Shown: positions 1 through 64,000 of the stretch, one piece after another | How positions within the stretch are numbered: the stretch's first letter is position 1 | Layout: every line of letters starts with the position of its first letter | Source of the DNA: Massospora cicadina | Taxonomy: Eukaryota; Entomophthoromycota; Entomophthoromycetes; Entomophthorales; Entomophthoraceae | Length of the DNA: 64,000 bases | Assembly (NCBI GenBank): GCA_022478985.1 | Contig: JAKSZP010013605.1 | Coordinates: 1-64,000 of the forward strand | Direction: 5' to 3' | The notes under the pieces: generated by a model | Databases searched by the model: none | The model's input: only the letters and a program-made list of their open reading frames with translations | What the model was told of the DNA's origin: nothing | Program-made: the position numbers and the translations under genes

Positions 1-735
1 GAGGATGAACTGAAGGTAAAATCCCATCAATCCTAGAAATACCTGAATATCCTGTAGATTTTGAGGGGCGGCAACTTTGAGAAGACTTCAACCTTGACTT
101 GCATGGGTTGAATTCCTTCTTAGGAAATGGAGTGACCAAGGAAATCCAATTTCCTTTGAAAGAAGGTGCACTTGGAGGGCTTCAACTTAATATTAGACTT
201 ACATAACCATTGAAACACCTCCTTCAAGTGATCATTATGTTCATTAAAGGTTTTTGAGAACACCGTGATGTCATCAAGATAAACGATGACACAAGTTAAC
301 TTAAGATCCTGCAAGATGTGATCCATTGCCCGCTGAAAAGAGGCATGTGCTTTGCACAACCCTTGGGGTAATCGTGTGGGTTGGAAGAGACCTTCACTAC
401 AGATAAGAGCGCATTTCTCCAGATCTTGAGGAGAAAGGTCAATTTTCCAATAGCCACTGGCCAAGTCCATGGCGGAGAAGAAGTTAGAGCCAGAGAGTTG
501 AGCCAAGGCGTCATCAATGCGAGGGATAGGATAGATATCCTTCTTAGTGATACTATTTAACCAACAGTACTTTATGACTATCCGACGACATCCTTTTTCT
601 TTTTAATTAGTAATAGGGGTGAAGACCAAGGGCTCTGCGAAGGAACAAGTAACCACACTTCCAATAACATCTGGAGTTCCATCATCATTTGTTGTTCCTT
701 CACTTTTGATCTATGTTAGGGTTTGGGCCTAATAA
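1..735 (-). pseudogene. Reverse transcriptase of element C, broken
   Basis: This is the RNA-dependent DNA polymerase domain of a Gypsy Pol polyprotein, which copies element RNA into cDNA in virus-like particles. The best open stretch (120-506) holds the catalytic block A region (SAMDLASGYWKIDL), the LPQGL block, the YLDD active-site box and the LDFLGH block, so the polymerase core is recognisable and both YLDD aspartates are present. The amino-terminal block with KK-DG-R and DYR--N is decayed at about 540-720 by stops. The carboxy-terminal end is cut by the window edge. It pairs with the protease relic upstream on the same strand. Not functional as it stands. Confidence 0.85.
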
Positions 736-815
736 GCTGGGCATCACCCACATCAATGGAGTGACACCAGACCTTCATGTGGCCGTAGTCAGTATTCAAT
801 TTGGAGAATATATCA

Positions 816-1600
816 CTATAGTCGTCTACAAAGCATGAACTTTTTCCAACTGCTCTGGGTTAGCTTATCCGAAATATGAACATTGGGCAAGGTACACACC
901 ATGTTGTCCATAGTTAAGCCCAAGTCCGACATAGAACCAATGGAGTGGATATATTTAATGTCTTCTACAGGGAGTAGGAAGCCTCGGCCAATCTCCTGGT
1001 ATCTCCGTATGATCATGCTTTTTCCAGTGAGCTTTCCCAGTAGAAGGGTAATAGGCATCTGGTAGGCTGGGTCTAGTATTTCAGGCAAGATACTAGGCTC
1101 CATGGGACTAACACCTTCAATACTTACGAGGTGCAACAAGCAATGATGTGGGATTTGAAGCGTGATCTTAGTGTTAACCACACTTTGTTCACCAGGCTTA
1201 ATCATGACCTCATCTGCAGCATAGGAAGGGATACCATCCCGAGCATCCACTAATCAGGTAATTTCTTTAGGTTACGCCCATAAGTGGATTAAGGCAAGAT
1301 TATAGCTGAAAAGGGGTATCTAATCAGGCAAGAGTATTCGTGCATGTTAGGCTCTTTATTGGATAAGACTAAAGGGAATTTGTAGTTGAGTAATGTTAGG
1401 ACCCCTTGTTTCAAGTTAATTATTTCCTCATACTCAATAATAAATTGAGTGCTGATGAGCATATCATATGCGTTGTTAATCAAAGCCACAGCAGGGGCTG
1501 ATAGGATAAGCTTCCCAATTCTAATGGGAAAGGAAGAGTATGCCCCAATAGCACGGGTATTGGTGGAACCAGAGGTTCCAAACTTTTGCGTGTACTCCAA
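816..1600 (-). pseudogene. Protease-RT spacer of element C Pol
   Basis: Two open stretches (816-1250 and 1289-1600) correspond to the segment between protease and reverse transcriptase. Equivalent segments occur at the same place in element A (5329-6202) and element G (55722-56250, 57947-58260). Shared landmarks are an ADEV-IKPGE block, LQIPHHCLLH, PITLLLG and SAPAV followed by YDMLI-TQF-IEYE. The last block resembles the end of retropepsin-like domains (hydrophobic strand plus LIGTQF). Its biochemical role is unknown apart from being part of Pol. The two stretches are in different frames, so the copy is broken. Confidence 0.7.
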
Positions 1601-2091
1601 GTCAGGCGCTAGCTTTTTTTATTAATAACTTAGAGGAGATCATGTTGACTGGGGAGCCAGTGTCCAATATGGCTAGTATTCGGACCTTTTGAATGACCAC
1701 TTCAACCTTAGTGAGCGTTCCTCCAAATTTAGGTGACAAAGCTTAGGCCTCCTTGATCCAGAAGGTGGAGGTTAGCTTTCTATCAGTCTCCAGGTATTTA
1801 TCCATGATGGATTCTATGGGATTAACCCGCTGAAGAGGGCGAATCAAGCCAGCTAAGATTTAGTCACCATTGCTGGCAGTGTCAAAAACTTTTGGACACC
1901 CTAGAATTAGGCTGAGGTACGTTTCCTCAGGTATGGTGGTCTTGTCTACTCCTCCAACGTTCAAAGAATCAGGTACTTCTACTTCCATAGGAGCTCCCAA
2001 TATATAATAATCAACGTCATCATAAGCCCCTTCAGATTCCTCCCCAAGAGTATTTGCAACAACAGGAAAGGTAGCGATGGAGGTAGGGGGT
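1601..2091 (-). pseudogene. Aspartic protease of element C, broken
   Basis: Retroviral-type aspartic proteases cut the Gag-Pol polyprotein and carry D-T/S-G. Reading the minus strand at about 1636-1675 gives ILAILDTGSPVN, the same active-site block as in element A, with the catalytic aspartate kept. Upstream sequence (1680-2091) matches the protein region before the protease in A. The reading frame has stops and the segment ends abruptly at 2091, where element A inserted. It resumes as gag sequence after 8267. Confidence 0.75.
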
Positions 2092-2096
2092 ATGGT
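2092..2096. repeat. Target site duplication of element A, left
   Basis: ATGGT directly precedes the LTR end TGTCAG at 2097 and is repeated at 8263-8267 directly after the other LTR end. Five bases is the usual duplication length for Gypsy integrases. The flanking sequences rejoin into continuous element C sequence. Confidence 0.85.
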
Positions 2097-2784
2097 TGTC
2101 AGAATCCATCAAGGGTTATGCTCGCTGGTGCTATATGCCGCTGGATCCCACAATGGAATATATAAAATAGAATAATAAACTCTTAAAAAACTAAGTTTAT
2201 TCTTTTTAGTTTTTATTTGCTGAGACAAATTAGAGAAAAACCCTTTTTTGATACTAGTATATCATATTTAAACTAGTTCCGATCCTTGGGGCCATGGGAA
2301 TTCAGGGCTAAAGCATTATAAAGCTGAGTCATCCAAATTAGGTAATATAGGCTTTTGGCATTTCAGATCGAGGATAAATATTTTGTGGCAAAACTGACTC
2401 ATGTGGTAATGATTTGATAAATTGTATCCAATCACCAGCAGTTAAAATCTTCTCACCTTGGGGGTGTTAAGATCTGAATGGTAATGATTTGTTAATTCGC
2501 ACCCAAAATTGATGGGTAAAATCTTCTCACCTCAGGGAAGAACAGACCCATGCGATAATGAACACCTCAAATTCAGCCAAGAAGTTGGATCAATCCTATT
2601 ATCAGTTCTTACCTTATTACGCCGATTTTGGGTATAAATCATATTTTCCCAATAGATAGGGTTCCACCAGGAGTCTGCCAAGGTCTTTTTACCGTTGGTA
2701 TTCATATCATTGATAACCACAATATTATTCAAAGATCAGACTCTAACATTCTTTTTCAAAAGTTAAGGAGGAGAATGTCCGACA
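2097..2784 (-). repeat. LTR of element A (3' LTR)
   Basis: 688 bp. On the plus strand it runs from TGTCAGAATCC to GTCCGACA, giving TG...CA ends. It matches 7576-8262 along its length with many scattered substitutions. The inner end lies beside a polypurine tract. It shares the block TTATGCTCGCTGGTGCTA and the CCGCTGGATCC block with the LTRs of C and G. Confidence 0.9.
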
Positions 2785-2796
2785 TTGCCCCCTCAA
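2785..2796 (-). other. Polypurine tract of element A
   Basis: Read on the minus strand, TTGAGGGGGCAA lies immediately before the 3' LTR. This is where plus-strand DNA synthesis is primed. Element G has the same tract with one change (TTGAGGGGGTGA, complement of 53168-53179). Confidence 0.75.
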
Positions 2797-2818
2797 GAAT
2801 GTTGGGAGGAGTGTAGGA

Positions 2819-3930
2819 TCATAGGAAATGGCCATGTACCCAGTTTATGGTAACTCCCATGGCTAATGATTTAATAGAGTATTTATTGCCTCTTTTGTAG
2901 CTGATGGAGAAAGGTACCTCCCAAATTGAGCCAAGCTTACCGCTTCTTTGGGTGATGTGGTTATGGTAGTATAACACCTTATCAGCCACTTGAAATGTAG
3001 GAAGGGGGGTGCGGAGCTCATTAGCAGCCTGCCCTTCTTTAGTCACTGTTTTGGCTAAGTTGGTCATAGCTTCAGCTTGGAGTTGAATAATTTGGTTAGC
3101 TAACCTTCGCATGGCTTTCTCAGGCTCCATACTAGAGAAGACATCTTTTAGCCAGAAGAGCAGGTATGCTTGGTTCCCTGCCATACAGAACTCGGAAAGG
3201 GGACATATTCAGAATCTGGTGATAACTAATCTGGTAGGCCATAAGGGCACTGGGTAAGAATTGATCCCAGTGAAACGGATTGGAAGAGGCCATTTTGCGG
3301 AGGATAGAAACTAAGGTTCCATTGGCTCTTTCCACTGCCACATTGGTAGATAGATTGTACGGAGCTGAAAAGAGTTGTTAGGCTCCCATGGAGGTAGCCA
3401 GGAGTTTGACTACTCTGGAGGTAAAATTCTTTCCATTATCACAGAGTAGTACTTGGGGGCAGCCATGCTGAGCGAAAATGTGTTGATGTATAAAAGTGGC
3501 AGTTGCCTTGGCTGTTTGGGCAGGAAGCGCCACAGCTTCATCCCACTTAGTGAAGTGGTCGATGGCTACTAGGATAGAATGATTGCCACTGGTAGACTGT
3601 GGAAGGGGACCTACGACATCCAAACTAATAGTGTGAAAAGGTTGTTGCGGGGTAGTTGGTTGATACTGGTATCTAGTATTGAAACTGGATTGTTTCTTGC
3701 ACGTAAGGCAGGCTTCCAAGACATCAACTAGAGCTTCCATCATTCCATTCCAATAGTATCGATCCTTAAGCTACTCATAAGTTTTCTTTGCCCCTACATG
3801 GCCTAAAATGGAGTGAGCTTTGAGGATGGCAGGTACGCGTTCTGAGGGCTGGAGGTAAGGCAGCCACTTCGCCCCCACCCGCTTATAGAACTTCCCATTT
3901 TCCGCTTTGGTGGTGCGTGAGTGGCGGGCT
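2819..3930 (-). pseudogene. Integrase of element A, broken
   Basis: Integrase inserts the cDNA into the genome. The stretch 3378-3743 holds the catalytic core start: CLTCKK (end of the zinc-binding HHCC region), TISLDVVGPLP with the first catalytic Asp, AIDHFTKW, and LLCDNGKNF with the second Asp. The stretch 3132-3341 supplies the block with the catalytic Glu (VERANGTL). The stretch 2819-3184 is the carboxy-terminal domain, with FQVADKVLYY and a GPY/F-like GKLGSIWEVPF. No chromodomain follows. The parts lie in different frames with stops between them. Followed directly by the polypurine tract. Confidence 0.85.
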
Positions 3931-3939
3931 AACATCTTC

Positions 3940-3989
3940 TAAACCGTATCATCTTTTTTTAGTACTAGATGGTTAAACCGTATCATCTT
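3940..3989 (-). repeat. Ultra-short A-tailed insertion with 16-bp duplication (site 1)
   Basis: The 16-bp sequence TAAACCGTATCATCTT occurs at 3940-3955 and again at 3974-3989. Between them are 18 bp (3956-3973) which on the minus strand read ACCATCTAGTACTAAAAA. The corresponding place in element G (about 54300-54330) has no such sequence. The same unit occurs at four other places in the window. It interrupts element A between RNase H and integrase, so it is younger than A. Confidence 0.85.
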
Positions 3990-4530
3990 CATCCTCCCAT
4001 TCATTGGGAGTCATTAGTAGATTATGCAACCTTTCTGCCTCACTATTATCCAAATGGAGGACTGTAAGACGAGACAACACATCCACATTTATATAACGAG
4101 TTCTGGCACAATGTTCAATTTTAATAGCATAAGGCTGGAGCTTTAGAGCCCAGCGAGCTAACCGCCCAGTAGGGTCCTTCATATTTTTAGCCCCTTCAAT
4201 GAAGCGTGGTCAGTAACTACAGTAGAGGTGGTACCATAGAGGAAAGGGCGGTAGTGCTTTACAGCCAACAAAAAAGCCCGGCACTCCTTTTCTGTTACAC
4301 TGTAGTTGCGTTCAGGCTTTGAAAGCATCATACTGAAATAAGATACCGGATGATCAATACCATTTTCATCTAATGGTCCTAAGATGGCCCCAAAGCGTAG
4401 TCCGAGGCGTCCATAAACAGGATAAAGGGTTTTTTGTAATCTGGGTGCTGTAGGATAGGGCGTCGTTAAAGTAGCTGCTTCAGGGTCTCAAAAGCGGCTT
4501 TTTGTTCAGCGCCCCATTGGAAAGGGATAT
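3975..4530 (-). pseudogene. RNase H domain of element A, broken
   Basis: RNase H removes the RNA strand after first-strand synthesis. The minus strand reads through FMDASDYALGAIL (Asp of the DAS motif), a VSYFS-MLSKPERNYSVTEKEC block (catalytic Glu) and a TDHASLK block, and then the open stretch 3973-4182 with GRLARWALKLQPY and the N-DVLSR block. These are the usual Gypsy RNase H motifs in order. A stop lies at about 4180 and frameshifts occur. It follows the RT and precedes integrase. Confidence 0.8.
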
Positions 4531-4535
4531 CTTCT

Positions 4536-5326
4536 TCAGTAAGCGAACAAGGGGCTCAATGAGTTGTGAGAACTATGGGAGGACTGATGGTAATACCCCA
4601 TCATCCCTAGAAACATCTGTATATCCCGCAAATTCTTAGGAGGAGGCATATTTGCAATGGCTCCAACCTTGTTCTGTAGTGGTTGGATTCCTTTTTGTGA
4701 AATGGTGTGCCCAAGGAAATCCAATTTTCGCTGATAGAAGGTGCACTTTAATGGTTTCAGCTTGATATTTGACTTACATAGCCTTCCAAACACCTCCTTC
4801 AAGTGATCCAGGTGGTCGTTGAAGGTTTTGAGAACACAGTAATATCGTCGAGATAAACAATAATGCAGGTTAGCTTTAAGTCTTGCAAGATGTGATCCAT
4901 CGCATGCTGGAAAGAGGCAGGTGCGTTGCACAACCCTTGGGGTAATCGCGTGGGTTGGAAAAGACCTTCACTGCATATCAAAGCGCATTTCTCCTGATCC
5001 TGTAAAGAAAGGTCCATTTTCCAATAGCCACTGGCCAAGTCCATGGCTGAGAAGAAATTCGAGCTTGGTAGTTGGGCCAGAGCATCATCGATGTGAGGGA
5101 TAGGATAGCTATCCTTCTTTGTGAGGTTATTTAGCTTGCGGTAGTCCATGACTACCCGGTGACCTCCATCTTTCTTTTTAATTAATAACAGTGGGGAAGA
5201 CCAAGGGCTTTGAGAGGGAACTAGTAACCCCGCATCCATTAACTGTGTGAGTTCCGTCCTCATATGCTGTTCCTCCACCTTTGACTTGCAATATGGTTTT
5301 GACCGAATGGGATGGGCATCACCCAC
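4536..5326 (-). pseudogene. Reverse transcriptase of element A, one frameshift
   Basis: The open stretch 4799-5326 covers nearly all polymerase blocks: PYCKSKVEEQ, PWSSPLLLIKKKDGG-R--MDYRKLN, SAMDLASGYWKMDL (catalytic Asp), LPQGLCNAPASFQ and YLDD (two catalytic Asp). A frameshift near 4820 moves the frame into 4536-4931, which continues with LKEVFGRLCKSNIKL and KLDFLGHTIS plus the thumb block with MFLGMMGYY. Apart from this the catalytic residues look intact, which makes it the best preserved Gypsy RT here. Orthologous segments in C (1-735) and G (55175-55680) are more decayed. Confidence 0.88.
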
Positions 5327-5328
5327 AT

Positions 5329-6202
5329 CTATGGAGTGGCACCAGCCTTTATGTGGCCATAGTCATGAGCTGACTTGGAGAATATGTCACTATAGTCATT
5401 AAGGAAATTATGAACTTTCTCCAGCTCATCTGGGGTCAGCTCATCTGAAATATGGACGTTTGGTAAGGTACACGCCAGGTGGTCTGAGGGTAAACCCAAA
5501 TCTGCCATTGACCCTATGGAATGGATTTGTTCAACGTCCTCCAAAGGGATTAAAAATCCTCAGCCAACCTCTTAATGTTTCTGTATTATCATGTCCTTTG
5601 CGGTGAGGTTTCCCAACAGTAGAGTAATAGGTCGCTGATAGGCTGAGTCTAGTAGCCCAGGTAATACACGAGGCTCTAAAGGACTAAGGCCCTCAACACT
5701 TACGAGGTGCAACAAACAGTGGTGTGGGATTTGGAGCATAATTTTCGTGTCAACCACTCGTTGTTCACCCGGCTTAATCACCACCTCATCTGCCACATAA
5801 AATGGAATACCATTGCTAGCCTCCACTGAATCGGGCAATTTCTTAGTGTTGTACCAGAGGTTACATAATGTTAAAGCAAAGTGGAAAAGGGTATTCAACC
5901 AGGCAGGTGTAGTCATTCTTGATGAGTTCTTTGTTGGATAAGACTAACGGAACTTCATAGTTCAATAAAGATAGGAACCCTTGCTTCATGTTGATGATGC
6001 CTTCATACTCGATCATAAACTGAGTACCTATGAGCATATCATAGGAGTTATTATCTAAAGTCACAGCGGGGGCTGATAGGATAAGCTTCCCAACATGAAT
6101 GGGAAGAGAGGAGTAAGCGCCAAGGGCGCGTGTATTGTTTGGGCCCACATTTCCAAACTTATTGGTATAATCCAAGTCAGGCATCAGTTTAATCTTTTTC
6201 AT
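5329..6202 (-). pseudogene. Protease-RT spacer of element A Pol
   Basis: Three open stretches (5329-5544, 5572-5916, 5861-6202) in different frames cover the segment joining protease to RT. Blocks shared with C and G are NGIPFYVADEVVIKPGEQ, LQIPHHCLLHLVSVEG, PITLLLGNLT, and LILSAPAV followed by YDMLIGTQFMIEYE. The last block looks like the second half of a retropepsin-like fold that follows the DTGSP block at 6206-6577. Function is inferred from position only. Confidence 0.7.
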
Positions 6203-6205
6203 CAG

Positions 6206-6577
6206 TTAAGATAAGATTACATTCACTGGGGAACCTGTATCCAGGATAGCCATCACTTGAACTTTGTGAACAACTACTTCAACCTTGGTAAGTGTGTTTC
6301 CAAAGTTGGCCGACAGCGCTAAGACCTCCTTAAGATGAAAAGTGGATGTTAATTTGCGTGCGGTCTCAGGGTGAGTCTCTAGAATAGACTGCATGGTATG
6401 CCCTCGCTGTAAAGGGCGAATTAAGCTCGATAGGAGCTGATCAGCGTCACTGGCTGTGTCAATAATTGCCATACAACCTATAACTTGGCGGAGGTAAGTA
6501 TCCTCAGGTATGGTGGTTTCATACAATCCTTTGGCGTTTAGGCGATCAGGGACCTCCACTTCCGCGGGAGCTCTCAA
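6206..6577 (-). pseudogene. Aspartic protease region of element A
   Basis: This 123-residue open stretch ends in VMAILDTGSPVN, the D-T-G active site of retropepsin-like proteases that mature Gag-Pol. The catalytic Asp is intact. It overlaps the end of the preceding gag-side stretch (6574-6888) by a few bases in another frame and is followed by the spacer at 6202. It could belong to a Gag-Pro-Pol polyprotein made by frameshifting, but decay of this copy makes that uncertain. The matching Asp is changed to Tyr in element G and the motif is altered in E. Confidence 0.75.
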
Positions 6578-7535
6578 TAAGTAGTTCCCAACATCATTGT
6601 AACCCCCTCAGAGTCGGCCTCAGGGGTATTCTCAACCATGGGCAAGGTTGCAATTGAAGTGGGGGAGACAGCCAAGAAAGGTGGGGTAATTAGCTTCGCT
6701 TTAACCGGCATTTTCACAACCCCAGTAGTTCTGGAGGAAATACCCTTAGGGCGCGCACCTATTGGCTGAACTGAAGGGGAAACCACAGAAGGGATCTCTG
6801 CTTTGCATGAATGAAAGATGTTCATTTTGAGTTTCACCGAAGAAGCAGGTTTGGCAGGGAGAATAGGCACAGGTGGCCTCACTTTCAACAGTTCAACAGG
6901 CCGCAGCTCACTTAAGGAATATGGGCGACGTCTAACAAAGTCATTTTTATATCACGGAAGGTTGTAGAGTGGCGTTTCACTGATATGATATGCCTGGCGA
7001 GAGAGGGTTGTGAAGCTAACCCTGTTAATATGATGGTGATAACATCATCCAGGGTAAGCAGGTTAGATGTAGCCAGCCTTTGAGCAGTGAGATATAAACG
7101 CTCAGCAAAACTAACGAGGGTTTCACCCTCATACATGGTAAGGCGCATGAAAGCCTGTTTTTACCTGTATAAACTCTGCTTGGATCCAAATTCAGCCAAG
7201 AGGGCCTTCTTAACATCGGGCCAGGTGTGCTGAGGATCCAGGTGAGGAACGATCAACTCTTGGGCTTTACGGCTTAAGCAGGGAAGAATGTACTGACCTT
7301 TATGTTTATCAGTGGCGCCATCCATCGCAGCTTAATAAACGTACAAAAAGGAAGCAATGCTCCCTTCACCCGGGGTATATCTGTCCTTGATAGGTAGTTT
7401 GAACGGCCACTGCTCTAGCTTTTTGAGATGGGAGAAAGAGCTGGCTATTTGCTTTTCAAGAGCAACTATTCGTGATTCAGTTAAAGAAGAACCAGAAGAG
7501 CTGTTCACGTTTACAGCCTCCATGTTAGTAACCAC
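6574..7535 (-). pseudogene. Gag of element A, broken
   Basis: The candidate start is the Met codon at 7535, 40 bp inside the primer-binding site, and begins a stretch with NVNSSSGSSLTESRIVALEK followed by a short coiled-coil-like helix. Further stretches (7025-7216, 6912-7148) contain YTGKNRLSCAL and RLTMYEGETLVSFAERLYLTAQRLA, typical of the helical Gag core (retrotransposon gag family) that forms the particle shell. The last part (6574-6888) is a basic, proline-rich linker. I see no clear zinc knuckle. Frames are broken. The same order is seen in C (8400-9105) and G (58735-59565). Confidence 0.7.
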
Positions 7536-7554
7536 AGTTTAATGCACAGGCGTG

Positions 7555-7572
7555 CCCTTGTAGTGAGCACCA
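7555..7572 (-). other. Primer-binding site of element A
   Basis: The complement reads TGGTGCTCACTACAAGGG, three bases from the LTR end, where a tRNA 3' end (CCA) would prime minus-strand DNA synthesis. Nearly the same 18 bases occur at the same position in elements C, E, F and G. Confidence 0.75.
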
Positions 7573-7575
7573 AAT

Positions 7576-8262
7576 TATCAGAATCAAGAAAGGGTTATGC
7601 TCGCTGGTGCTATGTGCCGCTGGATCCCACAATGGAATATATAAAATAGAACAATAAACTCTCAAGAAACTAAGTTTATTCTTTTTATTTTTTATATGTG
7701 TGAGGCAAACTAGAGAAAAGCCCTTTTTTGATACTAGTATATCATATTTAAACTAGTTCTAATCCTCGGGGCCATGGGAATTTGGGGCTAAAGTATTATA
7801 AAGCTTAGTTATCCAAATTAGGTAAATATCGGCTTTCGGCCTATCAGATCAAGGATATATAATTTGTGGCAAAACTGACCCGTGTGGTATTAATTTGATA
7901 AATTGTATCCAATAATCAGCGGGTAAAATCTTCACTTTGGGGGTGTTCAGATCTGAGTGGTAATAATTTGTTAATTCACACCCAATCATTGACAGGTAAA
8001 ATATTCTCACCTTGGGGAAGAACAGACCTGTGCAATAATGAACACCTCTAATTTGGCTGAGAAGTTGGAGCAATCCTATTATCAGTTCTTACCTTATTAC
8101 GCTGGTTTTGGGTATAAATCATATTTTCCCAATAGATAGGGTTCCACCAAGAATCTTTCAAGGTCTTTTCGCCGTTGATATTCATATCATTGATAACCAC
8201 AATTTTATTCAAAGATCAGACTCCAACATTCTTTTTCAAAAGTTGAAAAAGAATGTCTGAAA
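7576..8262 (-). repeat. LTR of element A (5' LTR)
   Basis: 687 bp. It matches 2097-2784 throughout. The terminal TG is TA here (TATCAGAATC) and the other end reads GTCTGAAA, so both termini have mutated. Directly followed by the ATGGT duplication. Confidence 0.88.
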
Positions 8263-8267
8263 ATGGT
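8263..8267. repeat. Target site duplication of element A, right
   Basis: ATGGT, identical to 2092-2096. From 8268 element C resumes. Confidence 0.85.
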
Positions 8268-8399
8268 TATAGAGGATTGGGTAGCCTTGGAAGAAGCATT
8301 TTCCATCTTGGCTGGAAGGCACAGAGGCATTAGTGAGCTGAAGCTAATGTATGGTTGTTACAACCTTACAGGGATTCGATTCAAAAAAAGGAGAGATAA

Positions 8400-9105
8400 C
8401 CATTTTAAGTCACTTTGAGGGAGCAGGTTGAGTAGGGAAGATAGGCACAGGTGGCCTCACTTCCAATTGCTCAACAGGCGAATACTCCTCGATGGTTAGA
8501 TCCAAGGTTGTCACTTCAGCTTAATGTGGTGTGAAACATACATGGAGTTCAGCCACATTAACAAAGCTTCCTTAATGTCTCGGATATTTGTAAAGTATCA
8601 TTTCACTGAAATGATATGTCAGGCTAGAGAGGGCTGAGAGGCTAGCCCAGTTAACAGGGCGGCAATAGCATCATCAATGGTAAGCATTTATGAGGTTGAC
8701 AACCTTTTCTCAGCAAGGTAAAAGCGTCCAGCAAAGGCAATGGTTGATTCACCTTCATATATGCTAAGGCGCATAAAGGCCTATTTTTCCCTGTGTAGAC
8801 TTTGATTTGATCCGAATTCATCTAGAAGAGCCTCCTTCACCTCTGACCAGGTGTAACCAGGGTTCAGGTTGGGTACTATCATCTCTTGTGCTAATCAGCT
8901 TAAACAAGGAAGGATGTGACGAACTTTTTTCTTGTCAGTTGTACCATCCATGGCAGCTTTATAGACGTAAAAAAAGGTAATAATGCTTCCTTCACCAGGG
9001 TTGTATTTGTCCTTAAGGGGAGTTTGTAAGGCGCTACTCAAGATCCTCAAGGCGGGACAAAGCGCTTGCCAGTTGCTTTTCAAGAGCAACTATTCTTGAA
9101 GTACA
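8400..9105 (-). pseudogene. Gag of element C, broken
   Basis: The minus strand matches Gag of elements A and G: the linker, the SFAER-like helical core at about 8690-8790, and near the amino end the TPLKDKYNPGEGSIITFFYVY block (within 8895-9089), which corresponds to KDRYTPGEGSIASFLYVY of A. Several stops and frameshifts break it. The N-terminal end lies next to the primer-binding site. Confidence 0.7.
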
Positions 9106-9110
9106 GGTGT

Positions 9111-9128
9111 CCCCTGTAGTGAGCACCA
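9111..9128 (-). other. Primer-binding site of element C
   Basis: The complement reads TGGTGCTCACTACAGGGG, three bases inside the 5' LTR. It differs from element A only in the last few bases. Confidence 0.75.
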
Positions 9129-9131
9129 TCC

Positions 9132-9874
9132 TATAGCAATCCAGCTTAGTTATGCTCTCTTGGTGCTACGCCGCTGGATCTACAAAGGATTTTAATAAAT
9201 TAAAATTTGAAAGCTATAAAAATGGATTTTTTTTTTTTTAATAAGAATGCAGGGGTAAGAATGAAAACTGATCCCTTTCCAATTTTCAACAATTAGTATT
9301 TATACTATTTTCGAAGGTCAGAGGGAATTTGAGGATAGGTTTGGAATAGCTTCAATGCTTTCCAAAAATAGGTAATTTGGGTGTTGATCTTATCAGATCT
9401 TAGAGAAAGTTAGTTAATTTTGGTAAAATGGACGTTGGGGTTTTGGGGCAGAATATATCCATGCGGCAAAGTTTGCTGTATCACAATCAATCAACACTCA
9501 ATAAATTATTCTCACCTTGGGGGCCCACCGCCACGCTTATAAAAGGGGGTGGCCCCCGCGCAGGTGTGGTGAAGGATTTGATGCTGGTTGGGGGAGTACC
9601 TTCCGCTGGTTTCCCTGAAGTCTGTCATGCAATTGGTGAAATCTGATCATTTGATTCTACTGAAAGTGCCATGTGAGTTTTTGAACTGGTGTTACCCTGG
9701 TTTATGGGGTTTGACTGAGAATTGGCCAGGATCTTTTGGCCAATCTTGTCGACATCTCTATTAAAATTACTCTTAATAGCATCAGAAAATTGCAAATGGC
9801 CGACATTTCCCTTTTTCAGTGGAACTTGACCTAAGACATTCTTATTTTTAAGCTGCAAAGGCAAATTTCCGACA
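9132..9874 (-). repeat. 5' LTR of element C
   Basis: 743 bp. It is closest to the LTRs of element G (52405-53167, 59599-60358): shared blocks include the GAGGGTCAGAGGGAATT block, the CAGAATATATCCATGCGG/CAGAATGTACCCATGCAG region and the end TTTCCGACA/TGTCCGACA. C and G therefore belong to one subfamily, with A a sister. Its partner LTR lies outside the window. Confidence 0.8.
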
Positions 9875-9947
9875 ATCACTCACCTGTCAGATTAGTTCAT
9901 TTGTAACGGTGGTAGAATGTGCCTTTTAAAGTGTCAGCAGGAAGATT

Positions 9948-9952
9948 GTGGG
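9948..9952. repeat. Target site duplication of element D, left
   Basis: GTGGG directly precedes the LTR start TGTAAGTC and is repeated at 32838-32842 after the LTR end CTGACA. The repeats are nearly 23 kb apart because of nested LINEs. The 78 bp between elements C and D hold nothing I recognise. Confidence 0.75.
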
Positions 9953-11232
9953 TGTAAGTCTGGGGGTGCGCCCCTTGCGCTTGGACCAGATGGCATTCCC
10001 TTTCCCTTCTAGAAAGGGTCAAAGAGGCTGGCCGCACTTTGCATAACCCAAGGCAATGTCGCCCATGTGGTGGATAAGCGGTGGTTAAGGCCTACCCTCT
10101 GAAAGTTCCACTGCTCATCCCCAGTGTTGACGACCAAATTGTTGTTATGTCATATTGGAGAGAGCTTCATAGAGGACAAAACAATTGAAAATCAACGTGT
10201 GATGGATGTGGTGAGTCCCACCCTAGGCCAATATCACATCTGGTAAAAATATCTAAAATTAATGAATCTTTCCTCCCGCATTGAAACCATAATCAGCTGG
10301 ACCTCACAAGTCTGAAAAGTGCCAGAGCAACAAGGTTAGCCAGGTTGGGCCTCCTGAACCCGTTCATGACCACATGGTACAGTCTCTACATGGGATGGTC
10401 ATGTGAGGCTCCTATTACTCATTTAGTGAGAAGTTAGCGCTTGTCTCAGCATAAATTGCAACATGGCCACGATTCAGACGCCCAATGGCAAACTGATGAC
10501 AACTCAGCCTGCTGCTGACACTCATGGAGTCAGTTTAAATTGAATAACCCCCCACTCAAACTTCCGCAAGGTTAGGTTAGAAACTCAAGTGCCCCGTTCC
10601 ATGAGGACTAAAAATATTCTCAAATTGACCAAGAATTTAAGCAATCATTCTACACAGGGAGGATTGTGGTCGATTTTTCTTTACTGTTTTTTATAAAATA
10701 CCCCTTTCCAATTTTATATAATTATAATTGCTCTTCTCTGGTATCTAAAAATGCCCGCCAATGTGGAATTATGGGTTATGCAACGACTGGGTACTTGCAG
10801 CCATTTTGGCAAGTTTATTGCCCTCTGCCATTAATTAAGCTTACCGTGATCAAGATCTCTAAAATTTTCTCTTCTTGCCAAAGCAATCCTCTGCCAGAAT
10901 CTGAGCATTTTGTGGTCAGAACTATACCAAGATGGGCAAAAATCTGCACTCTCGCTGATGGATCTATCTCAACACCACTCATGGGAAATCCCAACCTCCT
11001 TTATAAATTAAACAATTCTACTTCTGAGCCCACAGGATATAGGTGCATAGCAGTCTAGCTTTTTACCAGGTTGCTTCTCATCTTTGTGTCCTTCTGGCGC
11101 TCGTTATCACCTATCTCCATGACCATCTAAACGTCATACAAGTACAGTGCCTCTAGCATTCTGGCTTGCCTTCTGGGTGCTCATAACCCTGAAGGCAGAC
11201 CAGTCTAAACTTTATTTGCCGTCTCACTGAAA
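9953..11232 (+). repeat. 5' LTR of element D
   Basis: 1280 bp, aligning along its length with 31544-32837. It starts TGTAAGTCTGGGGG; the CTGAAA end is decayed from CTGACA. Shared landmarks are CCCCTTGCGCTTG, CATGTGAGGCTCC-ATTACTCATTTAGTGAGAA and TTGTCTCAGCATAAATTGCA. The two copies have diverged clearly. I could not identify a tRNA-type primer-binding site after it (sequence starts TAATTGACAAACC), so self-priming as in Tf1-like elements is possible but unproven. Confidence 0.85.
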
Positions 11233-12290
11233 TAATTGACAAACCATTAATTCTAGCCATTTCTGCTCTTCTCATTGAAGTGGGCGCAGAAGTGGTAACT
11301 ATCTACCAGATGAATGTGAAGTTGGTGGCTTGCCTTCTGTTGTTTGTCTGGTCAATCACCAATTTTGTGAGCAGCCTATAGATAGCAATGGAGGAATTCC
11401 TCAATGGTCGCATTGCAACATTGTCCACTACTTTCCCCTTGACTCACCCTCAAGTAGGGGATTTAGTGTATCATCCCATGACGTTGAGAATCAGGTTTTT
11501 GACGCCATTTCTGAGCTGCAGTTGCAGTCCTCAGTTGCATCAAAAAGTGCCGCTTCACTTAAAATGCTCAGCAGGGTGTTGCCCTTTTGGATGCAGTTGA
11601 AGGTGAAGCTTGTCAGTTGGTGCAAGGTCTTCTGAATTTCGCTATTTTAGCAGGTGATTCGACCTCACTTGTTGCAGTAGTGTCAGAAGCCTTGAAACAT
11701 CCTGTACCAAGTTCTGAATGATTGTTCCAATTATTTTTCATGATTGCCAAAGCCCCTAGCATGGTTTCTTTAGTTGCAGCCTTCCATGAGCAAGCCCCTG
11801 CACTTGATATGCCCTTGGATATCCTCCAAGTAATTTTTTTGACTATGTTGAACTCAGTTACCACCAACCACGCTATTTGGTCCACCCCTGTGGAGACAGT
11901 GAAACAGATTTGCATGGCGGCGACCTTGATTAATATAACCCTCTTCCATAACCCTCATGCAAAAACAGTAACTTTGTGATTGGTTTTTCCGACTCAAACA
12001 AAGTTTCTGAATTTGACGCCGATTCAGTGTTCACTCTGGTCCCAGTGGCCAATGATGCCCCCACTATGGAACAGGTTACCCCCTGCTCACCTGTCCCTCA
12101 GTTGGCGAATAACCAACCTATGGAGGGTGCGGACCAACCCCTTAACCCAAAATGACTTCATTCCCTACAAAACAGTTCTTCCCCTAATTTATCTACATTT
12201 TCCACTTTGTCAGCAGAAACATGTACAGTCACCAATAAATAAAATTACGACTACTTTTTATTAGCAATGGTATTAGGATTTGGGTGCACT
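11233..12290 (+). pseudogene. Gag region of element D, broken
   Basis: Overlapping open stretches (11330-11635, 11722-11979, 11980-12264) occupy the gag position between LTR and protease. None has a confident motif: I see no zinc knuckle, and the frames switch repeatedly. The call rests on position between the LTR and the protease relic. Confidence 0.5.
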
Positions 12291-13157
12291 GGATGTCCTT
12301 TGAGGCCTTTGTAGACATGGGAGGAGCGGGTAACTTCATGAGTCTGAAGTTGGATTAGCAGCTAGAACTAGACTTAGACCAGGGTCTGGATGCGATGGTC
12401 ACGTCATTGGCCTCCCAGCCATCTTCCAAGGTGCGGCGCCCTGTGCTTTTTTCAGTCCTTTAGTTTAGTTTTTCAATCCCTTTTCTGTGATGTCTTACCT
12501 GGTGTTTCCAGTGATTTTAGGCGTGGATTGGTGGCGTCATCAGCACGTGAGTATCCACCTGAATTTGAACACGTTGTCTTTTACGAACTCCCAGGAGGAG
12601 GTCGAGTTTCTGATGCTTGACACCCTCATAATGCTCAGAACCTAGGTTCTATCAAGGCATTTGTTTTTCCTGGGGGCCTCCCGCCAGATTTTCCCACCAC
12701 AATAATGGCCTACAAGAGCATTTTTGATTCGGATAAAGCTAACCGCCTCCTGCCACATACTAAATTGATCTGAAGTTCTGGATGACAGTGGACATGGTGA
12801 GTATCAACATTACTGTACCCATATATAGCAGAGGAAAATACTGCACTTGATGCATGATTAGACTGCATGATCAAGAGGGCTGGTTATTCAAGGAGATTTC
12901 CCCTGGTTGCCTCAACCATTGTCTTTGCAAAAAAGGCTAATGGTTCTCTACGCCCCTGAATAGACAATTAAACCTTATTAGCACAACAGAACATGACTTC
13001 TACCCAATTCTGCTGGAATAAATAATTGGCCAAGTGATTGTGAAGTCACAAGTTTTTTAAAACTTGATCTGATAATGCCTTTAATTATATCTGAGTATTG
13101 GAAGGCTAGGAATGGCTTACCGCTATCATGCCAAGAAGTATCATATTTTGATTTTAA
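12265..13157 (+). pseudogene. Protease and N-terminal RT of element D
   Basis: At about 12295-12350 the plus strand reads a phenylalanine-valine-aspartate-methionine-glycine-glycine series followed by AGNFM, which fits a decayed protease active site (D-S-G-A--NF). Later an ILGVDWW-like block (about 12515) matches the second half of such proteases. RT begins with a SIFDSDKANRLLPH block (about 12715-12765) and an AKKANGSLR block (about 12925-12955), corresponding to the KLPPHR and KK-DGSLR signatures. Several stop codons lie in between. The RT is cut by LINE-1 within the codons for the conserved VMPFGL-NAPATFQ region. Confidence 0.65.
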
Positions 13158-13172
13158 AGTATGCATTTTGGG
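13158..13172. repeat. Target site duplication of LINE-1, left
   Basis: AGTATGCATTTTGGG, identical to 18437-18451. Removing LINE-1 and one copy rejoins the RT of element D across the M-x-FG motif. Confidence 0.92.
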
Positions 13173-13266
13173 GACTTTTCTCTCTCATTGCAATCACTTT
13201 TGCAACTTATTCAATTTAAGTCTAAATCTAGTTAGATAATCTCACAGAGGAGATTAGTCTGCGCCC

Positions 13267-14690
13267 ATGTTGGGGAGTAGTTGGACAATTAAGGTAAGAG
13301 GCACAGGTGGTAGGCCCGCGGCCTCAAACATTCGAAAACGCCCTGGAGAAACTGGAGGAATAAAAAAATAAAAAACTGGTGGTCACTATTTCCCTGGAAA
13401 TTCTCACTTGGCAAGCACGATACAACCATTACATCAAGATGCCATACTCCCAACCACTCTCGTTGGTGGAATACAGAGTCTGTGTGTTTCTGGACATCCA
13501 ACAAACAGCTTTATGAGAAAAATTTTGTGGGGATTTGCACACTTTTTTCCCAACCGCGGTGTACATCGCACCTCACTCCATGTCACACAGTTGGCTGGAC
13601 CTCAGTTTTGAAAACAAGGAGGCAGCAGATGAAGCTGTTGTGGTGCGCGTAGTGATTAACTTCCCCAAAGGGCAATGGGTCATCAAAACCAAACGCACCA
13701 GATGGACAAAATCAAACCAAATTTTCCTCACGTTTGACTTTTCACCTACTACAGTAAAACGTGCCATTTTGGAGCAGCACCTGAAAGATGGTCTCACTGT
13801 ATATGGCGAAATACAATTTTCGAGATGCAACACTTTATGCTGATGCCACACCTGTTTACCGGCAAAGCCATTGCAGTTCTGACCCCAACTGAGGAGATTG
13901 CAAAGGACCTAACCCAGATCCTGCACTCCACATATATCAATATTGAAGGGCATACCACCCACCCTTTCTGGGTAACCATGGACAGCGCACTCCCCATCTG
14001 CACCCACTGGGATGCGTTCAGCCATAAGGCACATGCATGCCCCACCAAGGAAGCATCACATTCCAAGAGCACCCCTCGGTGGCCATGGCCAGCGGAGAGG
14101 CGCACTACAAACCAACCACAAGCACCAAAGAGGCTTTCCTGTGGGGAGCACAAGGCTGCTACCTACTAGTAAACTATCTCCCCGCAAGAGCGGAAGAAGG
14201 CCAAGCAGGCCCGCAGGGCCATGGCCAAAGAAGCGGCCAAAGTCACCACCGCTATTCCACACTCCCAATGCCAGGAGGACATCAAAACCTTCGCAGTGAA
14301 AGCAACTTGGGAATACCTCAACCAATCAGATTGGGAAGCCCATGCCAATTGGGCCACCCAATCTGAGGATCTGATGGGTGACTCGATCTCACCTGATCTT
14401 TGCAACCAAGCTCTGGTTGAAACTGACTTGGGGTCCAACCTACCTGAAAATTTTTTTTGACCTGAACTTTAGTGCACTAAACTCATCTGCACCGCAAATA
14501 ATTTGTTTGACGTCAGGGAAACAAAAAGCGAAGGCAAAAGCTAATGCAAACCTTTCTGCTAAAATTAACAAAACTACCAATAATGTTGCTGCAAACACCT
14601 GTGCTGCCATGAAGGCCTGTGGGGATCTAGAGGAGGCTAGTGGGCCCAGGTGCCCACCCCACACCTAAGGTGCGATGGGGGAAACCTTCA
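13267..14690 (+). pseudogene. LINE-1 ORF1 (RNA-binding protein), broken
   Basis: ORF1 proteins coat the LINE RNA. The start ATG at 13267 corresponds to the ATG at 22490 of LINE-3. The central part (13535-13843 then 13825-14169) holds HSMSHSWLDL, KTKRTRWTKSNQIFLTFDF and the STYINIEGHTTHPF block, an RRM-like region by size and strand pattern. The zinc knuckle CX2CX4HX4C of LINE-2 is damaged here: PICTHWDAFSHKAHAC has Trp in place of the second Cys. A basic Lys/Ala-rich tail follows (about 14520-14650). An early stop and several frameshifts break it. Confidence 0.8.
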
Positions 14691-17600
14691 CTTTAGGGAC
14701 ATTGAATATCGCCGGACTCAAGGCCTCACCATCCCAGGCTAGGAAACTGAGTTTTTTACAAAAAAATTTACCCGTGGATATCCTGGCCATCCAGGAGTCC
14801 CACTGTCCGCAAGGTTCCAAGGATGCTTGGAAAACCATGCTCCTCACTTCCCTATCCTTTTGGTCAGAGCATTGTGGGGTGCTAGTTCAGTCTAACTAAT
14901 TTTTATAAATTTTTATCATCAGAATCCTTCCTCAATAACCAAGTCCTCATTGTCACTTTCTCATGGGCTGATGTGGCGCATGCTATCATCAACATCTATG
15001 CCCCAACCTGTGCACAAGAGCGCCAGCAATTTTTCTTGTCAGTCAAATCCCTCCTGTTACCCTCAGACCCTTTTGTAGTCGGTGACATGAACTATTGGCT
15101 AAACACACCCACGGACCGTTGGCCTTCCTCCTCCCATGCCCTAGGGTCACGTAGAACTTCGCATTTTAAATGCCACCCTTGGGTTAATAGATGTGCTGCC
15201 ATGGCAAGCCCTGCTGCTCGAAAAGATGACGCGCCCCCATGTCCACAACAGCCAACTAAGGCCAATGACCTGCATCGATCTTATCTTCATGCCAGAGAAA
15301 TTCCAACCTCACATTTCCCACTTTTAAACAACAAAAATTGAATTCTCCAACCACTGGCTGGTCTTGATAACCAACCACCTACCTGTCACAGTGGCTAAGG
15401 CCCCACATTGGTGCAAAATCCACCCTCCCGAACTTGCGTCACCAGGATTTTCCACTTGGGTGGAACCAGTAACTTTGGCAAAAGAGTTTGTTACACCATT
15501 TTGCGCGGACCCCATCTCCACATGGTTAGCCTTCGAAGAGGATACCATCTGCCACTCTCGCCACCTCTCCTCCTGACACTCACGAGCCACATCAGCTGTC
15601 ATTTCGCGCGCTCTGGCAGAGTTGGCACACCTGAAGTCCAACATCCCAGCTACAGGCTACAGCCCTGCATGGGGCTGGAAGTGGGCAGAAGCAGCCGCCC
15701 ACCTCAACGCGCTCAAAAGGCAACACAAACATTTGGTTTGTGTTCAGTACAGGGCCAAATGCATTACAGAGGGCGATAAGTGCACCACATATTTTTTTAA
15801 ATAATTCTTTGCACCACACCAGAATATGGCCTGCACAAAGGTGCAAAGATCGGATGATTCCGTCGCAGATACAGCAGATAAAGTGGCAATAAAGATATAA
15901 AAGTATTACTCTTAGTTATACCAATCCAATCCAATTCATCTGGCCGAAGTGGCGGAATTTTTTGACCAAACCCACATCTGCACCATTTCCCAATGCCCAG
16001 AATTGATAAATTTGATTACTCCGAATGAACTCGGACAGCCATCTGTGGTGCACCAAATTGGAAATGCCCAGGCCCAGACGGCATTCCATATGAATTCTAT
16101 AAAAAGTACTTCAAATATATATCCCCACTGCTGCTTGCCTCTCTAAACTAAAACCTTCTGGAAATACGCCTCCTACCAGGAGGACAAGAGGCCCTCACTA
16201 TCACACTCTTCAAGAAAGGGGATAAGCTTTACTTAGCTCACTGGCGCCCCATTTCTTTAACTAACACGGATACAAAAAGTTTAACTAAAATCATGTCTAA
16301 CCTTTTAGGGATTGTAGCATCTGCCAGAATCTCCCCAGAACAATTCAGTTTCATACCCAGAAGGTCAATCTGGGACAACGTGCACTCTATAGCTAACGCA
16401 TGCCAGTCCACAGCCTCTGGGGCACTTGTATTCTTGGACCAACAGAAGGTCTATGATAGAGTAAACTGGGAATACCTCAGGGCCTGCCTCCATCAATTCC
16501 GCTTACACCCTCGCTTCATCAACTGGGTAATGCTGCTCACGTAATCTGCAACAATGGCAGTGCGTGGCCCTGGCTTCCTAACAGAAGTAGTCCACCCTCA
16601 AAGGGGCTTACGACAAGGGGACCCCCTTAGCCCACTCTTATACAACTTCAGCCTTGACCCACTACTTCGAAACGTGAATGCCCAGCTCACTGGGGTCCAT
16701 GTACCAGGACAAGCCCCAGTCAATATGATGGCGTTTGCAGACGACTTTATGGTTGGGGTGTCTAATAATAAGACGCACGCGCGCTTGAAGCTCTCATCCA
16801 GGAGTATTCCCTGGTAAGTAATGCTGCATTGAACGCTTCCAAAACCGAAATCATCCTCCTTGGTTGGTATCAAAACTGCTGGGCCCCAGCGACCAGTGCC
16901 CAGCCCGGCCCATCTACTCACACACGTGCTCGCCCTCCCTGCTCACCTCACACCGCCCCACTTGTGCTCCTCTTCGTGCCACTCCCTACCATAGGGCCTG
17001 TCCGCCATCTGGGAGTGTGGGTGGAGACAGGGAGGTATGCCTCAGCAGTAATATAAAACTCATATTCTAGATAACGTGAAGAAGCGTATCGCCTCCCTAA
17101 GAGCCCACCCTACTTCCCTTACTGGCAGGGTTGTTTTAGCCAACTCTATGCTCCTCTCCAAAGTCTGTTTTGCAGCCCACGCCATCCCCTTCTCCCCAGG
17201 CTTTTTCAAATCCTTGTATGCCCTTCTGCAAGGATGGCTTTGGTCAGGCCGCCCACCAGTATGGCTAGAGGTCATGTTTGTCCCTCATCATCAAGGTGGC
17301 ATGTGCCTGCTTGACTTCAAAGCCCATGCTTCCAAGATCCTGGGCACCTGGATGCGGCCATCACCACCCCTACGCTCCCCTCCCAACACTGGTCCCGCGC
17401 GGCCTGCTCCAACTTCTCCCGCGCCTTGGGCCTTAACAATCCATCGAACCTTCACTGCTTGTTGGAATACCTGGCTTCACACCCATCGGCCACAGGTCCT
17501 CACGGGACTAAAACCCACTACAAACAAATCCTCCTCTCCATGCGGAGCACTGAGTGGAGAATTTGTATTAGCGAACACACAGCCCAGAGAGGCCGCCCCT

Positions 17601-18183
17601 CTCCTCAGTTCACACATGAGGTACAGGGCTACCCATCCAAGATGGCGTGATCCCCACACGGCCCCATGTCCTATCCAGGGTGGACTACCTGGACATGATG
17701 GACATCCCTTAATCCATTGAAACTCAGAAGACTATTTAGAAATATGCACACCATCCTCTGTTGCAGCCTTAAATCTGTTCCGATGTGTGGCGCTGCCTGA
17801 GGTGGGTGTACCATATGGCTGAGCGCTCTAACGCTTTACACTCATCCTGCGTTGTGTGTAGCCAGTATGGAACGCTGTTCCACCGCATGGAGAAGTGTCC
17901 TACCTCTAGAGTGATATGGCGCGAAGTTCAACGTCTGCTTGGCCAGGATCAAACACATCATTTAATCTTTCAAGAGATATGTTTGCTTTATCAATGGCCT
18001 CCCCTTTCACCCTCCCTCTGTGCTCTGGTGGTTGCAATCGCCATGTGGACTATCCACACGATTGTCCTGGATGCCATCGAAGGCTCCACCCACACCCTCC
18101 CAGGAACTGTCCACAGATTCCGGTCTCATTTGGTGGACCACTTTCAGGCGTGGATGTTTGGATACCTCCCACTGCGTTGCTGA
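14675..18183 (+). pseudogene. LINE-1 ORF2 (endonuclease-RT), broken
   Basis: The start at 14675 gives TFTLGTLNIAGLK and DILAIQESHC, the first blocks of an APE-type endonuclease. The endonuclease continues to about 15350 (HAIINIYAPT, VVGDMNYW). RT blocks lie at 16200-17060: WRPISL-NTD, QFSFIPRRSIWDN, VFLDQQKVYDRVNWE (catalytic Asp), RQGDPLSPLLYNFSLD and MAFADDFMV (catalytic DD). The carboxy end (17785-18183) has CVVCSQYGTLFHRMEKC, the CX2CX7HX4C finger typical of L1-superfamily ORF2. At least four frameshifts or stops break it. In life it would nick target DNA and reverse-transcribe the LINE RNA in place. Confidence 0.9.
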
Positions 18184-18436
18184 CAGCTGGTCTCCTCCTG
18201 GTTCCCAGTTTGGTTCATCATATTAGACCCTTTCCTCCACACGTGTTCAATTGTGGCTACGGCCCCTTCACACGTTCCCTCCCCTCCCCATAGTGGAGTT
18301 CCCGCTGGCAACAAGAGATAGCATCGCTTCTCTGGGGTGCATTCCCTGTTACTAAGTTTTTGTTTATTTTGGGTCAAATTTGGAAGTGTCCATCCCATGG
18401 TTGGCCTTCCTCGCAATAAATTTAAATTTAAAATAT

Positions 18437-18451
18437 AGTATGCATTTTGGG
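18437..18451. repeat. Target site duplication of LINE-1, right
   Basis: AGTATGCATTTTGGG, identical to 13158-13172. Element D resumes in its RT immediately afterwards. Confidence 0.92.
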
Positions 18452-19936
18452 TCAAAGAATTTACCCGCAACATTCCAGTGGATGATTTATATTGTGCTAG
18501 ATGAAATCTGGTTCATTTTCACGGTAGCATACATTGACAACACTTGGTTTACTCCCCACACCCAAACAGCGCGTGAAAGATCTGGAGGTGGTGGCCGCTC
18601 TGCATAAGGCAGGATTGTTCGTCAAGCCATCAAAAAAGAAAATTCTAATAGTAGGAAGTTACTTTCTTAAGCAATCTCATCTTAAAAGAAGGTATGATAT
18701 TCCGCCTTCAAACTAGACATTATACGCAAGTGGCCAACTATAATGACTCAAAAGCAACTGAGAAGCTTCTTGGGTATAATAAATTTTCTAAAAAATGTAT
18801 CTCTGCTATTTCACAGTTAGCCATGCCACTTCATCCAATTACCGAGCAAAACGTTCCATTCCGCTGGACGCCCAAGTGCCAGCAGGCGTTTAAAATAATC
18901 ATGAAGGAGTTTTTATTGCCTCCCATACTCAAGCACGTGGACTCCTCCAGACCCTATATCATAGAATTTGATGAATCTTTCGCCACAGTGGTAGCTGTTC
19001 TTCTCCAAGAGCATGACAGGTTGGAACACCTTGTCACATTAAATTCATGCAAGTTTCCTCCACAGAACAATCCTAGGCCATCTATGATAAAGAATTGGCA
19101 GCTGTGGCGTAGGCCTTGACCCACTGGCGGTATCTCTTGCAGGGTGCTCTCATGATTGACTGTGCGGATGTACCACCAAGCTCTTCTCTTTTTCTACAAG
19201 CTTCAGGAGTTGGTGCACTGGCAGTATAAGACCTACTGCGACTTGTGCAGCTTAAATTTCAGATTCAAGTTTATGAAGGGAGCTTTGAATGTGTTTTCTG
19301 ACTTTTGAGTCATAATCCAGCACTTTGCCTAGAGGAATTAGATGAGGCAGATCTCATCACAGTTATTCTGTCAACACAAATTATGGTCATCTCTCCTCCC
19401 GTTGTCTCAGTAGCAGATTTAGATCTGGACGCTCCCTTGAGCTCCAGGATTTCTGACACCCCAAGGCGAGTAAAGAGGGGTTGGAACTTTTTGAGCGGCT
19501 ATCACTTCCAAATCCTAAGCATAACCTATATTCTCTGGTCGAAGGGCTTATCTAGTTTAGGTCACACCTGAGGGTGTCATCTCTCCTCTGAAGAAGTTAT
19601 TTGAGCTTTATCAAGTTCTTCCTGCTTTTGGTCACCTGGGGAACAAAAATCCATTGACTTAGTTAAGCGGACTATACTAAACAGGCCTCTAAAAGGACAT
19701 TCTGTAATGGATTTCCAACTGCATAACATGCGCGTGGGCCAAATTAGACTGTTTAGGTATGAATGGTATCTTTCAGCCTCTGCAGCAGGCGGTAGAGCTG
19801 TGGACATTGGTATCTTTGGACTTCATTGTCAAGCTGCCAATCTCCAATGGTTTTACAGAGGTCATGGTGGTTGCAAACCACTTCATTAAGTTTGCTCTTT
19901 TTATCCCTTGCTCCTCCACCATTATCTCCAAAGAGA
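18452..19936 (+). pseudogene. RT end, RNase H and integrase start of element D
   Basis: From 18452 the text reads NLPATFQWMIYIVLDEIW and then FTVAYIDNTW, a YIDD box in which the second Asp is now Asn. The thumb has LFVKPSKKK. RNase H follows at about 18840-19130 with FRWTPKCQQAFKIIMKEF and PYIIEFDESFATVVAVLLQ (catalytic Asp position kept). The integrase core starts at about 19795 with LWTLVSLDFIVKLPISNG (first catalytic Asp) and NHFIKFALFIPC. LINE-2 cuts the integrase within the A-LFL codons. Stops are frequent in all parts. Confidence 0.85.
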
Positions 19937-19954
19937 ACGCCCACCTGTTTTTAA
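19937..19954. repeat. Target site duplication of LINE-2, left
   Basis: ACGCCCACCTGTTTTTAA; the right copy at 30525-30542 differs at one base (A to G). The TTTTT-AA junction fits the preference of L1-type endonucleases. Confidence 0.9.
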
Positions 19955-20129
19955 ATTTAAATTTATTGCGGGGAAGGCCGACCATGGGACAGACACTACC
20001 GAATATGACTCAGACGAGACAAAACTTAGTACCAGGGGAGGCACCCCAGAGAAGCGATGCTATCTCTTGTTGCCAGCGGGAACGCCACTTATGGGAAGGG
20101 GGAGGGAACGTGTGTAGGGGACGTAGCCA

Positions 20130-20579
20130 CTATTGAGCACGTGTGGAGAAAGGAATCTGATTTGATGAACCAGACTGGGAACCAGGAGGAGACCAGCTGT
20201 CGGCGATGCAGTGGGAGATATCCAAACATCCACGCTTGAAAGTGATCCACCAAATGAGACCGGAATATGTGGACAGCTTCCAGGAGGGTGGGGATGGATC
20301 CAGCGATGGCATCCAAGACAATCGTGTGGATAGTCCACATGGCGATTGCAACCACCAGAGCACGGAGGGAGGGTGGGAGGGGGAGGCCATTGATGAAGCA
20401 AACATATCTCTTGACAGACTGAAGGGATGTGTTTGATCCTGGCCTAGCGAACGTTGGACTTCGCGCCCTATTACTTTAGAAGTGGGGCACTTCTCCAGGC
20501 GGTGAAACAGCGTTCCATACTGGCCACACACGACACAGGATGAGTGTAAAGCATTAGAGCGCTCAGCTGTACGATACAC
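20130..20579 (-). pseudogene. LINE-2 ORF2 carboxy-terminal zinc finger
   Basis: The stretch begins RTAERSNALHSSCVVCGQYG and contains CX2CX7HX4C (Cys-Val-Val-Cys ... His-Arg-Leu-Glu-Lys-Cys) followed by a GREVQRSLGQDQTH block. This finger closes ORF2 in L1-superfamily LINEs and is thought to help RNA or DNA binding. It is separated from the RT frame at 20735 by a stop or frameshift. Confidence 0.8.
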
Positions 20580-20734
20580 GTGCCTCAGTCAGCGCCACAC
20601 ATGGGAGCGGACTTGAGGCTGCAACAGAGGATGGTGTGCGTATTTCCAGATAGTATTTTGGGTGTCAGTGGAATAAGGGATGTCCATCATGTCCAGGTAG
20701 TCCACCCTGGATAGGACTTGGGGTCGAATGGGGA

Positions 20735-22261
20735 TCACGCCATCATGGATGGGTAGCCCCTGTACCTCTTGTGTGAACTGAGGGAGGGGCGGCCTCTTCG
20801 GGTTGTATGTCCACTAATATGAATTCTCCACTCTGCGCTTAGCATGGAGAGTAGGATTCGTTTGTAGTGGGTTTTGGTCCCGTGAGGACCTGTGGCCGAT
20901 GTGTGTGATGCGAGGTATTTCATCGGGGAGTGGGGGTTTGATGGATTGTTGAGGCCCAAGGCTCGGGAGAAGTTGGAGCAGGCCACGCGGGACCAGTGTT
21001 GGGATGGGAGTGTAGGAGCAGTGACAGCCGAAATCCAGGTGCCCAGGATCTTGGCGGCATGGGCTTTGAAGTCAAGTAGGCCCATGCCACCATGATGATG
21101 AGGGCCAAACATGACCTCTAGCCGTACTGGTGGAGGGCGGCCTGACCAAAGCCAACCTTGTAGCAAAGCATACAGGGATTTGAAGAAGCTTGGGGAGAAG
21201 GGGATGGCGTGGGCTCCGAACCAGACTTTGGATAGGAGCATAGAGTTGGCAAGAACAACCCTGCCAGTAAGGGAAGTAGGGTGGGCTCTGAGAGAGGCGA
21301 TTCGCTTCGTCACGTTGTCCAGTATATGGCACTCCATTACTGCTGACGCGTATCCACCTGCCTCCATCCACACGCCCAGATGGCGTACCGGTCCTATGGT
21401 AGGTCGTGGCACAAAGGGGAGCACCAGTGGAGCGGTGTGTTTTGAGTTAGTAAGGCGTGGATGTGGGCGAGCAGATGGGCCGGGTTGGGAACTACTTGCT
21501 GGGGCCCAGCAGTTCTGAAACCGACCAAGGAGGATGATTTCAGTTTTGGAGGCGTTCAGTGCCGCGTTGCTTACCCGGGAATATTCCTGGATGAGGGCTT
21601 CAAGCGCGCGTGCATCTTTGTTATTAGACACCCTCACCACGCAATCATCTGCAAATGCCATCATCTTGATTGGGGTTTGGCCTGGCACATGGACCCCAGT
21701 GAGTTGGGCATTCACATTTCGCAGTAGTGGGTCAAGGCTGAAGTTGTATAAGAGTGGGCTGAGGGGGTCCCCTTGTCGCAGGCCCCTTTGAGGACGGACT
21801 ACTTCCATTATGAAACCTGGACCACGCACTGCCATTGTCGCAGATTCCGTGAGCAGCATCACCCAGTTAATGAAGCGGGGAGGTAGGCGGAATTGTTGGA
21901 GGCAGGCCCTAAGGTATTCCAAGTTTACTCTATCATAGGCCTTTTGTTGGTCCAAGAATACAAGTGCCCCAGAGGCTGTGGACTGACACACATTAGCCAC
22001 AGAGTGCACGTTATCCCAAATCGACCTTCTGGGGATGAAACCAAATTGTTCTGGGGAGATGGTGGCAGATGCTACAGTCCCTAAATGGTTAGCCATGATT
22101 TTGGTTAAAATTTTTGTGTCAGTGTTTGTTAGAGAAATGGGGCGCCAGTTGGCTAAGTCAAGCCTATCCCCTTTCTTGAAGAGTGTGACTGTAAAGGCCT
22201 CATGTCCTCCTGGTAGGAGGCGCTTTTCCAACAGGCTTTGGTTGAGTGAGGCTAGCAGCAA
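20735..22261 (-). CDS. LINE-2 ORF2 reverse transcriptase segment, 508 codons open
   Basis: This is the longest open frame in the window. It carries all RT blocks: FKKGDRLDLANWRPISLTNTD, QFGFIPRRSIWDN, LVFLDQQKAYDRVNLEYL (catalytic Asp), RQGDPLSPLLYNFSLDPLL and MMAFADDCVV (catalytic DD), then the thumb and connection region (LGRFQNCWAP, RHLGVW, SLRAHPTSLTGRVVLANSML). It begins with a Met inside ORF2 rather than at the true ORF2 start, because LINE-3 has cut ORF2 upstream at 22391. The protein alone would lack the endonuclease. The catalytic residues look intact, so this RT was functional recently compared with its surroundings. LINE-3 carries a close copy at 25361-27273. Confidence 0.88.
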   Translation of the reverse strand: MLLASLNQSLLEKRLLPGGHEAFTVTLFKKGDRLDLANWRPISLTNTDTKILTKIMANHLGTVASATISPEQFGFIPRRSIWDNVHSVANVCQSTASGALVFLDQQKAYDRVNLEYLRACLQQFRLPPRFINWVMLLTESATMAVRGPGFIMEVVRPQRGLRQGDPLSPLLYNFSLDPLLRNVNAQLTGVHVPGQTPIKMMAFADDCVVRVSNNKDARALEALIQEYSRVSNAALNASKTEIILLGRFQNCWAPASSSQPGPSARPHPRLTNSKHTAPLVLPFVPRPTIGPVRHLGVWMEAGGYASAVMECHILDNVTKRIASLRAHPTSLTGRVVLANSMLLSKVWFGAHAIPFSPSFFKSLYALLQGWLWSGRPPPVRLEVMFGPHHHGGMGLLDFKAHAAKILGTWISAVTAPTLPSQHWSRVACSNFSRALGLNNPSNPHSPMKYLASHTSATGPHGTKTHYKRILLSMLSAEWRIHISGHTTRRGRPSLSSHKRYRGYPSMMA

Positions 22262-22375
22262 TGGGGATATATATTTATAATATTTTTTGTAGAACTCATA
22301 TGGAATGCCATCTGGGCCTGGGCATTTTCAGTTTGGCGCACCGCAAATGGTAGTCCATAATTTGTTCGGAGTAAT

Positions 22376-22391
22376 TAAATTCATTATTTCC
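22376..22391. repeat. Target site duplication of LINE-3, left
   Basis: TAAATTCATTATTTCC, identical to 27674-27689. The bottom strand at the left edge reads ATTT/AATT, matching the TTT/AA preference of L1 endonucleases. Confidence 0.92.
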
Positions 22392-22409
22392 AAAAGACTT
22401 TTATTTCCT

Positions 22410-22429
22410 GTTGCAAACACTTTTGCAAC
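22410..22429 (+). other. 5' UTR hairpin of LINE-3
   Basis: GTTGCAAACACTTTTGCAAC forms a perfect 8-bp stem (GTTGCAAA/TTTGCAAC) with a CACT loop, about 19 bases from the 5' end. LINE-2 has exactly the same 20 bases (complement of 30492-30511). LINE-1 has a slightly decayed version near 13187-13206. Preservation among copies suggests a role in RNA packaging, translation or 5' end formation. Confidence 0.7.
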
Positions 22430-22489
22430 CCGTATAACCCAAGACTAAATCTAGTTTGATAATCTCATAGAGGGGATTAGTCTGCGCCC

Positions 22490-23930
22490 ATGTCTGGGAG
22501 CAGTTGGGCAAGCAAGGCAAGAGGAGCAGGCGGAAGGCCCGCGGCCTCTAATGTTCGAAAATGCCCCAGAGAATCTGGCGGAATAGAAAAAAATCTAAAA
22601 AAACTGGCGGTCACAATTTACCCGGAGATACTCACGTGGCAAGCACGATGCAACCAGTACATCAACATGCCACATTCCCAGCCACTTTCGTCGGTGGAAT
22701 TTGGAGTCCGTGTGTATCTGGACATCCAAAAAACGGCCCTATGGGAAAAATTTTGTGAAGATGTATGCAAAATTTTCCCAACTGCGGTGTACATTGCACC
22801 TCACTCCATGTCATGCGGTTGGCTGGACCTAGGTTTTGAAAGCAAAATAGCAGCAGATGAGGCTGCAGCAGTGCACATAGTGGTCGACCTCCCTGAAGGG
22901 CAACGTGTCATCAAAACTAAATGCACCAGATGGACAAAATCAAACCAAATTTTCCTCACGTTTGACTTTTTGCCTACTACGGTAAAACGTGACATTTTGG
23001 AGCAACACCTGAAAGATGGTCTCGCCATATATGGCGAAATAAAATCTTTTGAAATGCAACATTTCATGCTGATGCCACACCTGTGCACTGGCAAAGCCAT
23101 CGCAGTTCTGACCTCAACCGAGGAGATCATGAAGGACCTAACCCATATCCCGCACTCCACCTTTATTGACATCGCAGGGCACACCACCCACCCATTCCAG
23201 GTAACTGTGGACAGCGCGCCCCCATTTGCACCCAATGTGACGCATTCATCCATAAGGCGCACGCATGCCTCATCAAAGAGGGCGTCACATTCCAAGAGCA
23301 CCCCTTGGCAGCCATGGCCAGCGGAGAGGTGCACTACAAACCAACTGCAAGCACCAAGGAGGCTTTCCTATGGGGAGCACAAGGCTGCTAACTATTGGTA
23401 AAGCCCATCTCCCCGCAAGAGCAGAAGAAGGCCAAGCAGGCCCATAGGACCACAGCCAAGGAAGCGGCCAAAGCCACCACCACCATCCCACACTCACAAT
23501 GCCAGGAGGACATGGAGACCTTCACGGCGGAAGCAACTCAGGAATCCATCACCCAATCAGATTGGGAGGCCCATGCCGAATGGGCCACTCAATCCAAGGA
23601 TCCGATGGGAGATTCGATCTCACCCAATCGCTGCACCCAAGCCCCGGTCAAAACTGACTTGGGATCTATCCCAACCAAAAAATTTTTTTTGCCTCACTTG
23701 ACGGTGCACCAAACTTATCCGCACTGCAAAAAATTTGTCTGATGTCAGGAAAACAAAAAGCAAAGGCCAAAGCCAACGCGACTCTTTCCGCAAAAATTAA
23801 CAAAAACCCCAATAGCGTTGCTGCTAATACCTGCGCGGCTGTGAAAGCCCGTGGGGACCTGGAAGAGGCTGGTGGGCCTGGGGGCCCACCCCTCGCACCT
23901 AAGGTGCGATGGAGGAAACCTTCACTCTAG
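22490..23930 (+). pseudogene. LINE-3 ORF1 (RNA-binding protein), two frameshifts
   Basis: The first 303 codons (22490-23401) are open from the ATG that follows GCGCCC. They start MSGSSWASKARGAGG, then have a globular domain with KTKCTRWTKSNQIFLTFDF and DILEQHLKDGLAIYGEI, probably RRM-like. The zinc knuckle seen in LINE-2 (CTHCDAIDHKAHAC) is lost here by a frameshift (text reads FAPNVTHSS). Stretches 23395-23742 and 23742-23930 continue with a Lys/Ala-rich tail (GKQKAKAKANATLSAKINKN) and end in a stop at 23930, overlapping the ORF2 start by 22 bases. It should coat LINE RNA. Confidence 0.85.
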
Positions 23931-26900
23931 GGACGTTGAATATCACCAGACTCAAGGCCTCCCTCTCCCGGGCTAGGAAACTGAGTTTTTTACAAACAAT
24001 TTACCCGTGGATATCCTGGCCATCCAGGAGTCTCACTGTCCACGAGGATCTGATTAAGCTTGGAAAACAATGCTCCTACCATCCCTATCCTTTTGGTTGA
24101 AGCACTGTGGGGTGCTAAATCAGAAAAACAGTTTTTTCAAATTTACATCTTCAGAAACATTCCTAAATGGCCGAGTGCTCATTGTCACCTTCTCATGGGC
24201 CGATGTTGCACACACAATCATTAATATTTACGCCCCAAATGGTGCACATGAGCGTCGGGAATTTTTCTCATTGGTCAAATCCCTCCCGCTACCCCCAATT
24301 CTTTCCTGATTGGCGACATGAACTGTTGGCTAACCTCACCAATGGACTAGTGGCCACCCTCACCCCATGCCCCACAGGGTCACGTAGAACTACGTGTTCT
24401 AAAAGCCACCCTTGGGTTAATGGATGCGCTTCCATGACATGCCCCACTGCTCAAAAACATGACGCGTCCCCACGTCCACAACGGCCAATTAAGGTCCATG
24501 ACCCGCATCGACCTTATTCTAGCACTGGCGAAATTCCAACCCCACATCTCCCACTTCAAAACAACAAAAATGGAATTTCTCCGACCACTGACTGGTCTCA
24601 ATAATATACCACTTACCCGTCACAGTTGCAAAGGCCCCACATTGGTGCAAAATCCGCCCCCCAGAGCTCGCGTCGCCAGGATTTTCCATGTGGGTGGAAG
24701 AGGCAACTTTGGCAAAATCGTTTGTTGCACCATTTTGCGTGGACCCCATTTCCACATGGGCAACTTTCAAAGAAGATACTATCCGCCACTATTGCCATCT
24801 CTCATCCAGATGCTCATGAGCCACATCGGCGGTTATATCATGTGCGCTGGCAAAATTGGCCCACTTGGAGTCCAACATTCCAGCCTCAGGATATAGCCCT
24901 GCATGGGGCCAGAAGTGGGCGGAGGCAGCTGCCCACCTCAACGCACTTGAAAGGCAACACAAACATCGGGTTTGTGTCTAATACAGGGCCACACGCATCA
25001 CTAAAGGTGACAAGTGCACCACATACTTCTTCAAAAATTTTTGCACCATGCCAGAGCGTGGCCTGAACACAGGTGCGAAGATCAGATAATTCTATTGTGG
25101 ACACACCGGCCAAAGTGACAATCAAAATGCAAGGATATTACTCCGAGTTATACTGAGCTGAACCAATTCAGCTGGCTGAAATGGCGGAATTTCTCGACAG
25201 AGCTCATATCAGCACCATTTTCTGATACCTGGAAATAATGAATTTAATTACTCCAAAAAAATTATGGACTACCATTCGCGGTGCGCCAAACTGAAAATGC
25301 CCAGGCCCAGATGGCATTCCATATGAGTTCTACAAAAAATATTATAAATATATATCCCCATTGCTGCTAGCCTCACTCAACCAAAGCCTGTTGGAAAAGC
25401 GCCTCCTACCAGGAGGACATGAGGCCTTTACAGTCACACTCTTCAAGAAAGGGGATAGGCTAGACTTAGCCAACTGGCGCCCCATTTCTCTAACAAACAC
25501 AGACACCAAAATTTTAACAAAAATCATGGCTAACCATTTGGGGACTGTAGCATCTGCCACCATCTCCCCAGAACAATTTGGTTTCATCCCCAGAAGGTCA
25601 ATTTGGGATAACGTGCACTCTGTGGCTAATGTGTGTCAGTCCACAGCCTCTGGGGCACTTGTATTCTTGGACCAGCAAAAGGCCTATGATAGAGTAAACT
25701 GGGAATACCTTAGGGCCTGCCTCCAACAATTCCGCCTACCTCCCCGCTTCATTAACTGGGTGATGCTGCTCATGGAATCTGCAACAATAACAATGCGCGG
25801 CCCAGGTTTCCTAACGGAAGTAGTCCGTCCTCAAAGGGGCCTGCAACAAGGGGACCCCCTCAGCCCACTCTTATACAACTTCAGCCTTGACCCACTACTG
25901 CGAAATGTGAATGCCCAACTCACTGGGTCCATGTGCTAGGCCAAACCCCAATCAAGATGATGGCATTTGCAGATGATTGCGTGGTGGGGGTGTCTAATAA
26001 CAAAGATGCACGCGCGCTTGAAGCCCTCATCCAGGAATTTTCCCGGGTAAGCAACGCTGCACTAAACGCCTCCAAAACTGAAATCATCCTCCTTGGTCGG
26101 TTTCAGAACTGCTGGGCCCCAGCAAGTAGTTCCCAACCCGGCCCATCTGCTCGCCCACGTCCACACCTTACTAACTCAAAACACACCACTCCACTGGTGC
26201 TCCCCTTTGTGCCACGACCTACCATAGGACTGGTACGCCATCTAGGCGTGTGGTTGGAGGCAGGTGGATACGCATTAGCAGTAATGGAGTGCCATATACT
26301 GGACAACGTGACGAAGCAAATCGCCTCTCTCAGAGCCCACCCTACTACCCTCACTGTCAGGGTTGTTCTTGCCAACTCTATGCTCCTATCCAAAGTCTGG
26401 TTCGGAGCCCACGCCATCCCCTTCTCCCCAAGCTTCTTCAAATCCCTGTATGCTTTGCTAAAAGGTTGGCTTTGGTCAGGCCGCCCTCCACCAGTACGGC
26501 TAGAGGTCATGTTTGGCCCTCATCATCATGGTGGCATGGGCCTACTTGACTTCAAAGCCCATGCCGCCAAGATCCTGGGCACCTGGATTGCGGCTGTTAC
26601 TGCTCCTACACTCCCATCCCAACACTGGTCCCACGCAGCCCACTCCAACTTCTCCCGAGCCTTGGGCCTCAACAATCCATCAAACCCCCACTCCCTGATG
26701 AAATACCTCGCATCACACACATTGGCCACAGGTCCTCACGGGACCAAAACCCACTACAAACGAATCCTACTCTCCATGCTAAGCGCAGAGTGGAGAATTC
26801 ATATTAGTGGACATACAACCCGAAGAGGCCGCCCCTCCCCTCAGTTCACACAAGAGGTACAGGGGCTACCCATCCATGATGACGTGATCCCCATTCGACC

Positions 26901-27273
26901 CCAAGTCCTATCCAGGGTGGACTACCTGGACATGATGGACATCCCTTATTCCACTGACACCCAAAATACTATCTGGAAATACGCACACCATCCTCTGTTG
27001 CAGCCTCAAGTCCGCTCCCATGTGTGGCGCTGCATGAGGCAGGTGTATCGTACAGATGAGCGCTCTAATACTTTACAGTCATCCTGTGTCGTGTGTGGCC
27101 AGTTTGGAACACTGTTTCACCGCCTGGAGAAGTGCCCCACTTCTAAAGTAATATGGCGCGAAGTCCACCGTCTGCTAGGCCAGGATCAAACACATCCCTT
27201 CAGTCTGTCAAGAGATATGTTTGCTTCATCAATGGCCTCCCCTCCAACCCTCCCTCCGTGCTCTGGTGGTTGA
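23909..27273 (+). pseudogene. LINE-3 ORF2 (endonuclease-RT-zinc finger), frameshifted
   Basis: ORF2 begins at the ATG at 23909 with ETFTLGTLNITRLK. The endonuclease part to about 25100 is broken into several frames (AHTIINIYAPNGAHERR, and the GDMNCWL equivalent at about 24310). The RT is open at 25361-25939 (FKKGDRLDLANWRPISL, FLDQQKAYDRVNWEYL, QQGDPLSPLLYNFSLD) and, after one frameshift near 25930, at 25933-27273 (MMAFADDCVV, RHLGVW, SLRAHPT). That stretch ends with the finger CVVCGQFGTLFHRLEKC (CX2CX7HX4C). Note GLQQGDP where the others have GLRQGDP. It should nick DNA and prime reverse transcription at the nick. Confidence 0.9.
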
Positions 27274-27673
27274 AATCGCCATGTGGACTATCCATACGAT
27301 TGTCTTGGATGCCATCGCTGGATCCATCCCCACCCTCCTGGAAGCTGTCCACAGATTCCGGTCTCATTTGGTGGATCACTTTCAAGTGTGGATGTTTAGA
27401 TATCTCCCACCGCGTTGCTGACAGCTGGTCTCCTCCTGGTTCCTAGTCTGGTTCATCAAATCAGACCCCTTCCTCCACATGTGCTCAATAGTGGCTACGT
27501 CCCCTACACACGTTCCCTCCCCCTTCCCATAAGTGGCGTTCCCGCTGGCAACAAGAGATAGCATCGCTTCTCTGGGGTGCCTCCCCTGGTACTGAGTTTT
27601 GTCTCATCTGAGTCATATTCAGAAGTGTCCATCCCATGGTCAGCTTTCCCCAAAATAAATTTAAATTTAAATT

Positions 27674-27689
27674 TAAATTCATTATTTCC
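27674..27689. repeat. Target site duplication of LINE-3, right
   Basis: TAAATTCATTATTTCC directly after the (TTTAAA)n tail. LINE-2 sequence (GGGTATTGG...) resumes at 27690. Confidence 0.92.
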
Positions 27690-29012
27690 GGGTATTGGAA
27701 AACGGTACAGATATGAGCTCTGTCGAGAAATTCCGCCATTTCAGCCAGCTGAATTGGTTCAGCTCAGTATAACTCGGAGTAATATCTTTGCATTTTGATT
27801 GTCACTTTGGCCGGTGTGTCCACAATAGAATTATCTGATCTTCGCACCTGTGTTCAGGCCACGCTCTGGCATGGTGCAAAAATTTTTTGAAGAAGTATGT
27901 GGTGCACTTGTCACCTTTAGTGATGCGTGTGGCCCTGTATTAGACACAAACCCGATGTTTGTGTTGCCTTTCAAGTGCGTTGAGGTGGGCAGCTGCCTCC
28001 GCCCACTTCTGGCCCCATGCAGGGCTATATCCTGAGGCTGGAATGTTGGACTCCAAGTGGGCCAATTTTGCCAGCGCACATGATATAACCGCCGATGTGG
28101 CTCATGAGCATCTGGATGAGAGATGGCAATAGTGGCGGATAGTATCTTCTTTGAAAGTTGCCCATGTGGATTGGGGTCCACGCAAAACGGTGCAACAAAC
28201 GATTTTGCCAAAGTTGCCTCTTCCACCCACATGGAAAATCCTGGCGACGCGAGCTCTGGGGGGCGGATTTTGCACCAATGTGGGGCCTTTGCAACTGTGA
28301 CGGGTAAGTGGTATATTATTTAGACCAGTCAGTGGTCGGAGAATTCCATTTTCGTTGTTTTGAAGTGCGAGATGTGGGGTTGGAATTTTGCTGGTGCTAG
28401 AATAAGGTCGATGCGGGTCATGGACCTTAATTGGCCGTTGTGGATGTGGGGATGCATCATGTTTTTGAGCAGTGGGGCATGTCGCGGCAGCACATCCATT
28501 AACCCAAGGGTGGCTTTTAGAACACGTAGTTCTATGTGACCCTGTGGGGTGTGGGGTGAGGGCGGCCACCAGTCCGTTGGTGAGGTTAGCCAACAGTTCA
28601 TGTCACCAACTAGGAAAGAATCAGGGGGTAGTGAGAGGGATTTGAACAATGAGAAAAATTACCGACGCTCATGTGCACCATTTGGGGCGTAAATGTTGAC
28701 GATTGTGTGTTCAACATCGGCCCATGAGAAGGTGATAATGAGCACTCGGCCATTTAGGAATGTTTCTGAAGATGTAAATTTGAAAAAACTGTTTTTCTGA
28801 TTTAGCACCCCACAGTGCTTCAACCAAAAGGATAGGGATGGTAGGAGCATTGTTTTCCAAGCTTCCTCGGATCCTCGTGGACAGTGGGACTCCTGGATGG
28901 CCAGGATATCCTTGGGTAAATTGTGTTGTTAAAAACTCAGTTTCCTAGCCCGGGAGAGGGAGGCCTTGAGTCCGGTGATATTCAACGTCCCTAGAGTGAA
29001 GGTTTCCTCCAT
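27690..29012 (-). pseudogene. LINE-2 ORF2 endonuclease part, broken
   Basis: This is the minus-strand ORF2 segment upstream of the LINE-3 insertion. ORF2 starts at the ATG complementary to 29010-29012. Open stretches read EHTIVNIYAPNGAHERR (28659-28850), FLVGDMNCWL (28329-28649) and blocks in 28025-28593 including RPYSSTSKIPTPH. These match the APE-like endonuclease order of LINE-1 and LINE-3 (sensor Asn-Ile-Tyr-Ala-Pro and GDMN catalytic block). Frame changes separate them. The RT lies at 20735-22261, on the far side of LINE-3. Confidence 0.85.
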
Positions 29013-30431
29013 CGCACCTTAGGTGCGAGGGTGGGCCCCCGGGCCCACCAGCCTCTTCCAGGTCCCCACGGGCTTTCACAGCAGCGCAGGTATTAGCAGC
29101 AACGCTATTGGGGTTTTTGTTAATTTTTGCAGAAAGAGTCGCGTTGGCTTTGGCCTTTGCTTTTTGTTTTCCCAACGTCGGACGAATTTTTTGCAGTGCA
29201 GATAAGTTTGGTGCACCGCCGAGTGGGGCAAAAAAATTTTTTTTGGTTGGGATAGGTCCCAAGTCAGTTTTGACTGGGGCTTGGGTGCAGCGATTGGGTG
29301 AGATCAAATCTCCCATCAGATCCTTGGATTGAGTGGCCCATTCGGCATGGGTCTCCCAATCTGGTTGGGTGATGGATTCCCAAGTTGCTTCCACCGCGAA
29401 GGTTTCCATGTCCTCCTGGCATTGTGAGTGTGGGATGGTGGTGGTGGCCTTGGCTGCTTCCTTGGCCGCAGTCCTACAGGCCTGCTTGGCCTTCTTCCGC
29501 TCCTGTAGGGAGATGGGCTTTACCAATAGGTAGCAGCCTTGTGCTCCCCATGGGAAAGCCTCCTTGGTGCTTGCGGTTGGTTTGTTGTGCGCCTCTCCGC
29601 TGGCCATGGCTGCTGAGGGGTGCTCTTGGAATGTGATGCCCTCTTGATGGGGCATGCGTGCGCCTTATGGTCGATTGCATCACAGTGGGTGCAAATGGGG
29701 GGCGCGCTGTCCACAGTTACCTGGAATGGGTGGGTGGTGTGCCCTGCGATGTCAATAAAGGTGGAGTGCGGGATCTGGGTTAGGTCCTTCACAATCTCCT
29801 CAGTTGGGGTCAGAACTGTGATGGCTTTGCCAGTGCACAGGTGTGGCATCAGCGTGAAACATTGCATTTTGAAAGAATGTATTTCGCTGTATATGGCGAG
29901 ACCATCTTTCAGGTGTTGCTCCAAAATGTCACGTTTTACCGTAGTAGGCAAAAAGTCAAACATGAGGAAAATTTGGTTTGATTTTGTCCATCTGGTGCAT
30001 TTAGTTTCGACGACCCATTGCCCTTTGGGGAGGTCAACCACTATGCGCACCGCTGCAGCCTCATCTGCTGCTATTTTGCTTTTGAAACCTAGGTCCAGCC
30101 AACCGCACGACATGGAGTGAGGTGCAACGTACACTGCGGTCGGGAAAATTTTGTGTACATCTTCACAAAATTTTTCCCATAGGGCCGTTTTTTGGATGTC
30201 CAGATACACATGGACTCCGAATCCCACTGACGAAAGTGGCTGGGAATGTGGCGTGTTGATGTACTGGTTGCATCATGCTTGCCACACAAGTATCTCCAGG
30301 GAAATTGTGACCACCTGTTTTTTTAGATTTTTTTCTATTCCGCTGGATTCTTTGGGGCGTTTTTGAACGTTAGAGGCCGCGGGCCTTCCACCTGCTCCTC
30401 TTGCCTTGCTTGCCCAACTGCTCCCAGACAT
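28991..30431 (-). pseudogene. LINE-2 ORF1 (zinc-knuckle RNA-binding protein)
   Basis: The start ATG is complementary to 30429-30431. A stop lies early, where LINE-3 has a CGA Arg codon and LINE-2 has TGA (just after a VWQA block, near 30280), so this copy is disabled by a C-to-T change. The next part is open (29520-30227): globular domain with KTKCTRWTKSNQIFLMFDF, then PPICTHCDAIDHKAHACPIK, an intact CX2CX4HX4C zinc knuckle. The tail (28945-29655) holds KQKAKAKANATLSAKINKN. One missing C near 29030 shifts the frame before the ORF2 overlap. This copy shows best that ORF1 ends with a knuckle and a basic tail. Confidence 0.87.
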
Positions 30432-30491
30432 GGGCGCAGACTAATCCCCTCTATGAGATTATCAAACTAGATTTAGTCTTGAATTGAATGG

Positions 30492-30511
30492 GTTGCAAAA
30501 GTGTTTGCAAC
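30492..30511 (-). other. 5' UTR hairpin of LINE-2
   Basis: The minus strand reads GTTGCAAACACTTTTGCAAC, identical to 22410-22429 of LINE-3, 14 bases from the LINE 5' end. Confidence 0.7.
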
Positions 30512-30524
30512 GAGAAAGAAAAGT

Positions 30525-30542
30525 ACGCCCGCCTGTTTTTAA
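30525..30542. repeat. Target site duplication of LINE-2, right
   Basis: ACGCCCGCCTGTTTTTAA, one mismatch to 19937-19954. The integrase of element D resumes at 30543. Confidence 0.9.
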
Positions 30543-31405
30543 GGCAAATGTTCTCATTGTTTGCTGACTACAGGAGATCATCAGCGACTGCAGTACTTAA
30601 ATCATGACATTGTTTTGGTACGAACTCTTGGCAATTTTTAAATTACGCCATGTCACTCCACCGTGTACCATCCTCAGTCAGATGGCCAAACTTAGCGATT
30701 CAATAAAATCTTGAAACAATTTCTCCAGTGTTACGCCGCAATTGCTCATGATACCTGGGCAGAAGATCTTTCGTCCACCTAGTTTGTGTATAATAATGGA
30801 ACTTATGCATTTAAAGGATTCTCCATGTATGAAGCCACCTTAGGGTTAATCCATCATTTTCAGTTAGTCCGTGCCTTCACCTAGAGGTGCCAACTGCAGC
30901 TGACCATAATCAGCACATTTGTGATACACAGTCTTTGGTTTAGGAACACCTGACCGAGGCCATTTTTAACTATAAATGTTTTGCAGACCAAAAGTGTCTT
31001 CAGCGCCTAAGATTATAGTGGGAGCATACACCATGTTGGACAAGAGGCACTTGCACATGCAGGATCACTCACATAAGTTCGCAAGCAAAAACACAGGCCC
31101 TCATTTGGTAAAAGAAGACTTGGGAAATGGCGCTTTCCACATGAAGTTGCCAAATCACTGGAAGCAACACCCTGTTTTCTATGTCTCGCAGTTTTCTTCA
31201 TTAAAGGGAAATTCTGCTGGTAATCCGAACTCATTATGATCTTAGGATCAGAGGGAGCTAAAGTCAATGCCATTTTGGCCTTCCAGCGCTCATCAGATTT
31301 GTTCAGTATTTAGTTGCTTGGAAGGGCTACCCAGTTTATGAGAATATCTGGGTTGGAGCTCATGACTGCACAAATTGTTAAGAGCTTGTTGAGGGTTTCT
31401 ATTCT
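30543..31405 (+). pseudogene. Integrase end and chromodomain of element D
   Basis: At about 30655-30720 the text reads HPVYHPQSDGQT, the block with the catalytic Glu region of chromovirus integrases (the Glu is replaced by a stop here), followed by KILKQFLQCYA, DTWAEDL and FVYNNGTYAFKGFSMYEAT. The stretch 30976-31239 is the GPY/F-like domain: HKFASKNTGPHLVKED and LPNHWKQHPVFYVSQF. A chromodomain follows at about 31300-31400: QYLVAWKGYPVYENIWV and ELVEGFY, which keep the aromatic residues and WKGYP. Chromodomains steer integration toward marked histones. Several stops are present. Confidence 0.85.
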
Positions 31406-31526
31406 GCCCACCCTCAATGCTCCCTGACATCCCCCAAAGATTGTGACACTGATGGCAATCAAATTACCCAAAACCCATATGAACGATTTTCTTGCCCAGT
31501 TCCATGGTGGTGGTGCTCCACCTCTT

Positions 31527-31540
31527 GAAAAAGGAAAGGA
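31527..31540 (+). other. Polypurine tract of element D
   Basis: GAAAAAGGAAAGGA ends three bases before the 3' LTR start TGTACGTC at 31544, the normal place for the plus-strand primer. Confidence 0.65.
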
Positions 31541-31543
31541 TAA

Positions 31544-32837
31544 TGTACGTCCAGGGGAAAGCCCCTTGCGCTTGAACTGGATGGCATTCCCTTTCCCTTC
31601 TAGGAAGGTTCCAAAAGGCCATACACCCCCTCTTCTCCCAGGGTGATCTTGCCTATAAGGTGGACGAGCGGTGGGTTATGACCTACCCTATAAAAGTTCC
31701 AACACCCATCTTAGTGTTGATAACTGAAGAATTGGTTTGGTAGATTAGGGAGATCTGCATTGAGCTCTCAGCAGTTAAAAACCAATGAAAATGTATGTGG
31801 TGAGTCCCTCCCTTAGGCTGATCTCAAATTCAGTGAAAGTATATATGATCTATGAATCTTCCCATCCCACATCAAAATCTTAATCCGCTGAACCCCAAAA
31901 GTCTGAACAAGAGCCAGAGCAATCAGGAGCATGTGTGTTGACCTCTGAAACCTTGGCCCAACACATAAGACCATCATATATGGGATGGCCATGTGAGGCT
32001 CCCATTACTCATTTAGTGAGAAATTACCGCTTGTCTCAGCATAAATTGCACCATGACCACGAATCAGGCGCCCAAGGAAAAACTAATGACAACTTGGCCT
32101 AATGATGACACCATTGGAGTAAGTTTAAACCAAATAGCCCCCCCACCACTAGAAGTTTTGCTCGTTTAGGTCAGTTATTTGAGTGCCCTATTCCATGCAG
32201 TATAAAAACATCACCCAGATTGACTGTGCATTTTAGCAATCATCCCAAACAGGGATGATTGACAGTCATTTTTTCTATTAAAGACTTCAATAAATACCCC
32301 CCTTTATTAACATTTTTATTATTTTAAATTTATCTTCTCCAGTATCCTGCAACACCCACCGACATGAATTTACAGTTTATGCAACAACTGGGAAATTGTG
32401 GCCATTTTGGCAACTTTGTTGCCTTCTGACTTTTTTGAGCTTACCGCACTCAAGACCACCTAAATTCTTCTCTTCTCACTGAAGCAATCCGCCGCCAGGA
32501 TCTGAGTATTTAGTAAGCAGAAACTGTCTCTGCGTTGGCGAAAATCCGCACTCTTTCTGGCAGATCAATTTTAACCCCACTCATGGGGGATCCAAACCTC
32601 CCATCTTATGTAAAATTCTTCCTCGTTCAAGCCCATGGGCTCTGGGGTCATAAAAGCCTGGCTTTTCGCCAGGTTGCTTCTTATCTTTGTGTCCTGCCGG
32701 CTATTGTTATTCACCTACCTCCCAGCCCATCTAAACGTCATCTGAGCAGCAGGCATCTGACATTCTGGCTCGCCTTATGGGTGATTGCGCCCCCAACTGA
32801 CAGGACAGTCGAAACTTTATCTGCCGTCTCCCTGACA
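31544..32837 (+). repeat. 3' LTR of element D
   Basis: 1294 bp, TGTACGTCC...CTGACA. It aligns with 9953-11232 throughout. A possible poly(A) signal AATAAA is near 32289 (CAATAAATACCC). Followed by the GTGGG duplication. Confidence 0.88.
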
Positions 32838-32842
32838 GTGGG
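32838..32842. repeat. Target site duplication of element D, right
   Basis: GTGGG, identical to 9948-9952. Confidence 0.75.
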
Positions 32843-33811
32843 TTAACAACTACAAATAAACGCTTTTAAGCTAGGAAAGGCCAATATGGATTTTCGCCCA
32901 TATGGATCAAATGAGTCAATAGCATATTACATCGCTAAGTACATATCAAATATGGAACCTACAAAGCTAAATGCAAGTATAGTGCGTGCAAATTAGTAAA
33001 TTCGTCATAAGGTAATTACATATTTCTCAGGATAATTAAAATCTGCATGTTATTATTGTACAAACACCAGGTTTCAGCATTTGAATATGCTTCAGGTTGT
33101 GCCACCTCAACTTAAGAGAAGGCTCAAAACAATTAGTTTTCCTGAACACTCATAGGCTTGAACAAATATACAAAGTTCTACGATTTGATGACTCTGACCA
33201 AGAAGCTATATACTGCGCCAATATCTTTTAGCGTTATGAATAAAACGTCCACTTGCACATCCATTTTATAACTTTGATAACACGGTCTTGATGGAATCTG
33301 CAATGACATTCCAGCTGAATTATGCTAAAAAAAACAGGAAAACAAGGAGGTTAGTAAAGACTAGAATGCTTATGACGACATACCACTTCAGACAAGGAAG
33401 CTTAAATAACACTTAAATAAATAGCAAGATAGTCAATTAAATAATTCACCTGCAGTTGCAAGAGTTCCATACTTAAAGTTGCATTTGAAACAAAAACTTT
33501 TAAAACAGCCATCCCCTTCAATATATGCCATATCATTCTTTGTGTTTTAAAAAGCCCCAAAGGGGCTCCTAGTGCAGGCAACTTTGCGGGATGAAGACCT
33601 GGAGTACTTCCCCTCACCACACTAGGTCTTTGTGAACCTAAGAACCACAAATGGGGTTCTGACCCCAATTTAAAGTAGTTCACACTAACCTTAAACTGAC
33701 ATATGCCCGCCCTTTTTAAGTACTGGGCAGCTTGTATGCACCAGCCAAGACAGACGATATGCCTCTCTTCCCCCTTGCAGGAGACAAGACCTAATGGTCA
33801 ACAGGTTTAAG
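32843..33811. other. Gene-free spacer between elements D and E
   Basis: No open stretch with a recognisable motif, no LTR ends, no RNA gene seen. Mostly AT-rich sequence. Open stretches at 33402-33683 and 33691-33888 on the minus strand have no family resemblance I can see. Confidence 0.5.
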
Positions 33812-33816
33812 GCTCC
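33812..33816. repeat. Target site duplication of element E, left
   Basis: GCTCC before the LTR start TGTTAAGATTC; after the other LTR is GCCCC (40389-40393), one base different. Confidence 0.55.
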
Positions 33817-34382
33817 TGTTAAGATTCTGATAAACCGGACTATAAGCTCTAAATAGCCACAGAGGATTGGTTGGAATCCACTGACCATGATTTTTTAGTA
33901 CGATTATTTGAGCGCCTTGGGATGAGACAATATTTGGTCAAAAAGAGAAAATTATTGGATCACCTCCAAATAAGGTGATAAGGCGATGTTGACATTTGAC
34001 AAATAAATTAGTAGATCGCCTCAAACTAATGCTATATGGAATTTAAGAATACCATACTCTTCCTGAGCAATGAGAGTATGGTGGAACTGAATAGTCTAAG
34101 CCAAAGGAGCAAATCAACCAAAGTCAATGATATTTAAGTGAAATGAGAAAATTGAAGAAAAAGATTGTTAGGAGGGAAGAAAAAAGCAGAGCAGAAGGGT
34201 CTTCTGATATTAATTAATTAAAGAAGTGTGGTTGGAGCGTATTTCTTCATCTTTTACTAGATTATTTATGCTTTATTTTAAGGACCAACCATAATAACAA
34301 TGTCCATCCTTTGATCATTAGGTTTGACCCTGTGTGACTCTTACGGCTTTAATCAAAAAAATAAATCGCTAAAATTATGACA
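33817..34382 (+). repeat. 5' LTR of element E
   Basis: 566 bp. It begins TGTTAAGATTCTGATAA and ends AAATTATGACA. It matches 39827-40388 in blocks such as GAATTTAAGAATACCATACT, TCTAAGCCAAAGGAGCA and AGGTTTGACCCTGTGTG. The two have clearly diverged. Confidence 0.87.
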
Positions 34383-34383
34383 G

Positions 34384-34401
34384 TGGTGCTCACTATAAAG
34401 G
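34384..34401 (+). other. Primer-binding site of element E
   Basis: TGGTGCTCACTATAAAGG, one base after the LTR end. It matches the PBS of A, C, G and F over its first 12 bases. Confidence 0.72.
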
Positions 34402-34434
34402 CCCATTTAACAACCACAAAGAAATAATAATTCT

Positions 34435-35900
34435 TCAGTTGCAGTCCATGTTGCATCAGGCCTGCTTTTATGGGAATCTTCATGACACACTGCACCGGAC
34501 AAATATGCTGAACTCAAATTTGCTTTAGACGTGGTGCTCAAGAAGAAGGATGAGCTCCTTCAGGAGTGGAGCGATATGATAGACAGCTTGATAGCACGTT
34601 TAATCAAATTCTAATTCTTGGACAACAAGATAGCTACTCACCAATCTATTGGATGACATTATTGAGCAATTGCATTGTGCAAAGCGGAAGTTGGATGGTA
34701 CCTCCCAGTCTCCTCATTGGGAAGGGGATGAGTGACAAGGGGCTTATTGAGGAGAGTTGTATTATGAAGAACATGACACTGGCATGCGATACTACACCCA
34801 GGAGGTCAGCTCTAGAGATGATTAGGTATCAGAGAGCTAATTTACCCAAGTGATGGCTGTGCTTCCCACCAAAGAGGCCCACGCTACCTATGAATCAGCG
34901 GGCAAGCCGCCCATCGCTGAACCAGCTCCTTATTGAGATACCACTTATGGGTCTCAACCCATTCCTCAGTACACCACAAAGGTTCACAGTTATGAGAAGG
35001 AGGAGGAGGAGGTTTGTATTGATAAGCTGCCTCCATTTTATTGCAACGGGAATATCCACGGATTCTTCAAAAGTTTTGAGTTCCTGGTGGAAGGTGCCTC
35101 AGATCAGCTTAAAACTAAACTGTTAATATTCGCCTTGGATGTTGGGAGTGCTGAACAAGTCACCTGATACCTCCCAAGCAGTTCCATTACGTTCCAAGAA
35201 GTGAAGTATACTGTGTTGCGGTTATTTGGAGGTACTACAAAGTCTTTGCAGTGATAGGCTGAATTTTTTATCTATTAGTTCCAACTTAATAAGACCCTTA
35301 TTGCGTTTGCTGACCAATTTATGATGGAAACCCATGTGCTGTTTGGGCAGGGACTTTATCCAAATCTGATGTGTGCATTGCAATGACCTCTGCGGTGAAG
35401 CTATACCATGAACTTTATGATGTCATGACTCCAATTTTAGATGACGACGTACCCCGCTCAAGTTTGTTCAGTTTTTGCGCTGACTATCCACTACATTTCC
35501 TCCACCCTATATAGTGCAGAAACATTTCACTGAGGCAAGGACCTTCTTATTCAGAAGAAATTCTCCTGTCCTGTTCAACTCCCATCTAGTAACCCCCAGC
35601 TTTATTAATTCTATGCGCCTCGCCCTCAGCCAGGTTATCCCCAACTGTTTACTTCCGCTATTGTCCTGCTTATGAAAATCATCAGCAGCCCAACTTACAA
35701 CATGGACCTAATTACGCCAATATTCAGCAAGTACCCTTCTGACCTGGCCCTGGTTACGCTGTTTGTCAAAAATCAAATTAGTACCTGGCCCATCTTATTA
35801 GAACCAAGGATGCAGACCCTACGGGATAAAATGTTTTGATTGCAGTCCCCAGGCCACCTTGCCTGGTGTTGCCCTAACATTTGTGTTCACTACGTGCAAC
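34435..35900 (+). pseudogene. Gag of element E, broken
   Basis: Stretches 34566-34853 and 34890-35126 lie in the gag position. At about 35035-35330 the text resembles the helical Gag core (PPFYCNGNIHGFFKSFEFLVEG, then FQEVKYTVLRLFGG and FADQF). A zinc knuckle lies at 35832-35869: CFDC, then after a one-base shift GHLAWC, giving CX2CX4HX4C. The knuckle would bind genomic RNA. Stops and frameshifts throughout. Confidence 0.7.
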
Positions 35901-36099
35901 AGGATCAAATCTAACAATGAAAAGATGGTGTGGAGTAGAGATGAGAGCCTGTAGCTCCGTTATACTAACCTTAAACGTCCTACCTGAACCTATTGTAGTG
36001 TATCCAGCGGAAGTTCCTTAATGTGATGATGGGTTTTTATATCTGCAATCAGTTGGAGGTTTGAGCGTCCTGACATGGGCGCAAACCAAGGCTGTGGCA

Positions 36100-36618
36100 G
36101 GTGATGGACCTCAGGAATAACTGAAGCCATACATCTGTCAAATGTTCGACCAAGCTTCCTCAGTTAAAGCTGGAGCCAGACATAGATGCACCTTCTTTGA
36201 AAGGAGTAAACGTCGCCCTTCTGGTAGACGCTATTGCCAAAAAATACCCCAAAGTCAAGAGGGGATTATATGCTTCCTTGAAAAAAGATCCCTTGATTTT
36301 TCACATATTAAACAGTCAATAATTTCTTATTCTGAGTGTACTTACTGTGACATTTTTGTAGCAAAAAGTTTAGTTTGCGCTATAATAGATATAACGCCCC
36401 AGTCAATATATTTTCTCACTAAGGTGGTGGCGAATTTGATGTTAAAACCTGATGTGGAACATCACATGGTGTATGGGACCTCTGGTGCGGACAACATGGT
36501 CTTTGAGGGAGCGTACAGTGCGCTGCCTTTTCAGTTTGGGTCCATTGTTGTGGTAGCCCCAGTGATAGTGTTGCCAAACAATAACTACAAACTGTTAATT
36601 GGAACCGCTTTTACGTGA
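36100..36618 (+). pseudogene. Protease of element E, active site altered
   Basis: The open stretch 36142-36618 has VCAIIDITPQSIYFLTK, which matches the AILDTGSPVN position in element A but with the DTG motif changed to DIT. Downstream, YSALPFQFGSIVVVAPVIVLPNNNYKLLIGTAF corresponds to the SAPAV...YDMLIGTQF block of A, so the second half of the fold is better kept. The catalytic Asp is present but Gly is lost, so a dead protease is likely. Confidence 0.7.
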
Positions 36619-37369
36619 CACTTTGGTGCTGTCAGTGAAATGACAGCAGAGACATTCAAAATTTTGGGGCAGAGGATCCCAAATTTATTTAACCTTTAGT
36701 GGAGTGCCAAAGGATCCGGTGCACATGGGATAGATTAACCTAGCTTATAGTGACAGGTTGATTCCAGTGAACTATTATTGACTAAAGAACAAAACATGGG
36801 CTCTTCCCCAACATTATATAAATTTAATGGCTGCCTCTCAGAGCTGATGGGTCTATATCAACTCCCTCCAGTCACCTGTAATAGTGAACACCGAATTGGA
36901 GGATGAAATATCAGACAGACAATATGAGGAAGTTATTGTCTTTTCAGCAAATGTGGCTTGAGCCCCACGTGGCTCCAGGCATTATACTCCTTGGACATGG
37001 AGAGATTAAGGTTCTAATTGGGAATCTATAAATGGAACCTTTGAAAATCCACGGACACTAAATAGTAGTGTATTTACACTTTATCCCTGTTGAGGAGGTC
37101 CTTTGGGCTTACAAGTTTGACTTTTGATAAATTTGGGTTACCAGCCTATTTGCATCCTAGTGTAATGATGGTGTACCGCGAAAAAACATAGTTGGATTGT
37201 CAGAACAACAGAATGATTAGGCGATATCTTTATTTAAAAATATAAAGAGATTTTTACTGTCAATGACCACAATTTAGGGTGTGCACGAGGGTGGTTTATT
37301 AATTGGATACTGGGTATCATCCCCTCATCAGGTCTCAGACAATCCAATGATCATGGGAAGCTGAGGAAG

Positions 37370-38110
37370 TAGTTGACCAGTAAGATTGAGAAACTTCTGG
37401 AGCAAGGGATGCATAAACCATAAAATAGTCCATGGTCTTTTCCTATTCAAATTGTCAAAAAGAAAGATGGTACCAACTGGGTAGTGATAGACTACCAGAA
37501 ACTCAACAGTATCACCAAGAAGGACTCGTACCCCTTGCCACAGATAAACGATGCCCTGGATCAACTTGGGGGATTATACTGTTTCTGAGAGATGGATTTG
37601 ATATTGAACTATTGGAAAATTGAGTTGCCATGGCGGAACATGAGAATTGCACCATTATCACGTCCAAAGGACTTTTATAACCAACCCATATGCCTCAAGG
37701 GCTTTTTAAAGCCCCGCTACGTTACAACAGGTGATGGACACTATCCTTGGCAACTTGAAGCTGTTGTGCATTCTTGTGTACCTTGTTTATATTGATGCCT
37801 TCTCCTAGACGTTTTCAGAGCATCTTAATCATTTATAGAGTTATTCTGCCGAATTGCCACAGCCAACATCAAGATCAAACCCTGTAAATGCCACTTCTTC
37901 AAAGACCAGCTGGATTACTTAGGTATGTGGCAGATGTGACGGGGCTCAACCTCAACTACCCAAAGTGGAAGATATTTGGAAAATGAATTAAATGACCAGT
38001 AAATGGGACATACAAGTATTTTTGGGGATGGTGGGCTACTACCAAAGATTCATCTTAACTTCCGTTGTATCAGGGGACCGTTATTTTAGCTGCTAAATAA
38101 GTATGCTATG
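37370..38110 (+). pseudogene. Reverse transcriptase of element E, broken
   Basis: From about 37428 the text reads PWSFPIQIVKKKDGTNWVVI, then DYQKLNSITKKDSYPLPQIN, the fingers block. Block A is decayed (about 37590-37640, ELPW with YWKIE). The active-site region near 37770-37800 reads YIDAF in place of YIDD. The thumb gives IKIKPCKCHFFKDQLDYLG (about 37870-37925) and FLGMVGYYQRFI (about 38020-38050). Multiple stops. Family assignment is firm from block order. Confidence 0.8.
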
Positions 38111-38149
38111 TTTGAATGGACTTATTGCCAAAAGTGTTCCTTTGAACCC

Positions 38150-38560
38150 CTTGGACAGCTTTGGTCAGTGCGCGGTGCTACACTAAATGAATTTTGGTAG
38201 AGTTCATTGTCCAGATAGATGCAACATTTTCTGCCGTTGGTGCAGTCCTATCCCAAAAAGATGATGAGGGGGAGGAGCAACCTGTTGCGTACTGCAGTTG
38301 GAGCCTGAATTAGAATAAACATAACTTTACTGTAACCTAGTGGAAGTGCTTAGTAGTATTCTATGCATATAAGCAATTTAGGGCGTATTTTCATGGAGTG
38401 AAGTTTAAAGTCATAGAATATCATGCTTCTTTATGCCTGTTGAAGAACCTCAAGAAGCCTGAAGGGCGCCTAGCCTGATGGGCCTTAAACCTAGGCTTAT
38501 GAATTCAAGGTCCTCCACCAACCTGGAGCAGAACACCAGAACGCTGATTGCTTGTTGATA
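38150..38560 (+). pseudogene. RNase H of element E, broken
   Basis: Reads LVEFIVQIDATFSAVGAVLSQ (catalytic Asp), PVAYCSWSLN and NHNFTVT, YKQFRAYFHGVKFKVI and CLLKNLKKPEGRLA, the normal Gypsy RNase H order. Stops replace some residues. It continues from the RT of the same element. Confidence 0.78.
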
Positions 38561-38764
38561 CTGCCAACGGTTGCCATCACAGCGGATCTAATCAATGTGA
38601 TGTACAATAAAATGATCAGCAGAAAATATGACGATGAAGCACCTCAAGTAATAAAACCGTTAAACAAGACGCAAACTAATATTCTTCAACAGAATGGTAA
38701 GCTGTATAAGCGGATTGGCGATTCTACAGTGACTTCCCTTAACCCTCAGCACGGCCTAGCATTA

Positions 38765-39805
38765 TCATGAGAGCGCATAAGGCAGTTGGACATGTTGAAG
38801 TGCGCAAGATGTTGGAAATGTTGCGTCCTAGGTAGTACTGGAAAAGAATGAACTTCAATATGCTTGAAACAATCTCCTTCTGTCAACAATACCAAGTGGA
38901 AAAGCTGTTCCACCAGAAGACTTCATACCAGTTAGTAAAAGCGAATTTTGCTTGGCATACGGTTTCCATTGATGTCATTGGCCCCCTACCAAGAGTAGCT
39001 AACCGGTCTAAATACATTATGGTGGCGATAGACCACTTGACCATATGAGTTGAAGTAAGGGTGATACAAGATTTGGGGGAGGTCACCATGGACAAGTTCA
39101 TGATGGAATGTATTATCTAGCGACATGGCTTTCCTCAGTTTCTCCTCACAAATAATGGAACTAACTTCACTTTCCACATTCTTCTGAAGCTGAATGATCT
39201 TATAGCCTATTTGCGGGTGTTCCAAAAACCCATACCACCCTAAGTCTAATAGGATGGTTTAGCGAGTTAATGGGACTTTAGTGAACCTACTTTATAAACA
39301 GTTAGCAAATTGACCTTCAGATTAGTATTCCATTCTTTCCATCGCCATCTTCACTTACAACATTAGCTACCATTCTGCCATGAGGAACAGTCCATTTTGA
39401 TTACTAAATGGACGACACCCTGCTCTTATGGCATTGCTCTATTATTTCATAGAAGATACTGGCGGAATGAACCCCAACGTTATATGACTAACCTAGTGGA
39501 CACGTTGATCAAGTTGCAAACTGAAGCGTACTACTTCATCTTAGATAAAAAGATATGGTTTCAGGCTGCTAATTGGGAACATTGTAGTGGGTTAGCTCAG
39601 TTCAAAGACAGAGATCTGGTTCTATATCATGACCAACACATGTTCATTCAGAAGCACAAATTGGCTAGAGTCTGAATTGTCCAGTTTGAAGTTATTGAGA
39701 AAACAGGTGTTGACGCCTATATTATCAAGGACCCTGCAAGCAGTAAGATTATTAACTGAGTGCATGCAAAATTCCATTGGGTGTATAAACAATAGGAGAC
39801 TAATC
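38765..39805 (+). pseudogene. Integrase of element E, broken
   Basis: The zinc-binding start has AHKAVGHVEVRKML (His-His) and SFCQQYQ, where the second Cys is lost. The core reads WHTVSIDVIGPLP (first catalytic Asp), AIDHLTI, and FLLTNNGTNFTF, in which the usual second catalytic Asp (DNG) is Asn. The stretch 39397-39675 includes EPQRYMTNLVDTLIKLQTEAYY, equivalent to the Q--A---LAK helix of A, and the RDLVLYHDQHMF block of the C-terminal domain. No chromodomain seen. Inactive. Confidence 0.8.
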
Positions 39806-39813
39806 GTCCAGTT

Positions 39814-39823
39814 AAGGGGGGGG
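39814..39823 (+). other. Polypurine tract of element E
   Basis: AAGGGGGGGG three bases before the 3' LTR. Confidence 0.7.
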
Positions 39824-39826
39824 TAA

Positions 39827-40388
39827 TGGCAAGATTCTGATAAGATTGGATGATACGCCCTGAATAGCTACAGTGAATTGGCTAGAATCAGCAACCATGA
39901 TTATTAAAAAAATTATTTGAGTGTCTTAGGATGATGCTATATTAGGTCAGAAAAGGATTATTATTGGATTGCCTCCAAATAAAATGATAAGGCAATGTTG
40001 ACATTTGACATTAACTTAGTAGATCACCATAAACTAAGGAGATAGGGAATTTAAGAATACCATACTTTGCTGGAGCCAATAAGAGTATGGCGGAACCAAA
40101 TAATCTAAGCCAAAGGAGCATTATTGACCAAATTGCTAATATATAAGCAAGATGGGACGTTTGAAGAAGGAGGATTGTTAGGAGGGAAGACGAGAGAAGA
40201 ACATAAAACATCTGCTAATATTAATTAATCTAAAGAAGTGTTGTCAGAGCGTATTGCTTCATATTCTATTAAATTATTTACATTTTTTTTGTGGACCAAC
40301 AATCCTCACATCATCCGTCCATTGCTCAGTAGGTTTGACCCTGTGTGCTCTTATAGTATAACTCAAATATATCGCCAAAACTATAACA
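39827..40388 (+). repeat. 3' LTR of element E
   Basis: 562 bp, TGGCAAGATTCTGATAAG...CTATAACA. It matches 33817-34382. Followed by GCCCC. Confidence 0.87.
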
Positions 40389-40393
40389 GCCCC

Positions 40394-41090
40394 TGAAGGG
40401 GGAGAAGTCAAAGCCCTATACTTTGTCACCTGTTTTTTAATGGAGTTGTTCTCTCCAGCCCCTTTTTGTCCAGGAAGCCTTGGTGTCCTTTTGGATCAGC
40501 TAAAGTTTTCTTACATGATCTGTTTCACCACCAGCCAGCTCATGTTGACTGAAATAGAAGCTAGACAAGCTTCAGGCAACTTGGCAAACAGTGGCATTTA
40601 TTGTAGGCATGTGCACTGAAGTGCAGCCAACCAGGATTTCCCCTCCCTTGTCCTGGGGTCTGCACCTATGCAATACTAGCTCGTAGGGAGGCCGTTTGAC
40701 AGGCGCCATGCCCAACTTGTACCCTCCTTCCTGTCTGTATTCTCCCCTCAGGGAGTGGTAGATGCCCGTGAGAACAGGTTAGCTCAGTCGTCACTATCAT
40801 CCCACACTTCTTTTAGGCCATAACAGGACCCAACCAATGCGCCTCTCTGGGTTCTGGTGTTAGTTACTCACCTGTGTTTCCAAGGGCTTTCCCAGTTGCA
40901 CCACGAGGAGGCCCCAGCTTACCATAACTAGCTCACCTGCCATACAGTATAAACAAGAACTGCCTGAAGGATTTAGATTTTCTAGAAAAGCATTTTAGCT
41001 TGAGAAGAAACTTTTTAAATAACTATTGAGCACTTAAATACTTCTCATCATTGAGATTGACAACTTGATAATGCTTACAACCAAATTCAT
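40394..41090. other. Gene-free spacer after element E
   Basis: No recognisable coding motif or repeat end. Base composition is nearer balanced than in the AT-rich block further right. Confidence 0.45.
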
Positions 41091-41122
41091 AGTTTTAGAT
41101 TCTTGATGCTGAACCAACCAAA

Positions 41123-42602
41123 ATGGAAGAAGAAATTACAGAATTTATGGAGCAACGCATTTATGATGGGCAATCTCAACAAACATTTAGGCTATTAATG
41201 TTGTCAAAGGAAAATTTCCAGAACATAACTCAAAGTATTTTCAATCAACTGAAAGTAAGTTCAAATCATGAACAGCTCTCTATAACAGGTCAAGCTGGAA
41301 CTAAAATCCTTTTTATTTAATTTACTTAAGAATCAATCTAATTGATACTATAGCAAACAGGCTGTGAAAGTGGGCGCCCTCACTGGCGTAGCAGCACAAT
41401 TAGTGGCAGCTTAACATTGCACTCATTACTAGAATTACCTTTTCTAAAGATTGATAACGTTTATGATGTGCCAATTCTTAGTGGAAACTATCTCAGATTG
41501 ATGCGACAGGGTTGAAGAAATATTGGGTTATTCTTCATAAAAGAGATTTAATGGTCCATCCAAAATACTTTGCATGATCGACTCATTCCTGAAAAAATTG
41601 AAAACAACGTGGAGACTTTTTGAGGCATCAATATCTCAGTATTTTGTGATTTGATGCAGCTACCACCAGGAAGAGAAAAATAAGTAGTCCAACAGACAGA
41701 ACGTTTACTTCCAGATATGCACTTTCAATGACTGTTAACACTAGTTGAATTTAAGGAGAACATGAGACAAAATGGTATTGCAAAATTCATTGACATTCCA
41801 AATGTACTTATAGCCAGAAAACTCACTTCAAACCACATAGCTTCGTTGATGGACAAAGTCAAAATCAACATGAATGGTTAGCTAAAACATTGATAATTTA
41901 CCCAGCCAATATACAAGCTAATGATCAAAACAGGAAAATAATGGAGAACTTTAGAAGAAGATGCATTAAAATCTTCAAGATTTGAGCACATTATTAACTC
42001 AAGGATACCACTTGACCATTGAGAGATAATGACCATTTGTATACTTTCATACCAAATGACATTAACAACACTTTAGGTTTATCAAGGATTTTTAACTATT
42101 CATTGGAGAAAAATTCTGCTGCAATTAAACATAGATATAGCCATCTAGTACTAAAAAACATAGATATAGCCAGAGCTCTTGTCAATGTAGCAAAAGGTTT
42201 TAATTGGAATCAATTGCCACAATTTTATAGAGGACAACTGTATGAGAACGACATATCATCAGTCTGAATAGACTTTGGCTGAGATGGCTCTACCATAATA
42301 CAGTTAAAAGCCATTTTATTTCCTGCACTATTCAGCTATGAAACAGCTGAGAAAATGAAGGCTTATGTAAATTTTAACATGGGCATCAACCGTCCAAAAA
42401 TCAAGGTAGCACTGTGGACTTTCCATTTGTTTATATGAGTTTAAAGCTATTTGCTGAAGGTCAAGCATATGTCAGCCTTTTCCAAGTTAAATTCTATTTT
42501 AATGGGCTTATAATCAAAGAATTGGACAACTCCAACTTAACTGCAAGAAAACCTTGCAATAATGATGCATTATCAGAAAAAGATCAAATGAGAAATCTTT
42601 AA
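41123..42602 (+). pseudogene. PIF1/Helitron-type DNA helicase relic
   Basis: Helicase motifs of the PIF1 family appear in order on the plus strand. At 41285-41310 is ITGQAGTKILF (Walker A, GxAGTGKS decayed). At 41365-41425 is VGALTGVAAQLVAA followed by TLHS (motif Ia, APTGVAA---G-T-HS). At about 41630-41685 is SVFCDLMQLPPG (motif III, GDF-QLPPV). At 42414-42602 is FAEGQAYVSLFQVK (motif VI, GQAYVALSR) followed by NGLIIKELDNSNL and KPCNNDALSEK, the usual protein end. PIF1 helicases unwind DNA; many such genes are Helitron transposase parts. The Rep nuclease region is not seen, so a host PIF1 pseudogene is also possible. Stops and a 12-bp insertion at 42144 break it. Confidence 0.75.
42127..42172 (+). 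repeat. Ultra-short A-tailed insertion with 17-bp duplication (site 2)
   Basis: AAACATAGATATAGCCA occurs at 42127-42143 and 42156-42172. The 12 bases between (42144-42155) are TCTAGTACTAAA; with the shared CCA the unit reads CCATCTAGTACTAAA. The duplicated start has TTT/AA on the bottom strand, an L1-endonuclease-like nick site. It lies in the helicase relic. Confidence 0.8.
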
Positions 42603-42639
42603 TATAAACTTATAAAGACATTTGACAAAAATTGTGATA

Positions 42640-44100
42640 GTTGAGTATGTAGAAGTATAAAAGAGTTTCAAATGTAGATATAACAAATTTAGTGCAAAGT
42701 GTTTATCAAGATGTATATAAGTGACAAGAATTTTTTTTGCTAATTCACAGTTGTATTTTAAAAGTCTAAAACTTTACTTTTTCATTATTCTTAACAATTA
42801 AATTTTGAATAATTTTCTTAATTTTTATAAATATATGAGAAAACATATAGTGGTATCTTTTAAATTCCAAATTAACCTACTAATTAAACTTAGGCAGTCC
42901 ATAATAAAATTTAAATAAATTATGATCAAAAATTAGAAAATAAAAAGGTAAGCTTTTTAAACTTGCTTTTCCTAAGGTAAAATTAAAAATAAAAGATAAA
43001 AAAATAAGAAGTAAACAAACAAAATTCAGACAAAAAAGGAACACTAAAAAGTAAAAAAATTTCTTTGTCATGTATTACTTTAGAATTTTTATGTTAGTCT
43101 GACTAAAAGAAAAGAAGGCGTATACACTTTGTATGATTGTACGCAAAATTATATGTAAGTGCAATTTATCTATATATAACCACAGATGAATATACATATA
43201 TGCATATAAAATCTCATATATATATTTTAACATAGGATGTTGTATGGACGATAATGTTTACAACACATTGTATTACAATTTATACATTGTAAATTTTTAC
43301 ATACTTTGCATACATATTATATGCAAGTGTGAACGCCTTGCTTTTCATGCGGTCACACATAATAAAATTTTAAAGTAATTACTTAACAAAAGAATGTGAA
43401 TACTTTTAATTGCAACTTTTTGTTTGAAAATTTGTTTTTTAATTTAAACTTTGTATTAATTTACTTTTTTTCTTTTTATTAAAGCAAGGGTTCTATTTTT
43501 TTAATTGTTTAATTCGTTGGTTTAATTAATTCTTAGCTTAATGATTACCATTCATTTATTTATATAGGGCTAAAATATTTGATTAGATTTTTTTGATAAA
43601 TATAAACTTGAGAAACACTAAGCAGATTATAATAAAAAGGCTCACATAGTTGTAAAACAGGCACTTGAATCTTTTTTAATTGATTTCTTAGAAAATGCCT
43701 ATGAACAAAGAACCTCCTTGCCAAATTTCAAATTCTAAGCTTATATTATTCAAGAGATAGATGATGACAATCAGCTTTTATACATAATAAGGAGTTTTTT
43801 ACAATTTTGTAGTTACAAGCAGTTTTTTAAAAAGCTTACCTACTTAATAACCTAACATTTAAGAGGCACATGTATATTAGATTTTGCATAAATAGATATT
43901 TTTATGAGAGTAATATTTTTTTAGTTTTTATATATAGTTTAGATAGTTTGAAATTTTTGTCGTTGTTGAGAGATATGTTTGACCAACCATATAACATCAA
44001 ATCCTATAGAACAGTCCAAAGCCTTATAGACCTAATCACTGCTTACCCAAACTTTTATGACTATAGGTACTGACAAAGATTACCTCACCCCACCATCTGT
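42640..44100. other. Very AT-rich gene-free block
   Basis: About 1.4 kb of strongly AT-rich sequence, with runs such as TATATATAACC, ATATACATATATGCATATA and TTTTTTCTTTTTATT. No open stretch resembles a known family, and no repeat ends or RNA genes were seen. Composition differs sharply from the neighbouring elements. Confidence 0.6.
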
Positions 44101-44635
44101 GTCTTTCTGCAGATTTATCCCCATTATCTGGCATCAGACTTTCTGCTAATATTTTCTGACATGAAATTTATATTGGAAGTTACATTAACATATTGACCCT
44201 ATTTTGGCAGATCAATTCCTATCGAATTGTTACTATATAGACTCCCATTCCAGTTCTGTTCCCTCCAATCAATAAATTATCAGAATTAATCAAGATCTAT
44301 TGTAAACAGTTCTGCCAATTAATCTCTACCATACCCTAATGAAGTAAAACATGACCTTTAGCCTCATAAAACACTGAAACCTACAGCTACATCAAGAGCC
44401 TACTACTAGACTAAAAATGGGAAACCTCAGAAGGTTCAGGTGCTGAAAAGAACGCCAACATAATGAATATATTGCAATGGCCTCAGCATATTATTAAAGG
44501 GGTCATATGTTAGAAAGGGAAGACATGTTATGCAATTCTATGGATATATAATCAATAGGATTCTACAACTATAGAAGAACTAGGATTTTACCTTCATGAC
44601 AGATCTTCAGTGCTGGAAGCACCTAATGAGACTAT

Positions 44636-44689
44636 AATGATACTTAAGAATTACCATCTAGTACTAAAAAAAAATGATACTTAAGAATT
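44636..44689 (+). repeat. Ultra-short A-tailed insertion with 17-bp duplication (site 3)
   Basis: AATGATACTTAAGAATT occurs at 44636-44652 and 44673-44689, perfect. Between them are exactly 20 bp, ACCATCTAGTACTAAAAAAA (44653-44672). This is the cleanest example of the family. It lies in the probable 5' LTR of element F. Confidence 0.9.
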
Positions 44690-44824
44690 TATGCTTAATA
44701 AAGGCCTATATCTATCCTATATACACATTTACTTTAAGGTATACTATCTTCATTTAGATTTACCTAAATAGTGCTATTATACCTGTGCAAATCTTTTCCT
44801 TTTGTAATTAAAATTGCACCACTC

Positions 44825-44842
44825 TGGTGATCACTACAGGTG
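44825..44842 (+). other. Primer-binding site of element F
   Basis: TGGTGATCACTACAGGTG, three bases after a CA that would end the LTR. It differs from the PBS of C at two positions, which supports an element start here. Confidence 0.6.
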
Positions 44843-44999
44843 ACACTTTCAACAATACTATTTGAAACACTTTTCAAAATGAGTCACGATTTTAGGGTCT
44901 TTGCTAACGGCTTTGTGGCAAGTACGCTCATTAGCCTATGTACTTATAAGAATCCAGTCAAAAACCCACTCCCACATTAGCAGTTTATAACCAGCAGAG

Positions 45000-46260
45000 T
45001 GACACTCCCATCTAGAAGCTCAACCAATAGGGACATTAGCTTCCCAGTCTCTAGAACAAATAGCTGATGTATTGTACAAATATGTTAAGAAGTCATGGAA
45101 TGACTACTCTGTGGGTACCGCCTCTGCCAAGGCTCTCAATGAGTTCATTTCTGAATGTTTAAAAGTTATAAAAATTAGTATAACCTTTATGCAAACTACT
45201 TCTTGTTTCAGGAAATGACGATGACTGCTGTGAGTGAAAAGATTGCCATCAAGTTGCATCTAGTTGAGATAATCGCTCGGACACATATACATCTATCTGC
45301 CAGACCACGCAGATCCTAGATCAACAGCATATTGGAATTAGAGTATTAGTTGAGTTCTAGTGTACCAACACCAAGAAATTAAATGTGTTGTACCAGTTGG
45401 ATAAAAGCTTCCAGGAGGACTAAAGTGTGTCTTACATGACCAAAACCAGACAGAAAACTAATCAAAGTGTGGATGAACTCACCATGTAGTTCAAATAGAA
45501 ATCTGATATGTATCATTGGCGAGATATTAAGCCACCTCTGAGAATCAGAAAAATGGATGGAAGATGTAACACACCTATGCGACCAGTTTGAAGAATACTT
45601 TAGTTCAGGATTGGCGTAGCATATGAGTTTGGAGGCCGCTGAACAAGAGGCCATGCCCATATAGGTCACATTATCAACCATTTAGTGGAGCTGGAATGAC
45701 ATCCTGATCACCTCTAAGGCGCCATGATCAATCACCATAACCAGATTAGGATCTTATAAAGAATGCTGAGGCTGGCTAAGACAGGCTCAGCACTCTCAAA
45801 AAACATTGAATGGTGCCATTCAATTGTCTATCATCCTATATTGGTAATTAAGTTTGTTGAATGGGCTAATCTAGGCCTAAATCCTAAAAAACATCTCACC
45901 AAGGATAACATTGCTTTAAAAGCCAGAATCATAATTGCAACTATAAATTATCAGAGGTCAATGAACTTTATTTCTGAACACCAATACCTCTCTGACAAGC
46001 TGGATCAGTTCTAGGATAATCAGGGTGATCTCTCTAGATGTTGGCAGTGCCCTCCTTACAGAAAATCAAAAAGAACTTCATCAGCACATACATGTCTAGT
46101 CCACCAAACTCAAATCTGAGAGTGACAACGCACCCATTGGGCAAAATATTCCAGCAGTTCTGACTTTTCTTCCCACACCTGATAGATTTGCCCAAAACAT
46201 TATTCTGTAAATTCTATCTGCGGTGCTCAAACTGGCCCACTCAACCGCTATGACACACCA
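45000..46260 (+). pseudogene. Gag N-terminal part of element F, broken
   Basis: Follows the PBS by about 150 bases and occupies the gag position. The longest plus stretch is 45763-46014 (MLRLAKTGSALSKNIEW). I recognise no conserved block, so this rests on position between PBS and knuckle. Confidence 0.4.
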
Positions 46261-46269
46261 GCTCGTCCT

Positions 46270-47790
46270 GTGCCATCCACTGGACCATCAACTATGACTT
46301 TCTAAATTTTGACTTTAATAATTGGAAACAATAATATCCCACACACGCCACAGAGCCTCATTTAAGTAAACAAGGACACCAGTGGTTGTCATATCAACCC
46401 TGTCAGAATGCCCAAGTTTAAAAAAAGTAATATACATATATTATGGTTGCTGTTTGATATTATCATTGACAATGAAAGTAATATAGTAAGATGGCCATGC
46501 AAATGAACTTGTTGGATCCAGAAAATCAATAACTAGTGATGTCAGAAATTAGCAAGACAGGGCTGTGCTATCAAAATGCAAAGGCCATCATCACAAAAAA
46601 TTTTGGGGAGCAGAGATGATCACCAGTGATATTGACTTTGTCAATATCTTAAAGAAGGATAAACTGATATGAAGAATTTGTCAGCTGCTTCTACCTCAAG
46701 GATCAGAAGTTATATGACGTTAAAATTCTAAACAAAAAAACAAATTACCCTCTATATTTGTTGAAAACCCTACAAAGAGTTATACTGGTTTATGATACCT
46801 GTGCTAAATAACAGAAAATAATGTATTACAGATGGTAAACTGCCTGTTAAGTTTTTAGCCAATAGTACAAGCTAAAATGACTTAACAAGAGAATTGAGAA
46901 TATATACTAAATATTATAATGAAACTCCTGTTTGTAATTGGTTGTAGAATATTCAATTGACTTGATAATAGAGAAGTAGCTCCAGTATGCTCACCATTCT
47001 TAAGTCTATTGGCAACAACAAATATGAGACCTTCTGTCTTCATAAAAATAGGAAATTATACTTTTATAATCTGTATTACTTCTCCAGAAGATGAAATTGA
47101 GTACTTCTTTCAGGAAGTATAAACGCACACAACTATTTGATATTGATGTAAAGGCAGCAGATAAGAATAACAGACAGACAACAGATGAATAACAATAATT
47201 TTTAAAATAATTGATTGATTTATGATGATCTTAAATGATGAATCTTACTAATTGGCCTGGCACCAGTATTATATACCTCTTGGGCATCTCTTGGCCAAAA
47301 TCATCTATTAGAAAAGCTCATTCATATTATTACAATCCTCTGCTGGTCATGAAAATAATTATGAAATATTCCCAAGTCAATTCAGGTTCATAAATGACTA
47401 AAGATAACAATTGTTTAAGACCAATTGTTGCCAATTATGCTCTTGTAATCAGGACGATTTTGGATGCAAAACTTAAAATCAAAATCTCCTCAATTAAGCT
47501 GTCAATACTTAGCAAATAAAAATAAATGGTAATAAAAAATATATAAAATAAACATGATGAACCCCTACTTGGAACGTCAGCAGGCCTTTAATAGAACTAA
47601 GTAACCCTTAATTGGGACATCTATGTTCAAGTGCTTAATAAATTGATTTCATTGAGCAAACCCAAAATTCCGCCTTAGTTTACAAATATTTATGCATTAA
47701 TTTAGGAGGTGCAATTTAGTTAATGCTGTGAGACCCCTTTGCACCTAAGTGGTCTTTTAATCAGGAATAATAAAATTATATCATAGCTAT
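46270..47790 (+). other. Unassigned stretch within element F
   Basis: About 1.5 kb between the gag start and the zinc knuckle. It is AT-rich, without open stretches or family motifs. It is longer than the equivalent part of E, so it may hold an old, unrecognisable insertion. Confidence 0.35.
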
Positions 47791-48059
47791 TATTAGCTAC
47801 GATAATTGGGATGAAGTAAGTACAAATGAGGCGTTTTTGAGATGAACCTGACTATGCAGATTATTCAGGTAAATCTGGAAGGATCTAGGAATCCAATAAT
47901 AGGAGTAATCTATCAGGTTTTGTTGTTCTCTCAAAGGGTTATTTTTAGTCAACCAAAGATCTAACACTACCTCCGTTGCTGCGCTGCAACCTCTGATGCC
48001 CCCATTAAAGTGTATTGCAATAACTGGGACTACTAAAACAAGCTGCCCAGAATGGAAAA

Positions 48060-48200
48060 ATGAACAGGACAAACTTCTTTATGACCATAAAACCGGACAT
48101 ATGCTACACTACATGCAACCTATCTGGTGATAAAGGGCATTACACTAGCCAGTGCAATGCCAAGGGGGCCAAGACCAATGTACACATCGTGGAAAAAGTA
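48060..48200 (+). pseudogene. Zinc knuckle of element F Gag
   Basis: At 48102-48155 the plus strand reads CYTTCNLSGDKGHYTSQC, a slightly expanded CCHC knuckle (CX3CX7HX4C rather than CX2CX4HX4C). Small insertions may have changed the spacing. Such knuckles bind genomic RNA. Confidence 0.55.
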
Positions 48201-48599
48201 GGTACTTAAAACCAGAAGAGAGTGGTCATAGTATAAAGGAGATATTCTACTTAAACAAGAGTCAACCTATCCCTGGAGAAACAAATTGCACCACAAACGC
48301 CCCTGACACTTCAATTCATAATTGCTGTTAAAGTATTTGAAGTTTCCACCAACTATAACTGCGAAAAAATAAAGATTAGGATACAGAGGTGAGACTGAAA
48401 TCTTATGTGCAGCAACTGGAGCATTACAAAATTAACAAATTTCCTCTGACAATATGCCAAAACTATAAAATGTTAATGTGGTTACCTCATTGGAGAACAG
48501 CAGAAATCTAGCCCCCAACATTGCGAGGAGCTTCATCTCTACCTAGCCAAGCTTACTAAATTATTATTCACCTAATAATTACTACTGATGATTATTATG

Positions 48600-48920
48600 A
48601 GTGTACATATATCAACATTAGCATAGGCAAGGTCCATGTCAGGGATTTAGTATATAATGGGCGCCCGTCAATATAGTATTGACTAAGATAGTCAAAAAGC
48701 ACGGGCTATTGCTGAATATGACTACCACAAGGAATATGGAACCACAAGCCCAATTCAACTACTTTGCTAGGGCCTACAGCATGCTACCACTAAGCTTTAG
48801 CTCCATAGTCATATTGGCTCCCATGATCATCTTGCCAAACACACATTATGACATTCTCATTAGAAACTCCTTAGTGGAACTTATGGAATTAAAACCAACT
48901 ATGAGGGGAATAACCTAGCG
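48600..48920 (+). pseudogene. Protease region of element F
   Basis: The open stretch 48679-48918 reads AYSMLPLSFSSIVILAPMIIL followed by YDILIRNSLVELM, aligned with YSALPFQFGSIVVVAPVIVL in E and with LIGTQFMIEYE in A. The D-T-G box just before it is unrecognisable (about 48640, YNGRPS). Dead copy. Confidence 0.65.
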
Positions 48921-49639
48921 ATCCTTGGCCAAAACCTCCTGATGTATTACAGAAACAGATATTGTAAGACTAAGAATCAAGCACCGCTACTTGTAAACCT
49001 AGCCTTTGAGGATATGGTTTTATCCATCAGGTTTTAAAAGTAGTGCAGTCAAACCAGTTATTTATTATATCATATCCTTGAGTTTTAGGCATTTCGCTGA
49101 GGGCTGGCCTCAGCCTGACTATATTTCTCAGCCACTAAGTCAAGTAATATGGATATTGAGCTGAAAATACCTACATGTCGTTATAGAGAAGTGCTTGCAC
49201 CCCTCAACTAATTGCATAAAAGAACTTTTCATAGAACCTGGAATTATCCTACTGAATCATAGAGAGATCAGCGAGTTACTAAAAAGTTACCCATAACAAA
49301 TTCAGGTGAAACAGCATTATATCCTTACCATCCTCCATATTCTACAAACAGAAGAAGTGACTGGCATACATAATTTGGGACACTGGAGGAGCTTGGACTA
49401 AGAGGAGATTTGAAAAACCTTCAACTCAGCAATATCTTGTAAATTTTTATATTACCTGACAGAAGATAAAAATGATTAGGCGATTCCTTGTTTGGTAAAG
49501 TAAAAAATTAATGTAATGTATGACTTTGATTTGGGGTGCAACTTGGACGTGCTTTATCATAATGACAGGAAACCACCCGCTATTTTGCCTCCATCCTATT
49601 TATTAGTCCAGACTATGGATGAAGTTGTCAGTAGAGAAA

Positions 49640-51200
49640 ATATATAGATGAGTCAAAAGGGCATGCTTTACCCGTCTAAGAGCCCTTGGGTAGCACCTGT
49701 CTTAATCATAAAAAATAAAGCTGGGTCTTATTGCATAATAAATGACTTTTATAGGATCAACAATATAAAAAAGGATTCTTATCCTCATATGAGAATCAAT
49801 GATGCACTTGACTGACTAGGCGGAACAAATTAAATCTTCGCCATGTATTGTAAGGTCTTGACTACAGCTATTAAGCTGGATAGGGTCATGAACCCCATCA
49901 GAACCAGATAAGGTTAAAAACCCTAGGGTTCTGCATCTAACCCAAATCTCTGACCTGAGGCATACCTTGGATGAGAGATGGGTGGCTGCTTCCCCTCACA
50001 GTTTGCCACATGCCTCTCCCACACTTTCCCCCAACCCAAAACCATCTTAGTGTTAAAATCTGCAAGATTCTAATTGAAAAATAAGCAACTTTGTTGAGGC
50101 TTTAGGAGAACCCAGAAGCCCCAATCATAGTCCCCATTCCCTTCCCCAACTGGCAGTTCAAACAGAAGTCAAATTGAAAGGGAAAACTTACCTAGAAAGC
50201 GAATTTGAGAAAAAAGTCAAAAAAAGGCCGAAAATGGTGTTTAAACTGACTCCCCATTCTAAAATCAGAAATTGTTAATTAGAACATTTGGAAGTTGTGA
50301 AATCGTCCTGAAAATAGTTAGAAAACTTTAACAATACTATCAAGGTGAAGTTGGGAATTGAATCATTATAATTAGATGTATTTGAAATAATAAACTGTTT
50401 CCCCTTATCACAATTCAGCTTGGTAGCTTCCCCCACTTTCCACCATAAAACCCAACACCCTGATAATGGTAGGGTGTTAATTTATTCTTTTAACTACTTT
50501 TGCCATTTAAATTGTTAAATTTTATTAAAGTAAACTGTCTAATTATTACAATTTAATATAAAAATGACATATGGGCACCAATTCACTAGATTGAAGCTAG
50601 TTCAAACCCCCTTAAAAAGCGGCCACCCATAGTTCTCTGAAACCCGCGGTACCTTGTGAACCATGGCTATCCATGTGGGTCTTGGCATACCCACATATAG
50701 AGCCAGGTCTTACCTTTGCACGCTGAAATTCTAACACAGATTCAATATCTGATTACTGTCAGATAGATTTGCCCAGGGAAGAACAGGAGTATGCATTACA
50801 ACTATAAACTAAGGGCTATCTCAACCTATGTGGATGCTGCAGAGGTTATTTATGCCCATGCTACTTTCCAACAGGACATAGACAGCAAATTAGGCGACGT
50901 CAAAATTTCTTGTTCTTGGTGTACTTGGATGACAAACACCTTTAAGAACGTTCAGCAAACACTTAAAAACGCCTAGAGGAAGTCTTACACCAGCTCGCTG
51001 CCACTAACAATAAAATCATGCCTAAGAAATAAACCTACTACTGGGACAACTTAATTACTTAGGCTTCATCATTAAAAAGCAGGGCTTATGGCCACAGTCA
51101 GCCAAAGTAAAGGCATCAAGAAGATGAAGACGCCAACAATAAAAAACATACAGGTCTTCATAGGGATGGTCAACTATAACTGATGCTTCATAGAGAATTT
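49640..51200 (+). pseudogene. Reverse transcriptase of element F, split by a solo LTR
   Basis: The text at about 49675-49830 gives the fingers block (SPWVAPVLIIKNKAGSYCII, then NNIKKDSYPHMRINDALD). Block A is decayed (AMYCKVLTTAIKLD, about 49838-49880) and then interrupted by the insertion 49884-50766. After it the frame continues RFAQGRTGVCITTIN (about 50766-50810), with AEVIYAHATFQQDIDSKLGD for the block with P-TFQ--M. The YLDD box (about 50920-50935) reads YLDDKHL-like with a shift. The thumb gives LNYLGFIIKKQG (about 51049-51085). Stops are common. Confidence 0.72.
49879..50766 (+). repeat. Solo LTR of a D-related family in element F
   Basis: The insertion 49884-50761 (878 bp) lies between GATAG direct repeats (49879-49883, 50762-50766). 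Removing it with one repeat restores continuous RT text. The end (...CTGATTACTGTCA) and the internal GATGAGAGATGGGTGGCTGC block resemble the LTR of D and the solo LTR at 56298-57941. The first bases are GG rather than TG, so the left terminus is uncertain. Strand inferred from that similarity. Confidence 0.6.
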
Positions 51201-51620
51201 AATAAAAGATAAGGGAACCAATATTTAACCACTTGAAAACGGACTAAATTTTAGTGTATGACAAACTGTCAGATGGCTTTTGAACATTTTTGTATTTACC
51301 ACTCTTTGGTGCTGGTGCATATGTATTCAATATTGGAAAATTGTTTATAATACAAATGGATGTGCCCCTAACCACGGTGGGGATGTGCTATCTCAGCTCA
51401 ACGATGAAGGTGAAAGAGCATCCTGCAGCCTACTGAAGCTGGACTTTAGATGTGCATGAGAGTAACTCACAGCATGACTAGAAGGAGTGTATAGTGATGA
51501 TTTAGCATGCAAGATTTTTTTCGCTTAAACCCACAGAGTGCACTTTAAAGTGTAGCTGACCACTTTTTCCTCAGATGGTTGAAGAATCTGATTGAGCTTG
51601 AAAGGATAATTACCAAGGAG
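51200..51620 (+). pseudogene. RNase H relic of element F
   Basis: Reads FIIQMDVPLTTVGMCYLSS at about 51346-51400 (position of the catalytic Asp kept), then EHPAAY (about 51418), and a KNLIELE block at about 51580. This is the RNase H order seen in E. Strongly decayed. Confidence 0.55.
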
Positions 51621-52399
51621 ATAGGTAGGGTAAGCTGAGGCCTTCACGTGGCGTAACCAAGAAAAGGATGTGGAAACATGGGTGAGTTAAAACACCAAAA
51701 ACCAGAGAGGCACCTCAACTAAACCCAATAGTTGCCTGAAAGAGGTTTAGGAGAGGAAGCTAACTACTGTAACTGACATGTTATCGTGGATGGCTTCCAC
51801 TCTACTTTTTAGGGAGAATATGAACAGGAATGGGGGAAAGAGATGGGAGTATTGTCTGTCACACTACTCTTATGAGGCGGAGCGCTGCAAAAGAAAGTCC
51901 TGACAAATAGGGTGGAAAATCTTGATTATCTGTACTTGTACAACTAGCTACAATAATCACCACGGTTTTCTAGGCTGGCCTGGGACCTGGATATAAACCA
52001 GTGGTTTACGTGGGTCTACACTGGTGCAGCAAAAGGTGAGAGCACTCACGTACAAAAATAACAGAGACCCAAAAGGTCTGTAACGCTTCCTGTACAAAAA
52101 AGGGACGGAGAGTCTAACTATGTTACACAACAGTCCAGAGAGACCAACTTCACTATCAAACTCAAAATCTAACATGCTTATTTTAACCTGCAGGCTTTGG
52201 TATCCTAGTCAGAAGTTGCTTTTAATAATTTATGGACCTAATAAAAGGTTTTAAAGTTCGTAGCTCTGGTGCCTAAAAAGATTTGAGCTTTTGCATGGTG
52301 GAAAGCCTCAAAAGGTTCACGCCAAAGAGGTGAAGATTGGATAGTCTAAAGAGATACTCATGGGCCACATGATTGAGTTGTACAGGCTCGCCTCACTTT
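51620..52399. other. Unrecognised stretch before element G
   Basis: No clear integrase motifs or LTR. It may be the decayed end of F or the left part of the LINE-like relic that continues after G at 60364; G inserted between 52404 and 60359. Confidence 0.4.
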
Positions 52400-52404
52400 A
52401 TATT
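52400..52404. repeat. Target site duplication of element G, left
   Basis: ATATT, identical to 60359-60363, directly before the LTR start TGTAGGAATTC. Confidence 0.85.
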
Positions 52405-53167
52405 TGTAGGAATTCAGATTTCTTGTAATCGCTGGTGGTACGCTGCTGGATTCCTTAAAGGTTTTTTTATAAAATAAATAATAAGCGATATTATAAAATG
52501 TGAATTTTTATATTTTTTATTAGGAGCACAGGGATAGTTGTAAAGCGATCCACTCAATATTCAACTAAACAGTATTTAAACTGTTTTGAGGGTCAGAGGG
52601 AATCCAAGGATAGTTTCATGATAGCTTTGATGTGTTCTTATTTAAGAAATATATAAGCTTTCCTATCAGATCACTGGAGATGGAGTTACTCTATTTGGCG
52701 GAATTACAGTTGGGATGGGGTTTTGGGGAAGAATGTACCCATGCAGTAAAGTTTTAATGTACTAAAACCAATCACCGCTAGATAAAGTATTTTCACCTTG
52801 AAGGACCTCCGCCACACCTATAAAAAAAGGGGGGTCCCCATGTAGGTGCTTTGAGGACTAGTTGAGGGTTGGGGGAGTACCTTCCGCTGGTTGTCCTGAA
52901 GTCTGACATGTGGTTAGAGTAATCTGACCGTTCAATTTTACGTTTGGCACCTATGCAGGTGTCAAAATGGTGTTACCCTGATTAATTGGGTTCCACCAAG
53001 AATTAACCAGGGGTTTTTGGCTGATAACATCGATATTTTCATTATCTTTATTACCAAAATTGCATTTGGGTTCAGCAAAAACTTGTAAATGGCTGACATT
53101 TCCTTGTTTTGGCTGGAATCGACCCAAGTCAATCTTCCTCTGCAGCTGAGAGGGCAAATGTCCGACA
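52405..53167 (-). repeat. LTR of element G (3' LTR)
   Basis: 763 bp, TGTAGGAATTC...TGTCCGACA. It matches 59599-60358 throughout. Shared blocks with the LTR of C include CGCTGCTGGATTCC and GGGGGAGTACCTTCCGCTGG. Confidence 0.9.
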
Positions 53168-53179
53168 TCACCCCCTCAA
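53168..53179 (-). other. Polypurine tract of element G
   Basis: The complement reads TTGAGGGGGTGA, next to the LTR, as in element A. Confidence 0.75.
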
Positions 53180-53189
53180 GGATGGTGGG

Positions 53190-54330
53190 GGGATAAAGCC
53201 AAAGGCATCGGCCATGTGCTTGGTTAATGGTGATTCCAGTAGCTAATGATTTTATAGAGTATTCATTACCTTTTTTGTAGGTGATGGTTAAGGGACCTTC
53301 TTATCTTGATCAAGCTTACCTCTTCTAGGAGTGATGCAGTTATGGTAAGTAATACCATGTCAGATACTTGGAATGTAGGTAGGGGAGTTCTGAGTTCATT
53401 GGCTGCCTGCCTTTCTTTTGTCACTGTTTTTGCTAACTTAGTCATTGCCTCTGATTGGAGCTGGATGATGTGTTGAGCCAATAATCTAATAACTTTCTTG
53501 AGCTCTTCAGCTCTAGAGGAGAATACATCCCTAACTAAGAGAGCAGGTATTCCTGGCTCTCACCAATACAAGACATGAAATGGGTAAATTTTCAATACCT
53601 GGTAATAATTAATCCAGTAGGTCATAAGGGCACTAGGTAAGAATTGATCCCAGTGAAGTGGATCAGAAGAGGCCATTTTTCGTAGGATGGATACCAGGGT
53701 ACCATTTGCTCTCTCCATAGTTCCATAGGTAGTGGGATTATATGGAGCTAAGAAAAAGTTGTGCTCCCATAAAGGTTGCCAGTACCTTACTACTCAGGAG
53801 GTGAATTTCTTCCCATTGTCGCATAGTAGACTTGGGGACAGTCACATCAAGAAAATGTTTTGATGTAAAAAGGTGACTGTGGCCTTGGCCGTTTGAGCAT
53901 GAAGAGCCACGGCTTCCACCCACTTAGTGAAATGGTCAATAGCTACTAGTATAAATTTGTTTCCACTAGTTTTCTGAGGAAGAGGACCTACTACATCCAA
54001 ACTAATGGTGTGGATCGGTTGTTGGTGTAGTGGGTTGATATTGGTATCTAGTCTTGAAACCAGATTGCTTCTTAAACGTAATGCAAGCTTCCAAGACATA
54101 AACAATTGATTCCATCATTCCATCCCAATAGTATCGATCCTTAATCCACTTGTACATTTTCTTCGCCCCTCCATAACCTAGAATGGAGTGAGCTTCTAGG
54201 ATAATGGGTACATGTTATGAGGTCTAAAAGTAAGGCAGTCACTTTGCCCTCATATGTTTATACAACTTCCCATCCTCCACTTTTGTGTTGTGGGAATGCC
54301 AGGATAACATATACTGGATGGGCTCATCCT
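53190..54330 (-). pseudogene. Integrase of element G, broken
   Basis: The stretch 53842-54105 reads HQQPIHTISLDVVGPLPQ (first catalytic Asp) and AIDHFTKWVEAVAL. The DNG block (second Asp) near 53815 and the VERANGTL-type block near 53700 are decayed. The stretch 53266-53481 gives QSEAMTKLAKTVTKERQAAN and LPTFQVSDMVLLT, the C-terminal domain start. Several frameshifts. Compared with A the core is similar, with more stops. Confidence 0.8.
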
Positions 54331-54882
54331 CATCCTCCCATTCATTTGGGGTCATTAATCGATCATGTAATCTCTCAGCCTCACTGTTATCCAAATGAAG
54401 GACTGGCAGCCTTGTCAACCCATCAACATTAAAGTGATGGGTCCCAGCATGGTGTTCAGTCTTCATATCGTAAGGCTGGTGCTTTGGAGCCCAATAAGCT
54501 AACCAGCCAGTAGGGTTCTTCATGTTTTGTAACCATTTTAATGAAGAGTGATCCATAAACACAGTTAAGGCATCCCATATAAAAAAGGGCGTTAGTGCTT
54601 CACAGCTAACAGAATAGCAAGGCACTCCTTCTCAGTTACACTATAAATGCGTTCCGCTTTTGACAGCATCTTACTGAAATAGGATACTAGATGATATACA
54701 CCATTTTCATCTAATTGGACTAAGATGGCCCCAACGGCATAGTCTGAAGCGTTGGTAAACAGGATAAAATATTTTTTGTAATCTGGGTATCTCAGGACTG
54801 GACGTTGTTGTATGAGTTGTTTTAATGTCTCAAAAGTGGCTTTTTGTTCTGCACCCCAATAGAAAGGGGTGTTCTTAGTCAA
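54239..54882 (-). pseudogene. RNase H of element G, one frameshift
   Basis: Two overlapping stretches (54592-54882 and 54239-54625) give the full domain: FYWGAEQKATFETLKQL, FILFTNASDYAVGAIL (the usual catalytic Asp, D-A-S, is Asn here), VSYFSKMLSKAERIYSVTEK (catalytic Glu), VFMDHSSLKWLQNMKNPTGW and the NVDGLTRLPVL block. The loss of the first Asp would kill activity. Confidence 0.82.
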
Positions 54883-55083
54883 TAAGCGAATGGGTGGTTC
54901 TTTGAGCTAGGCAAATATGGGAATATTGATGGTAATACCTCAAGATCCCTAGAATTTACCTGAATATCCCATAAATTCTTAAGGGAGGCATTTTCGAGAT
55001 TGCTTCAACCTTATCTTGAATGGGTTGGATTCCTTTTCTGGGAAATGAAGTGTCCAAGGAAATCCAATTTATTTTTTGAAGAA

Positions 55084-55129
55084 GGTACACTTTGAAACCA
55101 TCTAGTACTAAAAAAAGTTACACTTTGAA
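55084..55129 (+). repeat. Ultra-short A-tailed insertion with 13-bp duplication (site 4)
   Basis: GGTACACTTTGAA (55084-55096) and GTTACACTTTGAA (55117-55129) flank 20 bp, ACCATCTAGTACTAAAAAAA (55097-55116), identical to the insert at 44653-44672. The same point in element A (about 4735-4750) and element C (about 163-175) is uninterrupted, giving empty sites. Confidence 0.88.
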
Positions 55130-55174
55130 GGTTTCAACTTAATTTTGACTTTCATAACCGTTGAAATACCTACT

Positions 55175-55690
55175 TCAGTGATTTAGATTTTCTTTGAAGG
55201 TTTTTAGAAATACTGTGATATCATCAAGATATACAATGACACAAGTTAATTTCAGATACTGTAGTATATGGTCCATCGCACGCTGAAAAGATGTAGGTGT
55301 GTTACACAGCCCTTGAGTTAATTGGGTTGGTTGGAAGAGACCATCACTACAAATGAGAGCACATTTCTCCTGATTTTCAGGGGAAAGGTCCATTTGCCTA
55401 TAGCCGCTAGCTAAGTCCATGGCGGAAAAGAAATTAGATCCAGAAAGTTGGGCCAGGGCGTCATCAATGCACGGGATAGGAAAGCTATCATTTTTGTAAG
55501 GGTATTTAACTTTTGGTGGTCCATAACTATCAATGTCCTCCATTTTTCTTCTTAATAAGCAGTAGAGGAGAAAACCAAGGGCTATGTGAAGAAACTAACA
55601 ACCCCGCATCTATCAACTGGTGGAGCTCCATCCTCATCTGCTCTTCTTCTACCTTTGACTTACGGTAAGGTTTTGACCAAATAGGGGGCA
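55175..55690 (-). pseudogene. Reverse transcriptase of element G, broken
   Basis: The open stretch 55175-55543 holds SFPIPCIDDALAQLSGSNFF, AMDLASGYRQMDL (catalytic Asp), FQPTQLTQGLCNTPTSFQ and YLDD (two Asp). The fingers part at 55540-55690 is out of frame. The thumb continues at about 54900-55170, interrupted by the insertion at 55097. Catalytic residues are present but the frame is broken. Confidence 0.83.
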
Positions 55691-55721
55691 TCACCCACAT
55701 TGATGGGGTGACACCAGCCTT

Positions 55722-56292
55722 TCATGTGACCATAGATATTGTCTGATTTAAAAAATAGTCGCTATATTCATCTAATAAATAATGAACTTTATCCAATTTG
55801 ATTATGGTTAATTCATCCAAAATATGAACATTAGGTAGAGTACACAACAGATTATCCATAGGCAAACCCAAATCCACCATAGAGCCAATGGAGTGGATAC
55901 GTTTTATGTCCTCCACTGGGATTAAAAGCTTCTGACTATCTCCTGGTGTTTTTGAATGGCCATGTCTTTTCTGGTGAGGCTTCCCATAAAAGGGTAATAG
56001 GCCTCTGGTAGGCTGGGTCTAGTATCCCAGGAGATACCCTAGGCTCCAAGGGGATAACGCCTTCAAGACTTGTAATATGCAACAAGCAGTGGTGTGGGAT
56101 TTGGAGCATGTTTTTAGTTTTAACCACATGTTTTTCACCTGGCTTAATTAATACCTCATCTGCAGCATCGAAAGGAATGCCATTCCTTGCCTCCACTGAG
56201 TTGGGCAATTTCTTAGTGTTGTGCCCAGAGGTAGAATAAGATAAAGTCATAGCAGAAAAGGGGTATTCAACCAGGCATAAGTATTGGTGCTT
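55722..56292 (-). pseudogene. Protease-RT spacer of element G, part 1
   Basis: Open stretches 55722-55916 and 55936-56250 give IHSIGSMVDLGLPMDN, NGIPFDAADEVLIKPGE, LQIPHHCLLH and a PITLLWEASPEK block, as in A and C. The rest lies beyond the nested solo LTR at 57947-58260. Confidence 0.7.
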
Positions 56293-57946
56293 ATTGGTGA
56301 AAGTCCTGGGGACCAGCCCCTAGAAATGGATAGGTAGCAGCATCCCTTTCGGACCAAAAGGGGGCCAAAGGCCCAAGTGGACCCCCTGTCACAGTTGAGT
56401 GACCTGGTGCACATGGTTGATGAGCGCTGGGTAACTGTCCTTCCTCCTAGAGATATTCAGATTTCTCCCCTCCCCTCCTCCCCAACCCTGTTAAAATTAA
56501 TAGAGGGGGCCTGCCAGGAGATTAGGCAGGTCAGGGGCCATGGGCGGGCCCCAGGAACCCCTCACTCACCAGGGAAACTTACCAAAAGTTTAAGGAACAG
56601 TTAGTACTAATATCGGAGCCCGTCTGCAAATTCTGGGCCAACGGAGCCAGTCTGGACTGGCTGGGTCCAAAAATCAGATTGGAACTCGATTCAGGTCTTA
56701 AAACAGTTTACAGGTGACTCAGACTAGTTGCCCCTGCCCCCAGGATGGATCTGGGAAGTTCAGATCGCATAAGCAATCAGATTGAGAGTTTTGACCAGGT
56801 TGTGGATGACCGATCACCAAGGCCACAGCCCCCTGGGACAACTCTGGGAAATCTGAACCTTGCAAACAGCCCAACTCAAATGGTCAAGTCCCAGATTGGT
56901 ACCATCGACCTGGTCTAGCCCCCAAAAATTTGGGAAAATTTGCAAAAGTTTTTTTTAATTTTGCCAAGATTTTGGGCATCCCTCCACCCCCCCCCCCCAC
57001 CCATCAGCCAACCAAACCCCATCGCCAATCCCCAATCACCCAATCCCTTAGCATCCCCACTATATGATCCTCCCAATATTTAAGGCAACTGCCCTATCAA
57101 TGGGCAGTTGTTGGTTCATTCTCTATTCTCCCCGCGCTTTGCGTAAAATAAAGCTGAATACCCCAAACGCCTTGCTGCAGACTCCAACTGTTTGTTTTCT
57201 AAAATTCCGCTGATTGATCCAGCAAATCACGCTGGCACCCAAATAATCATCCTGATGATGCCTGAATGGGTCATCCAGTCATTTGACCTCGCCACACAGC
57301 GGTGAATCTTATCCATGGTTAACTGCCTCATTCTTGATGACAGAGACAATTCTCTGTCCATTTTTGCATACTCATCTAATGTGAACCCATCTGTTTGCTT
57401 CGCCGTTGGGATTCCTGAGACTGTTCCCCTATCAGTGCAGCCTCAGGGCGCCCCCACCCCAATGCCCGTGAGCTTGACCCCACACCTGGCTCATCTGCTG
57501 CTAAACCCACTCACCCAAGGACTCTGGAGCACCCCGCCAAAGGGGGGCTTGGCCATAATGCTTGTCGCAGGACCATTTTCCCCTCTGACAGCACTCCTGC
57601 CCACACGGTGGGCTCTGTGCCGCCCCTCTCTGGTGCACAGACTCACCTACCCATAATTGAAGGCCAGCAACCATGAACCCTGGAGGAGTCATTGTCCTCC
57701 CCACCTCTCCCGCCCTTGGGGGTTGCTCTTGCAAGGTTTGCGGTTGCCACCATTACAACCATCTGGTTTTCCAGGGGGCCTTCAGTACATTTAAAAACAT
57801 TTACTTTCCTCACGTCCCCTCTAGATCTCCCCTTCTTCTAGTCTCATGGACCGCTATGCCCTTGGCATTCTGGGCTCTCCACTGGGTTCTCACACACCCA
57901 TACTGGGAGCCAGTCCAATTTTATCAGCCACTTCCATAACAGTTGG
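56293..57946 (+). repeat. Solo LTR of a D-related family in element G
   Basis: 1644 bp (56298-57941), TGAAAGTCCTGGGGAC...CCATAACA, between ATTGG (56293-56297) and GTTGG (57942-57946). Its start (TGxAxGTCC-GGGG---GCCCCT) and end region (GGCATTCTGGGCTC...) resemble the LTR of D. A poly(A) signal AATAAA lies at about 57148 after a CTTTGCGTAAAATAAAGC block. It contains a run of C near 56990. No coding motif found in its open stretches. Strand inferred by analogy with D. Confidence 0.7.
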
Positions 57947-58262
57947 TTCTTTATTTGATAGGACTAAAGGGACTTCATAGTTAAGCAGCGATAGGAAAAC
58001 TTGATTCATATTAATTATTCCCTCATACTCAAACATAAACTGATTGCTGATGAGCATATCATATGCATTATTGTTTAAAGCCGCAGTAGGGCAGATAGGA
58101 TAAGCTTCCCAATTTGAATGGGAAGGAAAGAGTATTCCCTAATAGCACGAGTATTGTTGGGACTGCGGTTAAAAATTTTTTAGTACTAGATGGTCCCAAC
58201 CCAAGGGTGCGGTTACAAATTTTGTTGTACAATAACTCAGGTGCTAGCTTAATCTTCTGATA
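57947..58262 (-). pseudogene. Protease-RT spacer of element G, part 2
   Basis: Continues the spacer after the solo LTR: on the minus strand a LILSA-like and YDMLISNQF-type block can be read at about 57990-58110, equivalent to 1289-1600 of C. An ultra-short insertion (58180-58207) lies in it. Confidence 0.65.
58164..58223 (-). repeat. Ultra-short A-tailed insertion with 16-bp duplication (site 5, longest)
   Basis: TGCGGTTAAAAATTTT (58164-58179) and TGCGGTTACAAATTTT (58208-58223), one mismatch, flank 28 bp (58180-58207). On the minus strand these begin CCCTTGGGTTGGGA and continue CCATCTAGTACTAA. It therefore gives 10 bases more of the source sequence than the 18-20 bp copies. Elements A and C have no such insertion here. 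Confidence 0.85.
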
Positions 58263-58275
58263 GGCTTAGTAGAGA

Positions 58276-58656
58276 TCACATTAACTGGGAGCCAGTGTAC
58301 AAGATGGCCAGTATTCGGACTTTTTGTATATTCACTTCATCTTCTGTGAGGGTTCCTCCAAAGTTAGGTACCAAAGCTAAGACCTCCGTTAGCTGAAAGG
58401 TGGAGGTTAATTTGCAAGAAGTCTCAGGGTATTTATCCAAGATAATTTTTATGGGCTGGACCCAATGAAGAGGTCGAATCAAACTAGCTAAGAATTGGTC
58501 ACTATCACTAGCAGTGTCAATCACTTTTGGACACCCTACGATCTGGCTAAAGTATGTTACCTCAGGTATAGTTGTACAATCTACTCCTCCAGTGTTCAAA
58601 TGATCAGAAACCTCTACTTTCGAAGGTGCTCCCAAAATATAATCCAACATTGTCAT
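58276..58656 (-). pseudogene. Protease region of element G, catalytic Asp lost
   Basis: The 126-residue open stretch matches 6206-6577 of A (EVSDHLN, IPEVTYFSQIVGC, KYPETSCKLTSTFQL, VLALVPNFGGTLT). At the active site it reads ILAILYTGSQ where A has ILDTGSP, so the catalytic Asp is Tyr. It would not cut. Confidence 0.8.
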
Positions 58657-58734
58657 AATCCCCCTCAGATTGATCCCCAGGGGTATTCTCCACCACTAGC
58701 AATGCCGCAATTGAAGTAGGGGGTACAGCCCCTG

Positions 58735-59565
58735 AGGTTAGATAGCTTTAGGGCGTGTAACTACCCGCTTTGCTGGAGGGGGAAACACCGTGGCTTTAGT
58801 GGGCTTGTTCAGGAGCATGGTATTGACTACTTTACTAGTTTCCACTTTACACGAGGGTGTGGTATCCTTTTTGAGTCGCACTGAGGAAGCAGGTTTTCAG
58901 GAAGGATAGGAATATGTGAGCTCACCCTCAACTGTTCAACAGGCCGTAGCTTATCAATGGTGAATGCCAAAGTTTTCACCTCAGCTTCATTTGAAGTGGC
59001 ACATACATGAAGTTTGGCCACATCTAACAAAGCCTCCTTGATGTCGCGGATGCTCTTAAAGTATCATTTCACTAAGATGATATGACTAGCTAGAGAGGGA
59101 TGAGAAGTTAACCCAGATAACTAGGCGGTGATAGCTTCGTCAAGGGTGAGCATGTTGGAGGTGGACAACCTTTGCACAGAGAGCTAAAATTGTTCAGTAA
59201 AGGCAATAAGCGATACAACCTCATACAAGCTAAGGAGCATGAAGGCCTGTTTTCCCAATGTAGCCTCTGCTTTGACCCAAATTCAGCCAAAAGAGCCTCC
59301 ATCACCTCTAATCCGGGTGTACCCAGGGTTCATGTTGGGTACTATCATCTCTTGTGCTAAGCAGCTTAAACAAGGAAGGGTGTTTCAAACGTTTTGCTTG
59401 TCTGTGGCACCATCCATAGCAGCTTCATAAATGTATAAAAAGGTAGCAATGCTCCCTTCACAAGGGGTAAACTTGTACTTAATGGGGAGTTTGTAAAGGC
59501 GCTGCTCAAGCTCCTCAAGGCATGACAAAGCTTTTATTAATTGCTTTTCAAGAGCAACTAGTTTT
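58735..59565 (-). pseudogene. Gag of element G, broken
   Basis: The minus strand follows Gag of A and C: basic linker (58740-58900), stretch 58827-59030 with LDVAKLHVCATSNEAEV, helical core (59108-59305, EFGSKQRLHWENRPS) and the N-terminal part near 59420-59560. Stops in each part. PBS and LTR follow on the right. Confidence 0.68.
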
Positions 59566-59577
59566 GTATATAGGGAT

Positions 59578-59595
59578 CCCCTGTAGCGAGCACCA
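59578..59595 (-). other. Primer-binding site of element G
   Basis: The complement reads TGGTGCTCGCTACAGGGG, three bases inside the LTR, one base different from the PBS of C. Confidence 0.75.
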
Positions 59596-59598
59596 TTT

Positions 59599-60358
59599 TG
59601 CAGGAATCTAGCTTTTTTTATGCTCGCAGGTGCTACGCCACTGGATTCCTTAAATGTCTTTAATAAAAATAATAAGCGCTACTATAAAATGTATCTTTTT
59701 ATATTTTCTTATTAGTAGCGCGGGGGTAAATGAAAAGCGATCCCCTCAATATTCAACTGATCAGTATTTAAACTGTTTTGAGGGTCAGAGGGAATTCAAG
59801 GATAGTTTTGGAATATCTTTGATGCGTTCTTAATTAAGAAATATGGTTAGCTCTCCTATCAGATTGTGGGTATTGTAATTACTCTTTTTGGCAGAATGAC
59901 AGTTATGATGGGGTTTTGGGGCAGAATGTACCCATGCAGTAATGTTTTGATGTACTTTAACCAATCACTGCTAGATAAAGTATTTTCACCTTTAAGGACC
60001 TCCACCATGCCTATATGAATGGGGGTCACCGCGTAGGTGCTTTAAGGGACTTGGTGATGGTTAGGGGAGTTTTTCCTCTGGTTGCTCCAAAGTCTGTCAT
60101 GTGATCAGAGTAATCTGACCGTTTTATTTTATTTTTGGCACCTATGCAGGTGTCAAAATGGTGTTATCCCAATTAACAGGGATCCGTTAAAAATTGGCCA
60201 GGGTCTTTTGGCCAATATTATCAATAATCTCATTATCATTATTACTAAAATTGCATTTGAGTTCATCAGAAATGCATAATTGGCCAACATTTCCTCATTT
60301 CAGCAGAATTTAACCCAAGACATTCTTCCTCTGCAGCTGAGAGGGAATTTTTCTGACA
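59599..60358 (-). repeat. LTR of element G (5' LTR)
   Basis: 760 bp, TGCAGGAATC...TTCTGACA, matching 52405-53167. Followed by ATATT. Confidence 0.9.
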
Positions 60359-60363
60359 ATATT
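60359..60363. repeat. Target site duplication of element G, right
   Basis: ATATT, identical to 52400-52404. Confidence 0.85.
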
Positions 60364-61440
60364 TCACGTTTAGCTTCTGGGCTAAAACTTCTGACTTTCC
60401 AGTTTGATCTTAGAACAAGTTTTAGACTCCTTTTGTGCACCAAGGTTGATGATGCCATATATCTCAACATTGGCACCAAGATTGATGGTTTATAATTTGG
60501 GACTTAGACCTGTTGCCAGTAGAGGGTCCATGATGTCTCAGCTGAAAAACTTTGGCAGAGTAATTTCCTTTAATGAGAACAAATTGGTAAAGAACTTGAA
60601 GATGAAGGACGGTAACTTAAAAGAATTTACCGTGGATTTTGAGGACTAAAGTTTTGAAGGGTGAACTTTTTAATTCCTATGGTAGTTGCCTCGTTCAGTT
60701 ACTGAGGGTACATGGAGTGTTCCTATGGTGCCGCTGGACAGGTTCTTCTTGTGTGGCCAGAAGGTCGTGTCAGAGCCAAAAAGACTCAGACTAAAATTTT
60801 GATGCAGCGCCAAGCCTAAAAGGCCTAGAAAGTGGAAGTCACCAGTGGTTACTACGGAGAAGGAACAGTCAGCTGACAATAAGGTGTTGGAAAAACTGGC
60901 TGAGTTGTCAGTTAAGGCAAAGGAGGTGGCTGAGGATGGCAAGGCAATAAAGAGTAGTGACCAAGGGCTGTAAAGTTTTAAGAAGGTCAGTAAGGAGTCT
61001 AGGAGAACCAGGAAGGTGCAGGAAGCTACTAGACTCAAATCAATCCTAGTGGCGAATTGTCTTAGTCCGCAAAGGCATTCTGGGGCAGGTTTCCTCCCAA
61101 AAGGATGGGGTTTCTACATCAATTAATCATTTAAGAGGAGAGCTTATACAGTGGATGTAGGTGGTATGATGCACGCTAGGCCATAAGGGAAGAGGTGGTG
61201 GTAAGGTAGGAGCTGCCTGCGAGCAATATTAGTGCAGAGCCTTATAACTCAAAGCCTCCAACTGAAGGTGAGGTTCAATTAAGATACCTTGCAATGTTGA
61301 GACTCCGGTGGATGAAATGTCCAAGCAGACAGCAGCATTAACTCAGCCTAGTGCTAGGGAGAGGAGGAAAAGTGGTCCCACTAAACCAGCTGAGTCATAA
61401 GAGGATGGGGAATCCCCAGATCCTGAAGCTGAAGCCTCTT
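60364..61440 (+). pseudogene. Possible LINE ORF1 relic
   Basis: Open stretches 60280-60495 and 60404-60649 run from the LTR of G into unique sequence; beyond 60363 they have no clear family motif. Lys/Glu-rich text follows (about 60840-61030). It lies upstream of the endonuclease-like segment on the same strand, the place for ORF1 of a LINE. The left part may be at 51800-52399, on the other side of G. Uncertain. Confidence 0.35.
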
Positions 61441-62300
61441 CAGTTTCTATTATAATGAAATCAGGGTTGAATTTGCTAACGCGCAGGGTCTGAATTAACT
61501 CAGACATTGGCAGTGAGTGAAACTAAGATTGCAATAACATGGAATTGAATTCTCTCCTAACTGAGACTATATCAAAACCTGGGTGGAAGAGGACTGGTCT
61601 TACCAACTACCTCTAAGCACTTATTTTATCACCACCTGGAAGATCAACCAAACTCAGACTCACCCTAGGGAAGGAAAAGAGGGTGGGGGAGAAACCAGAT
61701 GAGGGTATTTTTCTGGCGGATGGACATGGTCAAGGTGACGGACAAAAGGGTATTCGCTCTTGAAAGGGAAGTGACAGTAATGTCAGTTTTTTAGAGGAAT
61801 CAATTTAGTTTATTGGTTTGTACGCGCCCGAGTCTAGGTTCAAAAATAAAGCCTTTTTTTAGAAGGTCAGTCTGAGGATATAGAAGGAAAACATTGGGGT
61901 CAGCGGTGCTGGGGGAAGACATGAACTGGTCATCTTTAAGCGATGACAGGGTTGGAGTTTCCTGCAACTGGATTTCTGATCCTGGAGCTTAAAATTTGAT
62001 CAGTTAATGATAAACCTTAGCCTACTGGATGTGTGGAAGGCGTGCCATGTTGATGAAGAGGTTATTAGGTGAACTCACGTTCAGGAGCCAAATTCTCCTA
62101 CATTGATCTTATGACAGTGCCTAGCATCTCCTATGTCGCTGAAACCTTTACTTTTTGGAATCATGATTCAGGTGCTTTAGACCACAGGTCTCTGGAACTG
62201 CAGATTAGTGACTCCCAGGTTGCTTCTATGGGGAAAGGTATCTAGAGACTGAACCTTAAACTCCTAAAGTGGTCTCCATTGCAGAAATCATGAGGAAGAA
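61440..62300 (+). pseudogene. LINE endonuclease relic of a second LINE family
   Basis: Reads, across frames, LNFANAQGLN (about 61464-61494), FIGLYAPE (about 61805-61832), GEDMNWSSL (about 61914-61940; GDFN block), LLDVWKAC (about 62017-62042), SYIDLMTVP (about 62095-62120; R-DRI- block), ALDHRSLE (about 62173-62200; SDH-- block with catalytic Asp-His) and GIWRLNLKLLK (about 62237-62270), the order of APE-type endonucleases in LINEs. The wording differs from LINE-1 to LINE-3, so it is another family. No RT follows. Dead and truncated. Confidence 0.6.
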
Positions 62301-64000
62301 AGCGAGGTGATGGAGAAGCCAGAATGTAAAGAAGCCAGATGCGCCAGTAAAAAGGCTGTGGATGAAGGCAGATCTCAATATAGCATGTGAAATAATTTGA
62401 AGGCAATTAGGGGCCAATCTATTGAGGTATGAAGCCTTGGAGATAAAGTCTGAGAGTACCAAAGGATCGCTGTGGTCATGGGGGCATCTGCCTACACAGC
62501 CAAGGTTAAGCTGTATTTGAGATTGGTGGTAGCTTTAATAGTGGATCACCTAATACAAAGGAAATCTAAGTGGGATAAGGATTCTAATGGCAATGTGGCC
62601 CTACTCTGCAAAACAGTATGGGCTTTCAGACCCTTGGCAAGGTTCTTGTCACTTTATGATGAGGGATTTCATGGAGCTGGCCAATCAAGTCGAGACTAGC
62701 CTTCCAGTTGGGATGAGTAAACAACCAGAACGCAAAACATAATGTTGTAGGCATAGACATAGATATAGCATGATATCTTGTAGTAAAACAATTAAGGGAG
62801 AGCAACTGACAATCACTGTGACCAGCATACCTACTAATAACCACGCCATTGCAAAATGGAGGCTGCGTTATCCGCTGTAGTTGTTTCTTTGGGCCTTACA
62901 GGGATCCTCAGATCCACTCTGGTAACATGGGTTACCGGACATGTGGAAAAATTGTGAAACTTGCCAGTGTGGAGAAAGCATCTCCAAAAGCAAGGTATCT
63001 TGAAGCCAAACAGTATCCAAAATGGGGGACAACCCTAGAAGGCCACTATAACTGTATCCCACTTGAGTAAGGAGGGCAGTAGCATTTTAATTATGGCTAC
63101 TTTAGAAAAATCGCTTTTCTGGCAACAAGGGCTCTGCTGGTCAGCTGGCCAACTAGTATGGAAACTGGGTGACCCTTGCAATTTCGCCTTAGGCGTCAGG
63201 GCCAGCAGCACTGGCTCACCCCTTGACGTGTCACCCACGTCATTCAAGGATCCCCCAGACTAAACCTCAACATATAATAATAAACATAAACTTATATAAA
63301 AAGGGAGAATAGGCAAAGGGAGATTCTTATTGAAAGGAAAACACCAGGAATTTATATTTATATTGGGCTACTGCGCCCATTGCTGACCCATCAGCTTGTC
63401 ACTGGATCTTCCAGCCAATCATTCTTTTTTTCCTTTCCGCTGCGCTTCTCTCTTCCATGGTGTCAACCCACTTGCCTCATCCTTCCCAATGTCCGAATAT
63501 GAGTTTGGCTCATCCTCATCCTATAGTCACTGGTGAGCTGTATACTAATTAGATAGAAATTAGTATCAAATTTTGTTTGACTTAGTAATTATGTGCTGGA
63601 AACATCCTTGCCCTCTTGGTAAACTCAGAACAACTTGGTTTTTCACCAATGACACGTTTTGACTCTCCTAGTCAATTGTTTGGGGAATCGCCTTTCTCAG
63701 GTGATAGTCAATTATTGTATATTAGGCACCAAAAATCCTCATCCGCCTCAAACTCAAGATTTATTGGTTTCTGCTGACATATAATAAACAATATAAATGA
63801 ATAATCCTAAGCTACTAGTCGCTGGTGATCCATATACCAATTTGGGGCAGCATTTGGCCCCAACTGCTTCTAACATCCAACCTCTGCTTAATACTGATTT
63901 GGCTCAATCTATTAGTGAGCAGCTATCAAGAAATCACTCAAAACAATACAATATAAAATCAATGAGCCATTATGCCAGTATTGGCCATTTCATTCAAACT
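62300..64000. other. No recognised feature to the window end
   Basis: Open stretches are short and show no family motif. No LTR ends, LINE tail or RNA gene recognised. The last 700 bp are AT-rich. Confidence 0.45.

Follow-up and report, generated by a model that had tools for sequence, protein, structure and literature searches.

Five very short A-tailed insertions with target duplications in a 64-kb window of Massospora cicadina DNA

Target-primed reverse transcription (TPRT) leaves well-known products: 5′-truncated LINEs of the L1 clade and SINEs alike carry an A-tail and a constant 3′ end, and lie within target duplications of 15–17 bp that start in A-rich sequence. SINEs are, in addition, non-coding, present in several copies and presumably moved in trans by LINEs. 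Five insertions with these properties occur in the window, that is, the whole stretch of 64 kb (43% GC) that was analysed. Unlike truncated LINEs and SINEs, however, their bodies measure 12–15 nt (28 nt in one), three of the five share a start, and no longer copy is present in the window. A SINE is recognised by a pol III promoter or by a head derived from tRNA, 5S or 7SL RNA, neither of which is found in the inserts; their 12–28 nt are too short to hold an internal pol III promoter, so that an inserted copy would be most unlikely to act as its own master gene. An earlier note on this DNA, made from the sequence alone, had called the insertions unlike ordinary SINEs.

Two further systems invite comparison. 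The WEIRD/MINE chimeric retrogenes of Magnaporthe, as described in part of one report, likewise arise when LINE machinery takes up a single, strongly expressed non-coding RNA again and again at particular positions, and they too are flanked by direct repeats, of 10–20 bp; those described there are LINE or SINE fusions, whereas no fusion partner is visible here (PMC2104539). Tailless tRNA retropseudogenes, in the account excerpted from another source, are also retrocopies of small RNAs with target duplications, but they lack an A-tail and are 3′-truncated, whereas the present inserts have an A-tail in five of five cases and a constant 3′ end (PMC2912911). Among the open-licence literature matches listed, neither the core as a named element nor a family of 12–28 nt inserts with a repeated start was found; matches to a 12-mer of the core fell in papers that, by title, concern fission yeast, S. 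aureus and a cyanobacterium. What would be new is not the TPRT product as such, but a family seen only as 12–28 nt inserts with a repeated start, in five copies within one window.

The five insertions (S1–S5) are set out in Table 1. All five places named in the earlier note proved real and lie where it had put them, each within its own direct repeat; by the boundaries used here the repeats are 15–17 bp, and not 13–17 bp as had been proposed. The duplications are unrelated in sequence, as the note had also stated, and the first two bases beside the A-tail are AA in every case.

Table 1. Positions of the five insertions and their target duplications in the window. Sequences are in element sense; A's assignable to either tail or target were given to the target when boundaries were set.
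Feature	Position	Strand	Sequence and remarks
S1 target duplication, A-side copy	3940..3955	-	AAGATGATACGGTTTA; identical to 3974-3989 (16/16)
S1 insert	3956..3973	-	ACCATCTAGTACTAAAAA; 18 nt, five A's between ACT and duplication; host is degenerate Gypsy-like pol sequence
S1 target duplication, 5′-side copy	3974..3989	-	AAGATGATACGGTTTA
S2 target duplication, 5′-side copy	42127..42143	+	AAACATAGATATAGCCA; final CCA could equally be insert
S2 insert	42144..42155	+	TCTAGTACTAAA; 12 nt (15 nt counting shared CCA), three A's
S2 target duplication, A-side copy	42156..42172	+	AAACATAGATATAGCCA; 17/17
S3 target duplication, 5′-side copy	44636..44652	+	AATGATACTTAAGAATT
S3 insert	44653..44672	+	ACCATCTAGTACTAAAAAAA; 20 nt, seven A's
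S3 target duplication, A-side copy	44673..44689	+	AATGATACTTAAGAATT; perfect (17/17)
S4 target duplication, 5′-side copy	55082..55096	+	AAGGTACACTTTGAA; one mismatch to 55115-55129 (14/15)
S4 insert	55097..55114	+	ACCATCTAGTACTAAAAA; 18 nt, five A's; host is degenerate Gypsy-like sequence
S4 target duplication, A-side copy	55115..55129	+	AAGTTACACTTTGAA
S5 target duplication, A-side copy	58164..58179	-	AAAATTTTTAACCGCA; one mismatch to 58208-58223 (15/16)
S5 insert	58180..58207	-	CCCTTGGGTTGGGACCATCTAGTACTAA; 28 nt, two A's; core plus 13 extra 5′ bases; Gypsy-like host sequence
S5 target duplication, 5′-side copy	58208..58223	-	AAAATTTGTAACCGCA

The inserts had been portrayed as constant at the A-side and variable at the other. 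Constancy at the A-side holds in all five, but the 5′ side is less variable than that wording suggests: S1, S3 and S4 begin at the same base, the A of ACCATC, and S2, in which CCA is common to insert and target, is ambiguous and could begin at the shared base too. Only S5 starts differently, with 13 additional 5′ bases (CCCTTGGGTTGGG); with three identical starts, one ambiguous and one longer, five copies are too few to describe a spread. No substitution was found in 74 core bases (71 if the CCA of S2 belongs to the target), which bounds divergence below about 4% (95% bound). The insertions may thus be younger than their host elements, whose relatives diverge by 26–33%, although so few bases date poorly.

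The hosts themselves provide sites without the insert. The sequence around S1, S4 and S5 is Gypsy-like, and relatives 67–74% identical to it are present in the window. Once the insert and one duplication are removed, S1 aligns to a relative at 54017–54630 without a gap at the site, S4 to relatives near 11–479 and 4452–5053 with a 1-nt gap some bases upstream, and S5 to relatives near 1350–1885 and 5926–6463 with a 3-nt gap. The insert is thus absent from the relatives at all three comparable sites; S2 and S3 have no relative within the window. The claim of separate A-tailed insertions is thereby borne out by an A-run at five of five sites and by empty sites for three of the five.

Statistical support for the family comes from exact matches. 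The 14-mer CCATCTAGTACTAA followed by an A-run occurs in five exact copies, against 0.0008 expected in the window from base composition, and the 15-mer ACCATCTAGTACTAA in four against 0.0002, the count being four and not five because the first base of S2 is a G from the target. Allowing up to three mismatches to the core added three matches, and this total of eight was reached by 17 of 100 shuffles; the signal thus resides in the exact matches, and the mismatched ones, considered as older, decayed family members, were rejected as chance-level.

The duplications were compared with those around other A-runs. Both strands together have 919 runs of at least four A's. Two of these, at the ends of the window, were left out, as were 390 for which the best repeat was built from fewer than three kinds of base (the longest being 9); apart from the five sites, 522 runs remained as controls. 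No exact flanking repeat in the controls exceeded 12 (two runs), none of the 522 thus reaching 13 bp, whereas the five sites gave 17, 17, 16, 11 and 8. The scan accepted exact repeats only; with one mismatch, the two shortest become 14/15 and 15/16, so that S5, whose exact repeat is 8, passes only on those terms. Outside the window, six exact core matches were found, five in viral contigs (with a 16-mer) and one in a bacterial MAG contig (with an 18-mer, among genome contigs), all with flanking repeats of 4–7 nt; a 16-mer of the S5 extension had no match in the viral contigs. These collections are viral and prokaryotic, and uninformative on the host genome. Because both the A-run controls and the outside matches have short repeats only, the duplications belong to the insert family and not to the 14-mer or to A-runs as such.

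Scans that were blind to the core led to the same sites. Exact direct repeats of at least 11 bp within 220 nt numbered 15, or 14 after a low-complexity filter, and three of the four that reached at least 16 bp were S1, S2 and S3. Inexact repeats within 200 nt numbered 27 in the window, against 4–15 in eight shuffles; five of these were the S1–S5 family, of which the A-tail flag caught three. As possible further micro-insert families, the flagged stretches 43404–43452 and 42302–42452, AT-rich and with mismatches, were judged by eye to be chance. A scan for A-tailed elements of up to 9 kb, which required an exact 12-bp repeat, listed S1, S2, S3 and the LINE termed LINE A as the only known cases; by eye, the rest of its rows were taken for different sorts of repeat. 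The short-direct-repeat scans of the window brought up no second A-tailed insert sequence that was convincing. What looks like a local tandem duplication lies at 2404–2532, where direct repeats of 13 bp and of 16 bp interlock; 58–62 nt separate the copies, and there is no A-tail.

Could the family itself be a product of chance, tandem duplication or assembly error? The sequence comes from one assembly, and tandem-like repeats do occur in the window (2404–2532); against this stand five identical 14-base cores within unrelated duplications, as well as the relatives without the insert, which leave an artefact scarcely credible. The observation of five tiny A-tailed insertions with target duplications is thus confirmed, and the interpretation originally placed on it is partly supported.

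The best reading of these five copies is TPRT, to which three features point together: duplications of LINE size that vary slightly in length, an A-tail adjoining the AA of the target, and the absence of the insert from relatives. The likeness in duplication length asserted in the earlier note stands, LINE A having an exact 15-bp duplication and the remaining LINEs of the window similar ones when read by eye. Duplications of full-length L1 peak at 14–16 bp in the portion of the source that treats them (PMC2912911).

A route without reverse transcription, in which a captured DNA oligonucleotide fills in staggered breaks or long target duplications are made by a small DNA transposon, would also yield direct repeats, since fill-in of staggered ends likewise produces them, and TAGTACTA within the core is a palindrome. 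Such a route sits poorly with duplications varying from 15 to 17 bp, with an A-run that differs in length but never changes sides, with targets that all begin with AA and with the lack of inverted termini visible by eye, and it is regarded as very improbable. The palindrome itself, perfect over eight bases (within 3959–3972 and the four other cores), would allow two template RNAs to pair together.

The window contains LINEs with a strong reverse transcriptase match and a zf-RVT match below its cut-off, together with degenerate LTR-element pol sequence in which integrase, RNase H and reverse transcriptase matches occur; elements of this kind make a eukaryotic origin likely. In calling them L1-like and Gypsy-like we give our reading of the putative encoded proteins and not a database assignment; no relatives of one LINE protein and one Gypsy-like protein were found in the viral contigs. 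A plus-strand LINE at 13158–18451 has a 15-bp duplication, AGTATGCATTTTGGG, and TTTAAA repeats in its tail. Within 19950–30524, minus-strand pieces at about 19950–22390 and 27680–30520 look by eye like one element, split by a second, plus-strand LINE with a duplication near TTAAATTCATTATTTCC.

A link between the inserts and these resident LINEs, which the note had drawn, was not demonstrated. The LINE tails are of the (TTTAAA)n type (AATAAATTTAAATTTAAA-type), the core is absent from the LINEs, and their 3′ ends match the inserts no better than random DNA. In local alignments to the three LINE 3′ ends, the 15-mer scored 16 at best, reached by 6% of 2000 random segments, and the S5 28-mer scored 18, reached by 13% of 2000. 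A resident LINE as parent was accordingly rejected, as was CTGGTACTAA in LINE B, suggestive by eye but unproven. The 64-kb window yielded neither a source RNA nor a longer parent element nor a poly(A) LINE, which counts against the reading preferred below, and it contained no tRNA genes or Rfam families at gathering score. Mobilisation by the resident LINEs is possible, with another LINE that uses poly(A) as likely. As for the source RNA, a spliced leader and a tRNA fragment were considered as possible origins, and the reverse complement may resemble 5S rRNA.

Within TPRT, the question is why the inserts are so short and so often alike. Very short LINE copies are to be expected from TPRT. If the parent were a common LINE or SINE outside the window, truncated at its 5′ end in the ordinary way, the shared start would be coincidence or a mild hot spot; the greater length of S5 would suit this view. 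The start of S2 at a 3-base homology (CCA) with the target also fits, such microhomology being rarer in full-length than in 5′-truncated human L1 copies in the excerpted analysis (PMC2912911). Truncation, however, predicts scattered starts, whereas three of the five coincide (a fourth being compatible and one different), all five bodies are shorter than 30 nt and no longer core copy exists in 64 kb. The variable 5′ side, read in the earlier note as a mark of ordinary truncation, is not supported as one, and this explanation is unlikely. Nor did homology choose the start, if S5 shows the template: the target base before ACC is A, T and A in S1, S3 and S4, whereas S5 has G, with GGGTTGGG directly 5′ of ACC.

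An end or a block met by the polymerase is therefore indicated. We infer one template with a repeated cDNA end, due either to a stop at a G-tract immediately 5′ of ACCATC or to an RNA of only about 15 nt plus A's. From five copies in one window, we give roughly an even chance to TPRT in which the cDNA usually ends at one point, the likeliest cause being that a longer RNA contains a barrier there. A LINE-type endonuclease would nick a strand ending in TT, and the RNA would anneal to these T's through its A-run. The cDNA would then extend over the A's and the final 15 bases (ACCAUCUAGUACUAA) and would usually stop at the same point; it would next be attached to the opposite strand of the target, with the 15–17 bp duplication arising on repair. 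The candidate barrier is the GGG just 5′ of ACCAUC in S5, part of CCCUUGGGUUGGG, which could stall reverse transcriptase, for example as part of a G-quadruplex; the extra bases of S5 would on this account have been copied from the template. In experiments covered in part of one source, human L1 ORF2p in vitro gave mainly short products on L1 3′ UTR RNA, of the length made from a template without the G-quadruplex region (PMC10830416).

Support for the barrier is thin, the G-tract being taken from a single copy. The S5 RNA folds poorly, at -3.8 kcal/mol with a 3-bp stem, a stability equalled or surpassed by 197 of 200 shuffles; it has two G-triplets, as against four in an intramolecular quadruplex. 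The nicked primers would end, by the boundaries used here, in two T's at S1, S3 and S4, three at S2 and four at S5, which counts against TPRT at such a barrier, given that efficient human L1 priming is associated with four or more matching bases in the portion of the source concerned (PMC3649969).

A dedicated short template, an RNA of about 15 nt plus A's (a leader, or a small RNA made by processing, that acquires an A-tail) of which every copy reaches the 5′ end, is appreciably less probable than a barrier in a longer RNA, but deserves weight. Copies that reach the end of a template would start exactly at the A of ACCATC, as three of the five do, and the want of a second convincing A-tailed insert sequence in the short-direct-repeat scans also fits; no such RNA was identified. 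The 13 extra bases of S5 would then be untemplated or flank-derived filler. GTTGGGAC, at 58156–58163 directly outside the S5 duplication, recurs inverted in the extra bases and the start of the core. Given this inverted match, the extra bases might be junction filler; the match covers eight bases, a length equalled or exceeded in 202 of 5000 random flanks (about 4%), and 7 of the 13 bases are left unexplained. The extra bases may also be a snap-back copy of the flank; the 8-base match on which this would depend is real, but the same figure applies to it.

Returning to TPRT with a repeated cDNA end, a tentative proposal, to which we give somewhat less than an even chance, is that these inserts represent a micro-retroposon family in which an A-tailed RNA of about 15 nt, or an RNA in which a strong stop lies 15 nt before the tail, is a preferred LINE template that seeds inserts of fixed size. 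If the window is typical, their density would be about one per 13 kb. Because retroposons are annotated by their bodies and 12–28 nt are easily missed by repeat finders, such inserts could be common in genomes and yet have gone uncounted. If the product is indeed fixed at 15 nt, hardly any cDNA need be made for TPRT to reach completion and leave a normal target duplication. This would be relevant to the second half of LINE integration, which is poorly understood, and would point to a feature of the RNA at which LINE reverse transcriptases halt in vivo.
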